From Lathyrus oleraceus (taxonomy: Eukaryota > Streptophyta > Magnoliopsida > Fabales > Fabaceae): a stretch of DNA of 64,000 nt. Positions within the stretch are counted from its first letter, which is position 1. Every line of letters begins with the position of its first letter. The notes under the pieces were generated by a model. The model had not been told where the DNA came from. It did no database searches and worked only from the letters and a program-made list of their open reading frames with translations. A program made the position numbers and the translations under genes. This document shows, in pieces, positions 1 to 64,000 of this stretch. Where the stretch lies: positions 531,788,582 to 531,852,581 of the forward strand of contig NC_066585.1 of NCBI RefSeq assembly GCF_024323335.1, given 5' to 3'.

Positions 1-21
1 ATTAAAAAGGAGACTAAATCG

Positions 22-570
22 GTGATTAAGTTGCCCTATCCTCAAAGAGTGACAAAGAAGGAACCAAGTGAGTCAGACTTTGAGAAATTCATGACAATGT
101 TTAAAAAGGTAGATGGTCATATGTATTTGTTTGAAGCACTCGAGAGAATGCACATGTACAATAAATTCATGGAAAAGGTAATGGCCGAAAAGAAACCAAC
201 AACAGAAGAACTGGTAGCCTGGAAGGAAAAGTATAGTGCATATTCATTGGAGTAAAAATTTCCAAACAAACAAAAGGATCCTAGAACGGTAACAGTACCA
301 TGCACAATTCAAGGAAGAACCTTCAAAAGGGCAATAATAGATTCTGGAGCTAGTGTGAGTTTGATGTCATTATCAATCTATCACAGGTTGGGCATTAAAA
401 ATGTCAGTGATACAAAGATAAATCTGAAGTTTGCGAATCACTCGAGAAAGGATGCATATGGTATAACAGAAGACATACTTGTAACAATAGAGGACTTGAG
501 TTTCCGGTTGATTTTGTGATCCTAGATATACCTGAAGATGATGAGGCACCATCATTCTGGATCAACCTTT
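22..570 (+). pseudogene. Athila-like gag-protease remnant
   Basis: An open stretch of 77 codons (22-255) resembles the gag-protease linker of Athila polyproteins (FEKFMTMFKKV..., LFEALERM, YNKFMEKVM). It ends at an in-frame TAA. The same frame continues into an aspartic protease with the active-site motif DSGASVSLM at about 341-367, followed by a hydrophobic flap-like segment. Near 500 the reading shifts frame into VDFVILDIPEDDEAP. It is broken again near 560, before a conserved tail that continues at 572. With one stop and two frame breaks it cannot give a functional protease. Confidence 0.7.
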
Positions 571-571
571 C

Positions 572-1258
572 ATGCAAACAAGTCGATGCAATCTCGACAT
601 GAACCAGGGCACGTTAACCTTGAAAGATCATGATAAAGAGATAACATTGAATGCTATTGAAGACCATGAGCTAGAGGAAGATACAAAATCTCACTATCAA
701 GTAGGCTTAATCAGGATAGAGGCGAGAAGGCAAAGTAACATACCAACATCAAAGAAAGGTACAGGAAGGCCCTCTCGACTCTCAGCACTGCCATTAGCCA
801 CCCTAAATGGAAAGACTCCCATCTCCATTCCAAAAACCAAGAGAAAGAAAAGAAAACGAAAACAAGGTAAGGAGATGGAGGTTAAAAAGGACTTGTGGCA
901 CAAAGGAATTCATACTGATGAAAGAGACAACTTCCTAGTTTCGGACAAGAGATGCAACAAGGTTTGGAGGCTGAAGTACCCCCATAACAAGGGGAATGAA
1001 CCGTCGAGCCATGTGACGTTAAACGAAGTGCTTCGTGGGAGGCAACCCACGCGTACTATTTCTAATTATTGTTTGTGTTTGTTTGTTATTTTAGGTTTGC
1101 ACAGTGCCTTGTATAAAAGGGAGAAGGTACTCATATGGAAAAAGTTGGAAAATGAGCAAAACAGCAGCCTGACACGGCCACCCGTGTCAGGAATACTGAA
1201 GGCCACGCCCAACCAAGAGAGTAGGCAGTGGCCTGACATGGCCGCCCGCGTCAGCTGA
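572..1258 (+). pseudogene. Protease tail joined to post-pol sequence (chimeric open frame)
   Basis: A 228-codon frame. Residues 1-45 (MQTSRCNLDMNQGTLTLK...) are the tail that follows the protease in Athila-type polyproteins. The middle is a lysine/arginine-rich stretch (KTKRKKRKRKQGK) that I do not recognise. From about residue 135 (WRLKYPHNKGNEPSSHV) the DNA is the conserved block found just after pol in Athila elements, read through as protein, and the end crosses the GACACGG hairpins. The whole RT-RNase H-integrase part is missing between these pieces. I read this as an internal deletion scar that happens to be open, not a gene selected to code. Confidence 0.55.
1002..1052 (+). other. Conserved Athila post-pol block (outer element)
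   Basis: The segment GTCGAGC...GACGTTAAA...GTGCTTCGTGGGAGGCAACCCA aligns with 8511-8560 just after the integrase stop of the nested Athila. The tail TGGG-AGGCAA-CCCA can form a short hairpin. I recall a similar block after pol in Athila-type elements of other plants. Its function is unknown to me. Confidence 0.65.
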
Positions 1259-1274
1259 CACGGCCCATGTCAGG
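1168..1274 (+). repeat. GACACGG hairpin cluster, post-pol copy
   Basis: Three inverted repeats. The first (1168-1191) has perfect 10-bp arms CCTGACACGG / CCGTGTCAGG around loop CCAC. The others are at 1232-1254 and 1254-1274 and are slightly imperfect. The same motif recurs in this element's LTR at 13766-13953. Confidence 0.8.
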
Positions 1275-1354
1275 CCTGCAAATTTGAAATTTGTTTGGAA
1301 AATTTGAATTTCGTGTGGGCATGTTGCACTTTCCGCCCCAACCCCCCTCAGTGG

Positions 1355-1359
1355 GGCAC
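1355..1359. other. Target-site duplication of nested Athila, left copy
   Basis: GGCAC directly before the 5' LTR is repeated directly after the 3' LTR at 12096-12100. Removing the insert rejoins the outer element. Confidence 0.95.
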
Positions 1360-1594
1360 TGTTAGATGCCCAAAAGTGCTTATTTGAGCTATCATATGTG
1401 GGCATCTTTCACTCTTTTGCCTGGCTAAAATTGTCAAAATCACATTTATTTTACATGGAATGCGTACATTGATAAACAAGCTTGGTGCCTTTGATGTGTT
1501 TGTTATTGTGCAGGAAAGGCATGAATTAATTGATAATAAAGACACAAGAGAATTGGCAAAGGAACCAAAGCAAAGGAGCATTTCATCTGCCAGC

Positions 1595-1963
1595 TCGCTA
1601 GGCGAGGATGTGGCGAAGCAAAACCTTCGCTAGGCGAGCTCCTGGCGAAAGGCTCCAGTAAATTGGTTAATTAATTCGCTAGGCGAACTGAAGGCGAAGT
1701 GGCAGCGAATTCAGTCTGTTTTGGTGAAATGAGCAGCCAGCACTAGCTCGCTAGGCGAGGCTCTAGCGAGTCCCCAGCGAGCATTCCAGTAGCAAAACCT
1801 CTCAACCTCGCTGGGGCGAGGGTTGAAGCGAGTTCTTCGCTAGGCGAAGGTCTGTTCGCTAGGCGAACATGACAGTTCCACAGGCCCAGTTTTCTCTGGG
1901 CGCAGGGGCATTTTGTGCCCATTTTTGGCCTTCGCTAGGCGAGCCATTCTGCTCGCCTAGCGA
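1595..1963 (+). repeat. TCGC-TAG-GCGA hairpin array in 5' LTR
   Basis: TCGCTAGGCGA occurs at 1595, 1627, 1676, 1748, 1837, 1856 and 1932, with an inverted copy at 1953 and a variant (TCGCTGGGGCGA) at 1808. Flanking bases differ between copies but usually keep pairing: C...G, T...A or T.G wobble. At 1854 the arms reach 7 bp (TGTTCGC / GCGAACA). Confidence 0.9.
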
Positions 1964-1985
1964 ACGTGACAGTTCTGCACTTGTC

Positions 1986-1991
1986 TATAAG
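1986..1991 (+). promoter_or_regulatory. Putative LTR TATA box
   Basis: TATAAG in the context GTCTATAAGTAGC, about 625 bp into the LTR. It is the best core-promoter candidate and lies immediately after the hairpin array. Confidence 0.6.
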
Positions 1992-2867
1992 TAGCAGGTG
2001 CCACTTTTTGAGGCCAGACCACTTTTTACCAACTTTTCCATTTTTTGTACTTTCTCTTAGATATTTTACAGCATTGTTAGGAGGGATTTTGGGTGCCCTA
2101 ATATCATTTCTCTTCATCTAGCAACCATCTTCCACAAAAAGAAGGTGGATTCCCATCCAACTTCGATCATTCGACTTGGATGTTGATCAACCCTCTTTTC
2201 TTACTTGCCGACCAAGCTACCATGAAAATGAGTAGCTAAGTCTCCATTTGTCAAGGTTAGATGTAGGTGATTTCCAAGCTTTGTGTGTAAATGTAAGGAT
2301 CCTCATTTGTAAACTCTTTAACGGTAAATATATGATGAAAACTTTGTTTCTATTTAAAAACTCTTTGTGTTGGTATTTGATCGAGAGATGTTTACCGATT
2401 CTTGACCTAGGTTTTCATCCAAACTTGTTTGTTAGCTAGAGATAGTAACGAATGATTTTGTTCACCATAAGGTTGAACCAAAACGTTGTCTTTTTGATAG
2501 ATTGTGTTCGAGAGAAACAATGGATCAAAAATGACAAAACTCACAATGGGTGTTCGAGAGAAACGCATTGAGAGGACTTTGTGAAATTATTTATCATCTA
2601 AAGGAGTTTATAAGATTGTTGACCGAGCAAATGCATGCAAAGCAAATGTAATCATTGAAACCTAACTTTGACAATATTTCTCATATTGATCAAAACGTAA
2701 CTTTTACCGCAATTAATTACTTTGTATGCAAGATAACTTGATTAAAACCCAAAACCCTAGTGTTACTTTAAGTTAAGATTAATTCAACCATTGAACGGCA
2801 GTAATATCTTACAATCTCTGTGGATACGATAACAAAACCCGACACTTAAAAACTGTCTTCAACAAAA

Positions 2868-2885
2868 TGGCGCCGTTGCCGGGGA
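2868..2885 (+). other. Primer-binding site, tRNA-Asp type
   Basis: TGGCGCCGTTGCCGGGGA lies 3 nt after the 5' LTR. It is complementary to the 3' end of plant tRNA-Asp, the primer known for Athila elements. Confidence 0.93.
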
Positions 2886-2990
2886 TTGTAAATTGATATT
2901 GCGAGCATCGCATTGGTTGTTTAAGTTTTAGCTTGTGAATTTTTGACTTGTGCTTGTAATTTGTTTGGTTTAGTGTGCAGCTTTCGTTTT

Positions 2991-4010
2991 ATGCGAGGGA
3001 AAATCCCTGTGGACGAACTTCTTTTTGATCCTGAGATCGAGAGAACCGCAAGGAGGCTCAATAGCAAAACAAGACGTAGGAGGCAACAGGCTAGGCAACG
3101 CCAAGAGCAAGGAGAAAGTTCTTCAACCACCAATCCACTCACATTCGTACCAAACATGGAGCCACAACCACCACCACCGATTTCTACTCCATGTATCAAC
3201 AGTCCAAGGAACACCGCTCAGTTTGCTAACCACACAGGAAGGCAAGCTGAGATGAAGACGGGAACTCTGAATTTATTGTATGGGAGTCCATTCACCGGAA
3301 TGGACCATGAAGACCCATTTGCTTTTCTCACAAAATTCTATGAGATAGCATTGGCTGCCGGAGTGGATCAGGCTCAGGAGCTTCCGTTGTTCAGACGTTT
3401 ATTTCCTCACGCTTTGCTCGGTAAAGCAAAGGATTGGTACCTCGATCAAACACCCGCCGTAATGACAGATTGGAATGTGTTAGAAGAGAAATTCATTGAA
3501 AGATTTTTCTCTCATAACCGATTCATGGAATCAAAGACGGCCATCTCGGTGTTTTCTCAAGGAACCAATGAATCTTTGAATGAAGCGTGGGAGAGATTCA
3601 AGTCCATGCTTAGGAAATGCAAAGGGCATGGATTTGATGAATTAACTCAAATCCATATCTTCCGAAATGGACTTCAACCAAACTGTAAGACGTTGTTGGA
3701 TGCCACCTCGGGTGGCTCGTTGATGTCAAAAAGTGCCGAAGAAGCCACAAACATTATCAATCGCATGGCTTTGAATGATCTTCAAAGTCAAAGTCGTGGA
3801 AATTCTTTGAAGAAAGCGGGAGTGCTTGAGTTAGGGACGAATGATGCCATACTTGCCCAAAACAAGCTCATCTCACAACAAGTGGAACTTTTAACGCAAC
3901 AAATCAAAGAGTTAAGAGAACCGTCAAAAGCTAAACAAATAGCTTGTTGTGAACTTTGTAAAGGTGAACATGACACCGGATTTTGTCCACCTCCCGTTTT
4001 GACGAAGTAA
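2991..4010 (+). CDS. gag: Athila Gag (frameshifted from the rest of the polyprotein)
   Basis: Gag forms the virus-like particle and packages element RNA. The frame is open from 2943, but the first ATG (MRGKIPVDEL, at 2991) is the better start, giving about 339 residues. The N-terminus is basic (RRRRQQARQRQ). The Retrotrans_gag-type domain runs from about residue 85 to 275 (FLTKFYEIA, GKAKDWYLDQTP, FFSHNRFMESK, ESLNEAWERFKSML). Near the C-terminus CELCKGEHDTGFC is a nucleocapsid zinc knuckle of spacing C-x2-C-x3-H-x4-C, one residue shorter than the usual CCHC. The frame stops at 4008-4010, where the downstream product continues in the -1 frame. The break sits at a T-run (GTTTTG), consistent with loss of one T. 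Confidence 0.85.
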   Translation: MRGKIPVDELLFDPEIERTARRLNSKTRRRRQQARQRQEQGESSSTTNPLTFVPNMEPQPPPPISTPCINSPRNTAQFANHTGRQAEMKTGTLNLLYGSPFTGMDHEDPFAFLTKFYEIALAAGVDQAQELPLFRRLFPHALLGKAKDWYLDQTPAVMTDWNVLEEKFIERFFSHNRFMESKTAISVFSQGTNESLNEAWERFKSMLRKCKGHGFDELTQIHIFRNGLQPNCKTLLDATSGGSLMSKSAEEATNIINRMALNDLQSQSRGNSLKKAGVLELGTNDAILAQNKLISQQVELLTQQIKELREPSKAKQIACCELCKGEHDTGFCPPPVLTK

Positions 4011-5206
4011 ATTACATGGCCAATCAACGGGACTATCAACCAAGACAACAACAACCTTATCAACCGCACCCTCAACAACAACAACAACAATTCCAAGGGA
4101 ACCAAGGGTTCCAACCTAGAAGCAACTATTATCATAACCAAGGTTATGGAGGTGGTTCTTCTAGCCGTCAAAATCCTCCCCAAAATCCGTATCAATCTCA
4201 ACAACCGCCGGTAGTCAATTCTAAATTGGAAGAGACATTGACGCAATTCATGCAAATGTCAATGGCCAATCAAAAGAGTAATGACGCGGCCATAAAAAAT
4301 CTTGAAACTCAAGTTGGGCAACTTGCCAAGCAACTAGCTGAACACAAAACCGGTCCTTCTTTCTCGGCCAATACGCAAACAAATCCTAAGGAGCATTGTA
4401 AGGCGATTGTGACGAGAAGTGGAAGGGAGTTGGGTAGTGAAAACGAAAAAAGAGTGGAGAGTGAAAAAAGAGAGAAAGAGAAGGAGATTGAGGAGGAGAT
4501 AGTGGAAGAAAATGTTGATGGTGAAGTAGGAGTGTGGAGTGATGAGGAAGTAGTTGAAAATGATAAAAATAATGGTGAAGTTGAAAATGAAAAAAATGTG
4601 GAGATTGAGGAGAATAAAAATGATGAGGTAATAAGGGAGGTAGTGAAGAAGCCGAGATGGAAAAGCGCTAGAGTAGCGAAAGGGAAGGAGGTAGTGAGCG
4701 CTACTCCTGTCCAAAACCTTCCTTACCCTCATGCCCCTTCCAAAAGGGAAAATGAACGGCATTACGCCCGGTTCATGGATATTTTTAAGCAATTACAAAT
4801 AAACATTCCGTTTGCTGAAGCTTTGGAACAAATGCCAAAGTATGCCAAGTTCATGAAGGACATACTAACCAAAAAGCGGAGGTATACGGAACCGGAGACC
4901 ATCGTCCTTGATGCGAGCTGTAGTGCCATCATTCAAAGGACGCTTCCTAAGAAAGAGGTTGATCCGGGAAGAGTTACATTGCCGGTTAAAATTGGTGATG
5001 TGTATGTCGGAAAGGGACTTATTGACTTGGGGTCGAGCATAAATCTTATACCTTTGTCAATTATCAAGAGGCTTGGCAACATCGAGATTAAGTCCATCCG
5101 AATGACATTACAATTGGCGGATAAGTCGACGACCCATCCTCATGGCGTAGCCCAAGATGTGTTGGTGAAGGTCGACAAATTCTTTTTCCGGTGGATTTTA
5201 TTGTAA
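3983..5206 (+). CDS. Athila Gag C-terminal linker and aspartic protease
   Basis: This continues the polyprotein in the -1 frame after the zinc knuckle. It has no ATG at its left edge and real homology starts near EVNYMANQ. The order is a glutamine/proline-rich linker (residues about 15-80), a predicted coiled segment, a strongly charged Glu/Lys region (about 150-225), then the protease with active-site motif DLGSSINLIPLS near residue 350. The usual family motif is D-S/L-G-A-S; here serine replaces alanine. The protease flap and C-terminus continue after another -1 shift in the T-run at about 5182-5186 (CTTTTTCC). Confidence 0.82.
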   Translation: MSTSRFDEVNYMANQRDYQPRQQQPYQPHPQQQQQQFQGNQGFQPRSNYYHNQGYGGGSSSRQNPPQNPYQSQQPPVVNSKLEETLTQFMQMSMANQKSNDAAIKNLETQVGQLAKQLAEHKTGPSFSANTQTNPKEHCKAIVTRSGRELGSENEKRVESEKREKEKEIEEEIVEENVDGEVGVWSDEEVVENDKNNGEVENEKNVEIEENKNDEVIREVVKKPRWKSARVAKGKEVVSATPVQNLPYPHAPSKRENERHYARFMDIFKQLQINIPFAEALEQMPKYAKFMKDILTKKRRYTEPETIVLDASCSAIIQRTLPKKEVDPGRVTLPVKIGDVYVGKGLIDLGSSINLIPLSIIKRLGNIEIKSIRMTLQLADKSTTHPHGVAQDVLVKVDKFFFRWILL

Positions 5207-6780
5207 TTGATATGGAGGAAGATGATGATGCTCCACTCATATTGGGCCGACCATTCATGAAGACCGCAAGAATGATGATTGATGTTGATGACGGTTTAAT
5301 GAAGGTGCGTGTTCAAAATGAGGAGGTCACCTTTGATCTATTCGAGGCGATGAAGCATTCCAAGGATAGACATGATAGCTTTCGAATCGATGTGATCGAA
5401 GACGCTATTATGGAAGTTTCAAAGCATATTCACGAGATATCTCCTATGGAGTTAGCTCTCGACGACTCATTGGAGGTTTTCACTGTTGAAGAGGAGCTAG
5501 CTCTTGAGGAATGCTTGAAGGAACTTGATAGCTTGGAAGACCTACAACCGTGGGAAGTAGAGGAAGAAAATTTGAAGAAGGAGGTAATTGACGAGAAAGC
5601 GTCAATTGAATTAAAAGAGTTACCTTCGACGTTGAAATATGTATTCCTTGATGATACCGAGGACAAGCCGGTTATCATAAGCAACCTTTTGACAATTGAA
5701 GAAGAAGCCCGTCTCATATTTGTGCTAAAGACCAATCAAGAAGCTATGGGTTGGACTCTTTCCGATCTTAAAGGAATTAGTCCATCCTATTGTATGCACA
5801 AGATTTTGATGGAGGAGGATTTCAAGCCGGTGGCTCAACCACAACGCCGCTTAAATCCTACAATGAAAGAGGTTGTAAGAAAGGAAGTGGTGAAGCTTTT
5901 GGATGCGGGAATGATTTACCCGATCTCGGATAGTCCGTGGGTTAGTCCCGTGCATGTGGTTCCGAAGAAGGGTGGAATGACCGTAATCCGTAATGACAAA
6001 GACGAATTGATCCCGACTAAAGTTGCCACGGGATGGAGAATGTGTATAGATTATAGACGGTTGAATACCGCGACTCGTAAGGACCATTTTCCACTCCCAT
6101 TTATGGATCAAATGCTTGAAAGACTATCGGGCCAACAATACTACTGTTTTTTAGACGGCTACTCCGGGTACAACCAAATTGCGGTTGACCCGGTTGATCA
6201 TGAGAAGACGGCTTTCACGTGTCCGTTTGGAGTGTTCGCATACAGAAAAATGCCTTTTGGGCTTTGCAATGCGCCGGCGACATTCCAACGATGTGTCCAA
6301 GCTATTTTTGCCGATCTAATAGAGAAAACAATGGAAGTCTTCATGGATGACTTCTCGGTGTTTGGTGGGACGTTTAGTCTATGCTTGGCAAATTTGAAGA
6401 CGGTGTTGGAAAGGTGTGTGAAGACTAATTTGGTGCTAAATTGGGAAAAGTGTCACTTTATGGTGACCGAGGGGATTGTGCTAGGCCACAAAGTTTCTAA
6501 AATGGGGCTTGAAGTGGATAGAGCTAAGGTTGACGTAATTGAAAAATTACCCCCTCCGGTTAATGTGAAGGGCATCCGTAGTTTTTTGGGGCACGCGGGG
6601 TTCTACCGGCGCTTCATTAAGGACTTCTCAAAGGTGGCTAAACCTTTGAGCAATTTACTCGCCAAAGATCAGGTATTTCTCTTCACCGACGATTGTTTGC
6701 AAGCTTTCGAGGTTTTAAAAGAAAAATTGGTTACCGCTCCAATAATAGTCGCTCCCGATTGGAATGAAAATTTGAACTAA
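5191..6780 (+). CDS. Athila protease end and reverse transcriptase
   Basis: Residues 1-40 complete the protease ([20 protein letters not shown]). An acidic connector follows to about residue 190. The Ty3-type RT then runs from about 215 to 470: [66 protein letters not shown], and the catalytic box [10 protein letters not shown] (F-M-D-D, an accepted Y-x-D-D variant with both aspartates). The thumb and connection follow ([25 protein letters not shown]). The frame ends at TAA 6778-6780 just before RNase H, after a short T-run. RT copies element RNA primed from the PBS. Confidence 0.9.
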
Positions 6781-8117
6781 TGTGTGACGCGAGTGACTAT
6801 GCCGTTGGAGCGGTACTTGGCCAAAGAAAGGACAAAACTTTTCATGCGATACACTATGCGAGTAAGGTTCTAAACGAGGCTCAAATTAATTATGCCACAA
6901 CGGAAAAAGAACTACTTGCTATAGTGTATGCGCTAGAAAAGTTTAGGTCCTATCTTATAGGGTCTAAAGTCGTGGTGTACACCGACCACGCGGCGATTAA
7001 ATATCTGCTGACCAAGCCGGATTCGAAGCAAAGGCTCATCCGTTGGATCCTCTTGTTACAAGAATTCGATGTCGAAATTAAAGACAAGAAGGGGTCGGAA
7101 AACTTGGTAGCGGATCATTTATCCCGCTTGGTGAATGTCGAGGTTACCGCATCTAAAAAGGAAATCCGGGAAGAATTTCCTGATGAAAAATTGTTTAAGG
7201 TTCAAGTTAGGCCGTGGTTTGCAGACTTTGCAAACCACAAGGCTAGTGGTTGTGTGCCGGCCGACCTAACTTCGAACCAAAAGAGGAAGTTCCTTTCGGA
7301 TGCGAAGTATTATGTTTGGGACGACCCATACTTGTTTAAGTTGGGTAGCGATAACCTGTTAAGGAGATGCGTAACTGGTGATGAAGCCCAGAGCATCCTT
7401 TGGCATTGTCACAACTCGCCTTATGGCGGTCATTATAATGGGGTTAGAACGGCCACAAAAATTCTTCAATCGGGATTTTATTGGCCAACTATTTTTAAAG
7501 ACGCACACACCCATGCGCAAAGTTGTGACAGTTGCCAAAGAAGTGGTGGGATAGGTAAGAGAGATGAGATGCCTCTCCAAAATATCCAAGAAGTGGAAGT
7601 GTTCGATTGTTGGGGCATAGATTTTGTTGGACCTTTCCCACCCTCTTACGGGAATGAGTACATGCTTGTAGCTGTTGATTATGTCTCTAAGTGGGTTGAG
7701 GCGATTGCCTCACCTCGGGCGGATGCCAAAACGGTGATAAAATTTCTAAAGAAAAACATCTTTTCCCGTTTTGGAACACCCCGAGTGTTGATAAGTGACG
7801 GAGGGTCACACTTTTGCAATGCACCTTTGGAAACAATTCTAAAACATTATGGTGTGTCGCATAGGGTGACAACTCCGTACCACCCTCAGGCTAACGGGCA
7901 AGCGGAGGTCTCTAATCGAGAGATTAAGAGAATCCTAGAAAAAACCGTGTCTAATTCTAAAAAAGAGTGGTCCCAAAAATTGGACGAAGCATTATGGGCC
8001 TACCGTACGGCCTTTAAAGCTCCAATTGGCCTAACTCCGTTTCAATTGGTATTTGGTAAAACTTGCCATTTGCCGGTTGAATTGGAGCACAAGGCCTTGT
8101 GGGCCCTAAAATTTTAA
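6780..8117 (+). CDS. Athila RNase H and integrase core
   Basis: The RNase H comes first ([57 protein letters not shown]), with the D-E-D-D type acidic residues visible. The integrase follows. Its HHCC zinc-binding N-terminus is at about residues 205-255 ([13 protein letters not shown]...CDSCQRSG), and its DDE core is at about 280-400 ([30 protein letters not shown]), with all three catalytic acids. There is one RNase H only, as expected for Athila. The first codon follows a -1 shift. The frame closes at 8117 in LWALKF, where a T-run again lies at the break. Confidence 0.9.
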
Positions 8118-8500
8118 ATTTTGAACATGAGTTGGCCGGTAACAAAAGGAAAGTACAACTACTTGAGTTGGAGGAGATGCGCAATGCCGCATACCACTCA
8201 AGTTGGTTGTACAAGGAAAAAGCAAAGAAGTATCATGACAAGAAGATCCGGACCAAAGAATTTGTGCCCGGACAATTGGTCCTATTGTTCAACTCCCGGT
8301 TGAAGTTGTTTCCCGGGAAGTTGAAATCGAAATGGTCCGGGCCATTTCGGGTGAAAGAAGTAAAAGAGTACGGGGCCGTTATCATTGAAGACATGGACGA
8401 GAAAGACAGTTGGACCGTGAACGGCCAACGATTGAAAGTGTATCTCGGCGGTCATGTGGATCGCGAGAGTTGTGCTCAGCCGCTCGATGCTCCTCTGTGA
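8099..8500 (+). CDS. Athila integrase C-terminal domain
   Basis: About 125 residues carry the integrase C-terminal beta-barrel ([21 protein letters not shown]) after a helical segment ([27 protein letters not shown]), in the frame -1 to the catalytic core. No chromodomain is seen, as in other Athila/Tat elements. The real junction with the core is at about 8105-8115. The left edge is a GTG, not a genuine start. The TGA stop at 8498-8500 lies in a hairpin. Confidence 0.85.
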
Positions 8501-8506
8501 GCATCG
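8485..8506 (+). other. Hairpin enclosing the pol stop codon
   Basis: A perfect 8-bp inverted repeat, CGATGCTC (8485-8492) and GAGCATCG (8499-8506), with loop CTCTGT. The TGA stop overlaps the loop/stem junction. Confidence 0.6.
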
Positions 8507-8510
8507 CACC

Positions 8511-8560
8511 GTCGAGCTTAGCCGACGTTAAACAAGCGCTAGTTGGGAGGCACCCCAACA
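8511..8560 (+). other. Conserved Athila post-pol block (nested element)
   Basis: GTCGAGC...GACGTTAAACAAGCGCT..TTGGGAGGCACCCCAA matches the block at 1002-1052 of the outer element. Location relative to the pol end and primary sequence are both kept. Confidence 0.65.
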
Positions 8561-8675
8561 TTGTAAGTATTTCCTGTTTTATGTTTGATGTTGTATGAGT
8601 ATTGTGTGCTTTTTCAGGCTGGATGACATGCAAGTGCTGCATTTGCAAAAGCACTTGCTGTCATGCTCGCTTGCA

Positions 8676-8738
8676 GCTCGCTAGGCGAGGCTGCAGCGAG
8701 CGCGCTCGCTGGCTGCTCGCTAGGCGAGGCAGTAGCGA
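8676..8738 (+). repeat. TCGC-TAG-GCGA hairpin cluster, post-pol copy
   Basis: Two copies of GCTCGCTAGGCGAGGC (8676-8691 and 8715-8730) flank the perfect palindrome AGCGAGCGCGCTCGCT (8695-8710). This is the LTR motif of the same element, repeated outside the LTR. Confidence 0.85.
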
Positions 8739-8875
8739 GCGCACCAGAACTGTTATATTTAAACAGTTCAGCAGGGCAGTTTTGCCCTTACCCTAAAAAT
8801 TCTTCTAAACTGCTCTGCTGAAGTGTGCGATTTCCCTTCTCAAATTCTCTACTGTGCATCCATATCAACAACAGT

Positions 8876-9073
8876 ATGCAGAGGTTGGAGCTGCAAGGTA
8901 ATGACCCCTCCGGTGCTCGTGCATTGTTAGCGCGTGAGCAGTTTATGCTCAACGCTAATTGGCCTGTGGACAGGCCAGTTTATTCGGAGGGGGTGGACGC
9001 TACTGCTGATGATGATGATGAGGATGATGATGAGGCTACCGGTTCTGAGGCCGGTAGTGAGGAGGAGTCTTGA
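8876..9073 (+). CDS. Small acidic open frame in the Athila 3' region
   Basis: 65 codons from ATG 8876, starting MQRLELQGNDPSGARALLAREQF and ending in an Asp/Glu-rich tail (ADDDDEDDDEATGSEAGSEEES). It occupies the place of the env-like gene of some legume Athila elements. No membrane segment, signal peptide or furin-like site is visible, so I do not call it env. It may be a relic of that ORF or an unrelated leader-type ORF. The frame upstream of the ATG is open for 17 more codons. Confidence 0.35.
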   Translation: MQRLELQGNDPSGARALLAREQFMLNANWPVDRPVYSEGVDATADDDDEDDDEATGSEAGSEEES

Positions 9074-10579
9074 GCCCTTTGTGGGTTAAGTTTTTGTTTT
9101 TGTATTTCAGTTTTTATTATGGCATTTTTATTTGTACTTTTGAATTTTGTATTTTGACCATGGGTTGTACTATTGGGGTGTTTTGTCCCCCACGAACAAA
9201 ATTTTATTTTTCAGTTAATATTATTTATGTTTGTTGTTAATTTTGTGTGTTTAATAAATTTTTGGTTGAATGAGTGGCAAACCCTTCTAGATTGGTTGCT
9301 CCTCAAGAAGTACCCAATGAAGGTGCATCCGAGCTTGGATGGCAATGATAAGAATAACAAGTGAATGAAGCTAAGGTACATGGTTACCGTCGGCTAGAAT
9401 TTTAGAATGCATTAGGAACTTTACTCTTTTTGGTAAATTGAATATTGTCTTTGTGCAACATAATTGAATGAATGTTTCATCTAGAACCTAAAACCACAAA
9501 GTGTGAGGAAACCTCCATTGTACACTTAAATGCTGGAGTCTAATAAGTTTTGTTGATTCATTTGATTCATTATTTGTCTGTTATTATTGTGAAATTGTGG
9601 AAGCAATTAGAAATGATCAAGGCACTTGTTTTCTTTCGAGCACAACTACATCCAAAAACAACTTACCTGTGAGCAGAGAGAGTATTTGTTAACCCCTTTG
9701 AGCCTAAACAGTTGAATCTCGGCTTGAAATAAAGCGAGATCTCAAAAATCTTTTTTTTACAACCCGGAAAATATTGATTATTGTTCTTTTGCCGTAAAAA
9801 GGTAAGAGCATTCACTTAGGTTGTGGAAGAAATGAGTTGGGGAGAACGAAAAAGAATCGGTAAATTCCACAACTCTTGAAAAAGAAAAGAAAAACCGAGC
9901 AAGCATAAAAAAATATATGTATAGAAAATGTAGAAAATAAACATCTATTTTGTACATTTGATGTGAAAGAAAAGAACAAAAATATAAAGAATGAAAATGA
10001 ATGCTTGCTTGGAAGAAAAATAGTGAAAAATAAGAGTTGAGTTGTGGAATATGTGTTGTGAAGGTTACAAATAAGAAACAGATGAAACAAGTCGAGTAGT
10101 GTGAATAATACTGTGAATGTCTCTTTTGCATCGGCACTTTCGTTTCAATGGCCTTAGAAATGACCCTTGTTTGTTAACCTGACCAAGCTTCAACCGAAAA
10201 GCCCTTAGTGATCTTTATGCTTCCACAGTACCATTTTTAATTGATTAGACATTGTATGAATCTGTTTGATTTCTTCATTATTTGTTAGAGAGCGAGATTA
10301 GTCCCGCGGTTGCAAACGCGCAAAATCTTCATTCCTCATTCGAAGAGGGGAGATAGGATGATTCATTCAGAAGAGTATTGTTGTAGATAGATAAATATTT
10401 TGCATTGCTATTTAAGTTTAAGTTCCTAGGTATTATTTTATTCGAACCGTTGGGAACTTGTATATGCGAATTTCGCTTGTGTTTGAGCCGTTTATCCAAC
10501 TTCGGAGAAACTGTTTCTTTATGCAAATCCTCTTGTCTTTCAAGAGGCATACTTTGCTTGAGGACAAGCAAGAATCTAG
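9074..10579 (+). other. Athila 3' non-coding region
   Basis: About 1.5 kb without a supported gene. It contains a purine-rich, A-rich tract (about 9770-10080), the phrase GTTAACCCCTTTGAGCC (about 9690; a similar one is at about 12708 in the outer element), and CTTGAGGACAAGCAAG before the PPT. The last phrase is also present before the outer element's PPT at 13448. Short frames on either strand look like composition artefacts. Confidence 0.7.
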
Positions 10580-10590
10580 TTGGGGAGAGT
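10580..10590 (+). other. Polypurine tract, nested Athila
   Basis: TTGGGGAGAGT abuts the 3' LTR. It primes plus-strand synthesis. Confidence 0.85.
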
Positions 10591-10825
10591 TGTTAGATGC
10601 CCAAAAGTGCTTATTTGAGCTATCATATGTGGGCATCTTTCACTCTTTTGCCTGGCTAAAATTGTCAAAATCACATTTATTTTACATGGAATGCGTACAT
10701 TGATAAACAAGCTTGGTGCCTTTGATGTGTTTGTTATTGTGCAGGAAAGGCATGAATTAATTGATAATAAAGACACAAGAGAATTGGCAAAGGAACCAAA
10801 GCAAAGGAGCATTTCATCTGCCAGC

Positions 10826-11194
10826 TCGCTAGGCGAGGATGTGGCGAAGCAAAACCTTCGCTAGGCGAGCTCCTGGCGAAAGGCTCCAGTAAATTGGTTA
10901 ATTAATTCGCTAGGCGAACTGAAGGCGAAGTGGCAGCGAATTCAGTCTGTTTTGGTGAAATGAGCAGCCAGCACTAGCTCGCTAGGCGAGGCTCTAGCGA
11001 GTCCCCAGCGAGCATTCCAGTAGCAAAACCTCTCAACCTCGCTGGGGCGAGGGTTGAAGCGAGTTCTTCGCTAGGCGAAGGTCTGTTCGCTAGGCGAACA
11101 TGACAGTTCCACAGGCCCAGTTTTCTCTGGGCGCAGGGGCATTTTGTGCCCATTTTTGGCCTTCGCTAGGCGAGCCATTCTGCTCGCCTAGCGA
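10826..11194 (+). repeat. TCGC-TAG-GCGA hairpin array in 3' LTR
   Basis: Same nine sites as at 1595-1963, shifted by 9231 bp. Confidence 0.9.
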
Positions 11195-11216
11195 ACGTGA
11201 CAGTTCTGCACTTGTC

Positions 11217-11222
11217 TATAAG
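11217..11222 (+). promoter_or_regulatory. Putative TATA box, 3' LTR
   Basis: TATAAG equivalent to 1986-1991. In the 3' LTR it could drive transcription outward into the outer element. Confidence 0.5.
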
Positions 11223-12095
11223 TAGCAGGTGCCACTTTTTGAGGCCAGACCACTTTTTACCAACTTTTCCATTTTTTGTACTTTCTCTTAGATATTTTAC
11301 AGCATTGTTAGGAGGGATTTTGGGTGCCCTAATATCATTTCTCTTCATCTAGCAACCATCTTCCACAAAAAGAAGGTGGATTCCCATCCAACTTCGATCA
11401 TTCGACTTGGATGTTGATCAACCCTCTTTTCTTACTTGCCGACCAAGCTACCATGAAAATGAGTAGCTAAGTCTCCATTTGTCAAGGTTAGATGTAGGTG
11501 ATTTCCAAGCTTTGTGTGTAAATGTAAGGATCCTCATTTGTAAACTCTTTAACGGTAAATATATGATGAAAACTTTGTTTCTATTTAAAAACTCTTTGTG
11601 TTGGTATTTGATCGAGAGATGTTTACCGATTCTTGACCTAGGTTTTCATCCAAACTTGTTTGTTAGCTAGAGATAGTAACGAATGATTTTGTTCACCATA
11701 AGGTTGAACCAAAACGTTGTCTTTTTGATAGATTGTGTTCGAGAGAAACAATGGATCAAAAATGACAAAACTCACAATGGGTGTTCGAGAGAAACGCATT
11801 GAGAGGACTTTGTGAAATTATTTATCATCTAAAGGAGTTTATAAGATTGTTGACCGAGCAAATGCATGCAAAGCAAATGTAATCATTGAAACCTAACTTT
11901 GACAATATTTCTCATATTGATCAAAACGTAACTTTTACCGCAATTAATTACTTTGTATGCAAGATAACTTGATTAAAACCCAAAACCCTAGTGTTACTTT
12001 AAGTTAAGATTAATTCAACCATTGAACGACAGTAATATCTTACAATCTCTGTGGATACGATAACAAAACCCGACACTTAAAAACTGTCTTCAACA

Positions 12096-12100
12096 GGCAC
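12096..12100. other. Target-site duplication of nested Athila, right copy
   Basis: GGCAC, matching 1355-1359. Confidence 0.95.
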
Positions 12101-13470
12101 TGTGAGTCACCCTCCTTCTATCCTGTTCTAAAGCATTGAGGTCAATGTTTAGTTCAAGTGTGGGGGAGGTTTTCCTATGTTTTTTGCCTTTATTTTTGTT
12201 TTGTTTTATGTTTTATTTTATTAGTTCCCAATTTTTGTCGTTCACATTTGGTTTATTTTTACTGTCAGGTATCATGTGTTGCATGTATTTCAGGTTCTTG
12301 GTATTATAGTTGGATGAGGTAATGATCAATAACGGTAGTGGATGAAATGATCACTCCAATTACTATTGCTTGTTGTGAAGGATCTTCCCAGAAAGTCGAT
12401 ACTCCTGAAGAAAAGATCGGATGCAATTTCTAAAGCTCAACTAATGTAGGTTCCCTATGCATTCCGAGTTGAGTAAGAAGACGCACCATACTCGAAGTAC
12501 TGTGGATGCTGTCAAACTTTACCTAACATGGTGAGTGCATAAAAAGCCAAACACATTTTTCATCATGAGCGATATTCGGGTATGTCTTTATCACTCTGAC
12601 TTTGCGTAGGTTCTCTAGGAGTTTCACTTCATGTATACACACACTGAGGCACATTGTTTAATTATAGCCCTGAGCCTTTCTAGCCATCCCGTTAATGTTA
12701 TCCTTTGTTAACCCCATTTGAGCTTGTACGCTTTGTTTGTCTAACCGCATAAATGTAACTCGTGGCCCAAAACACTTCCTTACCCTGTTCAGAGTCAATG
12801 TGATGTCATTAAGCTGTGTTAAATTCTAAGTTTGGGGTAAACCCCATAAGTATCAAAAACCAAGGTGAGTACGAAAAAAATAAAAATAAATAAATAAGAA
12901 GAATAAGAATGACCATAAAAAATTTGAGAAAATTGAAATATAGTCGATGGTTCGAAAGAAGCACTCACCGAAGGAAGAGCACTCAGTTGAAAAAAAAGAG
13001 AGAATATCAAAGAAAAACTGAGCAGTTGAAAAAGAAAAGAATAAAACACAGTGAAAAGAATATTAGCATTGACTCTGAACCCAAAACCACTTGTTTTCCT
13101 TTTTGTTTGTATTTACCACACCATAAACCAAGCCCCGTTACAACCCGAAATACCTAAAAAGTGTGTGTTGTGTGTAGTTGATATGAAAGGAGAAACTATT
13201 CAAACTTATGAGTTGATATTGCATATTCTGAATTGGGAGTGAAAACACTTTAACCCCGAGAGACTTGATGAGAGTGTGATGTAAGCTGACAGGTGAAGCG
13301 GTACCTCGATGAGGAAGTGCGGCAAAAAACTCATTAGGAAAAGCAAGAACTATAAAAGGGAGAGTGAAGGCGTTGGCAAAAGATCTCAACAGTATCATGG
13401 TAAGAATACAAATTTTGGGAAGTGACACTTTATCGTATAGGACATTACTTGAGGACAAGCAATGAACTAA
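12096..13470 (+). mobile_element. Outer Athila-like element, 3' non-coding region
   Basis: This continues the element interrupted at 1359. No credible gene is present. It shows GTGTGGGGGAGG near 12159, GTTAACCCCATTTGAGC near 12708, an A-rich tract (about 12870-13050) and TTGAGGACAAGCAATGAACTAAG at the end. These are features shared with the nested Athila 3' region. Confidence 0.75.
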
Positions 13471-13479
13471 GTTTGGGGT
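13471..13479 (+). other. Polypurine tract, outer Athila
   Basis: GTTTGGGGT directly before the LTR. Confidence 0.75.
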
Positions 13480-13765
13480 TGTGATCGGTCACCATTTTCA
13501 CTATGTTTTCGTTGCTTATCCGACAAGAAACCAAGGATTTTGAGACACCATGTACGCATTATGGTACCATTAAAGTTAATTTTCATCCCCGTAAGTTCTT
13601 TAAGCAATTTTATTAATTGTTAATTTTATTTTGTGTTTTCATGATTTTACGCTTCGATTGTCGTGTTTATGCCCTCCAGGTCCACGGAGAAGATCCAACG
13701 GACTCAATGCGAGAAAGTGGAAAGTTTCGGCGTTTGAAAAAAGAAGATTTCCTAGTTCAGGAGAC

Positions 13766-13953
13766 CTGACACGGCCACCCGTGTCACTTGACACGGGCCA
13801 TGTCAGGAGGAAGGCCAAGAAAGGACAAGAAATGCCCAAAATAGTGGCCTGACACAGCCACCTGTGTCAGGTCACCTGGGGCGTGTCAGCAAGGAAATAA
13901 CAAGGCAGAGAGCTGACACGACTACCTGTGTCAGCCTGACACGGCCGTGTCAG
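13766..13953 (+). repeat. GACACGG hairpin array in outer Athila LTR
   Basis: Five inverted repeats. They lie at about 13766, 13789, 13848 (arms CCTGACACAG / CTGTGTCAGG), 13912 (arms GCTGACAC / GTGTCAGC) and 13933 (CTGACACGG / CCGTGTCAG with no loop). Several arm differences from the 1168 copy are compensated on the other arm. Confidence 0.85.
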
Positions 13954-14049
13954 CCCAAAACGCTAATTTTCCAGGTTTCGGGCTTTTTCACCGGACTTGA
14001 GTTGCAGGGACGTTTTGGAGATTTCCACCTTCTGCCAAGGGATTTTCAC

Positions 14050-14056
14050 TATATTA
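14050..14056 (+). promoter_or_regulatory. Putative TATA box, outer Athila LTR
   Basis: TATATTA about 100 bp downstream of the hairpin array. The order is the same as in the nested Athila LTR. Confidence 0.45.
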
Positions 14057-14559
14057 GGAGAGTTTATACAAGAGCAAAGATCATCTTGGAATGAGGCAAA
14101 CACAATAATATCAAACAAGCAAGGATTATAGAGATCAAGGAATTCAGAGAGCAGAAGGTTTTCATGAGCGGAAGCGATTGAAGATCCACGCCATCCAATT
14201 ACTTGTAATGGGTATTTTTTATCTTGAATTTGTTTTGAACAATATGAGTAGCTAAACCCCCCAATGCTAGGGGGTATCCCTGATTTATAGAATTGTAATG
14301 ACTATGAGTTTACGATTGCATTTATAATATTGTTTTTACGATAATCTTTTGATGTACGATAATCTTATGATTATGAGCGATGAATCGAACTCAATATTAA
14401 CTTGCAGTCCTTGAGATCGATATTCGGGGAATTCCCCTTTATTACTATAACAGGAAAAATAGTACACTTGCTATTTTTCCGATCACATGTATTAGATGTC
14501 ACCTAGATATTACTATTGTACTCAATACCATATACTAGTGCTTTGAATAATATGATTCT

Positions 14560-16430
14560 AGATGCATATTATTTGGAGTGTTACACCACAAATGACTTAT
14601 GGAGCTAGAATCAGACTCTAGAGGACAATGTCCTTCATATCTAACAGTGTCAGCATGAGGCATACCTTCTTGAGGAGACTGATGTTATAAACCTCCCGAC
14701 CGCTCTCTGATGAAATATGAGGAGCACCAGTGTTAGAGAATTTCAAGCCTCCATCATTGGCCAAGTTTGATGGATGCAAAAAAAATCCAAGAGCATGTCG
14801 ACTCCATTAACACACAAGTTGAAATTATTTGAGTCTTCGATTCCCTAGAAAGCAAGTTTCTCTCGGAAAACTTCAGGGACGCAGAAGAAGTTGATCCATC
14901 AATTTCAGACGAGCAAGCACACAATGATGTCTGCCACCAGCCTATTCAATAATATACAAGGCCCTTAACAATATTTGAGGGAGTATCTCCCTTGACTTAA
15001 TGAGGCAACAATCAAGGTCATCCACTTTAACCAGAAGATGTTCATAGGAGTATTCCCAAATGAACAGAGGGTTCGACATTTAATGAATTCATCTCCTAGA
15101 GGCATGCAACTTTTTTGAAAAAGGTAGTGACACGCATAAAATACTATTTAAAGGATGAGGAGAGAAACATCGAGAATAAGGTTTGAGATGTTAAGGAGAG
15201 GACAAATGGAAACTCTGATAACTCACAACAGTCGCACATGCACCATTATACCTTGCATGTTATAGATAAATAACCTTCAAATAAAGTGGGAAGCCTGAGA
15301 ATAACTTCTCACCCTTGAGTACTTATAGTGAGACGATATGGCGTGAGGTCTTCTATACACACAATATTCTTCTTCTTTCATCCCCTAAGTCAGATGTCAT
15401 AAGGGCATGGACCTAGCATGTGGTGTAAGTTTCACATGGTCAATGGCCACCACACGAAAGATTACTACCAACTCAAGAAGGAGATTGGACGCCTTATCTA
15501 AGAGGGTCACTTGTACAAATATGTCATAGAAAGCTTCACCCAAACACTAGGCAAATCTAGCTCTTAGCGGCTAGATATCTCTGGAAGCCCTAAATCCAAG
15601 AAGGTCAAAGAACAAGAAATTGGGCAAAGGCAGACCCGTGCTTCACAGCCTTAACACCATAGCATGGGGTTCACCATAGGCGGGGATACTACCTCTTCCC
15701 ATATAAGGTACACATGCCAAATTTTGATTATGGAAGAATCACCCTCTAGTCCTAATTCAAGCAAGAATGAGGCTCTAGAGTCTAAGATCACCTTATGTGA
15801 AAGGGATAGATCAGGCATCCATACACATGATAATGACCCCATGGTCCTAACAATAAGGTGTTATGACTCGAACATTAAGAGAGTGTTAATTTCTCAATAA
15901 AGCTCTACATACATCCTCTACAAAGAAGCTTTTGAAAAGTTTCTCCTAGAGCTTTACGACCTCAAAGATTTTCAAGGCTCATTGGTAGGATTATCATGAG
16001 AATAAGTGAAGGTAAAGGGTTATATCACCTTGAAGACCATTTTTGGGGTCGAGAGAGTGCAAGGATGATCAACATAAGATATCTTATTATAGACGCACAT
16101 TCTTCATATAACATGATCATAGGGTTGTCTGCTTTCAACCAACTAGGAGCCTCCCTATCCATACTATACATATGTATGAAGTACCCACTATCCGATGGCC
16201 GAGTTGGATTTATCCAAGGGAATTAGGAAACTTCCAGGAGGTGTTATTTAGACAACTTGAAGCTTAAGAGGGTGAATATGGCCATGATTCAGGCCTATAA
16301 TTTAGACACACAAGAAGTGAAGTTTATAGACTTGAAGTAAAAAAGAGAGCCACATAAGATAGCCCTCAATTATGAATATTTGGCCGCCCTATTCCAGAGG
16401 AATGCGAATGCAGAAGAAAGAGAGGCCATT
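14560..16430 (+). pseudogene. Decayed Ty3/gypsy gag-protease
   Basis: Frame-hopping translation gives recognisable gag pieces: FKPPSLAKFDG, a QGP..YLREYLP.LNEATIKVI segment near 14955-15020, and a knuckle-like WCKFHMVNGHHTKDYYQLKKEI near 15423-15486. Protease pieces follow: LTIRCYDSNIKRVLISQ, SLVGLS, YLIIDAHSSYNMIIGLSAFNQLGASLSILYICMKYPL near 15845-16200. Many stops and shifts are present and no RT follows. The active-site D-x-G triplet region (near 15885-15900) is destroyed by a stop. This is an old fragment of a different Ty3 lineage from the two Athilas. Confidence 0.7.
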
Positions 16431-16701
16431 ATTTTCTTTAGGTGTTCTGTTATGTTTTGTTTTGGTTAAAATTATCATTTGGATTGGTTATCGTGAGGTA
16501 TCACATATGCCAAGTGTATGGTTTATTTTAAAACATTTTTTATTTATAGTGGGGCCACTCTTTTACCCTGTGTTTTTTAGCAAGGGAAAAAGGTTTTAAA
16601 TGAGGAGCCTCATTTTATTATACGAGTTTTAGAATTATATTTCTCTTGTTTTAGAGGAATTGAGGACTATAGTTAAGAATCTTATTAAAAATTATCCAAA
16701 A
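16431..16701 (+). other. Interval with no recognisable gene
   Basis: Between the gag-protease fragment and the 49-bp repeats. Probably an internal 3' region of the same decayed element. No motif recognised. Confidence 0.4.
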
Positions 16702-16945
16702 GGCAATAGTTTATGATGGATCCTCATGAAGGACTACCTGTCTACCATGGGGCAATAATTTATGATGGATCATCATGGAGGAATCCTTTCCACCCATGAG
16801 GCAATCATTTATGTTGGATCCTCATGAAGGTCCTTTTTGCCCTTAGAGGAAATATTAATGTTGGGCTTCCACTGAAAGATCTTTTACGCCCAAGGACAAT
16901 ACATACATTGAGTCAACCCAAAAATTCCCATGCCTCACCTTTATC
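16702..16945 (+). repeat. Degenerate 49-bp tandem repeat, about 4-5 units
   Basis: Units start at 16702, 16751, 16800 and 16849 with core GGCAATxxTTTATGxTGGAT and TCATGxAGG. Later units are diverged. Confidence 0.75.
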
Positions 16946-17018
16946 ACAATTATTCCTCTTCCTGGATCATAAAATGTATCGTGTGTTGAACCATTTAAAC
17001 AAGCAGTGAAACAAATAA

Positions 17019-17285
17019 CTCAACCTAAAAGTATTCCCTGAGGGACTCAACTTAAAATTCTTGATTGAGGAACTCAACTTGAAGGTCTCGCCTAAGGGAG
17101 TCAACTTAAAAGTAATGCTAAAGGAGCTCAACTTAAAATTCTTACCTAGGGGACTCAACTTAAAAGTGTCTCCTAAGGTACTCAACTTGAAAGTCTCCCT
17201 TGAGGGAGTAAACTTAAAGGTCTCACCGAAGAGATTAAACTTAAAAGTATTGCTTAAGGGACTCAATTTAGATTTTTGTATGGAA
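17019..17285 (+). repeat. 27-bp tandem repeat, about 10 units
   Basis: CTCAACTTAAAAGT-type units start every 27 bp at 17019, 17046, 17073, 17100, 17127, 17154, 17181, 17208, 17235 and 17262. Because 27 = 9 codons, the array reads as a 9-residue repeat (LNLKVSPKG) on the plus strand and TFKLSPLGE on the minus strand. Confidence 0.9.
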
Positions 17286-17289
17286 TCAT

Positions 17290-17900
17290 AAAACTAAATC
17301 CTTTTCATCTTAACAAGGCCTCGTGTTTGAGATATTGTACTAACATAATTCCATTTTGCTCAAGAGAAGGTAAACCAAAGGAGGGAAAGGCCAACTAGTT
17401 CAAGGAGAGCATCTATCGCCATCCAAAGTTGTGGTTATAGTTGCCTAGTGATCATAACATGCACTCGTTATTCGCAAAATTTTCCCCTTTGGTCGCACCA
17501 CTCGCCTTATGATGGGCTTAGTTGATACCACATGATGCACACTCATGAAACGTGAGAGTTGATGTGTCCTAGGGCACAAACAATATGAAAGCTTAGTCAA
17601 AGGAAAAAAGTCCATATATTTTTTAAAGAATAGGAAAAATAACAATTCCACGCTCATAAGAGGGGCAAAATAATCACCCATTGGATTCAAGGATCCATGC
17701 CCAGTAAACCTCTATAAATATATCAACCACGAGGTTGATAAGGGAGGGGACTCAATTCGTTCATAAACCACATAGATACAAAATGTTTCACCACCCTCGT
17801 GTGAGCTTTCTCTAACATCAACAACAATCCTAAAACCCTCAGACATCCATACACAACTATGGTTTATCCCCCAATTGTACTTTTAACAAGTACAATATCT
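17290..17900 (+). repeat. LTR fragment of an old Ty3/gypsy element
   Basis: 17340-17570 aligns with 24946-25178 (phrases GAAGGTAAACCAAAGGAG, TCGCACCACTCGCCTTATG, TCATGAAACGTGAGAGTT), so both are pieces of one repeat family. Downstream, CTATAAATATATC at 17712 looks like the LTR promoter. Ends are not defined. Confidence 0.65.
17713..17720 (+). promoter_or_regulatory. TATA box of old LTR fragment
   Basis: TATAAATA in GTAAACCTCTATAAATATA. Probably inert now. Confidence 0.5.
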
Positions 17901-18012
17901 TCACACAAATCACACAGTTTAAATAACTTTGGTCCATAATAGGAAATGCTGAAAAATATAAAAGGGGATATAAACCATTGAATTCAAGATGAGTGATTGA
18001 AATGGAGGAATG

Positions 18013-18830
18013 CCTCCTTACCTTTTTACTTTAATTTTGGATGTACTCGCGAAACACATTCAAGAGATAGCAATAAGATGTATGATTTTTATAGATGATA
18101 TCGTCCTACATGGGGATTTAAAGGGGGATTAAAATGAGAGGTTGAAGGTTTTGACACAAGCCTTAGAAAAGCAAGGCTTCCGCCAAAATAGAAGTAAGAC
18201 GAAATATAAGGAATAAGTTTTTCTAACCCAGAGGTAAAATTTGAAGAACATGTCATCCCTTAAGTCACGTGGTTTAAATATATTGAGTCGATAATACAGA
18301 ATTAGGGAGAAATGAAAGAGGATGAAAGCCATCAAATTCAAGTTGGGTGGCTGAAATAGAGGAGGTTCTCAGGGACTTTATGTGACACAAAAATACAATT
18401 AAAGTTGAAAGGAATTTTTTATCGGACAACGGTAATAACTACGATGTTGTAAGGGAGAAAATGTTGGATGGTTAAGAATTAACACGCAAGTAAAATTAGT
18501 AGTAGAAATGAGAGTGTGGTGTTGGATGTATGGTGCGACTAGACTGGATAAGATTAAAATTGACAACATTAGAGAGAATATTAAAATAACTCCTATAGTA
18601 AAAAAGATGTTGGAAAATATGCTAAGTGGTTTGGGTATATGGAAAAAAGACTTGTAAATTTTATTGTAAGGAAAGGAAATTAGATGGAGAAAAATCAAAC
18701 TACTAGAGTTAGTGAAAAACCTATAAAACTTATAAGATAAATTATTTTAAAAAAAATTCAATACTAACAAATTGGATAGAAACATAGGATTAGATTATTA
18801 TGACAAAATTTATTGTTGTTGTTGATAAAT
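18013..18830 (+). pseudogene. RTE-clade LINE reverse transcriptase remnant
   Basis: Broken frames give the RT catalytic neighbourhood (MIFIDDIVLHGD near 18080-18115, with a DD pair), then LTQALEKQGFRQNRSKTKY and the C-terminal RTE signature (IQVGWLK, LCDTKIQLKLKG, FYRTTVITTML, AKWFGYMEKRLVN). The end TTATTGTTGTTGTTGATAA near 18810-18828 fits the short-repeat tail of RTE LINEs. The 5' part, including the endonuclease, is missing, as is usual for truncated LINE copies. Many stops; inactive. Confidence 0.75.
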
Positions 18831-19559
18831 ATATTAATAAAGATAAAGAAAAATCATTTGTTGCTACGAGACAAGTATTTGAATTATAAAAGTAAATCCA
18901 CTTCAAAATCGCAAAAGATAATTTCGAAAATAGTATATTTATTTTAACATTCGAGAAGAGGGAGAACTATAATTCAAATTTATCTAAAAAAAAAGAAAAT
19001 TTAAATTTACTCTTAAGAAAATATAGTATTCATCCCATTTTTTGTTCATACTTAACATAATAACAACATCTAGCACAAACTCGCGCGATAACACTTAACA
19101 ATAATCCATTCATACTTAAAATTTATAATGCTATTTTATTTGAAAATGAGTTATTAAAAAAGGTGTTGGAGTTGTTTCGAAAAAAGAAGGGCGTTGGAGT
19201 CGATATCTCATTAATTAAATAAATGTTTGTTTGCCATTAATGAATTAATTATTATTTTTTGATATTTTTAAATAAAAAATAAGAATAATTATAAAATATT
19301 TGTTTTATTATAATATAAAAACATACATGAAAAATGTTTAGGATTAAAAAGTTATTTTTTTAAGACCGAAGAAATAGATATAATTAATATTTTTTAATAT
19401 CATCAAAATACAAAATCAATAAAGGACACATTTCTCGTCAGTAATCAAAAAGAAAAAAAAATCAAGTGATACATTTTTCACTAACAATTAAAAAAAACCA
19501 AAATAAATAGTTTCAACTAATAAAAATACACATCTATTATTTATTATTAGTAAAATACA
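18831..19559. other. AT-rich intergenic sequence
   Basis: No gene supported. Long A and T runs and short degenerate repeats of the ACAAATATTTATCACT type. These also appear at 22440-22560 and 24650-24870. Confidence 0.6.
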
Positions 19560-20213
19560 CAAGACAAATTAATATCACTTATACATGAAAAGTGCAAGGC
19601 ACATATATTAATATAAAAAAAAATTACGACACAAATATTTATCATTAAACATAAAAATAAAAATAAAAGGAGATAAACATTTTCCATTGATATATATTAA
19701 AAAAATAAAGGAAAAATACTTGTCACTAATATATAAAAAACTCGAGATAAGTATTTCAACGACAAAACTAAGTCCGCTTTAAATCAAATGGCAATGCAAA
19801 TCAAATGATTTTCTTATAAAATCATTACAAAAAAGTTTGCACAAAGATAATTAGACGATGATATTATAGAACTAGATCCACAGTCCATAATGATATGAGA
19901 AATATAAACTTTTATTGATACGATAATAAGGCATACATGAGAACGATGCTATAACAACACAAGCAATATGCAATAATTCAAATGCGTTTAAAGGAAGAGA
20001 GATTCCTTAAGTATTCCGAAAACTGATCCAACACAACAGCTTCATAATTGTTATAAGATGAACCGCTTTTGGTAGAAAGAGTGAGGTGGTAGTTGGTCTG
20101 GAAGACAACCTGTAATTTATCCTTGACATCCTGTGATTCACCTTTGATAAGATTCTCAAACTCCAATGTTGCTCCTTCTTGCTTGTCGTACAGGTCGACT
20201 GCGGATCGGGCAA
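19560..20213. repeat. Duplicated cystatin segment, copy A
   Basis: Aligns with 22440-23219 (copy B) from an AT-rich 3' flank into the cystatin reading frame. Similarity stops abruptly after GATCGGGCAA at 20213. Copy B carries the long (TA)n expansion that copy A lacks. Confidence 0.85.
19978..20213 (-). pseudogene. 5'-truncated cystatin copy
   Basis: The 3' two thirds of the cystatin gene at 22983-23339, starting inside the ARSAVDLYDKQ helix and ending at the same stop (SSFKRI). The visible reading frame is uninterrupted, with a few substitutions (NYRL to NYHL, SAKSGSSS to STKSGSSY). The signal peptide, Gly-Gly motif and promoter are gone, replaced at 20214 by unrelated DNA. It could only be expressed as a fusion, for which I see no evidence. 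Confidence 0.85.
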
Positions 20214-20798
20214 GGATTACCGTAGGAAGACTTATATTATCAATCCCCTAAGGGTTGTTACTAGGGTCCTACCCAGATAAGACTAATCCTGAAGGATTAC
20301 CGTAGGAAGACTTGCTCCTTCTCATGTTAAAACAAGGGTATGGTCCATGATTCTAGGGTTACTATCTTAAACTTTAGATCTCAAAAGTGAGGGGATTGAG
20401 TTGTCTAAAAATAGAGCTAGCCTATCATAAGAAGACTCCCTAAACTAGGATGTACTTGCATATTACCCTTACCTATCCTAAAAAAACTTAAATAAAAAAA
20501 ATCATATCATCATTTTTTGAATTCAATCATTTCAGGAATCTTAATCATCATTCAAGCACCTTAAGTATAATAGAATCCGTTAAAAAGAAAATCCTTAAGT
20601 TCAAGATAAGGGATTCCAAGACTGATAACCGAAGGAACTATGTCACGATCTTGAGAAAACATAGGAAGAACTCCCTAAATTACAAATATGGAAAGGTCTT
20701 AGACCTCTTGAGTGTCCCTATGCAAAAAGAAGCCTTGACTACCCCTAACACAACTCTTTGACCCTACACTTAAGTGTTTCTTGTTTCAAGATTCCTAA
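20214..20798 (+). other. Insert between the cystatin copies, left part
   Basis: No gene. GGATTACCGTAGGAAGACTT occurs at 20214 and again at 20294. This probably belongs to the untranslated leader of the element supplying the plant-mobile-domain ORF. Confidence 0.5.
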
Positions 20799-22380
20799 TT
20801 GGCCCCGACTCTTGAAGAGTTTAGCAAGATCCTAGAGACTTCTAAACCCACAAAGGGTCCATTTAAAATGATAGGGTATCGTCCTACAGTAGATAAAATG
20901 GCTTATCACCTTAGCATCCATGGAGCTGACTTGCAAGCCAACTTGAGGGTTTGTGGAGACTTCAAGGGCTTCCCAAGAGAGTATCTAGAGAAAAAGGCTG
21001 ATGACTTTGCTACTTACCTAAAGTTGGATTTCTTGGACATTATCATGATCCTCCTTACCTTCAGATTAATACTTGTTCCCACTAAAAAAGAGACTTTGTG
21101 GATTATACAACCATCAATCTGATTTTGGCCATAAAAGTTGGGGATGAAGATCATGTACCTGCTCTCCTTGATGATGTCTATCATACCCTATATCAAATAC
21201 ATACAAAGAGGGGAGGTATGATCTTGTGTTGTGCTTCTTTACTTTATAAATGGCTTATTTCTCACCTATCTAAGGATATAACTGTTGTTAAGGGAATTAA
21301 TGGACACAAGGAGGTCCAATATTTGGTCTCACTCACTCAAAAGGATATTTTGTGGATCCCTCAAATTCTTAACTACAAGGATATTATCTTGAGTTGTGGA
21401 GGATTTCCTAATATTCCTCTTATAGGATCAATAGGATGCATAACCTATAATCATGTATTGGTTGCAAGACAATTGAGGCATCTTTTAGTTTATAAACCTG
21501 AAGATAGATTGTTGGAAGGTTTTATCTTACAAGAAGCAACTAGGAACCATCCTACTATCTAGAGGATTATTTATGCTTGGGGGTAACTCAAGAAAAGGAA
21601 TCCTAAAGATACCCAGGGAAGAAGGGAAGAATCCATTGTACCTTATCCTTCGTGGATGAGAGAAAGGGTACGCATAAAAAAATTACCATTTGTTCAAGAG
21701 GGTTCAGTTGTACCAAGGGCTCATGTTCCAACTATGATCTCCTTGGAGGAAGGAAACAACCTCAACACCACCATTCTTCAGCTAAAGAAAGAAAAAAAAG
21801 GTGTTGGAAGAGAAGTTTTACCAGACTACATGTGAGAAGAATAAATTGGGCAGAGACCTTAATGTAGCGTTAGAATAACTCAAAAGGAGTGAGGAAATGA
21901 CCGAATTAGAAGAAGATAAAAAGGAACAAGCCTATACTGACCTTATCGTTATTAGTTCAAGCCTCAGTGCACATAAGGAGGAACTGGGTCGAGCTTGGAG
22001 CCAAAGGGAAAAATGGAAGGATACTTGGCTAAATTCAACTAGGACTTAGAAGGAAGCAAATGACGAATATGAAGCCCGCATCCAAGCTTTGGAGGTTGAA
22101 GTCCAAAGTCTAGTTAATGCTCCATGTGAAGCCCGAAGCCAAACTACAGACTCAATATTAAAAAAAAAGAGTTGTTGAGGGACTCCCGGCCTCCCGTCCT
22201 TCTAAATGGAGTGAAGCCTACGCAGAAGTAGTAAATCTCAAGAGACATGTGAATCTCTTAAAAGAAGCGTATGATGAAATGAGGAAATGATGCAATTATG
22301 AAGAAGGTCATAATCAAGAAATAATGGACATCATCGAAGAAGACAAGGCTATTATGTTAAAACTTTAAGAGAAGGCTGGA
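20799..22380 (+). pseudogene. Plant mobile domain protein (Ogre-type ORF1), decayed
   Basis: The first open piece (20799-21122) starts PTLEEFSKILETSKPTKGP and continues YRPTVDKMAYHLSIHGADL. A second (21098-21562, different frame) gives VPALLDDVYHTLYQIHTKRGGMILCCASLLYKWLISHLS and DRLLEGFILQEATRN. Both align with the ORF1 of Ogre-1 at 61521-62867. Past a stop at 21560 the frame gives a C-terminal helical, coiled-coil-like part with several stops. Plant mobile domain proteins occur as host genes (MAIN/MAIL family) and as transposon-carried ORFs. The neighbouring retroelement-type leader and coiled coil make a captured Ogre-like fragment likelier here. No gag follows. Confidence 0.65.
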
Positions 22381-22576
22381 TACTATAGGCTAACAATTTA
22401 AAAAATAAATAAATTCCACTATTTCAAAAAGAAAACATAAGACATATATATCACTCATATATGAAAAGTGCAAGACAAATATTTTTCATCCATTAATATA
22501 AAAAAATATGACACAAATAATTATCATTGAATCATTAAAAAATATTTTTAAAAAGAAGAAACAAACATTTTCCATC

Positions 22577-22577
22577 G

Positions 22578-22609
<32 letters not shown>

Positions 22610-22628
22610 TATATATATATAATATAAT

Positions 22629-22703
<75 letters not shown>

Positions 22704-22716
22704 ATAATATAATAAT
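22577..22716. repeat. (TA)n microsatellite
   Basis: About 140 bp of TA repeats with a few TAA interruptions. Copy A has only GATATATATTAAA at the matching place, so the array expanded in copy B. Confidence 0.95.
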
Positions 22717-22915
22717 AAAGGAAAAATCTTGGTTAGATAAAAAAACTCGAGATAAGTATTTCAATGACAAAACTAAATCTGCTTTAAATCAAATGGCAAT
22801 ACAAATCAAATGAATTTTTCATAAAATCATAACAAAGAAGTTTGCACAAAGATAATTTGACGATGATATTATAGAACTAGATCCACAGTCCATAATGATA
22901 TGAGAAATATAAACT

Positions 22916-22921
22916 TTTATT
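22916..22921 (-). promoter_or_regulatory. Putative polyadenylation signal of cystatin
   Basis: AATAAA on the minus strand, about 62 nt after the stop codon. Confidence 0.5.
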
Positions 22922-22982
22922 GATACGATAATAAGGCATACATGAGAACGATGCTATAACAACACAAGCAATATGCAATAAT

Positions 22983-23339
22983 TCAAATGCGTTTAAAGGA
23001 AGAGAGATTCCTTAAGTATTCCGAAAACTGATCCAACACAACAGCTTCATAATTGTTAGAAGATGAACCGCTTTTGGCAGAAAGAGTGAGGCGGTAGTTG
23101 GTCTGGAAGACAACCTGTAATTTATCCTTGACATCCTGTGATTCACCTTTGATAAGATTCTCAAACTCCAATGTTGCTCCTTCTTGCTTGTCGTACAGGT
23201 CGACTGCGGATCGGGCAATTCCAACTACGTATGGATCACTGATGTTTTTTATGGGACTCCAACCGCCTGGTATAGCTTGATTCAGGATGGCAGAAGCCAA
23301 CAAAATAAGGAAGAGAAGAACAAGGGATTGAAATCTCAT
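22983..23339 (-). CDS. Cystatin-like cysteine protease inhibitor
   Basis: 118 residues in a single exon. Residues 1-22 (MRFQSLVLLFLILLASAILNQA) are a signal peptide, so it is secreted or vacuolar. The mature part shows phytocystatin features: Gly-Gly at 25-26 (PGGWSPIKNISDP), the plant helix at about 41-50 (IARSAVDLYD, where consensus has LARFAV..N), and the NYRL and YEAVV strands. The first inhibitory hairpin is altered. The usual Q-x-V-x-G is QVVFQ at 75-79, so glycine is lost, and the Pro-Trp of the second hairpin is absent (VVLDQFSEYL). There is an extra DVKDKL before the loop. Family members inhibit papain-type proteases; these changes suggest weaker or different activity (inference). 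A TATA box, a polyA signal and an intact frame support a live gene. Confidence 0.88.
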   Translation of the reverse strand: MRFQSLVLLFLILLASAILNQAIPGGWSPIKNISDPYVVGIARSAVDLYDKQEGATLEFENLIKGESQDVKDKLQVVFQTNYRLTLSAKSGSSSNNYEAVVLDQFSEYLRNLSSFKRI

Positions 23340-23415
23340 GATGCTGGTTTGGTATTTTTTTCAAGCTTGAGAAACTAAAATGGTGTGAGTTACACTTTGT
23401 GGACTGGTGGAGTAG

Positions 23416-23427
23416 TTATATATATAT
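23416..23427 (-). promoter_or_regulatory. TATA box of cystatin gene
   Basis: TATATATATAAC-type sequence on the minus strand, about 80 nt upstream of the ATG. It is suitable for a short 5' leader. Confidence 0.6.
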
Positions 23428-23606
23428 TGTTCACAAGTTATACCATGGTAACATAATTTTTTTACTTGTGGAAATAAACAAAAAATTTCATTTAATTCTA
23501 TTTTATGAAAATAAATTAATTTCTTCTTAAGTAAACAAATAAAGTTCTTTTAATACTCCTACCTTTCAATCCATTTTATAAGAGACATCTTATTTCTTAT
23601 ATTCAT

Positions 23607-24670
23607 TTGAAAAACTAATGTATCTGAATTATATATAGACCAAATACATTAAATATTCAATGAAAATTAAGTTATCTCTTATAAAAAGATAAAAAGAGAA
23701 AAGAATCGGATATAATAATATGGTAAGTATTAAATAAATTTACAATTAGTTTTATAGAAAAATATGGTAAGTATTATATTTATGGAAAATATAGTGAAAA
23801 GTATTATAAGTTAGGTTATAAAAAAAGGTCTTAATATATTTCCGTATTTCTTAAATCTCATTTATAACAAATATTTGTTTAATAGGTTATTCCATATTTT
23901 TTTCATTTTAATAAACTATAAACTTTTTTCCAATTTTTTCAGTATCAATTATTAATATTTGTCATGTATGTTTTATAATATTTAACATGCACATTCTTTG
24001 ATTCAATAAAATATCTATTTCATGTTTAATTTAATATTTCTTAGTAATAAAATATTTGATCGGTTATTTTTAATGTATTAGCAAATACTATATGTTTTTC
24101 ACCGATAATTCTAAATAAAATGGAATAAATATTTATCACTTGAAAAACTAATGTATCTGAATTATATATAGATCAAATACATTAAATATTCAATAAAAAT
24201 TAAGTTATCTCTTATAAAAAGATAAAAAGAGAAAAGAATCGGATATAGTAATATACAATATTAAATAAACCAACAATTAGTTTTATCGAAAAATATGGTA
24301 AGTATTATATTTATCGAAAATATAGTGAAAAGTATTATATGCTAGTTATAAAAAAATGTCATAACATATTTCCGTATTTCTTAAGTTTCATTTATAACAG
24401 ATATTTGTTTAATAGGTTGTTCCATATTTTTTTCATTTTAATAAACTATAAACTTTTTTTCCAATTTTTTCAGTATCAATTATTAATATTTGTCATGTAT
24501 ATTTTATAATATTTAATATGCATTTTCTTTGATTCAATAAAATATCTATTTCATGTTTAATTTAATACTTATTAGTGATAAAATATTTGATCTGTTCTTT
24601 TTAATATATTAGCAAATACTATATGTTTTTCACCAATAATTCTAAATAAAGTGAAATAAATATTTATCAC
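23607..24670. repeat. 533-bp direct tandem duplication upstream of cystatin
   Basis: Unit 1 at 23607-24139 and unit 2 at about 24140-24670, both beginning TTGAAAAACTAATGTATCTG. The units are highly similar with scattered substitutions and small indels. AT-rich, with no ORF. Confidence 0.9.
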
Positions 24671-24945
24671 TTAAAATAAAACTACATATTCAATATTTAT
24701 TATTGATAGTTAAAAAAAGCTCGAGAAAAATATTTATCACTCATACATAAAAAAGTAAAAGACAATCATTTATGTAAATATAAAAAAAAAATTAACATGG
24801 TCGAAATATTTATTGTTGATGCATGTATAAACACGAGACAAATATTTTTCATTGATACATATATTAATAAATGGAATGTTAGTTAAATAAAAGGAAAAAC
24901 ATTTTTAATTATATGTGAAAGTTGTAGACCATATATGTACTAGAA
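24671..24945. other. AT-rich interval
   Basis: No gene. Contains degenerate units of the type ACAAATATTTxTCATTxATACAT also found at 19390-19740 and 22440-22560. Confidence 0.5.
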
Positions 24946-25178
24946 TACTTCCATTTCCCCCTAGAGAATGTAAACCAAATGAGTGTAAGTCAAGCCTGCT
25001 GGGGTGAGCCCTTCTCACTGCCCAAAATTGAGGTTATAGTCGCTCACTGACCATAAGGCGTGTCCATTATTTGCAGTATTCGCCTCTTTGTCCGCATTAC
25101 TTGCCCTATGTTGGGATTAGTTGAAATCACCTAATGCCTACTCACGAAACATGGGAATTTACTTGTCCTAACAGTATG
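24946..25178 (+). repeat. LTR fragment of the same family as 17340-17570
   Basis: Aligned phrases include GAATGTAAACCAAATGAG, GCATTACTTGCCCTATG and CTCACGAAACATGGGAATT. It is cut at 25178 by the Ogre-1 insertion, and the remainder should lie beyond the right edge of the window. Confidence 0.7.
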
Positions 25179-28100
25179 TGTAGCGGGGTATTCGTTACCA
25201 TTAGAGATATTGACTAAATCCAAGGTAAACCATACAAGTCGAGTCGCCACCGCACTTCTATTTATCCAAAGGAATGGTTAGAAAGCGAACAAAAACCTAA
25301 AAGTTTTATCGAATCAAAAACTAGTAAAAATGTCAGAGATCTGGGTAAGGGGGTTGGTTATGCAATGGGAAGGTTTTAAGCACCCAAAATATCCTAGGTA
25401 CTCCTAGGGAGCCCTTTTCATATTTGTTGTAAGGTTGATATTTTGTGAAAATTTATTTGTGCAAACATGATTGAAGAGGTGAGAAAAGAATATACAAGTT
25501 TATTTACATTTTGTGTTTGGATGGATAAACCCATTGCCTACGTACCATCTTAAAAAAAGATTAGGATCAAAACCTCGTAGTTCGGGGTAAAAATCTCAAA
25601 ATGAGTTGGTGAATTGATTGGTCTAAAAGCCTTAAGGTCTTTTGTTATCCAAGGGAGAAAACTCAACCTAAAAACCACAAATCCACCATGTGAGGATAGC
25701 TTCAACATGCTAGTGAGGGGTTAACCCTATAATAAACATGGAAGTCTTATGGTCCATCACTAAGGATATAGGTGAGTATTATATCAACCTCAAGGATAAC
25801 TCAAACCTAATAGCTAAAGGTTATGAAAAAATTTGTTTAAGAAAGTGGCCATTGAAACCACAAAAGTATTTGAATGAGTAGTATTTACCAATGAAAAGTA
25901 TTTACAAAATATGGTCAAAGTGGATTAAAAGATTCAATTCAAAATAAGTATTATGAAAAGAGAGTTTAAAAATCAAAAGCATAAGGCTTAGGTTTCTAAT
26001 GTTTGAAAACAAAGGTTAAATGTTTGCACAAAAAGTTTTGGCTTGGGTTAGAGTGGAGAGAAGAAGAAGAATGGCTAAGGTCCTAAACAAGACAAGAGGC
26101 AAGGGACAAGAAGTAAAACCACACATGGAGTTCCTCCCTTGAGATCATATTGATGATCCAAGTAGCTCCCATCCTTTGGAATAAGCGATCACAATAATGG
26201 TAAACTCAAGCGATCAACAATCAAATGAACTCTTGGAAAGCTCCTCAATATATCTTGGATCCCTCTCTCTTAGAAGCTCATGGTAATGGTTCTTCAATTT
26301 AGCTTAACATTGGAATCCCTAGCACAAGAACACACACATCAAAAAGTTCTATGGAAACAAACAAGGAATGAACAAGAGGAGTTTAGAATTTGGTCCTTTC
26401 AAAGTCATCTTTAACATTAAGCATTCTAAAGGCATGAGGCCTAGTTGCTCTTTGACATTTAAGCACTCTAAAGGCATGAGACCTAGTTGCTCTTCACACT
26501 CCATTAGCTTGGGTAAGGTCCTAATATCTAAGTCCATTTTGTCCAATTCTTTGCATTTGGTTCACAACAAACAAAATAAAACACAAACACAAATGATATA
26601 TACACAATTATATGCTCAAGTGAGCAAAAGGCAAATTGCATTATCATAAACATGTGCTCCAATGAGCAAAGGAAAAAGTAAATGAATAATATGTACAAGA
26701 ATAATAAATTGCATAAATGTAAAGTGCAAAAAGTAAATGTTAATGGTTAATAGTTAGTAGTTAGTGTGCCATAAGGCGAATTTAGCGCTATGTTAAACAA
26801 TCGTAATTGGACTTATGTAGAAGTCACAACTATCTGAGGCCGGTCAATAATAATGTAGGCAACAACACAAGTTAGAAGTCTTGATTAGTGAACCAAGTTC
26901 CAACAACTTGCCATGCCAAAAAGAAAATGGGAAATGATCTTGTATTGGTTTAAGTCTTTTGCATGATTTAAGAAGCAATCTATCCTTAATGCAAAGCCAT
27001 TCACTTGATCATTTGATCAAGATGAATTAGATTTGAATCAAGGAAGATTAAACCTCCCTAATCAATGCTAACTTAACAACCCTTAACTCATTGATCAAAA
27101 AGAAAAAGAAGAAGAAGAAGGAGATGAATAATGGATAATAACAAAGAAAAGAATAAAGTGCATTAAATGAAATGGAATGTACCAATCAACAAGTGTTGAC
27201 CAATGACATTGAGGATCATGGTCAAACAATCAAAAACAGAAGTGAGATGAAGATTGGAAGTCAAGAAATGAACAAAATATTTTTAGGCATTTTTCATATT
27301 TAAAATAAACTTGAATTAAAATATTAAAGAAAGGTCAAACTTCAAAATCACTTCAAATCAACTTTGAAAAGTCCAAGTGATTTATCCTAAGTTCAACAAG
27401 GTCAAACAAAGTTTGACAAAAAATTTCAGCATTTTTAAAAGTCAGAAACTATTTTTAACCAATTAAAAATGAATAAAAATGACCTAATTGAACTAAAATC
27501 TCAAATAAATCTCAAATCAATTAAAACATTGATGAGAATATTTTTCATAGATCCATCATCATTCAAAGAGGTTGAGAAAATATTTTTGTATTTTTTGAAT
27601 ATCAAAAACTATTTAAAATGAATTAAAAATAACAAGAAAAGAGAAAATTCACAAAAAATATCAAATGACAAAATAAAAAATATTAAAAATCATTTTTAGA
27701 AACTAGAATTTAAATGGAGAAGAATGCAATTGGTCCCATATTTTTTGGATTTAAAATGAAAGAATTATGATTTTTTGAAGTTTAATGAAATAAAAGAAAT
27801 AAAATGGAAATTAAGAAAATCAGAAAAAAGGAGAGGCGTCTGATCAAGCCTCATTAATTGACGTGGCTGATCAGACGCTCCACATGCGCACGCTCATGGT
27901 AAGCCTTAGTCAACTGAGTAACATGTGGAATTAAAAAAAGTCATAAGATCCAAGAGCCATAATTCAATCTGGAAATCATCATCAACGGCTGGGATTCAAA
28001 CTGGCAAACGGACGGTGGTGTACACCACCGTCTTCTCCGGCGAGCATGGAGATTCCGGCCAGAGTTGCAGGTCAAAAAAACTTGATGAAAACGAGCGATC

Positions 28101-30103
28101 CTCATATCATTGGAAAGCTGGGGTGATGTACATCACCCATGTACCATTAGTTTCTCTTATAGATCCCCATAGTAAGAGAAATCAGAAGGAGAAAAATATG
28201 GTGTTCATGCTGAACTTCAAGGATTTCAAAAATTGAGCATACAGCAATTGTGCCTCTATAGGGAGGACTTCAGACAACACAATATCAAGGCCAATAGATC
28301 AAGGAGTAAGGAGTTTCGAAGAAAAAACCAGTTGATGCACACCTTTGAACTGTGAAGCTTTGAGTCACTTTCCTTGCTCCCTTTTGCCAAACAGAACTTC
28401 AATGGACTAGATGATGAAGGTTTAGGAACTTTAGATCTGAAGATTCAACCAAATTCAATTGAATTTCAGATCTGAAATTTTGAAGAAAAATGAAACTTAG
28501 TTCCTTTGGTATGGTTGGGGATTGATTTCTGCAGAGCTTTAGGTGCCTTTAGGTTGGTTTAGAATGAATCTGAGCAACTCTATTTATAGCACAAAGTGAT
28601 GCAAGGCATGTAGAATTCGTGTGCATGAAGTGAGGGGGCCTCCATGCATGGGCCTGTACAGGCGCATGGGAGGCCCAAATGCAATGGCAAATGAGTGTTC
28701 AGATGTAAGAAATATGAAATGGATGTGTACATGTGATTGAATTGGCTTGTGTAATGAGTTTCAACATGTTATGCATAAATGAGCCTAAAACTTCACCTCT
28801 TCGAAAATGCCAATTAGAAAATCCAAACATAAGCATGTGGGTAATGGTTGGAAAGGTCTTGACATAAGGAACAAATGTTATGTTGGACAAAAACTCATTT
28901 GAAGTGTGGAAATTTATAAAAATAGGCCATGAAGTTCATAGTGCAAAACATGCCTTTGAGAATTTTGTCAAATTGAACCAACTTCAAGCCCTTATGTTTT
29001 GATGATTAAAGCTTTAAATGAAAAAACCTCCAACATCAAAGCTGTATATCTTCGCTATAAAATAAAAATGGACTTAAATTTTGCATCATTTGGATTTTTG
29101 ATGAAGGAGTTATGGGCACTTGAAGTTGGACTTTTTGCCTTTCAATGCATTTGGTCCAAAGTGACCTATAATGTTTTGCATTATCACATGTATTTTCTTT
29201 GAGATTATGAAATTTTGTTAAACATAATATTTGAATTAGACACAATAAGATTTCCAATACCTTTGATCCCACCTCAAAATCATAAAAAATGAATGAGTTA
29301 TGTTCTTGGGAAGTTGACCCAAAATTAGGGTTTCAGTCAAAATGACCTATAATTTCTTGGAATGGATGATGACCTTACATGCTTCAAATAAATTTTTGAT
29401 GAACATGAAAGTTGTTCATATTGTCCTTAAGAACATGTTTGCGTTTGGGATCATCTCCATTTGACCAACACATAAAAAGTTAGATCTCAGTGCATTTCAA
29501 AATAGTCAGATGAATTGACTGATCAACTTCTCAAGTCCACCACTCATATCTTAATGAATTGATGATTGAGGGAATTCAAATAAGTTCAAATATGCATGAA
29601 ATGATGAGTTAAAGAACTTCCCTTGATTGTATTTGATCATGGGTTGAGGTTGCTTCATGAGCAAGGCACACTTGGTACACAAATGAATTAGGGTTTTCTT
29701 GAGAAACAAACCTCAAACCCTTTGACTTGCTTTGATCAAAATGATGCATTGAGACATTTGGGAGACATATTTGATGGATGACAGCTTTGGGAACCATTAC
29801 CATGCTTGCTTTCATCTTCTCTTGACCATATCTTTGCACAAAGGATCTCCTAGAAGCTCTTGACCTTGTGATTGCTCAAGCTACAAACAAGAAATGTTAG
29901 TGACATATTTTTGTGATTTTGGTTAGTAAAAAAAATAAGAAAAGCAATAATATGCAATTCAAGCATGCTTGGTGATCTCAAACCACTCACAAGAAGTCCC
30001 ACCCAAAGGCAAAGGGAACCAAGATGCTCATGATCCTTGAGGCTTTGCAAATGCAATGTTATGATGCCATGAGGGATCTTAGGGCCAAAATTGGGGTCTT
30101 ACA
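25179..30103 (-). repeat. 3' LTR of Ogre-1
   Basis: 4925 bp. On the plus strand it runs from TGTAGCGGGG to GGTCTTACA; in element sense it runs TGTAAGACCCC...CCGCTACA. The PPT abuts it at 30104. Short frames inside are not genes. The 210 bp comparable with the 5' LTR differs at one site. Confidence 0.92.
28581..28588 (-). promoter_or_regulatory. TATA box of Ogre-1 LTR
   Basis: TATAAATA on the minus strand in GCTATAAATAGAGTTG, a canonical plant core promoter roughly 1.5 kb into the LTR. Confidence 0.75.
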
Positions 30104-30118
30104 GATGCCCCTATTTAA
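30104..30118 (-). other. Polypurine tract of Ogre-1
   Basis: TTAAATAGGGGCATC in element sense, touching the LTR. It resembles the Ogre-2 tract (TTGAATAGGGGCAAC). Confidence 0.88.
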
Positions 30119-31421
30119 GGTCATTCTAACCGGAGAAGTGAAGGTTAAAATCTTCGTCTCGACGAGGTAGAATGGGCTTAAATAATAACAGAGAGACGAA
30201 TTTTGGTCCCTAAGAGACCTCATGATGCAAATGTATGTATGCAAAAGGTAACACTCTGTGGAGATATGTGTCCACAAAGGAAGAAAGAAACTAGGAATAA
30301 CCGAAAATCCACTGGAGCAACATACTCACAAATGGGACAGAGACTCTAGGGATTATACTGGAGAGTAAAGGGATAAAAATGCGTGAGCAGGTCGCGACTC
30401 GAAACTTGCGGAGAGACACAAAGGAAATCCATGAAATAAATCACTGGAAGGACCCGAGCTGACTCAAAGATGCATGTATTGGGGAATATGCCAATATAGC
30501 AAAAATTATCCATAACGGATACTTCGGATAAAAATCCGGACTCAGGTTGGGAGAATCCACTAAGGGACTTTGCTAGGGAAACACCCAAACAAGACTCCTC
30601 TGGGGAAGCAACGGGATGAGGTATTACTGGTTACTGGGTAATAAGCTCAAAGAGACATATGATCTGAACACCGGTATAAGGGTGAGAGAACAACATGCTC
30701 GGGAAGAATGAATATCTAAGACCGGTATAAGGGTGAGAGATATCAAACATCCGAAATCATCTGAGGAAGACCTAAAAAGGTATACTTTAGCTCAAGAAAA
30801 TCTGACTCCGCAAAGGGACAAAAAGTCATAATAGGGAGCAGGGAAGAAGGAACACCAGGGATACCGGTTACTGGGTATATAATAGGTGACCAACCAAAGC
30901 GTGAATGGGGGAATATTACCAAGACACTCATCATCCAAAAGAGGGCTAAAAGCAAACTCGATTATAGGATGGACATTCGATTCCAAATGGAAGGGAATAC
31001 GAATCTTACTCAACTGGGGAAGCAATAGACTTCAACTGAAGAGTGCATGAGATATATTATCTATTACCGTCAGAATATAGATAACATACTCGCATGGAAG
31101 ATTATCCACAACCGGCTACTAGGTTAATAAAGGATAAATCGACCGATAAAGAAAAGGCATCGGGATACCGAATACTGGGTATATAATGATGACCAATCCA
31201 GGGGAGAAACAATCGTCACCAACAACAAAGGGTAGACGAGAGATGACTTGCTAGGGATAAATTGCTTGATCAGAGCAATTATCCAAAAGATGAGGGAATA
31301 TCAACATCGAATATTGGATAAAGATAACCGTCAAGGAGGGGATTACATCTACCGGATACTGGATAGAAAACCACGGAAAAGTAATCGTCATCAATTAGGA
31401 TGAGCAAAACAGTTACCTCTG
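30119..31421 (-). other. Ogre-1 3'UTR, part next to the LTR
   Basis: No gene. Degenerate interspersed repeats: ACCGGTTACTGGGTA-like phrases at about 30627, 30862, 31163 and 31343, and ACCGGTATAAGGGTGAGAGA at about 30670 and 30721. Plus-strand PBS-like strings ACTCCTCTGGGGA (30594) and ACTCAACTGGGGA (31008) mean the element RNA carries their complement here. Confidence 0.7.
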
Positions 31422-31426
31422 CCAGG
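31422..31426. other. Target duplication of solo LTR, left
   Basis: CCAGG, repeated at 34104-34108. Confidence 0.9.
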
Positions 31427-31863
31427 TGTAGCACCTCAAATTTGCTCTCCTCATTCATGCATCCATTTTAGGTCATTTAACATTTCATATTGCATTCCAG
31501 CAAAGTTCATCTGAATTACCTCTGGTCAACATTGGTCTACTGAAGCAGTCAAAGTAGGGTTCCTCAAGGATTGAGATGCATTCTTGGTTTGAAGACGTTG
31601 TGTAGAGCTCTGTGGAGCTAGGGTTTCATTTTCAGAGGTTTTCGTTAAAGGATCAAGCTTAATGGGCTCAGTACAGTTCAAAATTCAATTGTGAAATCAA
31701 AAGTCAACTGTTGGTCAACTGAGGGTCAAAGAGCTAGGGAATGACTTGAGATACTTCGAGCATGTTCAAATGGGGTCTATTCATCATTCAAAATATTAAT
31801 CTTAAAGGAACAAAGGCCCAGTGCACAGGTTACCAAATTTGGAAAGATGACTTGAGCTGTCAT

Positions 31864-31967
31864 GCTCGCTAGGCAAGCAGATTGGTTCGCCCAGCGAGTC
31901 CCAAGAAAGGCCACCAAAGTCACCTGCGCCCAGAAGAACTTCCTGAGCTGTCATGCTCGCTAGGAGA
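31864..31967 (+). repeat. TCGCTAGG-type inverted repeats in solo LTR, upstream of TATA
   Basis: GCTCGCTAGGCAAGC (31864), TTCGCCCAGCGAG (about 31886) and GCTCGCTAGGAGAAG (about 31955). The phrase GAGCTGTCATGCTCGCTAGG occurs twice. Confidence 0.65.
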
Positions 31968-32062
31968 AGCCCACACTTTTAAAAATAAAATAAAAATAAT
32001 AACAAAGGTCATGGGCTTAAATTGCCTTCATTTTTGAGCCCACCAAGCCACGAAAATCAGAG

Positions 32063-32068
32063 TATAAA
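32063..32068 (+). promoter_or_regulatory. Putative TATA box of solo LTR
   Basis: TATAAA in CAGAGTATAAACTCC, preceded by the inverted repeats. Confidence 0.6.
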
Positions 32069-32470
32069 CTCCAGAAATTCATTGGAACAAAACCCAGAAT
32101 CCAGGCAGCCTCCATACACACTAAAAAAGTTCACTTGCACAAAATCACCTCTACCAATTCCATCTCCCAGAAACCCTAACATTGCTTTGCAAACCCAACC
32201 GTGCAATTCAATTTCAATCGATCTCTCCAATCAGGTTTTCCCCATTTCCATTACCTTATGCTTTCAATTTGAAATTTCTAAAGTATGAGACATTATGGTT
32301 GAATTTGGGAGAGTGGGTATCATTAGGTTTTGCATGTGGGTTTAGATGTGTATGAATGTGTAGAACAATGCCTTGAATGTTTAATCACTTAGTGGCTGAA
32401 ATGGGTACCATAGGATTTAGGGTTTTATGAAATTGGATTGTTATCAAGGAAGAACCCAGAACCCGTAGGC

Positions 32471-32533
32471 ATTCGCTAGCACCTCGCTAAGCGAACCTAT
32501 AGCGGAGTTTCGCTAAGTCTTCGCTAAGCGAAG
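32471..32533 (+). repeat. TTCGCTAAGCGAA-type inverted repeats in solo LTR, downstream of TATA
   Basis: CTCGCTAAGCGAAC near 32483 and CTTCGCTAAGCGAAG at 32519-32533, a perfect 6-bp-arm hairpin, followed by CATGACAGT. CATGACAGTT also follows a hairpin in the nested Athila LTR (1868). Confidence 0.7.
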
Positions 32534-33889
32534 CAGTAGCGATCATGACAGTAGTTGGTTTTTTCTGTTTGCTCTCTAATCTGTTTTGTGTTTGTTGTGA
32601 CATGTTTTCTATTGCATCCGTGCACTGTTTACCTGACGCTGTTGTTGCTATGATTCTTGTTTGGTGCAACTCTTGATTGCACCCCATCTTGTTATTCTAA
32701 CTTGTTTGTTGAGTTTTTGTGAGGGCTCACATGACTCTTGAAGAGATAGTTTGCTTGGTATTCCACTTTATTTGTGGGATACCATTCAGAGATTTATTCT
32801 GATTGCTTTGTTGACTTGCTTTTCTTTGATGGTGCTAGCTTGAGAGATCTCTGGGTTTCTTGTTTCTTTAGTTGTTGTTACTTCAGATCTTTATCCGTGT
32901 GGTAGATCTCTTTATCCCTTTTACATCTTTCCAGCATTTTACCGCTTTCTTAGCTGGAAGACCTCGATAGAAGGCAATGTTTTTGTGTGTTTACTTATGT
33001 GCCCAAAGACCTCCAAGAGGAGGCACCAGTGCTAAAGACCTCCATGAAGAGGCAATTGGCGGATAAAAGGGATTAGTAGTCAATCCCCCGTTATTCAGTG
33101 TGTCGTTCTATATGCTCGCACTACGTGTCAATGCTTCAGAACAAAAGCCCAAGATCTTTTGTCCGGTCAGTCAGTGGAGAGGGTACGATCTTTCTAAATC
33201 CCCACGCTTTGTCATGAGCTCACCCTGTCCAGGGTTAAGAGCTATGAGGTCTTATCCTCATTACCCTTTTGATCTGCTCACCCTGACGTTCAATGTCAGT
33301 GGTTAAAAGCCCATTTGATTACCTTTCCATGGCTTGTTTGTCGAGGTTGATATGACCCCTCTTGACTAAAGCCCTACCCATGTATGTTTGAGCCCCCTTG
33401 TTGGTGTGTTTACTTTATGCTATATGTTTTTTTTTGTGGTGTGATCGTCTCCCCTTAGGATTGCTAGACTTCGTATAGTCTCTCGTTTGCATGTCAATTA
33501 AGGTAGCACGGTTCCTTCGTCTAAGACTTCCTTTTTGCATGAGCATTCCTAAAACACAAACAAACTCTTTAATTTTTCTTCTCCTAAGAACACGTTAACT
33601 CCTTCTACTACAGGCGAGTAAGTCTCCAAAGGTCGAGCATCCGGTAGATTGCGTAGTAATGTCGTTCGTCTAAAAAACACAAAAACAAACAAAATTAGGT
33701 TAGCCGAGCTACGGTGCTCTGATTCTCAATCCTTCTTGAGATACATATGCAGCAGGGTAGGGCTTGTGCGAGCAATAACTCTTTCTTTTCCCTACTTTGA
33801 TTTTTTCTCTTTCGCATCGCATATAGGACTTCTTATACACGCACTTTAGACATAAATAGCAAACGTGGATCCTGTGGAGTACCACAGAC

Positions 33890-33918
33890 GTGAAGGGGTG
33901 CGATAACCTTCCCTTCAC
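33890..33918 (+). other. Conserved Ogre LTR tail block with 8-bp stem (solo LTR)
   Basis: GTGAAGGG and CCCTTCAC are perfect arms around GTGCGATAACCTT. Related blocks lie near 25365 (minus), 43915 and 57350. Confidence 0.6.
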
Positions 33919-34103
33919 GTAATCGGCCCCCTTACTCAGTTTTCTTTGGTTCGAGACTTTGTTTTATCCGTTCCCTATTGGTTATGCAGTACTACCTTTC
34001 CCTCCTCTTGGGATAAAAGTACATAGCTGGAGACTCTACTTCTTTTTTCAGCGCCACTCTTTTCGCGTTTGTACCTGGATTCGGGAAATCCCGGGGAGCG
34101 ACA

Positions 34104-34108
34104 CCAGG
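34104..34108. other. Target duplication of solo LTR, right
   Basis: CCAGG. Confidence 0.9.
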
Positions 34109-35465
34109 GGATAACATAGGGTTTACAACTACCGGTATGAAGGTAGAAAACCCCAGACTCCGCCGGGGATGAGATGAACGATTACTGGTTACTGAGCAAT
34201 TGTTTGTTTACACCACAGGGGAGTGCAAGAAACAACCATAAGCGGCCAATCTAGGATCAAACTAGATAGGCACGCTGAAATAAAACTTGTCCCTATGAGG
34301 AGATAACTCAATGGGGAACTCCATCCCAATATATGTGTTGGGAGGGAACAAAAACAACCATCATCCATGAGGACATAACTCGATGGGGAATATAGAAGGA
34401 AAGATAAATATTTCCTGCTTATGGGGCTGACTCTATATGGAGAGATCAATCAGCAACATCTGCTTGGGGAACATAATACCCTCAAACAAGAGATAACAAA
34501 CAAAGATATATGCCAAACAAATGTGACATGGATGTTATCAATATGCGCATATGCATGGTTTATGTATGATGAATGCTGACAAACAGACATTTCTAACACA
34601 AACAAGTCCAACAAACAAGTCCAACAAACAAGTACACAAACATCCGGTACTACATCTCAAGAGAGAAAGCCAGGACTAACAAAGACCTCTGCAGGGGAAT
34701 GAGCATCAGTCATCCCAACTGGGGCAAAGTCGTTGCACAGATGAACTCCGATGTAGAAGCAATTCTACCGGGGAAGTCATCAAAGAGGAGGATGGACCTA
34801 CGCGGGGGGGGGGGGGGGGGGGGGGTGGAGGAACCACAAACCAGAAGTTTGCAAGGGTCATCAAATACTGTCCCAAATAATGAGATCACATCTGCTTAGG
34901 AGGAAGAACCACTATTCTGCTGAAGGAAAGAGGGATGAATAATCTTTCCCAACACTCCGCTTGGGAGAGAAACCACAAAAGGCTCCGGAGGAAGAGGACA
35001 CAAGCATACCAGGCACACGAACAAATGTCTTACCCTGTCAAGAATCTTACCATCCTTGGGAGAGCACTGAAGACATCCTCAGTATCCCCTCATCTTTGTG
35101 AATGTTCACTTTGTTTAAAAACAAATTATGAAAGATTTGAATAAAACAATGATATTTTTCAATTAAAACATGCAAAACATTTGTTGAAATAGAAACAAAT
35201 AAGAGTGCAAATAATTGGATAAAGACTCAAATTTATTTGATGGAATGGTAGTCTGCAAATGGCAAGACTCCATAGATATTTTCAAATTTGAAATTGGTGA
35301 TATATATTGGAAAAGGGCTACATTGAACATAATGACCATTTCTCCACCAATTCTGAATCCGATGTATTTGAAGCTTTGGTTGATGATGACTGAGCAAGAA
35401 TATCTGACGGATGACAATTGTAGAGCAAAGTCTTGTCAGGATGCAGTTACTTGCCAAATCCCTAT
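34109..35465 (-). other. Ogre-1 3'UTR, integrase-proximal part
   Basis: No gene supported. PBS-like strings on the plus strand at 34157 (ACTCCGCCGGGGA), 34686 (CCTCTGCAGGGGA) and 34954 (ACTCCGCTTGGGA). Contains the G22 run at 34804. Confidence 0.65.
34804..34825. repeat. Uninterrupted G22 tract
   Basis: Twenty-two consecutive G on the plus strand (poly-C in element RNA). Confidence 0.95.
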
Positions 35466-35472
35466 TTTTTGC

Positions 35473-35626
35473 CTAGATTGCCCCAGGGTGAGGTACTCAA
35501 TCTAGCGGGATACATAAATTCATCATTTTTTATGTCTCTAACTTTTGCCTGGATCGCCCTTTCGAGTTTTCAATCCACGAAGACGCTCATTTTTTGCCTA
35601 AGCCGCCCTTTCGGTTTTCAACTTAG
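35473..35626 (-). repeat. Post-integrase hairpin row of Ogre-1
   Basis: In element sense there are three units at 35626-35598, 35577-35550 and 35505-35473. Stems are CTAAGTTG/CGGCTTAG, TGGATTG/CGATCCA and CTAGATTG/CAATCTAG. Each closing arm is followed by GGCAAAA, and the first two hold an inner C-rich/GAAA/G-rich hairpin. The row starts about 22 nt after the integrase stop. Confidence 0.8.
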
Positions 35627-35647
35627 CGAGCTATTCTGTTTTTATTT

Positions 35648-37030
35648 TTAGGCGAAGTACTTCTTGACTGCATTTGAATTCACAGGACGAGTGTAGTCCT
35701 CCCCATCCATAGTTGTAAGTATCAAAGCACCGCCTGAAAAGGCTCTCTTAACAACATATGGACCTTCGTAGTTTGGAGTCCACTTGCCCCTAGAATCAGG
35801 CGCAAAAGACAAGACTTTCTTGAGCACAAGGTCACCTACTCCGAACACACGAGGCTTGACCTTCTTATCAAAGGCTTTCTTCATTCTTTGCTGATATAAC
35901 TGACCATGGCACATGGCAGTCAATCTCTTCTCTTCTATCAAATTCAACTGGTCATAACGGCTCTGAACCCATTCAGCATCAGTCAACTTGGCTTCCATCA
36001 AGACTCTCATTGATGGGTTCTCCACCTCTACTGGAAGCACAACCTCCATGCCATAAACAAGAGAGAAAGGGGTTGCCCCTGTTGAAGTGCGGACAGAAGT
36101 ACGATATCCATGTAAAGCAAATGGCAGCATCTCATGCCAATCTTTGTATGTAACAACCATCTTCTGGATAATTTTCTTGATGTTCTTATTAGCAGCTTCA
36201 ACAGTCCCATTCATCTTGGGTCTATAAGGAGAAGAATTATGATGTGCGATCTTGAACTCGCTGCACAACTCTTTCATCATTTTATTGTTCAAGTTAGATC
36301 CATTATCAGTAATGATCTTATCTGGCACACCATACCAACATATGAGTTGATTCTTGATAAACCTTACCACCACTTGCCTGGTCACATTTGCATATGACGC
36401 CGCTTCAACCCATTTGGTGAAGTAATCAATTGCTACGAGAATAAATCTGTGACCATTAGACGCTTTTGGCTCTATCATGCCAATCATGTCGATTCCCCAC
36501 ATGGAGAAGGGCCATGGTGATGAAATCACATTCAGAAGTGTCGGGGGAATATGAATCTTATCCGCATAAATTTGACACTTATGGCATTTCTTCACATATT
36601 TGCAGCAGTCAGACTCCATTGTCAGCCAATAATAGCCTGTTCTCAACATCTTTCTAGCCATGGCATGTCCATTGGAATGTGTACCAAATGAACCCTCATG
36701 GACTTCAGCCATTAACAGGTCTGCTTCGTGTCTATCCATGCATCTGAGCATCACCATATCAAAATTTCTCTTATAAATAACATCGCCATTGAGGTAGAAA
36801 CTGCCTGACAATCTCCTCAAAGTCTTCCTATCTTTCACAGATGCCCCAGGTGGATAAATCTGGCTCTGAAGGAAACACTTGATATCATAATACCATGGCT
36901 TATCATGTTGCACCTCCTCAACTGCAAATACTTGGGCTGGTCTATCCAAGCGCATCATGGTGATATTGGGAACTTCATTCCAAAGTCTTACCACAATCAT
37001 CGAAGCAAGTGTAGCGAGAGCGTCTGCCAT
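35648..37030 (-). CDS. Ogre-1 integrase (with end of second RNase H)
   Basis: 460 codons. The first residues (MADALATLASM) belong to the end of the preceding RNase H. The integrase N-terminal HHCC finger is at about residues 109-152 (HEGSFGTHSNGH...CHKCQIY). The DDE core is at about 172-285 with GIDMIG, IITDNGSN and GTVEAANKNIKK, so all three acids are present. The C-terminal domain is KWTPNYEGPYVVKRAFSGGALIL, ending AVKKYFA with no chromodomain. The upstream reading is cut by a TGA at 37043-37045 in the same frame, so 37030 is not a natural start. The enzyme inserts element cDNA into the genome; this copy lacks an intact polyprotein. Confidence 0.88.
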   Translation of the reverse strand: MADALATLASMIVVRLWNEVPNITMMRLDRPAQVFAVEEVQHDKPWYYDIKCFLQSQIYPPGASVKDRKTLRRLSGSFYLNGDVIYKRNFDMVMLRCMDRHEADLLMAEVHEGSFGTHSNGHAMARKMLRTGYYWLTMESDCCKYVKKCHKCQIYADKIHIPPTLLNVISSPWPFSMWGIDMIGMIEPKASNGHRFILVAIDYFTKWVEAASYANVTRQVVVRFIKNQLICWYGVPDKIITDNGSNLNNKMMKELCSEFKIAHHNSSPYRPKMNGTVEAANKNIKKIIQKMVVTYKDWHEMLPFALHGYRTSVRTSTGATPFSLVYGMEVVLPVEVENPSMRVLMEAKLTDAEWVQSRYDQLNLIEEKRLTAMCHGQLYQQRMKKAFDKKVKPRVFGVGDLVLKKVLSFAPDSRGKWTPNYEGPYVVKRAFSGGALILTTMDGEDYTRPVNSNAVKKYFA

Positions 37031-37042
37031 CCGATTCTCATC

Positions 37043-37369
37043 TCAAGGAATATGATGGAAGTCAACCTCAGTAAAGAACGTTGAAATCCTCCTCGCATAA
37101 TCCCTATATGGAATGAGGCCAGGCTGATTCGTTTCCCATTCACCCTTAATCTGATTAACAACGAGGGCCGAATCACCATAAACATCAAGATGCTTGACCC
37201 TAAGATCAATGCATTCCTCCAATCCCATAATACAGGCCTCATACTCTGCCATATGATTCGTGCATTTGAAAGTTAGCCTTGCTGTAAAAGGAATATGTGT
37301 GCCCTGAGGAGTAATAATCACTACCCCAATACCATTTCCATATTGATTTACAGCGCCATCAAACACCAT
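37043..37369 (-). pseudogene. Ogre-1 second (archaeal-type) RNase H
   Basis: VFDGAVNQYGNGIGVVIITPQG, TNHMAEYEACIMGLEECI and VYGDSALVVNQIKGEW give the D, E and D of a DEDD active site. The fourth acid is in DENRMADALA, just past an in-frame TGA at 37043-37045. Tat-lineage elements (Ogre included) are known to carry this additional RNase H; the Athila at 1360-12095 lacks it. The entry is also separated from the upstream part by a TGA at 37370-37375, where a tryptophan codon is expected. Apart from the stops the domain is well kept. Confidence 0.78.
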
Positions 37370-37372
37370 ACT

Positions 37373-37930
37373 TCATCTGGAACCAGGCTCTGGCCCTTCA
37401 TCGAGCGTAGGTTCATCACAATCTTTCATTTTCAAATACAAAATCTCCTCATATGGGAAGTCATACTGAACAGACTGATAATCCTCAATTGGTTGATGTG
37501 CCAAATGATCAGCCAAGATACTACCTTTAATAGCCTTCTGAGCTCGATACTCAATATCATACTCAGACAACAACATCTGCCAACGGGCAATCCTCCCAGT
37601 TAAAGCAGGCTTCTCAAAGATATACTTGATTGGATCCATTTTGGATATCAACCAAGTCGTATGGTTCAACATATACTAGTGTAAGCGCTTAGCAGCCCAA
37701 GCCAAAGCACATCATGTCTTCTCAAGCATTGAGTATCGAGACTCACAATCAGTGAATTTCTTACTCAGGTAGTAGGTATCATACTCTTTCTTTCCTGATT
37801 CGTCCTGCTGACCAAGGACACAACCCATCGAGTCTTCAAGAACAGTCAGATACATAATCAATGGTCTCCCTTCCACAGGCGGAGACAGAATCAGAGGTTC
37901 AAACAAATACTCTTTAATTCGGTCAAAAGC
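37373..37930 (-). pseudogene. Ogre-1 first RNase H and connection
   Basis: Pieces in order: LYLTV-type strand and GCVLGQQDESGKKEY, YYLSKKFTDCESRYSMLEKT (37712-37906), stop, LAWAAKRLH, stop, then NHTTWLISKMDPIKYIFEKPALTGRIARWQMLLSEYDIEY and GSILADHLAHQP. It is interrupted by at least two in-frame stops in otherwise conserved text. It follows RT without a gap and precedes the second RNase H. Confidence 0.72.
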
Positions 37931-37933
37931 TTT

Positions 37934-39108
37934 TTAGCAATCCTCGGTCCAATCATGAGACTGATCTTTCCGGAGGAGCTTGAATATCGGCGCACATGTG
38001 GCAGTCATGTGGGATATGAATCTAGAAATATAATTCAAGCGGCCAAGAAAACCTCGGACTTGCTTCTTAGTTTTGGGCGCAGGCATCTCTTGTATTGCTT
38101 TGACCTTTGCAGGATCAACCTCAAAACCTCTTTCGCTGACAATGAAGCCCAATAACTTGCCAAAACGGACTCCAAATGTACACTTGTTGGGATTCAGACG
38201 AAGCTTTTACTTCCGCAAACGCTGAAAAAGCTTCAACAGGTGCTTTACATACTCAACTTCCGTTCTTGACTTAACAATCATATCATCAACATATACCTCG
38301 ATCTCCTTATGCATTATATCATGAAACAAGGTAGATATAGCACGTTGATACGTGGCTCCGGCGTTCTTCAAATCGAAGGGCATCACTCGATAACAGAATG
38401 TTCCCTATGGTGTGATGAATGTTGTCTTCTCCATATCCTCGGGTGCCATTTTGATCTGATTATATCCGGAAAATCCGTCCATAAACGAGAAGACCTTGAA
38501 CTTAGCTGTATTATCTACCAACATATCTATGTGTGGTAGAGGGAAATCATCTTTCGGACTAGCTTTATTCAAGTCTCTATAGTCCACGCACATTCGGACT
38601 TTTCCATCTTTCTTAGGCATGGGCACAATATTGGCCACCCATTGAGGGTATGTAGAAGTCACCAGAAACCCCGCATCAATTTGCTTCTGAACTTCCTCCT
38701 TGATCTTTACTGCCATATCGGGATGAGTTCTTCTGAGCTTCTGCTTCACAGGCACGCACTCAGGCTTCAAAGGCAAGAAATGTTGCACGATATCAGTATC
38801 TAGACCAGTCATGTCTTCATATGACCAGGCAAAGACGTCAACATATTCTCGTAGCAACTCAATCAACCCCTTCTTAACAGACTCTTCCAGAAGTGCCCCA
38901 ATCTTCACTTCTCGCACACAATCCTCAGACCCCAAGTTGACTGTTTCCAGATTCTCAAGATGCGACTGAATGATTTTCTCTTCATGCTCAACTAGACGGG
39001 TAATCTCGTCAGGTATCTCTTCAACATCATCTTCTTCCGCCTCAAATACAGGGAATTCAAAGTTGGGAGATGGTGTTGGATCATTATGTTCAATGAGTTT
39101 GATTAACC
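37934..39108 (-). pseudogene. Ogre-1 reverse transcriptase exon
   Basis: The exon begins at a likely splice acceptor (TTATGCAG, with AG at 39110-39109). The N-terminal connector (FEFPVFEAEEDD, VKKGLIELLREYVDVFAWSYEDMTGLD) is followed by RT motifs VRMCVDYRDLNKASPKDDFPLPHID, FMDGFSGYNQIKM and, after a TAG near 38405, RVMPFDLKNAGATYQRA and the intact catalytic EVYVDDMIVKS near 38280. The thumb continues to LGFIVSERGFEVDP and ends at a TAA near 37936. Stops at about 38405, 38208 and 37936 inactivate it, mostly changes that fit C-to-T or G-to-A decay. Confidence 0.85.
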
Positions 39109-39123
39109 TGCATAATGATTTTG

Positions 39124-39128
39124 GATAT
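39124..39128. other. Target-site duplication of Ogre-2, left
   Basis: GATAT, repeated at 57538-57542. Confidence 0.95.
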
Positions 39129-40527
39129 TGTAACACCTCAAAATTTGCCCTCCTCTCTTGGGACTAGCATAACATATTACAAATCATTTTTAGGTCATTA
39201 GGCATTGCATATTGCATATCATGTGGTTACATTGTGCAAATCATCCTCACAAGTCTTGATCAGAAGATGGGAGGTCATGTGCAAGCTAGGGTTTTATTGG
39301 ACTGGTCATTAATCATCTGAGGATGTGGAGGTCCAAATTAGGGTTTTGTGGTTCTCAAGGAGATTGGTCTTCATCTTGTTTGAAATGATACATCATCATC
39401 ATGGTTTGTCATCATCAAGTGTTGGATCAGATGCCTTGGGATTAGGGTTTTGATCACTGGTCAACCCTAATCAGTTGCATTGGGCCAATCAGGGCATGGC
39501 AAGGAGATGGGGTCTATGATGGATATGGGGATCATTATTTGGTTTTATGGAGATTATTAAGGCTAGGGTTTCACCCTTGAGCCATTTCATCAGAGGATTG
39601 GTACTCAGTTTGATCTATGCATTGCCAAATTCATCTATCAGTTGAAAAAGACAACTGTGGTCAACTGTGCATGATTTAATGGATTTGGAGGTGGAAATGA
39701 GTTGGATATACTTCATTCATGTTGGAACAAGTGTTATTTGACATTTCAAAGCTTAAGAATGAAGAAAATCAAGTCAGGACAAAAATTGCCAAAAATAGAA
39801 AGTGACTTGTAATGGAAGTTTCCAAAAATGGAAAGTTTTTGACCTCAAAATTACATGTCCAAGGAAGCTTCAAATGAAAATTTGTTCAACATGAAAGTTG
39901 TAGATCTTGTTCTCACCTTTCCAAAAAGTCCAAGAACTTGAAAATCCCATGTATGGTTGACAAGTTATGGTCCATTCAATTTCAAAAATGACCCATAATC
40001 AAAGTGGCATAACTTCCACATGGAGTGTCCAAATGGGATGATCTTTTTATGTGCAAACTCCATTTGACATGTACTTTCATGGTGCATAATTGGAATTCAT
40101 CAAAAGTGGTCAATGCAAAAGGTCATTTTTCAAGTGCATAATTAAAAGTCCAAGGGCAAAATGGTCCAAGTTGAGAAATAATGGGAATTTTGGCATGGGA
40201 GTTTTTGCAACACCTCACAAATGCAAATTAGAAATTGTTTCAACTGTCACAAGTGCTCAAAGTTCAATATTTGGATAGGCCATTTTGGAACTTCACTTGA
40301 AAGTACACAATTTGGCATTGCATAGTGAAAATGAAAATTACAAGGCCAATTGATGTGGGACCAATGCCAACACATCACAACTGATAATTGGAGAGTGTGT
40401 GAGCTGTCATACAGCTGTCACAAGGCTTAGGGGGAAATGTCCATTTTGCCCTTGCATTGAAAATTCACATTAAGCTAATCCATTGCATTTTGGTTAATTA
40501 GTGCTTAAAGAATGGATTAAGTGGAAG

Positions 40528-40533
40528 TATAAG
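40528..40533 (+). promoter_or_regulatory. Putative TATA box of Ogre-2 5' LTR
   Basis: TATAAG in GGAAGTATAAGAGC, about 1.4 kb into the LTR. The position is comparable with the Ogre-1 TATA box. Confidence 0.45.
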
Positions 40534-43500
40534 AGCTTAATCATAACTGAATTTGGATCACAATCACAAATCACAAGAATTTCTAACTGTTTTTCCTCCA
40601 AATTGCAAAATTCATCAAGAAGCTTCATCAACAAAATTCATTGGAACTTCCTCATTTCTTCACCAATTCACGAAATTCCTTTTGCTTCATCTTCCATGGA
40701 TCATTGGCTTGGACTGTTTTGAAGAATTGGAGCAAGAAAGTGGCCAAATCGTGACTGTTCATCTTTAGCTCATCCATGGTGAATTGAAATTTCTTGCACT
40801 TGGATCAACGTTGGACCAAGCTAAGCATTGCATTCACTTTCCTATAGCTTCTCCTTCATCTGTTTTAAGGAATCACGCGCCAAAGCTCCAAGAACATCAA
40901 CTGCTTCATCCAAGGTACCAAAACTCGACCTCAATGTTTGCTTCAATTGTTACATGCGTTCTGTAGTGCCTTCCATGTAGATGATCGTGATGTAGGTAGT
41001 TTTTGATTTAGTGAACTATAGGTCGAGATATGTTGATTTTAAGATTTGAATGCAAAACCTAAATCGCTCGATCCGTGAGCTACAGTTAGAATTAGGATGA
41101 ATTAGTTGCATATTAGAAATCCTCATGCTTAGACCTTTCCAACCATATAGAGTTTGTGAATTTTGGTTGAGGAATGATCGAAACCGAATTGGAAGGCGAT
41201 GAACATGTGTGAGCGCGCGAAGAAGATGCTGAACTGTTGCGTTTGATCCATGTAATTGCCTTGGCTGTTTGAATCTTTGTTTGCCGCGCTCAGGAGCCAA
41301 TAGGAACATTTCGTTGCCATTAAGCCATATGACGTCGTTTTTGCCTGGCACGTTAATATTACAACAATGCCATTCCTTCAATTTATTTTGTTATTTCATT
41401 TTCTTTTTCTTATTTCAATTTCAATTTTGTTACCACAACTTAGAAAATTGATATCTCACTCATAATTCATCCAAATTTTGTGAGATTTTTTGTGCCATGC
41501 TCATGAGAATGTGTAGAATTTAATGATATTTTTTGTGGATTTTTTGCACATGTAGAAAAATAAAATGCTTAGGGATTGTTTGATGTGTTACATTTTGGTA
41601 CACTTTGCCATATCTATCATGAAATGCTCATACTTGTAAAGAAATGGATGAAAATTTTTATGCTTAATCTGGACATGTTGATGGTGATTTCCATGTAGAG
41701 TTTGTGAATTTTGGATACTTGGTTGATTAGATATGAATTTTTGGAGTAAGGTGTGACAATTTGTGTCACACCTAGCTAGGTCAACTTTCTGATTTTATTT
41801 GCATGGCCTAGAAATGTTTGATTGCTCCAATTTTTTGCATGAATGATCATTGATATGTCAAGGTAACATGTGAATTTTGCTGAATTTTTGATGTCATTTT
41901 CTAATTGATTGATGATTTTCTTCTCTGTATGCTCATTTGGTAACATTGTGTGATACATGTTGGCATTTTGATTGTGAAATTCTCATAGTGTACTGGATGA
42001 AGATGAAATTTGATATGTTGATTGTAGACACATTGTGGGACATCATGCTTTTGGTCCCATTCATTTCTTGATTGTTGTCACTGTTTTATGAATTATTGAA
42101 ATGGATGCTTGTTTGGATATCTTGAATTGGCTTGTATAATTGTGTCTGGACTTCTTGATTTTCATTGACCTACTTTCTTTTGTCCAATTGAGCTGAAAAT
42201 TGACATGCTACTTGTTGATTGTGTCCTGTTTAGGTGTGAATTATTTGAGGATTTTTGGAATTGTTTTGGTATGCCTTTGATTGAAGTCATTCTGTTTGGA
42301 CTTTTGGTGTTGTATTTGACCTAGTTTGTGGTATATTGTGCATGAATTGATATTGGTGAATGATATGAGCATGGGACCAATTGCATCTGCTTCTAATGTG
42401 CTTTAATTTGATGATAATTGAAATTCACTTGCTGTTTAGATTTTTTTATTCTTTTTGGACCCTAGGCTTGGCCTAGTGGTCTAGTTTCTCACATTTGGTT
42501 TGGATTTTCAGGTTGAAATTCAAAAGGCTTAAGGAGAAAAAAACTCAAGTTGTAAATTGAGATTGTTGGATGTTGTGAACTAACATTGGCTTTGTGTTGT
42601 AGGTTTGAAGCTTGAGTTTGAGCTCATAGCTTGCACTTATGTGCATTAACTTGTGTTGTCTGTATAGATTGACTTTTGTTGTTTACTGTTGGTTTGTCTG
42701 AGTACTGATGATACTTGATTGATTTCAGGTACATTTAGTCGCTTACAGTTCTTTAAGAACTTGCTTGCTGCTGCTTGGTTTTTTAACCAGTGGAGGTAGA
42801 ATCTCTATACTTCATGTAGTCTGGAAGACCTGGCCTGTTACCTGGCCAGGCAACTGTCTGAAGTCCTCCTTAAGAGGCGATGTTTGTGATTGTTTACTTT
42901 TGTGCCAAGCAGGTGAAGACCTCTATGAGGCAATTGGCGGAATCCAAGGGATATGCAATCTATCCCCCGCTATTCTGTGAGTCGTCCCTCTGCTCACATG
43001 GCTGTGTGTTGATGCATTGGGACACAAACCCAAGATCTTGTGCTGTTGCACAATCGAGTCAGAGTCTTGAGCGTAGAAGGGTCCCTCCATTCTGGACCCA
43101 CGCTCCTTTGTCTGGAGCTCTCCCTGGACAGGGATAAGAGCTGTGAAGTCTAATCTTCACTCACCTTTCATCTGCTTCACCTTAGCCTCGCAATGGCAAG
43201 GTTAAGAGCGAACACTACACATGTACAGATGACTTGCTTCGGCAGTCAAACCCATTGTTTGAGCCTCACTTGACTGGTTATAGTGTGTGCTTTGTGAATA
43301 TTTGTTTGCTCTGTTTGCTTGTATGCTTGTATGCTTGCTTTCTTCCTGGATAGGATTAGCTTGCAGTTGTGCAAGTAGGTAGAAACCTCAACGTAGGGCA
43401 ATGATGCATGACAACACTAGGCTCGAGTACAGCTCCCTGGTAGTGTGTCTTCCCTTGGTTTCTGGCTAGATTTTCTTTCCCTTTAGGGGGAACTACATCG

Positions 43501-43914
43501 CCCTGATCCTCGTTCCAGACGAGGTATGTAGGCAGGAGACCGTGCGAGGTCTCTCCGGGCACTTTTTTTTTGTGTGTGTTTACTTGTTATCTGCTTGTGT
43601 GTCAGGATATGGACGTAAGCCCAGCGATTGGCTGTACGTATCCTGATTGTGTTTGTTTGGTTCGGAAGCTGACGTAATTCCATCGAGTGGTTGTCGGGTT
43701 CCAGGTTTGCCTGTGGGTGTATGTGTGTTGTTTGGCGTGCGTGAGCCGAACTACGGCAGCTCTGATTCTCGTTCCAGACGAGATACGTAGGCATAGGATG
43801 CGATGTCCTATCGAGCTCCCTTCTCTTAACCCCACCTGCGTTCCTTGTGTGTGTGTGTGATGTTTTAGCAACCTTTTCTTTTCTTAGAGCGTGGATCCCG
43901 TCGAGTACGACGGA

Positions 43915-43950
43915 CGTGAGGGGTGCTAATACCTTCCCCTTGCGTAACCG
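43915..43950 (+). other. Conserved Ogre LTR tail block (Ogre-2 5' LTR)
   Basis: GTGAGGGGTGCTAATACCTTCCCCTTGCG: the outer arms pair with two wobbles. It is followed by TAACCGACTCCCTTACCC, similar to the Ogre-1 sense text TAACCAACCCCCTTACCC. Confidence 0.6.
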
Positions 43951-44106
43951 ACTCCCTTACCCTTTCTCTTTGGTCGCGAGACCATTTCCTTTCCAGGTTT
44001 CTCTGAGCGTTTCCTTTCCCTATCTTGGGATAAATAACGCGCAGTGGCGGCTCTGTGTTGTGTTTTTGTTTCAGTCCGCCGGTTGTTTTTTCGCGGATGC
44101 GACAGC

Positions 44107-44124
44107 TGGCGACTCTGCTGGGGA
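44107..44124 (+). other. Primer-binding site of Ogre-2
   Basis: TGGCGACTCTGCTGGGGA, 2 nt after the LTR and identical to the Ogre-1 PBS. Ogre elements are known to use tRNA-Arg. Confidence 0.92.
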
Positions 44125-45314
44125 CACTCGGATGTTGACCTGTGCTGGTCCATCGTCCCTAAGCGAGTCCTTCCTAGCGTGCTAGGATTAGTTTAGGTTG
44201 CTTGTGTTGTGTTATTTATTGCATTTATTATTCTAACCAGTGTATATATTTGCATAAATATTTGCATGCATCATACTATCATGTTGCCGTCCTCTGTGCA
44301 GGTGGTTCCTCTGTTTGGGGGTGGGTGTTCTGAGTGGGGCTAAAACCCAGGCCCGAGTGTACACCTAGGATTAGTATGGTCTCACGTTCCTCATTTGCTA
44401 TATCAGTACGATGTTGCAACGTGACATACCACAAGCCGGACGAGGTTCATTTGATAGTGCTTTCCATTGTGGAATATTTCACTTTGGTTGAGTTACTTCA
44501 TCTGAATTATTGACTCTGGTGACCGATCGTTTCCCGGATCTTTGGTTTAGATGATCTCAGGAGAGCTACAATGGCACACCCGAAAGGGCAAACCCATTGA
44601 GTATCTTTGCCCGATTGTCGAGACTATTATCCGCCTTAGGATGACCTGATTAGAATTTACCTGTGAGGGGAGGGTGATTCTTTCAGATGCATGATCAGAT
44701 GGTGACTTTGATGGTGACTAATGGTTCCGTGGATCAGAGTCCTATTTATAAGTCGGATTTATGGCCATTTATTGTCGTGACGCCGGAGTGCTGTCCGTGG
44801 TATTTATCAGTGGGGATCTGTTTATTTCAGAATTCCCCGGGCCGATTTTATCAGTGGGGATCCGTTTATTTCAGGATTCCCCGGGCCGATTCAGATGGGT
44901 ATCTGCTCAGAGATTGTCTGATGATGATGATGATGATGTATCTGTCTTCCGTTTATTTCGGAACCCTTGAGATGGATTTGTGGTTACGTTTTCCTTCAGA
45001 TGGTTGTGATCAGTCCAGAGATCCGGGCTGTAGTTCAGAGCAACAGATGTTCAGATGACTTGGAGGATGGCACAATGCATTGCATACATCTGCATCATTC
45101 TCATTTTGCATTCATCTGCATCGAACCTATGTCTAGCCATATGGGGAGTATTATTGATTGAGAATCGGGTTGAGAGACATCTTGAATTTCAGAATGTGGA
45201 TGTCAAAATATTATCTGTCTCGATGAAACCAGGATCAAAAGATAGAATATTCCTCATATGGATAGACGTTGCGTTCATGCATATTAACCTGTTTGCTGTT
45301 TTGCAGGGGTCGGG
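44125..45314 (+). other. Ogre-2 leader, ORF1 absent
   Basis: About 1.2 kb with no plant-mobile-domain ORF, unlike Ogre-1. A 47-bp direct duplication with core ATTCCCCGGGCCGATT (about 44832 and 44876) and a (GAT)n run near 44918. TTTCAG just before 45341 could be a splice acceptor. Confidence 0.6.
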
Positions 45315-46679
45315 TTGCTAACGTGCTTGCCTGTTTCAGGAACCATTGCTCGAGCGCGCAGAGTTGTACCTTTGCACTCAACACGTCCTCACAGATACTT
45401 CACGCGACGCAATACTCCGAGACTGATGGATCTCCCGAATACTGATATCCTCGAGCTGAAGGACAAGATGACTGAGCTGATCAACATCATGCAGGGTTTT
45501 GCAGTTGGTCAGAAAGCTCTGGCTGATAAGGTCGAGAAGCTCGAGCGAGCTTCAGCTGCTAACAGTGTTGTTAACCTGGATGGTGTCTCCAACCAAGGGC
45601 TGGGTGGATCCAGGGATGGTGGTAAAAGAGCGACCGTGGGTATAGTGAACAATGCTGCTGGGTTTGGTGCTGCTACAGGTGGGCCCGGTCTGGGGCATAA
45701 TCTGAAGGATAGTCTGTTCCCGCCTTTCTTTGGGGTCGATGATGACAGAGAGGAAGACCGAGAAGCTGATCAATTCTCCATGCACAATGAGCCATTCGGT
45801 CAATATGGTGCTCAGCCACAAAGCAAAGAAATTCAGTTACTGGCAGAGAAGGTAAGGGCTCTGGAAAGCCACGCTACTCCGGGATTTGTCAACATGTCCA
45901 ACATGGGGCTGGTTGAGGGGATTGTGATTCCACAGAAGTTCAAGGCGCCCGCATTTGATAAATATAATGGGAGTTCCTGCCCGGAGACTCACCTTCAAGC
46001 ATTCGTCCGCAAGATCTCTGCGTACACAATGGATCAAAAGCTGTGGATGTACTTTTTCCAGGACAGTCTGTCCGGAGGGTCCCTGGAGTGGTACACCAAG
46101 CTGAAATCTGCTGACATCAAGAGCTGGCAGGATTTGGGAGATGCATTCTTTAAACAGTACCAGTTCAATGCTGACATGGCTCCTAGTCGTACCCAGCTGC
46201 AGGGTATGTCTCAGAAGTCAAGTGAAGGGTTTAAAGAATATGCCCAAAGGTGGAGGGAGTTGGCTGCCAGAGTTCAACCTCCATTGGTTGATAGAGAGAT
46301 GTCTGATCTCTTTATGGGTACCTTGCAAGGGGTTTTTGCTGAAAGAATGGTTGGATGCCCGGTTACCAACTTTGCTGATATTGTGGTGGCCGGAGAAAGA
46401 ATTGAAAGTTGGCTGAAAATGGGGAAGATTCAAGGTAATGCTTCGTCATCAGCATCGAAGAAGCCATTTGGGAATGGTCAGCGCAAGAATGAGGGTGAAT
46501 CGAGTGCTGTGTATGCCCAGAGAGGAAATGGTAGGGATTGTTACTACCAGCACACTGCTGCTGTAACCATCCCTGCTGGTAATCAGTCAGTACGACAGCA
46601 ACGTCAGCCACCTCAGCAGAGAGCCGGGTATCAAGTAAGGGGAAAAGGGATTGATCGTCAGTTCGATAAACGCCCGTGA
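45315..46679 (+). CDS. gag: Ogre-2 Gag
   Basis: Open for 454 codons; ATG 45426 (MDLPNTDILELKDKM) is the likeliest natural start because it matches MDHLEQENHELKEEV of Ogre-1. An N-terminal coiled-coil heptad segment is followed by a Gly-rich linker. The Retrotrans_gag domain is at about residues 210-360: PQKFKAPAFDKYNGSSCPETHLQAF, MYFFQDSLSGGSLEWYTKL, LGDAFFKQYQFNADMAPSRTQLQ, FKEYAQRWRELAARV. A Gln-rich tail follows. The frame ends at 46679, and the nucleocapsid part continues after frame breaks. It is intact enough to make capsid protein for particle assembly, the one function this non-autonomous element may still supply. Confidence 0.85.
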   Translation: MLTCLPVSGTIARARRVVPLHSTRPHRYFTRRNTPRLMDLPNTDILELKDKMTELINIMQGFAVGQKALADKVEKLERASAANSVVNLDGVSNQGLGGSRDGGKRATVGIVNNAAGFGAATGGPGLGHNLKDSLFPPFFGVDDDREEDREADQFSMHNEPFGQYGAQPQSKEIQLLAEKVRALESHATPGFVNMSNMGLVEGIVIPQKFKAPAFDKYNGSSCPETHLQAFVRKISAYTMDQKLWMYFFQDSLSGGSLEWYTKLKSADIKSWQDLGDAFFKQYQFNADMAPSRTQLQGMSQKSSEGFKEYAQRWRELAARVQPPLVDREMSDLFMGTLQGVFAERMVGCPVTNFADIVVAGERIESWLKMGKIQGNASSSASKKPFGNGQRKNEGESSAVYAQRGNGRDCYYQHTAAVTIPAGNQSVRQQRQPPQQRAGYQVRGKGIDRQFDKRP

Positions 46680-47058
46680 CTTACGCTTCTCTGTTAAAAA
46701 GTTGATGGATCTTGGATTGGTACGGCCAAGGGTGTTGACTCCGTTGAAACCTGATCAGAGGCCTGCCAGCTATGATGAGAATGTCAGGTGTGAGTTCCAT
46801 GCTGGGGCACCCGGACATCACATTGAGGATTGCAAAGCTTTTAAGCATATTGTCCAGGATCTGGTAGACTCCAAGGCCATCAATTTTGCACCATCACCAA
46901 ATGTTAATGCTAATCCAATGCCGGCGCATGGTCAGGCAGTGGTGAGTGCAATTACTGAAGATTCAGATCACGTCTGTGTGATGGGTGAAGAGAATGACAG
47001 TAACTGCAAGTTTGATGGTTGGATAAAGCCGTGCGTACCAGGAAGCTGGAAGGCTTAA
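46651..47058 (+). pseudogene. Ogre-2 Gag C-terminal knuckle region
   Basis: KKLMDLGLVRPRVLTPLKPDQRP leads to CEFHAGAPGHHIEDCKAFK, the Ogre-type zinc-binding knuckle, then MPAHGQAVVSAI and WIKPCVPGSWKA. It is separated from Gag by two small indels near 46675-46700. The protease that should follow is missing. Confidence 0.75.
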
Positions 47059-47340
47059 AAAGATCAGCACTGTTACTCATCCTGAAGAGTAGTACTTTCT
47101 TGTTTTCAGTTTTATTTGCATGAAAGCCATACGTGTTGCCCGACACGTAATGGTCCATTGTAAGGGCCACCTCATGTTTAAATTTGCATTTTCTGCATCA
47201 TTAATAAATGGATGTTTTTCAGTCAAAAAGCGGTGTTCCCTGTTTTTCATTTATTTTTGCAGTTTAAAAACAAATAAAAATGGCAATGTTTGTTTTCATT
47301 TTTCTTTTTTGATTTGTCTCGTCCCAAAGTCGAAAAATAA
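47059..47340 (+). other. Probable remnant of the Ogre intron
   Basis: T-rich, stop-filled sequence between the gag knuckle and the pre-RT connector, with several TTTCAG and TTTGCAG candidate acceptors. In Ogre a spliced intron lies between protease and RT. Here it directly follows Gag because the protease is deleted. Exact splice sites are not assigned. Confidence 0.4.
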
Positions 47341-47399
47341 TTCTCCGGATCTCGTTGATAACAATTTGGTTACACCTCATATGACTTCGACAAACCGAT

Positions 47400-47925
47400 C
47401 TATCATGCCGAAGAAGAAGGCGAAGAAGATTGTGATCTGCTGGAATTAGCCAGGTTGTTGAAACAAGAGGAGAGGGTGATTCAGCCGCATGCGGAGCGGA
47501 TTGAGATTGTTATTCCAAGCACCGCCGAGGTCAGGAAGGAAGTGAAATTAGGGCCGCTTCAGAGGCAAGTCGAGAGCAGAATGGTAGCCTTGTTGAAGGA
47601 GTATGTGGATACCTTCACCTGGTCATGCCAGGATATGCCAGGGTTGGACACTGGTGTCGTTGTGCACGAGCTACCATGGAGAGAAGACTGTCCTCTAGAG
47701 AAGTAGAACGCCAGTGCCTGTATCAGAGAGCCATGGTGACTTTGTTTCGTGATATGATTCATCATGAAATCGAATGCTATGACATGATAGCAAAGTCCCA
47801 AACAGAAGAGGGGCATCTGGTTGAGATAATTCAAACTGAGGTTGAATTCAGACAAGTGCACTATCAGAGTGCGGTCCGGTAAGATGCTGGGGTTCATTGT
47901 AAGAGAGGAATCCGAGGTTGATCCT
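47400..47925 (+). pseudogene. Ogre-2 pre-RT connector and RT shreds
   Basis: EDCDLLELARLLKQEERVIQPHAERIEIV and LVALLKEYVDTFTWSCQDMPGLDTGVVVHELPW (47425-47700) are the connector, ending in TAG. The next text (47733-47880) jumps to the RT catalytic neighbourhood, but the Y-V-D-D box is reduced to ECYDMIAKSQTEEGH, so the first catalytic Asp and a neighbour are gone. The RT fingers and palm between them are deleted. KMLGFIVREE at about 47885 is the RT thumb. Confidence 0.72.
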
Positions 47926-47928
47926 GTT

Positions 47929-47963
47929 AAAAAAAAATAAAAAAAAAATAAATAAATAAATAA
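47929..47963 (+). repeat. A-rich/TAAA simple repeat
   Basis: Run of A broken by T, ending in TAAATAAATAAATAA. Confidence 0.9.
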
Positions 47964-48269
47964 GAAATACCTGAACCGAGGATGGAAAGAGGTTCGTGGT
48001 CTCTTAGGCAGATGGAACTACATGTCATGGTTCACATCTCATCTGATAGCCACGTGTGAACCCATATTCAGGATGTTGAAAAGAAAGATCAAACGGTCAG
48101 GTGAAATAATGATTGCCAAAAGGGTATTGAAAGAATAAAGAATAAGTTGCAGGAACCTCTGATTCTGATACCTTCCGTGGAAGGAGCGATTGTTAATCTG
48201 TGCTTGACGGCCTTCGAGGGGTCTACGAGGTGTATTGGGTCAGCATGACGCGTCTTGTCGAAAAGAGCA

Positions 48270-48648
48270 TGCAATTTACCTTAGCAAAAAGTTTACCGAC
48301 TGTGAAACAATACATTCACTGTTCGAGAAAACTTGCTGTACTTTGGCATAGGCTGCTCGCCGACTGAGACAGTGTATGCTGGTTCATAACACTTTGTGGA
48401 TTTCCGAGATGGATCCGATCAAGTATGGGTGTGAGAATCCAGCATCGACCGGACGGGTTGTGAGAGTACGAAAGAATGCTGACTGGTTTGTGATACTCTC
48501 AGAGAGCAATCAAGGGGTATTGTCTGATTACATCGCCCGCAACCCATTGAGGATTATCAACCGAGGAAGTTTGAGTTCCCTGATGAGGACATCTCGAGGT
48601 GCTCTAATAGAAAGATTGAGAGTAACCGATCCCGGAGGAGGGGCCTGA
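48270..48648 (+). pseudogene. Ogre-2 RNase H remnant
   Basis: LAKSLPTV and CRKLAV-like shreds, then LVHNTLWISEMDPIKYGCENPASTGRVVR and GVLSDYIARNPL. These align with 37373-37672 of Ogre-1. The catalytic strand is gone. 47964-48269 holds no recognisable gene. Confidence 0.6.
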
Positions 48649-48719
48649 CCCTGAATTCGAACGGATTCTGATGTCTGATGGGGAGGAAGGTGAATAAGCT
48701 TTGGTTGTCCGGATAACAT

Positions 48720-49220
48720 TTGAATGCACCAGCAAGGGTGGCTGAATACGAAGCTTGTATTCCGGGTATCGAACCTCGGTGCGCCTACTGGGGCAATGCC
48801 TTTCTCGTTGGTGTATGGAATGAAGCCGTGTTACCGGTTGAGGTTCAGATTCCCTCTTTGAGAGTCCTGATGGACGTGAAATTGCAAGAGGCAGAATGGG
48901 TAAGGACCCGGTACGAAGAGTTGAGCCTGATGGAGGAAAAGAGGCTAGCAGCCATCTGTCATGGGCAGTTGTACCAGTAAAGGATGAAGCGTGCTTTTGA
49001 CAGAAAGGTACGACCTCGGGTGTATCACGTGGGTGATATGGTGCTGAAAAGGATCCTTCCTCCTCAAAACGATCGAAGGGGCAAATGGACACCGAATTAT
49101 GAAGGTCCATTCGTGGTCAAGAAGGTTTTCTCTGGCGGAGCCTTGTTGTTAACGACCATGGATGGTGAGGATTTTCCATCCCCTGGGAATGCGGACGCAG
49201 TTAAAAAATACTTCGTATAA
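48720..49220 (+). pseudogene. Ogre-2 second RNase H stub fused to integrase C-terminus
   Basis: ARVAEYEACIPGIE is from the second RNase H. After a few residues the text becomes integrase C-terminus: AVLPVEVQIPSLRVLMDVKLQEAEWVRTRYEEL, RMKRAFDRKVRPRVYHVGDMVLKR, GKWTPNYEGPFVVKKVFSGGALLL, ending DAVKKYFV. The whole HHCC finger and DDE core are missing. An in-frame TAA at 48978-48980 splits it. Deletion across the integrase makes self-integration impossible. Confidence 0.82.
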
Positions 49221-49229
49221 AGAGACCCG

Positions 49230-49419
49230 CTGGACGAAAAGAATAAAATAGTCCAGGCAAAAATGGGCATCCCGGCGAACCAAAAAACAGAATGAAAAAG
49301 GTTCGGGCAAAAATTAGGGATAGAATGAAAAATGTACACCCGGCAAGTCGAAAACCTGAAAAGGCGACTTGGGCAAAAATGGGTATCCTGGTGGACTGAA
49401 AACCCGAAAGGGCGGTCCA
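49230..49419 (+). repeat. Post-integrase hairpin row of Ogre-2
   Basis: Four units: 49230-49256 (CTGGAC/GTCCAG), 49276-49305 (CGAACC/GGTTCG), 49344-49371 (CAAGTCG/CGACTTG with inner CCT-GAAA-AGG) and 49392-49419 (TGGAC/GTCCA with inner CCC-GAAA-GGG). Each is followed by GGCAAAA. The row begins 10 nt after the stop. Confidence 0.85.
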
Positions 49420-49440
49420 GGCAAAAGAGGGATTGAAACG

Positions 49441-50518
49441 AACAACTGCGTCTGGCATGATCGTTTGCGCTTTGGTTAAAGCATCATGGATAATACCCGG
49501 TAGGGATCAATCAGAAACGTCTTGTTCAGAAGGCCGAAAGCACGGAGAGTCTGAGGACATATGGGGTGTAACTGAGTTGGAACTCGATGAGATCACGGGT
49601 TTCACATTGCCATCAGGATAGATTTTTCCTTTTGTGCGCAATTACCTCTTTTCAGGAATTGCTTCCGTTGTATTGCTCAATTTGAGCCACATTCTTTTCC
49701 AATCAATAAAGTGCATATTCAGTCAAATAATCTTGTTTTTGTTTTTCATTACCGCTTTGATTGCAAAAACATCCAATTATTTTTGATAAAGAATCTTGTA
49801 TTTTAAGACATACAGGTCCCTTCCAATGCATGTTTATAAGATTGAAAGCTTGAAATCTTATTTGGAAGGTTGGGTGACCCAAGTGTTGAAATCTTGACAC
49901 GCCTGGGGCACGGTTTTATCTGACGATCTGTTTTGCAGGTACTGTTAGATATTTTCACTCGCTTGCAGGATGTGGTGTGGAAGCTGTTGTAAAACAAATC
50001 CCTATGGAGTCCAATCAGGGACGAGGGACGGACGAAAGAATATGAAGGGATGACGAGAAGACGTTGAGACGTACGACGATCCTTGATTTTAATCAAGAAG
50101 ACTCTTCAAAATCGGAAGATTGGAAAGTCTGTAGAAATTCCCCGCAGGGTCCAATCAGGGACGAATGAATGGGTAGAGAAGCGATGAGAGACGTCGAGGC
50201 GTACGACGACCTTTGGAATTAATCAAGAAGACTCTTCAAAGTCGGAAGATTGAAAAGTCTGTATAATCCCCAGGAGTGCGCTCTCCGTCGAGTGCGGAGC
50301 GGTTGGGAATACAAGATGATGGAGCAGAAAAGGTCCAGACGAGTCTGGGAATTCTCAAAAGTGGAAAGCTGATAGGAGATTGGGAGGGGGATACCGTGGT
50401 TCGACGAGTCGACGGGTGTTCTGTACCAACTTTTCTCATTTCCCAGCTAAGTCCCCAAGCAGAATTAGAGGACCAAATCTCTAGCAGATCCAAAGTCTAT
50501 GGATCCCTTGGCCGAGTC
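49441..50518 (+). other. Ogre-2 3'UTR, proximal part
   Basis: No gene. Holds a 140-bp imperfect duplication (GGTCCAATCAGGGACGA-type core at about 50008 and 50148, with ATCAAGAAGACTCTTCAAA in each). Confidence 0.65.
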
Positions 50519-51116
50519 GGGATGGTTATCCCCGGCAGGTTCAAAACGGTGTTTCCTCAGCAACCAGGCCTGAAGGTTGCTATTCCCCGAGTGGAGCGGG
50601 TTTCAATGAAATATATCTCCAGCAGTGTTCATCCTACCAGTGGATCGGATGAGTTTCCGTAGCAGTCCGATATCTGCATCCCCAGCTGAGTGTATCCTAC
50701 GTGTGGATTGCATGGGTTGTCCCCAGCGGAGTAGCATTCGTTTTCCCTAGCAGGGTTTGGATGGTTATCCCCAGCAGGTGTCAGATCGATGCTTCCCCAG
50801 TTGCCAGGCCTGGAGGTGGCTGTTTTCCCAGCAGAGTATCTGTGAGCATTTCCCCAGTGAAGTCGTCAGGTATCTGTGAGGTTTTCTCGAAGCAGAGTCG
50901 AGATTTATATCCTCAGCAAGTCAAAGATTGTTGTATCCCCACAGAGTGCATTGGTGGTTCTTATCCCCAGCAAATTCCCGAGCGGATTGGGTGCAAAGGA
51001 GGTTTCCTCAGCAAGGGTTGCCTTTTCCCAGCAGCAGTGCTATTCCCCAGCAGGGTGGAGTTGGAGCAATGGCGAGTTCCTCAGCAGAGTGTCTCGTGCT
51101 TCCCAGAAGAGTCCCT
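50519..51116 (+). repeat. Anti-PBS motif array, about 15-18 degenerate copies
   Basis: Short units spaced about 20-35 nt with core TCCCCAGCAGAGT, which is the complement of PBS bases ACTCTGCTGGGGA. 12/13 matches at 50679 (TCCCCAGCTGAGT), 50718 (TCCCCAGCGGAGT), 51044 (TCCCCAGCAGGGT) and 51078 (TCCTCAGCAGAGT). TCCCAGCAGAGT at 50826 and AGCAGAGTCG at 50891 also match. Confidence 0.85.
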
Positions 51117-51239
51117 TGAGGGGAATATTTTTTATGCATTCATCATGTAAATAAGCATAGCATATTGCATAGAAAAAATAAATAATCGCGTAGCATTTCC
51201 ATAATTATGGAGCATTACGCAGAAAAATCAATCATGCAT

Positions 51240-51473
51240 CATTGCAAGCATAGGCTAGTCTCAAGCCGTGGTTACCGTTTGAGATATGGTTCTGCCAGTG
51301 GGTGAAGATGCTACTCGAGCCGTGATTACCGTTTGAGGAGTGGTTTCACTAGTTGGAAAATCATCAGTATTGCAAGTATCAGTTACTCGGGCCGTGATTA
51401 CCGCTTGAGATTTGATGTTCTCCAGTAGTGCGATACTGGAGGAGATTTTTTCCGTCGGACAGAGATGGAGATG
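51240..51473 (+). repeat. Diverged relatives of the 91-bp repeat
   Basis: CAAGCCGTGGTTACCGTTTGAG-like and CTCGAGCCGTGATTACCG-like phrases lead into the regular array. Confidence 0.7.
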
Positions 51474-52019
51474 TGACGCGTTCAGCGCGATTCAAGCCGT
51501 GGATACCGCTTGATATTTGGTTTCACCGGATGGTGAAGATGTTACTTGGATAAGTTCAACATCATGACGCGTTCAGCGCGATTCAAGCCGTGGATACCGC
51601 TTGATTTTTGGTTTCGCCGGATGGTGAAGATGTTACTTGGATAAGTTCAACGTCATGACGCGATCAGCGCGACTCAAGCCGTGGATACCGCTTGATATTT
51701 GGTTTCACCGGATGGTGAAGATGTTACTTGGATAAGTTCAACATCATGACGCGTTCAGCGCGATTCAAGCCGTGGATACCGCTTGATATTTGGTTTCGCC
51801 GGATGGTGAAGATGTTACTTGGATAAGTTCAACATCATGACGCGTTCAGCGCGATTCAAGCCGTGGATACCGCTTGATATTTGGTTTCGCCGGATGGTGA
51901 AGATGTTACTTGGATAAGTTCAACGTCATGACGCGATCAGCGCGACTCAAGCCGTGGTTACCGCTTGAAGGTTTGGTTTCACCAGATGGTGAAGATGTTA
52001 CTCTGAGGAGTTTAGCATC
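51474..52019 (+). repeat. 91-bp tandem repeat, six units, in Ogre-2 3'UTR
   Basis: TGACGCG starts units at 51474, 51565, 51656, 51747, 51838 and 51929, exactly 91 bp apart. Each holds TCAAGC...GCTTGA inverted arms around CGTGGATACC and the string GCGTTCAGCGCG. Units are nearly identical, so the expansion is recent. Ogre 3'UTRs are known to generate satellite-like arrays. Confidence 0.95.
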
Positions 52020-52539
52020 ATGGCGTCAGATCAGCAATGTTCCCCAATAGTGCGATATTGGAGGAAATTTTTCTATCGAGCAGAGATGGAAATAAAATCA
52101 GAGGGCGTTACGCGATCAGCGCGATTCTGGGGTTCAAACTGGAGAATGGGGTTCATTATTTTGGCAAACAGGAGAACGGGGTTCAAATGCAGTGATCGGG
52201 GATCATTCGCGAAAAAGAAGATTTTGGGGTTCGAGAAAAGCATAAAAAAGGAAAGGAATAATAATCCCGAGTGGATGAGTGGTGTTCAGGCCATGGTTAT
52301 CCCTGCATTACCATTTATTTTGGTGGTCAGGTCGATGTTGATTGCTTCGGTATTCGGGCCAACTTTCTCCGTACCAGACGGATTTTGGTTTCGAGTTTGC
52401 TTCTTCGCCGATCCTGACAGGCATTGTTAATTATTTTCCCATCAGAGTGCAAATTGTTCGTCTGTTCTTGGTATTCAATCACTCTTCATCCTGATCATCT
52501 GAAAGCCGAGGCTATTCATATCGACAGGTTCACAGTGGA
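52020..52539 (+). other. Ogre-2 3'UTR, distal part
   Basis: A 136-codon frame (52020-52430) has no recognisable domain and starts inside the repeat tail; I do not call it a gene. Short GGGGTTCA repeats near 52130-52200. Confidence 0.55.
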
Positions 52540-52554
52540 TTGAATAGGGGCAAC
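52540..52554 (+). other. Polypurine tract of Ogre-2
   Basis: TTGAATAGGGGCAAC abutting the 3' LTR. Confidence 0.88.
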
Positions 52555-55500
52555 TGTAACACCTCAAAATTTGCCCTCCTCTCTTGGGACTAGCATAACA
52601 TATTACAAATCATTTTTAGGTCATTAGGCATTGCATATTGCATATCATGTGGTTACATTGTGCAAATCATCCTCACAAGTCTTGATCAGAAGATGGGAGG
52701 TCATGTGCAAGCTAGGGTTTTATTGGACTGGTCATTAATCATCTGAGGATGTGGAGGTCCAAATTAGGGTTTTGTGGTTCTCAAGGAGATTGGTCTTCAT
52801 CTTGTTTGAAATGATACATCATCATCATCATGGTTTGTCATCATCAAGTGTTGGATCAGATGCCTTGGGATTAGGGTTTTGACCACTGGTCAACCCTAAT
52901 CAGTTGCATTGGGCCAATCAGGGCATGGCAAGGAGATGGGGTCTATGATGGATATGGGGATCATTATTTGGTTTTATGGAGATTATTAAGGCTAGGGTTT
53001 CACCCTTGAGCCATTTCATCAGAGGATTGGTACTCAGTTTGATCTATGCATTGCCAAATTCATCTATCAGTTGAAAAAGACAACTGTGGTCAACTGTGCA
53101 TGATTTAATGGATTTGGAGGTGGAAATGAGTTGGATATACTTCATTCATGTTGGAACAAGTGTTATTTGACATTTCAAAGCTTAAGAATGAAGAAAATCA
53201 AGTCAGGACAAAAATTGCCAAAAATAGAAAGTGACTTGTAATGGAAGTTTCCAAAAATGGAAAGTTTTTGACCTCAAAATTACATGTCCAAGGAAGCTTC
53301 AAATGAAAATTTGTTCAACATGAAAGTTGTAGATCTTGTTCTCACCTTTCCAAAAAGTCCAATAACTTGAAAATCCCATGTATGGTTGACAAGTTATGGT
53401 CCATTCAATTTCAAAAATGACCCATAATCAAAGTGGCATAACTTCCACATGGAGTGTCCAAATGGGATGATCTTTTTATGTGCAAACTCCATTTGACATG
53501 TACTTTCATGGTGCATAATTGGAATTCATCAAAAGTGGTCAATGCAAAAGGTCATTTTTCAAGTGCATAATTAAAAGTCCAAGGGCAAAATGGTCCAAGT
53601 TGAGAAATAATGGGAATTTTGGCATGGGAGTTTTTGCAACACCTCACAAATGCAAATTAGAAATTGTTTCAACTGTCACAAGTGCTCAAAGTTCAATATT
53701 TGGATAGGCCATTTTGGAACTTCACTTGAAAGTACACAATTTGGCATTGCATAGTGAAAATGAAAATTACAAGGCCAATTGATGTGGGACCAATGCCAAC
53801 ACATCACAACTGATAATTGGAGAGTGTGTGAGCTGTCATACAGCTGTCACAAGGCTTAGGGGGAAATGTCCATTTTGCCCTTGCATTGAAAATTCACATT
53901 AAGCTAATCCATTGCATTTTGGTTAATTAGTGCTTAAAGAATGGATTAAGTGGAAGTATAAGAGCTTAATCATAACTGAATTTGGATCACAATCACAAAT
54001 CACAAGAATTTCTAACTGTTTTTCCCTCCAAATTGCAAAATTCATCAAGAAGCTTCATCAACAAAATTCATTGGAACTTCCTCATTTCTTCACCAATTCA
54101 CGAAATTCCTTTTGCTTCATCTTCCATGGATCATTGGCTTGGACTGTTTTGAAGAATTGGAGCAAGAAAGTGGCCAAATCGTGACTGTTCATCTTTAGCT
54201 CATCCATGGTGAATTGAAATTTCTTGCACTTGGATCAACGTTGGACCAAGCTAAGCATTGCATTCACTTTCCTATAGCTTCTCCTTCATCTGTTTTAAGG
54301 AATCACGCGCCAAAGCTCCAAGAACATCAACTGCTTCATCCAAGGTACCAAAACTCGACCTCAATGTTTGCTTCAATTGTTACATGCGTTCTGTAGTGCC
54401 TTCCATGTAGATGATCATGATGTAGGTAGTTTTTGATTTAGTGAACTATAGGTCGAGATATGTTGATTTTAAGATTTGAATGCAAAACCTAAATCGCTCG
54501 ATCCGTGAGCTACAGTTAGAATTAGGATGAATTAGTTGCATATTAGAAATCCTCATGCTTAGACCTTTCCAACCATATAGAGTTTGTGAATTTTGGTTGA
54601 GGAATGATCGAAACCGAATTGGAAGGCGATGAACCTGTGTGAGCGCGCGAAGAAGATGCTGAACTGTTGCGTTTGATCCATGTAATTGCCTTGGCTGTTT
54701 GAATCTTTGTTTGCCGCGCTCAGGAGCCAATAGGAACATTTCGTTGCCATTAAGCCATACGACGTCGTTTTTGCCTGGCACGTTAATATTACAACAATGC
54801 CATTCCTTCAATTTATTTTGTTATTTCATTTTCTTTTTCTTATTTCAATTTCAATTTTGTTACCACAACTTAGAAAATTGATATCTCACTCATAATTCAT
54901 CCAAATTTTGTGAGATTTTTTGTGCCATGCTCATGAGAATGTGTAGAATTTAATGATATTTTTTGTGGATTTTTTGCACATGTAGAAAAATAAAATGCTT
55001 AGGGATTGTTTGATGTGTTACATTTTGGTACACTTTGCCATATCTATCATGAAATGCTCATACTTGTAAAGAAATGGATGAAAATTTTTATGCTTAATCT
55101 GGACATGTTGATGGTGATTTCCATGTAGAGTTTGTGAATTTTGGATACTTGGTTGATTAGATATGAATTTTTGGAGTAAGGTGTGACAATTTGTGTCACA
55201 CCTAGCTAGGTCAACTTTCTGATTTTATTTGCATGGCCTAGAAATGTTTGATTGCTCCAATTTTTTGCATGAATGATCATTGATATGTCAAGGTAACATG
55301 TGAATTTTGCTGAATTTTTGATGTCATTTTCTAATTGATTGATGATTTTCTTCTCTGTATGCTCATTTGGTAACATTGTGTGATACATGTTGGCATTTTG
55401 ATTGTGAAATTCTCATAGTGTACTGGATGAAGATGAAATTTGATATGTTGATTGTAGACACATTGTGGGACATCATGCTTTTGGTCCCATTCATTTCTTG

Positions 55501-57537
55501 ATTGTTGTCACTGTTTTATGAATTATTGAAATGGATGCTTGTTTGGATATCTTGAATTGGCTTGTATAATTGTGTCTGGACTTCTTGATTTTCATTGACC
55601 TACTTTCTTTTGTCCAATTGAGCTGAAAATTGACATGCTACTTGTTGATTGTGTCCTGTTTAGGTGTGAATTATTTGAGGATTTTTGGAATTGTTTTGGT
55701 ATGCCTTTGATTGAAGTCATTCTGTTTGGACTTTTGGTGTTGTATTTGACCTAGTTTGTGGTATATTGTGCATGAATTGATATTGGTGAATGATATGAGC
55801 ATGGGACCAATTGCATCTGCTTCTAATGTGCTTTAATTTGATGATAATTGAAATTCACTTGCTGTTTAGATTTTTTTATTCTTTTTGGACCCTAGGCTTG
55901 GCCTAGTGGTCTAGTTTCTCACATTTGGTTTGGATTTTCAGGTTGAAATTCAAAAGGCTTAAGGAGAAAAAAACTCAAGTTGTAAATTGAGATTGTTGGA
56001 TGTTGTGAACTAACATTGGCTTTGTGTTGTAGGTTTGAAGCTTGAGTTTGAGCTCATAGCTTGCACTTATGTGCATTAACTTGTGTTGTCTGTATAGATT
56101 GACTTTTGTTGTTTACTGTTGGTTTGTCTGAGTACTGATGATACTTGATTGATTTCAGGTACATTTAGTCGCTTACAGTTCTTTAAGAACTTGCTTGCTG
56201 CTGCTTGGTTTTTTAACCAGTGGAGGTAGAATCTCTATACTTCATGTAGTCTGGAAGACCTGGCCTGTTACCTGGCCAGGCAACTGTCTGAAGTCCTCCT
56301 TAAGAGGCGATGTTTGTGATTGTTTACTTTTGTGCCAAGCAGGTGAAGACCTCTATGAGGCAATTGGCGGAATCCAAGGGATATGCAATCTATCCCCCGC
56401 TATTCTGTGAGTCGTCCCTCTGCTCACATGGCTGTGTGTTGATGCATTGGGACACAAACCCAAGATCTTGTGCTGTTGCACAATCGAGTCAGAGTCTTGA
56501 GCGTAGAAGGGTCCCTCCATTCTGGACCCACGCTCCTTTGTCTGGAGCTCTCCCTGGACAGGGATAAGAGCTGTGAAGTCTAATCTTCACTCACCTTTCA
56601 TCTGCTTCACCTTAGCCTCGCAATGGCAAGGTTAAGAGCGAACACTACACATGTACAGATGACTTGCTTCGGCAGTCAAACCCATTGTTTGAGCCTCACT
56701 TGACTGGTTATAGTGTGTGCTTTGTGAATATTTGTTTGCTCTGTTTGCTTGTATGCTTGTATGCTTGCTTTCTTCCTGGATAGGATTAGCTTGCAGTTGT
56801 GCAAGTAGGTAGAAACCTCAACGTAGGGCAATGATGCATGACAACACTAGGCTCGAGTACAACTCCCTCGTAGTGTGTCTTCCCTTGGTTTCTGGCTAGA
56901 TTTTCTTTCCCTTTAGGGGGAACTACATCGCCCTGATCCTCGTTCCAGACGAGGTATGTAGGCAGGAGACCGTGCGAGGTCTCTCCGGGCACTTTTTTCT
57001 TTTTGTGTGTGTTTACTTGTTATCTGCTTGTGTGTCAGGATATGGACGTAAGCCCAGCGATTGGCTGTACGTATCCTGATTGTGTTTGTTTGGTTCGGAA
57101 GCTGACGTAATTCCATCGAGTGGTTGTCGGGTTCCAGGTTTGCCTGTGGGTGTATGTGTGTTGTTTGGCGTGCGTGAGCCGAACTACGGCAACTCTGATT
57201 CTCGTTCCAGACGAGATACGTAGGCATAGGATGCGATGTCCTATCGAGCTCCCTTCTCTTAACCCCACCTGCGTTCCTTGTGTGTGTGTGTGATGTTTTA
57301 GCAACCTTTTCTTTTCTTAGAGCGTGGATCCCGTCGAGTACGACGAACGTGAGGGGTGCTAATACCTTCCCCTTGCGTAACCGACTCCCTTACCCTTTCT
57401 CTTTGGTCGCGAGACCATTTCCTTTCCAGGTTTCTCTGAGCGTTTCCTTTCCCTATCTTGGGATAAATAACGCGCAGTGGCGGCTCTGTGTTGTGTTTTT
57501 GTTTCAGCCCGCCGGTTGTTTTTTCGCGGATGCGACA
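52555..57537 (+). repeat. 3' LTR of Ogre-2
   Basis: 4983 bp, nearly identical to 39129-44104. Differences seen by eye include an extra CAT near 52818, A/C near 54634, and single-base changes near 56862, 56870, 57191 and 57345. TATA equivalent at 53957-53962. Confidence 0.96.
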
Positions 57538-57542
57538 GATAT
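57538..57542. other. Target-site duplication of Ogre-2, right
   Basis: GATAT. Confidence 0.95.
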
Positions 57543-57784
57543 AAAGAAACTTTAGAACTCAAAACAAAGCAAATCATTATGCAGATGAAAAGACTGATTT
57601 TATTTTTATTTTTTAAGGTTTTATGTGATCACCAATTTCATGCAAAAAGCGAAAAGGGAAAATAATTGGAAAAACAAACATTTAACATGAATTTATTGAA
57701 TGGAAACATCATTGAATTTATGCGTCAACAATGTCATCACTCCTCCTTTGGGCATGGGAGAAGGGTTTTTAAATACAATGAACA
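57543..57784 (-). other. Ogre-1 intron (interrupted by Ogre-2)
   Basis: Stop-rich, T-rich on the minus strand. It lies between the protease exon (ending about 57785) and the RT exon (starting 39108). The remaining intron piece is 39109-39128. Ogre elements are known to have an intron here that is spliced from part of the transcripts. I cannot fix the donor site. Confidence 0.6.
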
Positions 57785-58177
57785 TTACTTTGACTTATGG
57801 ATAACTGTCGGAATATCCACAGCGACCCAATTATTGCAGACCCCTCCAGGGATGATGAAATTGCCAGAATCCTCTTCGTTCTCTTCCACAATGGCAGTAG
57901 CCTCTTCATCTTGACCGGTGTGGATGAAACCTCCACTCTTAAACAAACCTTGCTTATTGAAAACCCCAGAAGAATAGTCTATGCCAGCCCGGGACTTATT
58001 GTCTTCTAGCTTGATCATTTGCCCCAATCCAGCAGTTGCACCATGCTCAATGGCCAATTTTGTGTCTTTGTAAGAAGCGAATGAATGAGTTCTCTTCTCA
58101 ACAGGTTCAACAATAGATAAAGCTTGGAACGGAGTTCCAACTTCATCCTCAACGTCTATATATGAGAAGGAAGACAA
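57785..58177 (-). pseudogene. Ogre-1 segment downstream of protease
   Basis: SSFSYIDVEDEVGTPFQALSIVEP...SYKDTKLAIEHGATAGLGQMIKLEDNKSRAGIDY continues the polyprotein after the protease in the -1 frame; the break is near 58165-58175. It ends at a stop at 57785, shortly before the intron. The region is conserved in Ogre polyproteins but I know no function for it. Confidence 0.7.
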
Positions 58178-58755
58178 ATGGCTAACCAGGAGAGCCTTTT
58201 CTCCCCTACCACCACCAACTTTTTATTCTTTACAAATTTTAATTTCTGGTGTAGGGTGGATGTCACGGCGCCAGCCTCGTTAATCCATGGTCTACCTAGG
58301 AGACATCTATACGATGAGTGTATGTCCATAACCTGGAAGGTAATCTGGAAATTACTTGGTCCAATTTTGACTGGGAGGTCAACCTCTCCAATCAAAATTT
58401 TGCGAGACCCATCGAAAGCCTTCACAACTACTCCACTCTGCCACATGGGAGGCCCTTGATATGACAACTTCGAGAGAGTGATTTTCGGCAATACATTCAA
58501 CGATGAACCAGTGTCCACCAACATATTGGACAGGGCGTCGTCTTTGCAGCTCATATATATGTGTAATGCCAAGTTGCGGTCTCTTCCCTCCTCGGGGAGG
58601 TCAGCGTCACAAAAACTCAGGTTGTTACAAGCGGTGATGTTTGCAACAGTGCTATCAAATTGTTCTATCGTGACGTCGTGATCCACATACGCCACATCCA
58701 ACACCTTTTGCAAAGCTTCTCGGTGTGGTTCTGAATTCAAAAGTAGTGATAACAC
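58156..58755 (-). CDS. Ogre-1 aspartic protease
   Basis: About 199 codons. The active-site motif VDTGSSLNVLP is at residues 80-90, followed by VVVKAFDGSRKILIGEVDLPV (flap region) and YRCLLGRPWINEAGAVTSTLHQKLKF (the conserved C-terminal LLGRPW). It is in the same frame as Gag and separated only by an in-frame TAA (58774-58776), which fits a CAA-to-TAA change. The left edge is therefore not a true start. It processes the Gag-Pol polyprotein. Confidence 0.87.
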   Translation of the reverse strand: MLSLLLNSEPHREALQKVLDVAYVDHDVTIEQFDSTVANITACNNLSFCDADLPEEGRDRNLALHIYMSCKDDALSNMLVDTGSSLNVLPKITLSKLSYQGPPMWQSGVVVKAFDGSRKILIGEVDLPVKIGPSNFQITFQVMDIHSSYRCLLGRPWINEAGAVTSTLHQKLKFVKNKKLVVVGEKRLSWLAICLPSHI

Positions 58756-58773
58756 ATATATTTTGGATGGCGT

Positions 58774-61206
58774 TTATAGAAGCTGGTCTACAACGTTGTA
58801 CTCGCTCCTTTTGATGAGCCTCAGCATCTCATCACAATCTTCTTTCGTATTGCCACTTGGGCCAACAGAAGCAGGATTTTTCAATATAGAGGAGGGCTTA
58901 GCAACAAGTGCCGGATTCGGGGTGCTCAGTGCATTCCCAATCGGGCGTTCAGCAAAATCAGTATCAACACTTCCTCGAGCATCAGCTTGAGGTCTCGACG
59001 GAGCTGAAAATACACGACCACTACGGGTCAAACCGCTGACGTCAGCAATATTAACAACAGACGAAGAGGGAAGGGACACCTCTTTCCCATTTTCCACTGC
59101 TACAGCATTGTAGTGATAGGGAACCGCCTTCTCAGAAGAGTACGGTACAGGTCCGACCGACTTGATGACGAGAGTAGGAGAAGCCTTCTTCTTGCTGCCA
59201 TCATACTTGATAACAACAGGCTCAGGTATCCGGAATACCGGAGAAATTACATTGACTTCGAGGGCATCTTCGTCAACATTTCTGTTTTGAAGGATCTCAA
59301 TGACTCTTTCGTCCAACATCTCTTGAACATCCTTGCGCACCTGGCGACAACCCCTCTGATTGACAGAACATACTCGGCATCCATCGTGGTCATGCTCATA
59401 ATGACTATAATCACATAGCAAGCGATGCATCTCAACCAGCGATTGTCGGATATGACTGACATATTTAACTTTGTACTTGCCAGGGCAACCCTGGACCATA
59501 TTAACAGATTTCCCATGCTCGGGCAATGGGTTCTTTTTCACGTTTGGACCTACGTCCTCGAAAAACAAAATCCCACTTCTCACAAGGTCTTGCACCTTGG
59601 TCTTCAGGGGATAGCAATTTTCCACGTCATGTCCGGGAGCACCGGAATGATACACATAGTGAAGCTCAGGCTTGTACCACCACTGGGGGTTAGCAGGTAC
59701 AGCGGGAGGGTCTCGTGGAGTGATTAATTTTCTATCAATCAGAGATGGATAGAGTTCAGCGTAAGTCATTGGAATTGGATCGAAGGTGACCCTCTTCCTC
59801 TCATAGCTGGTGCTGGCATTGTTGTTGTTGTTTCGAGGCTGGTAGGCCTGCTGTTGTGGACGCTGTTGTTGTTGATGATATTGCTGAGTTTGTGGTTGTT
59901 GTTGATAATGTTGAGCTTCCCTGAAAATAGGTGCTATGTGAGCCACCTGATGCTGATTGTTGACCGGGCGAGCAATCTTCCTCTTCATAGAGGGTCTTCT
60001 CTTGATATGGGAAGACACAACATGTGCCTCTCCCTCCTTCTTCTTCACAAAGCTTCCATATCTCTTTGCTGAAGAGCCTTCATCTCGAGTTAACCGTCCT
60101 TCACGGACCCCCTCTTCCAGTCTCATTCCCATATTCACCATCTCGGTGAAGTCTGAGGGAGCACTGGCTATCATTCTCTCGTAGTAAAACGAGCTCAAGG
60201 TCTTCAAGAAGATCTTGGTCATCTCTTTTTCCTCAAGGAGAGGCACTATCTGAGTTGCCAATTCGCGCCACCTCTGGGCGTACTCTTTGAAGGTTTCCTT
60301 ATCCTTCTGCGACATTGCTCTCGATTGGTCCCTATCCGGAGCCATATCCACATTGTATTTATATTGCTTGACGAAAGCCTCGCCAAGATCGTTGAAAGAT
60401 CGGATGTTCGAACTCTCCAAACCCATGTACCACTGGAGAGAGGCACCAGACAGACTGTCCTGGAAATAATGGATGAGAAGTTGATCGTTATCAGTTTGCG
60501 TTGACATCTTACGAGCATACATCACAAGATGGCTGAGTGGGCATGTGTTTCCCTTATACTTCTCAAAGTCAGGCGCTTTGAATTTAATAGGGATCTTCAC
60601 GTTGGGCACAAGGCACAACTCAACAACACTCTTACCAAAGAGGTCTTTTCCCCTCAAAGTTTTCAGTTCCTTGCGAAGCTCAAGGAATTGATCCTTCATA
60701 TCATCCATCTTCTCATAAACGTTTGGGCCCTCAGATGGCTCAGAATAGTAGATGGTATCTTCGACCCTTGGTAGCGTGTGCACAACGGGAGGTGGCACTG
60801 AAAGGACCAGGCTAGATGCCGGCAAAGAAGCAAGAGTATGAAGAAAACCCTCTGGCACAAAGTTGGCGGGCATTCCCCAAGGGAACCCGGCTGGCATAGA
60901 TGGCGCAAAGTGAGCTGTTGCAGCAGGCACAATAGAAGTTACGATCTCAGAAATGACCGTCCTCTGGGGAGGAGTTGATGGCGTTGGAGAAGACTGGCTC
61001 TGGGCAGCCAAGAATGACTCTATTAAGGCAGTCAACCTGGCTACTTCCTCTTTCAACTCGTGGTTTTCTTGTTCTAGATGATCCATCAGTCTCAAAGAGT
61101 TGGCTCTGGTGTAGTACCGGTGAGTCAGCTTGTCTTTGAAATAAATGAAGGACACAGAGTTAGACCATAGGACAAGAAGCCTGGAACAAAATCTGCTTAT
61201 GCACAT
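58774..61206 (-). CDS. gag: Ogre-1 Gag
   Basis: 810 codons open. The N-terminal ATG at 61206 precedes YYTRANSLRLMDHLEQENHELKEEVARL; the MDHLEQ methionine is an alternative start matching Ogre-2. Coiled coil at about residues 43-68. Retrotrans_gag domain at about 205-375 (IPIKFKAPDFEKYKGNTCPLSHLVMY, HYFQDSLSGASLQWYMGL, LGEAFVKQYKYNVDMAPDRDQSR, FKEYAQRWRELAT). Gln/Asn-rich region at about 430-480. A knuckle HYVYHSGAPGHDVENCYPLK has lost its first cysteine (Ogre-2 keeps CEFH). A second Cys/His-rich stretch (HDGCRVCSVNQRGC) follows. The frame is intact to its stop, which itself looks like a point mutation. Confidence 0.9.
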   Translation of the reverse strand: MCISRFCSRLLVLWSNSVSFIYFKDKLTHRYYTRANSLRLMDHLEQENHELKEEVARLTALIESFLAAQSQSSPTPSTPPQRTVISEIVTSIVPAATAHFAPSMPAGFPWGMPANFVPEGFLHTLASLPASSLVLSVPPPVVHTLPRVEDTIYYSEPSEGPNVYEKMDDMKDQFLELRKELKTLRGKDLFGKSVVELCLVPNVKIPIKFKAPDFEKYKGNTCPLSHLVMYARKMSTQTDNDQLLIHYFQDSLSGASLQWYMGLESSNIRSFNDLGEAFVKQYKYNVDMAPDRDQSRAMSQKDKETFKEYAQRWRELATQIVPLLEEKEMTKIFLKTLSSFYYERMIASAPSDFTEMVNMGMRLEEGVREGRLTRDEGSSAKRYGSFVKKKEGEAHVVSSHIKRRPSMKRKIARPVNNQHQVAHIAPIFREAQHYQQQPQTQQYHQQQQRPQQQAYQPRNNNNNASTSYERKRVTFDPIPMTYAELYPSLIDRKLITPRDPPAVPANPQWWYKPELHYVYHSGAPGHDVENCYPLKTKVQDLVRSGILFFEDVGPNVKKNPLPEHGKSVNMVQGCPGKYKVKYVSHIRQSLVEMHRLLCDYSHYEHDHDGCRVCSVNQRGCRQVRKDVQEMLDERVIEILQNRNVDEDALEVNVISPVFRIPEPVVIKYDGSKKKASPTLVIKSVGPVPYSSEKAVPYHYNAVAVENGKEVSLPSSSVVNIADVSGLTRSGRVFSAPSRPQADARGSVDTDFAERPIGNALSTPNPALVAKPSSILKNPASVGPSGNTKEDCDEMLRLIKRSEYNVVDQLL

Positions 61207-61520
61207 GATGCATGCAATGTTTGTGCATATGATTTGTTTTTTTTTATATCAGAGGAACTTTTAGAATTCTATTTGCAAATTTTGGGAAATATTACATTTG
61301 TATCACATATGGAAATATCTCATCAATAATATCTGGAAAATATTTTTTACACCAAAGAAGTACAACATTGGTAACCAAATACAAGAGAAAAGGAAACTAA
61401 TCATCCTATGGATCCCTAGAAACAATCAATTAAAGCTCGGGACACAGGAAGGTAAGATGCACGAAGCCTCTTCACCTCCTCCTCATAGGCTGCCTCCATA
61501 CCTGCCTTTTCCTTGGCGAG
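61207..61520 (-). other. Spacer between Ogre-1 ORF1 and gag
   Basis: About 300 bp of AT-rich, stop-filled sequence; nothing recognised. In Ogre, ORF1 and gag-pol are separate frames. Confidence 0.6.
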
Positions 61521-62867
61521 TCAGTCGTACTTCCTCTTCCAGAACCTAGAAGACTGAGGAAGTAGAGAAGTCCATGCATCATCAGGATCATCAATAACCT
61601 GATGCTCGAGAAACTCAATCAAAGCATCCTTCTCCTTGATCTGCTGAAGCAACTCTTCTCGTTCACGGATCCAAGCACGTGAACAGTCTTCATCTCTCAA
61701 CTCCTCTACTCCTTGATCAGGGAGGTTTGAAGGCCCAACCATAACCATAGGTGTAGGTCTCGGATACTCGTAAGGCATGAGATACTCAGAAGCTCTCTTC
61801 CTAACCCAAGCAGTATAAGGCTCCATAGCGACACAATTCTTTGGACCCAACTCCTTCCTTCCTTTCCTATGAATCTTGCGCCAAGCGCGAACCATCCTAG
61901 CTTTCAAGCCTTGGGGATCTTTACACTCCTGAAAGAACACACCCTCTAACAGAATGTTATTGGGTTTATCCTTTAGGGGGAACCCAAGATGACGACGCGC
62001 CAAAATAGGGTTGTAGTTAATCCCACCACATGTACCAAGAAGAGGCACATTGGAGAATTCACCACAAGAGTCGATAATCTGCACACCATCATACACACGG
62101 TTGTACCAAAAGATATCATCATTAGTGAGAGACATAAGTCTCGTGGACCACCGTAGACATCCTTTGTTCTCCTTGAAGACGACCGTCTGCGGTAAGTGAG
62201 AAATAAACCACTTATACAACAGAGGCAAACATCACACAATGGCACCACCACCCTTTGCATTCCTCATATGCAAAGAAAAATAAGTGTCACCCAACAGAGT
62301 CGGGACGGGATTAAGAGTAGAGAAAATCCTAATTGCGTTCACATCCACAAACTTGTCGATGTTGGGGAACAACACTAACCCATAGATGAGAAGTACAAAT
62401 ATGGCCTCAAAGGCATCCTCACTCATGGCCTTCCCATACACAGTAGCTTGAGCAATGAGGAACTCAGAAGGGAGACCTTGAATTCCACCTTTGGTAGTCA
62501 TATGAGCACCAACCAGAGACTCATCTATATGCAACATATCAGCTATCTCTCGAGAAGTAGGAATACTCTCCAAGCCACTGAACGACAATTGGTCTAGAAT
62601 AGGTATACCCACAAGGTAAGCATACTCCTCAAGCGTAGGCAAAAGCTGAAAGTCCAGAAAAGTGAAGCAGTGGTGCAAAGGATCATAAAACTGCACCAAT
62701 ACACTCATCAATCCTTCATCCACCTGAGTAGTCAGAAGAGGAAGAAACTTCCCAAAACGAGCTTTGTAACCCAAAGGATCTAATACATAGGATGTCAAAT
62801 TCCTTAGCTCTTTCAAATCCGGTTGTCTGAAGCTGTACTTCTTTGTATTCCTTCTTTGTCTTTCCAT
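61521..62867 (-). CDS. Ogre-1 ORF1, plant mobile domain protein
   Basis: ATG at 62867 (MERQRRNTKKYSFRQPDLKELRNL). The plant-mobile-domain core covers about residues 20-290: LLTTQVDEGLMSVLVQFYDPLHHCFTFLDFQLLPTLEEYAYLVGIPI, GLPSEFLIAQA, FEAIFVLLIYGLVLFPNID, then, past an in-frame TGA at 62232-62234, LLYKWFISHLP and ILARRHLGFPLKD. The C-terminal region is basic then Glu-rich helical (REELLQQIKEKDALIEFLEHQV). Ogre elements are known for an extra ORF1 before gag; its role is unknown. MAIN/MAIL1 host relatives act in genome stability and silencing, so an anti-silencing or chromatin role is conceivable (inference). The TGA makes this copy defective. Confidence 0.82.
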
Positions 62868-63766
62868 GCATGAAAATTTGCAAATAGACCTCTTAAGTTC
62901 CTTGAAAATTTTCTTATTGTTTTGGTGATATGGATGCAAATGGGTGCATGAATGCATGAATGTAACAATCACACTCAAGGATCAAGCAAAGCACACCAAA
63001 CAAAGGTCATGGGATGGATCATGGCATCCTTAATATCAATCATCCATTTTGGTGGATTATGGTCTACACCTTATCAACACCCAAATTCCATTGATATTAA
63101 GGATACATGAGCAGATCAACCATGAATCAAGGGTTTGTTGCAAGTCACGAGCATGGAGTCTCGGTTAAGAACCACCCAAAAGGAGTGTACTAGGTTTTAA
63201 ACCTGCCAAACATGTTCTACAAGAGGTTCCCATAGTCATCATCCCATCTTTTGGATATTATCGGAGAAACGACTACTCGTATTCCAAAAATATTCTCAAG
63301 AGAGACTCTTATTAGTGTAGTATCGCGTAACAATCGTATCAAATCTTACACTTGAACGACTTTCACACTACATCCTAAGAATAGGCCAAGATGGGCTTGG
63401 TAAACTAAGGTCCTTGGCTTCTAAGGTCTATATTGGAAAGAGTAATGTCTAACCACAACTACTTGTGTGACATTATTGATCCCAACATAACCTCCACCAA
63501 GTGAATGGACTTGTAAGTCAACTTGCTAAGGAATAACTCCACACAAGTCAACAAGACTATGCCATTCTCCTATGCTAAGTGCACTCGAGTTCGGGTATAG
63601 AACTCATCTCACAAAGATCACCAAGCATACAAGGAATTAATATTCAAGCAATTCAATCATTACATACAATACAGTAATCCCAAATTGCACAAAAATATGT
63701 CACAAAACAATATACAATACAATACAACAAATATGAAAAGTAGGCAAAACCCACTACTTAAACTCG
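62868..63766 (-). other. Ogre-1 untranslated leader
   Basis: About 900 bp between PBS and ORF1 with no other gene. TTAATATCAATC and GATATTAAGGAT near 63030 and 63096 are inverted relative to each other and could pair. Confidence 0.6.
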
Positions 63767-63784
63767 TCCCCAGCAGAGTCGCCA
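63767..63784 (-). other. Primer-binding site of Ogre-1
   Basis: TGGCGACTCTGCTGGGGA on the minus strand, 6 nt from the LTR. Identical to Ogre-2's PBS. Confidence 0.92.
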
Positions 63785-63790
63785 CTTTTC

Positions 63791-64000
63791 TGTAGCGGGG
63801 TATTCGTTACCATTAGAGATATTGACTAAATCCAAGGTAAACCATACAAGTCGAGTCGTCACCGCACTTCTATTTATCCAAAGGAATGGTTAGAAAGCGA
63901 ACAAAAACCTAAAAGTTTTATCGAATCAAAAACTAGTAAAAATGTCAGAGATCTGGGTAAGGGGGTTGGTTATGCAATGGGAAGGTTTTAAGCACCCAAA
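63791..64000 (-). repeat. 5' LTR of Ogre-1 (partial, runs off the window)
   Basis: 210 bp identical to 25179-25388 except one C/T (GAGTCGTCACC versus GAGTCGCCACC). Confidence 0.93.

Follow-up and report, generated by a model that had tools for sequence, protein, structure and literature searches.

The question raised by this locus is why the 3' untranslated region (3'UTR) of an Ogre retrotransposon should hold many short, degenerate copies of a word that is complementary to the primer-binding site (PBS) of the same element. The window, i.e., the whole stretch of 64,000 nucleotides of pea (Lathyrus oleraceus) DNA analyzed here, contains two Ogre elements on opposite strands, an outer one (Ogre-1) and a second one nested within it (Ogre-2), and the array lies in the latter (Table 1). 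Ogre elements are reported to account for over 20% of the pea genome (PMC2206039). A tie between 3'UTR and primer site that holds across such a family makes the question testable: does the array follow changes in the PBS, and does it touch the PBS?

Table 1. Features of the window that bear on the array (positions count from the first base of the window)
Feature	Position	Strand	Remarks
Separate Ty3/gypsy element	1360-12095	+	1.5 kb LTRs (99.9% identity); gag to integrase frames
PBS of the separate element	2868-2885	+	TGGCGCCGTTGCCGGGGA; different from the Ogre PBS
Anti-PBS units, Ogre-1 3'UTR part 2	30252-31020	-	sense strand of Ogre-1
Anti-PBS units, Ogre-1 3'UTR part 1	34157-34966	-	sense strand of Ogre-1
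Integrase frame of Ogre-1	35651-37042	-	Pfam rve 2.7e-13, Integrase_H2C2 8.3e-10; just upstream of Ogre-1 3'UTR
Ogre-2	39129-57537	+	Ty3/gypsy element of the Ogre kind, nested in Ogre-1
5' LTR of Ogre-2	39129-44104	+	ends read from sequence
PBS of Ogre-2	44107-44124	+	TGGCGACTCTGCTGGGGA, 18 nt; just 3' of the 5 kb LTR
Local arm, predicted PBS hairpin partner	44155-44169	+	GTCCCTAAGCGAGTC; RNA fold
Integrase C-terminal part of Ogre-2	48822-49217	+	tblastn with plant Ogre proteins; marks 3'UTR start
Two outlying units (50138-50150, 50267-50279)	50138-50279	+	3 mismatches each
Main anti-PBS array	50440-51112	+	irregular spacing; not tandem by TRF
Ordinary 91-bp tandem repeat, apart from the array	51474-52002	+	Ogre-2 3'UTR; TRF 5.8 copies, 95%
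Isolated unit	52436-52448	+	TTCCCATCAGAGT; 2 mismatches; ~100 nt before polypurine tract
Polypurine-tract-like sequence	52543-52553	+	AATAGGGGCAA; adjoins 3' LTR; read from sequence
3' LTR of Ogre-2	52555-57537	+	blastn self-match
PBS of Ogre-1, the outer element	63767-63784	-	18 nt identical to the Ogre-2 PBS

The array of Ogre-2 and its setting

Ogre-2 has LTRs of about 4.98 kb that are 99.66% identical (39129-44105 vs 52555-57538, blastn of the window against itself) and is flanked by a 5-bp direct repeat, GATAT, read from the sequence at 39124-39128 and 57538-57542; long LTRs and a 5-bp target duplication are both traits of the Ogre lineage. The PBS is that of Ogre elements, which is reported to be complementary to tRNA-Arg (PMC2206039, the source of the tRNA assignment used here). 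With plant Ogre proteins as tblastn queries, matches on the reverse transcriptase side reach 48773 and the integrase C terminus follows at 48822; residues 328-665 of the 808 in one query (P0021), the RNase H and integrase core region, are unmatched between these points. Ogre-2 appears to be without RNase H and most of its integrase, and for this reason it is probably non-autonomous. Its 3'UTR extends from about 49217 to 52554. The LTRs, PBS, and integrase C terminus bracket the array, in agreement with the initial annotation, which had placed it in an Ogre 3'UTR.

Kinship with the Ogre elements of legumes is seen at the protein level in similarity scores of the Ogre-1 integrase and in the reverse transcriptase pieces and integrase C terminus that Ogre-2 keeps. 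The Ogre-1 integrase has 2,356 relatives at E<=1e-20 among 7,920 candidates scored, and the best-scoring named ones are from legumes (Trifolium, L. oleraceus, and Vicia). The frames of Ogre-1 at 58774-62981 (minus strand) include gag and, upstream of gag, a DUF7745 domain split across two frames. An Ogre-like integrase with 67% identity (P0022) is also encoded by a 2,975-base contig filed as Salmonella enterica, which is probably plant contamination of a bacterial assembly.

The array word, TCCCCAGCAGAGT, a 13-mer, complements all of the 18-nt PBS but its first five bases. Its mate, ACTCTGCTGGGGA, lies exactly at 44112-44124, where the initial annotation had put it, 6.3-7.0 kb upstream of the main array. 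On the sense strand of 50000-51160, the word is matched 5, 9, and 17 times at up to one, two, and three mismatches, respectively. The means for 100 dinucleotide shuffles, a comparison of the kind that had been proposed as a check, are 0.01, 0.02, and 0.43 (largest 1, 1, and 3), and the other strand of this interval has no match at up to three mismatches. Within 50519-51116, the extent originally given, the sense strand has 5 matches at one mismatch, 9 at up to two, 13 at up to three (12 non-overlapping), and 17 at up to four (16 non-overlapping). A figure of 15-18 degenerate units is a fair description at this loosest cut. The array is real but wider than first drawn, with further units at 50138, 50267, 50440, 50453, and 52436. 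At least four units had been said to match at 12 of 13 positions; those at 50679, 51044, and 51078 do so, the one listed at 50718 is really at 50720, and a unit at 50825 brings the count to five. The two outlying units sit in a direct repeat of about 115 bp (50030-50143/50159-50271), and the 91-bp tandem repeat farther downstream holds no anti-PBS match at up to three mismatches.

Unit starts found by motif search are 19-51 nt apart, irregular, and not in threes. The units are not head-to-tail monomers, as TRF reports no array at 50440-51112 and the spacers share no consensus. Motif discovery that was blind to the PBS recovers TtTCCCCAGCAGag from 23 sites of Ogre-2 and tTCcCCAG.gGA.t from 33 sites of Ogre-1, of which several are weak. 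A coding repeat is excluded, since the distances do not keep to multiples of three and the reading frame of the match shifts in metagenome relatives of this region. Chance given base composition is excluded by the shuffles together with the upstream-word competition and the half-word test described below.

The word in Ogre-1 and across the pea genome

In the nested pair, the diverged Ogre-1 shows the same relation as Ogre-2 but in weaker form. The interval 30200-35600, which comprises its 3'UTR and a foreign insert, has 6 anti-PBS matches on the Ogre-1 sense strand at up to two mismatches (0.05 expected from 40 shuffles) and 8 at up to three (0.68 expected); the antisense strand has none. The insert, at 31427-34103 on the plus strand, is a probable solo LTR of another Ogre-like family with a target duplication, CCAGG, on both sides. 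It went into an anti-PBS-like unit, whose flanks read TATCCCC-TGG and CAGAGGT on the Ogre-1 strand.

The separate Ty3/gypsy element in the window belongs to another lineage, and its PBS is presumably of the tRNA-Asp type. The part of it taken as its 3'UTR, 8400-10590, contains no match to the complement of its own PBS and no anti-PBS words.

The Ogre PBS occurs as 60,260 exact copies in the 3.80 Gb host genome (30,089 and 30,171 on the two strands), and its reversed control does not occur there at all. This figure agrees with the ~65,000 Ogre copies reported for pea (PMC2206039). A variant of the PBS with a C is present in 262 copies, and because this is so few beside 60,260 it is probably not a separate family; all of the Ogre PBSs studied have the same word. 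A genome count of a 14-mer is uninformative, given that 14 of 16 comparable places are PBS sites. Ogre DNA was not found outside the host genome in collections of viral, genome, or plasmid contigs; two viral-contig matches (L001 and L002) are chance, the latter as judged from a 120-base slice. Plant small RNAs described as miR5072 have the sequences CGTTCCCCAGCAGAGTCGCCA (PMC3844856) and TCCCCAGCAGAGTCGCCA (PMC5435993), and the "miR5072" of safflower and lily contains the Ogre PBS complement with CCA included. Because it ends in CCA and agrees exactly with that complement, it is likely a tRNA 3' fragment and not a miRNA.

The genome sample consists of 20 stretches 4-14 kb downstream of PBS sites, drawn from 100 sites listed among the 60,260 and all within the first 3 Mb of contig C1, so the sample is a local one. 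At up to two (three) mismatches, the 20 stretches hold 66 (126) sense matches, 11 (36) in the PBS-like orientation, 2 (12) to the reversed word, and 1 (16) to the complement. Several of the stretches hold elements that face the opposite way. When the 20 stretches and the window are divided into one-kb bins, 15 bins have at least four core matches (those from L012 and L013 being one place seen twice), as against none for each of four control words.

A stricter count comes from 3'UTRs anchored on integrase ends, with stretches that have no Ogre integrase end left out. Eleven such ends were found (56-93% identity to Ogre-1), one of them a duplicate view, which leaves ten. The anti-PBS word is present in sense in all ten 3'UTRs, with 2-21 matches each and 91 in total at up to three mismatches; in the control orientations there are 0 (antisense), 2 (reversed), and 4 (complement). 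Downstream of two non-Ogre integrase ends (22% identity, another lineage), which count as one family by their identical identity and extent, there are no matches. A comparison with 3'UTRs of other lineages, suggested in the initial annotation, sets ten of ten Ogre loci with the word against zero of two non-Ogre loci. By our own grouping on integrase and UTR similarity, the ten UTRs plus those of Ogre-1 and Ogre-2 amount to about four families. The Ogre-1 and Ogre-2 UTRs do not align with each other in the window self-search, and the L023 UTR aligns partly with both. It follows that the arrays probably share a common ancestor, from which the families would have inherited them, and so they are probably not independent events. 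These comparisons support the view that the array is a property of Ogre elements in general and not of one copy. The word can also serve as a coding-independent sequence tag for finding Ogre 3'UTRs.

The 13-mer was picked after the array had been seen, so the search was repeated without it. When all 5,882 13-mers of 44107-50000 in Ogre-2 are ranked by how often their complement turns up in 50400-51150, the PBS word comes first with 15 matches; the best upstream word that shares no PBS base has 4. In Ogre-1, the PBS word is first of 6,228 at up to two mismatches (6 matches, vs at most 3 for words outside the PBS), and at up to three mismatches one low-complexity word has 10 to its 8. With each of five elements' own 1.5 kb leader as bait, the raw rank of the PBS word is 1 in Ogre-2, 1 in Ogre-1, and 27, 9, and 26 of 1,488 in three genome elements. 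Once tandem copies are merged, nothing ranks above it in four of the five elements (the sole ties being with PBS words that overlap it); the exception, L012, has T-rich low-complexity words ahead of it and no others. Pooling the 12 UTRs gives the PBS word of the Ogre-2 leader 113 matches, compared with a mean of 6.7 (sd 6.9) per word; it is first for four of five leaders, and for that of L006 a word shifted by one base has 114. A second leader site near offset 160, better than the PBS for the L011 and L016 UTRs, was rejected: it traces to high-copy tandem repeats, has more than one copy in only 2 of the 12 UTRs, and falls below the PBS once tandem copies are merged. In this L011/L016 family, the tandem repeat is present at high copy in the 3'UTRs and is in part complementary to leader sequence some 160 nt beyond the PBS; the resemblance probably arose by chance and was then amplified along with the repeat.

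Selection bias is removed when the two halves of the word are scored against each other, the antisense strand of the UTRs and both strands of the remaining window serving as control. After TCCCCAG (at most one mismatch), at least four of the six bases of CAGAGT follow in 12 of 26 cases in Ogre-2 and 7 of 25 in Ogre-1, vs 3 of 110 in the control. Before CAGAGT, at least five of the seven bases of TCCCCAG are found in 11 of 22 and 5 of 20 cases, vs 5 of 425. The ten genome UTRs give 66 of 171 for TCCCCAG followed by CAGAGT, and antisense controls on the 12 UTRs give 0 of 34 and 0 of 187. The edges of the word are equally well defined. Per-position matching in the ten genome UTRs is 0.40-0.50 across CAGAGT and 0.20-0.29 across CGCCA, the last five primer bases, which are at chance in the units, so that similarity ends before them. 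On the other side, the base that precedes the word follows neither leader nor tRNA, and the word stops at the 3' edge of the PBS. Such limits to the similarity, the PBS boundary at one end and the start of CGCCA at the other, make a captured piece of a tRNA gene unlikely.

Pairing, selection, and the competing explanations

Cofolding predicts that the 13 PBS bases pair with three array pieces at 0.88, 0.97, and 0.87, values equaled by 4, 0, and 1 of 20 shuffles, so the predictions separate real from shuffled arrays only weakly. For the five remaining PBS bases (UGGCG), the predicted pairing with these pieces is 0.94, 0.62, and 0.51, next to shuffled means of 0.63, 0.53, and 0.57. In these models the five-base entry point is not kept free, which speaks against the lid or bridge reading set out below. 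The PBS also has predicted partners nearby. The Ogre-2 leader at 44107-44180 folds at -29.3 kcal/mol (z -2.16, with 6 of 200 shuffles as good), the Ogre-1 leader folds near chance (z -0.96), and predicted local pairing of the PBS 13-mer in eight genome leaders is 0.67-0.91. Leader hairpins are predicted to compete with the array for the PBS, with a degree of closure that varies. The local anti-PBS arm of Ogre-2 is shared by the leaders of L004 and L010 and is absent from Ogre-1.

Substitutions in 195 pooled units show no bias to changes that keep G-U pairs (C>T 118/975 and A>G 81/585) over those that break them (G>A 72/585 and T>C 54/390; p=0.90); an earlier set of 42 units gave p=0.11. Comparison of related UTRs gives 87.0% agreement in units and 82.0% in spacers, from 13 pairs of which 11 had aligned bases within the array zone. 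This difference is not significant, as 9 of 48 permuted words reach it (60 made, 12 with too few sites, sites taken at up to four mismatches), and in seven metagenome relatives the protein-level comparison is 55% v 53% (p=0.41). Pairing in the RNA that affects reverse transcription finds no support in the cofolding, conservation, or substitution tests. The initial reading holds up for an Ogre-wide 3'UTR array whose core is the PBS complement; it fares less well on pairing, where cofolding is weak, G-U bias is absent, and a predicted local hairpin already closes the Ogre-2 PBS.

What calls for explanation is a 13-nt word with the sequence of the primer tRNA's 3' strand, scattered through the 3'UTR in a few to some twenty copies, in one orientation and within sharp edges across the Ogre families. 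The reading that we favor, at a probability of roughly one in three, is that the array is an Ogre-wide, multi-copy 3'UTR element that would work by pairing with the PBS, as a lid or a 5'-3' bridge. The pairing, this role, and displacement by the tRNA are what we infer from the sequence relation. The PBS bound by a unit may belong to the same RNA or to the other RNA of a packaged pair, and any one of several units could cover it and so tie the two ends of the RNA, 5' leader and 3' end, together. UGGCG, the five bases at the start of the PBS that the word leaves uncovered, may offer an entry point for the CCA end of the primer tRNA, which would then displace the unit; the computed duplex energies are -39.3 kcal/mol for the 18 bp of tRNA and PBS vs -26.1 for the 13 bp of unit and PBS. 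A direct RNA lid or bridge is the first choice because units are in sense in every Ogre UTR examined and none is in the tRNA-binding orientation. Contacts between 5' and 3' regions near the PBS also have precedents in Ty3 and Ty1 (PMC5371799, PMC11381356). Confidence in it is kept down mainly by the absent wobble bias. The more specific proposal, that Ogre guards or presents its primer site with a many-copy 3'UTR imitation of its own primer tRNA and leaves a five-base entry for the true tRNA end only, is doubtful, if possible. The seeding of priming by the units, put forward initially, is disfavored, with CGCCA, the match to the extendable 3' end of the primer, at chance. A unit copied into minus-strand DNA and bound by the primer tRNA or a cDNA end would not be extendable. 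Seed priming is therefore unlikely, whereas all of this is compatible with a lid, a bridge, or a parking site.

The same null results suit an array with no function at all, in which copies of the PBS complement enter the 3'UTR through reverse-transcription errors and persist or are renewed without selection: wobble bias is absent, and single units have no significant extra conservation. Ogre 3'UTRs are also described as hypervariable and full of repeats, for which abnormal strand transfer is the proposed cause (PMC7004042), and the partial alignment of the L023 UTR with those of both Ogre-1 and Ogre-2 would allow simple inheritance of an old array. Yet a sharply bounded 13-nt word in a single orientation in all ten UTRs of about four families that align only partly speaks against this, and the Ogre-1 and Ogre-2 UTRs share it though they are unaligned in the window self-search. 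The copies also do without CGCCA, which a copied primer end or PBS would bring, and they lie between unrelated spacers and are not head-to-tail copies. An array without function is on balance somewhat less probable than the lid or bridge. A good deal less probable is mimicry of the primer tRNA for a protein (Gag, reverse transcriptase, or a synthetase), or an antisense transcript of the array, PBS-like in sequence, that would soak up 3' tRNA fragments attacking the PBS. The word corresponds to the base-paired 3' strand of the tRNA minus its CCA tail, which we take to be bases 59-71 in standard numbering, and recognition by sequence would account for the missing wobble bias. Plant small RNAs equal to the full 18-nt primer end (reported as miR5072; PMC3844856, PMC5435993) also speak for it, as do tRNA 3' fragments that hinder reverse transcription of mammalian endogenous retroviruses (reviewed in PMC7472051). 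Against it, a lone strand lacking its pairing partner would imitate a tRNA poorly, and sense RNA, having the polarity of the tRNA fragment, cannot bind it.

Pairing might instead take place in DNA, with the 3' end of full-length minus-strand cDNA (TCCCCAGCAGAGTCGCCA) annealing to its own copy of the array near the polypurine tract and 3' LTR. In an element of such length, this would park the acceptor close to the donor for plus-strand transfer, and the unpaired CGCCA would prevent false extension at the array. Integrase precedes the array in each of the Ogre UTRs found, a polypurine-like tract lies beyond it in both elements of the window, and with CGCCA at chance the parked end is not extendable. 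The idea predicts a bias to G>A and T>C, which keep G-T pairs, and none is seen in the 195 units; we hold it to be slightly more improbable than mimicry. Least credible of all, and close to dismissed, is that the word is some other signal that happens to resemble the PBS complement, such as a polypyrimidine-CAG splice-acceptor-like site or an opposite-strand G-run. A T-rich stretch followed by TCCCCAG does look like a 3' splice site, and Ogre transcripts are reported to be partly spliced (PMC6317226), but this leaves the second half, CAGAGT, unexplained even as it follows the first far above control, and it does not predict the PBS word as the top match among leader words.

Relation to known systems

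A lid or bridge with a five-base entry point would add a hitherto undescribed kind of primer-site control, and it would give a function to part of the unexplained Ogre 3'UTRs. A description of Ogre 3'UTR repeats that match the PBS was not found in the open papers searched; the chief study of these UTRs (Macas et al. 2009, Gene) lies outside that search and may contain prior notice. The 3'UTR tandem repeats of Tat, Ogre, and Retand elements share the location of the array between integrase and 3' LTR and vary by family (PMC7004042, PMC11963269). Those of Ogre are reported to seed satellites (PMC7004042), and PMC11963269 describes repeats at the corresponding place in the Retand lineage as having no known origin or function. 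They differ from the array in being head-to-tail, family-specific monomers, whereas the Ogre word is common to families, lies among unrelated spacers, and is negative by TRF.

Blocking of a PBS is known from HTLV-1, where a stable hairpin is opened for tRNA annealing (PMC13366004). That hairpin is local, with no distant array, and the Ogre-2 leader is predicted to have a local hairpin too. Ty3, likewise of the Ty3/gypsy group, has a bipartite PBS whose 5' site acts together with primer-related sequence at the 3' end: a 5' part and a second part in U3 some 4.8 kb away are proposed to circularize the RNA (PMC5371799, PMC11381356). The 3' part in Ty3 is complementary to the tRNA, whereas the Ogre units have the tRNA sequence and are complementary to the PBS, and Ty3 has one split site where Ogre has several short units. 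In the PBS-like orientation, the 13-mer occurs 0 times at up to three mismatches in the ten UTRs.

Ty1 has a single pair of cyclization sequences, which lies outside the PBS. The likeness is in the principle, as Ty1 CYC5 and CYC3 have direct 5'-3' complementarity inside one retrotransposon RNA (PMC11381356), and direct complementarity of 5' and 3' regions is likewise present in Ogre, in terms of sequence. The difference lies in the partners: Ogre has the PBS itself on the 5' side and a whole array on the 3' side.
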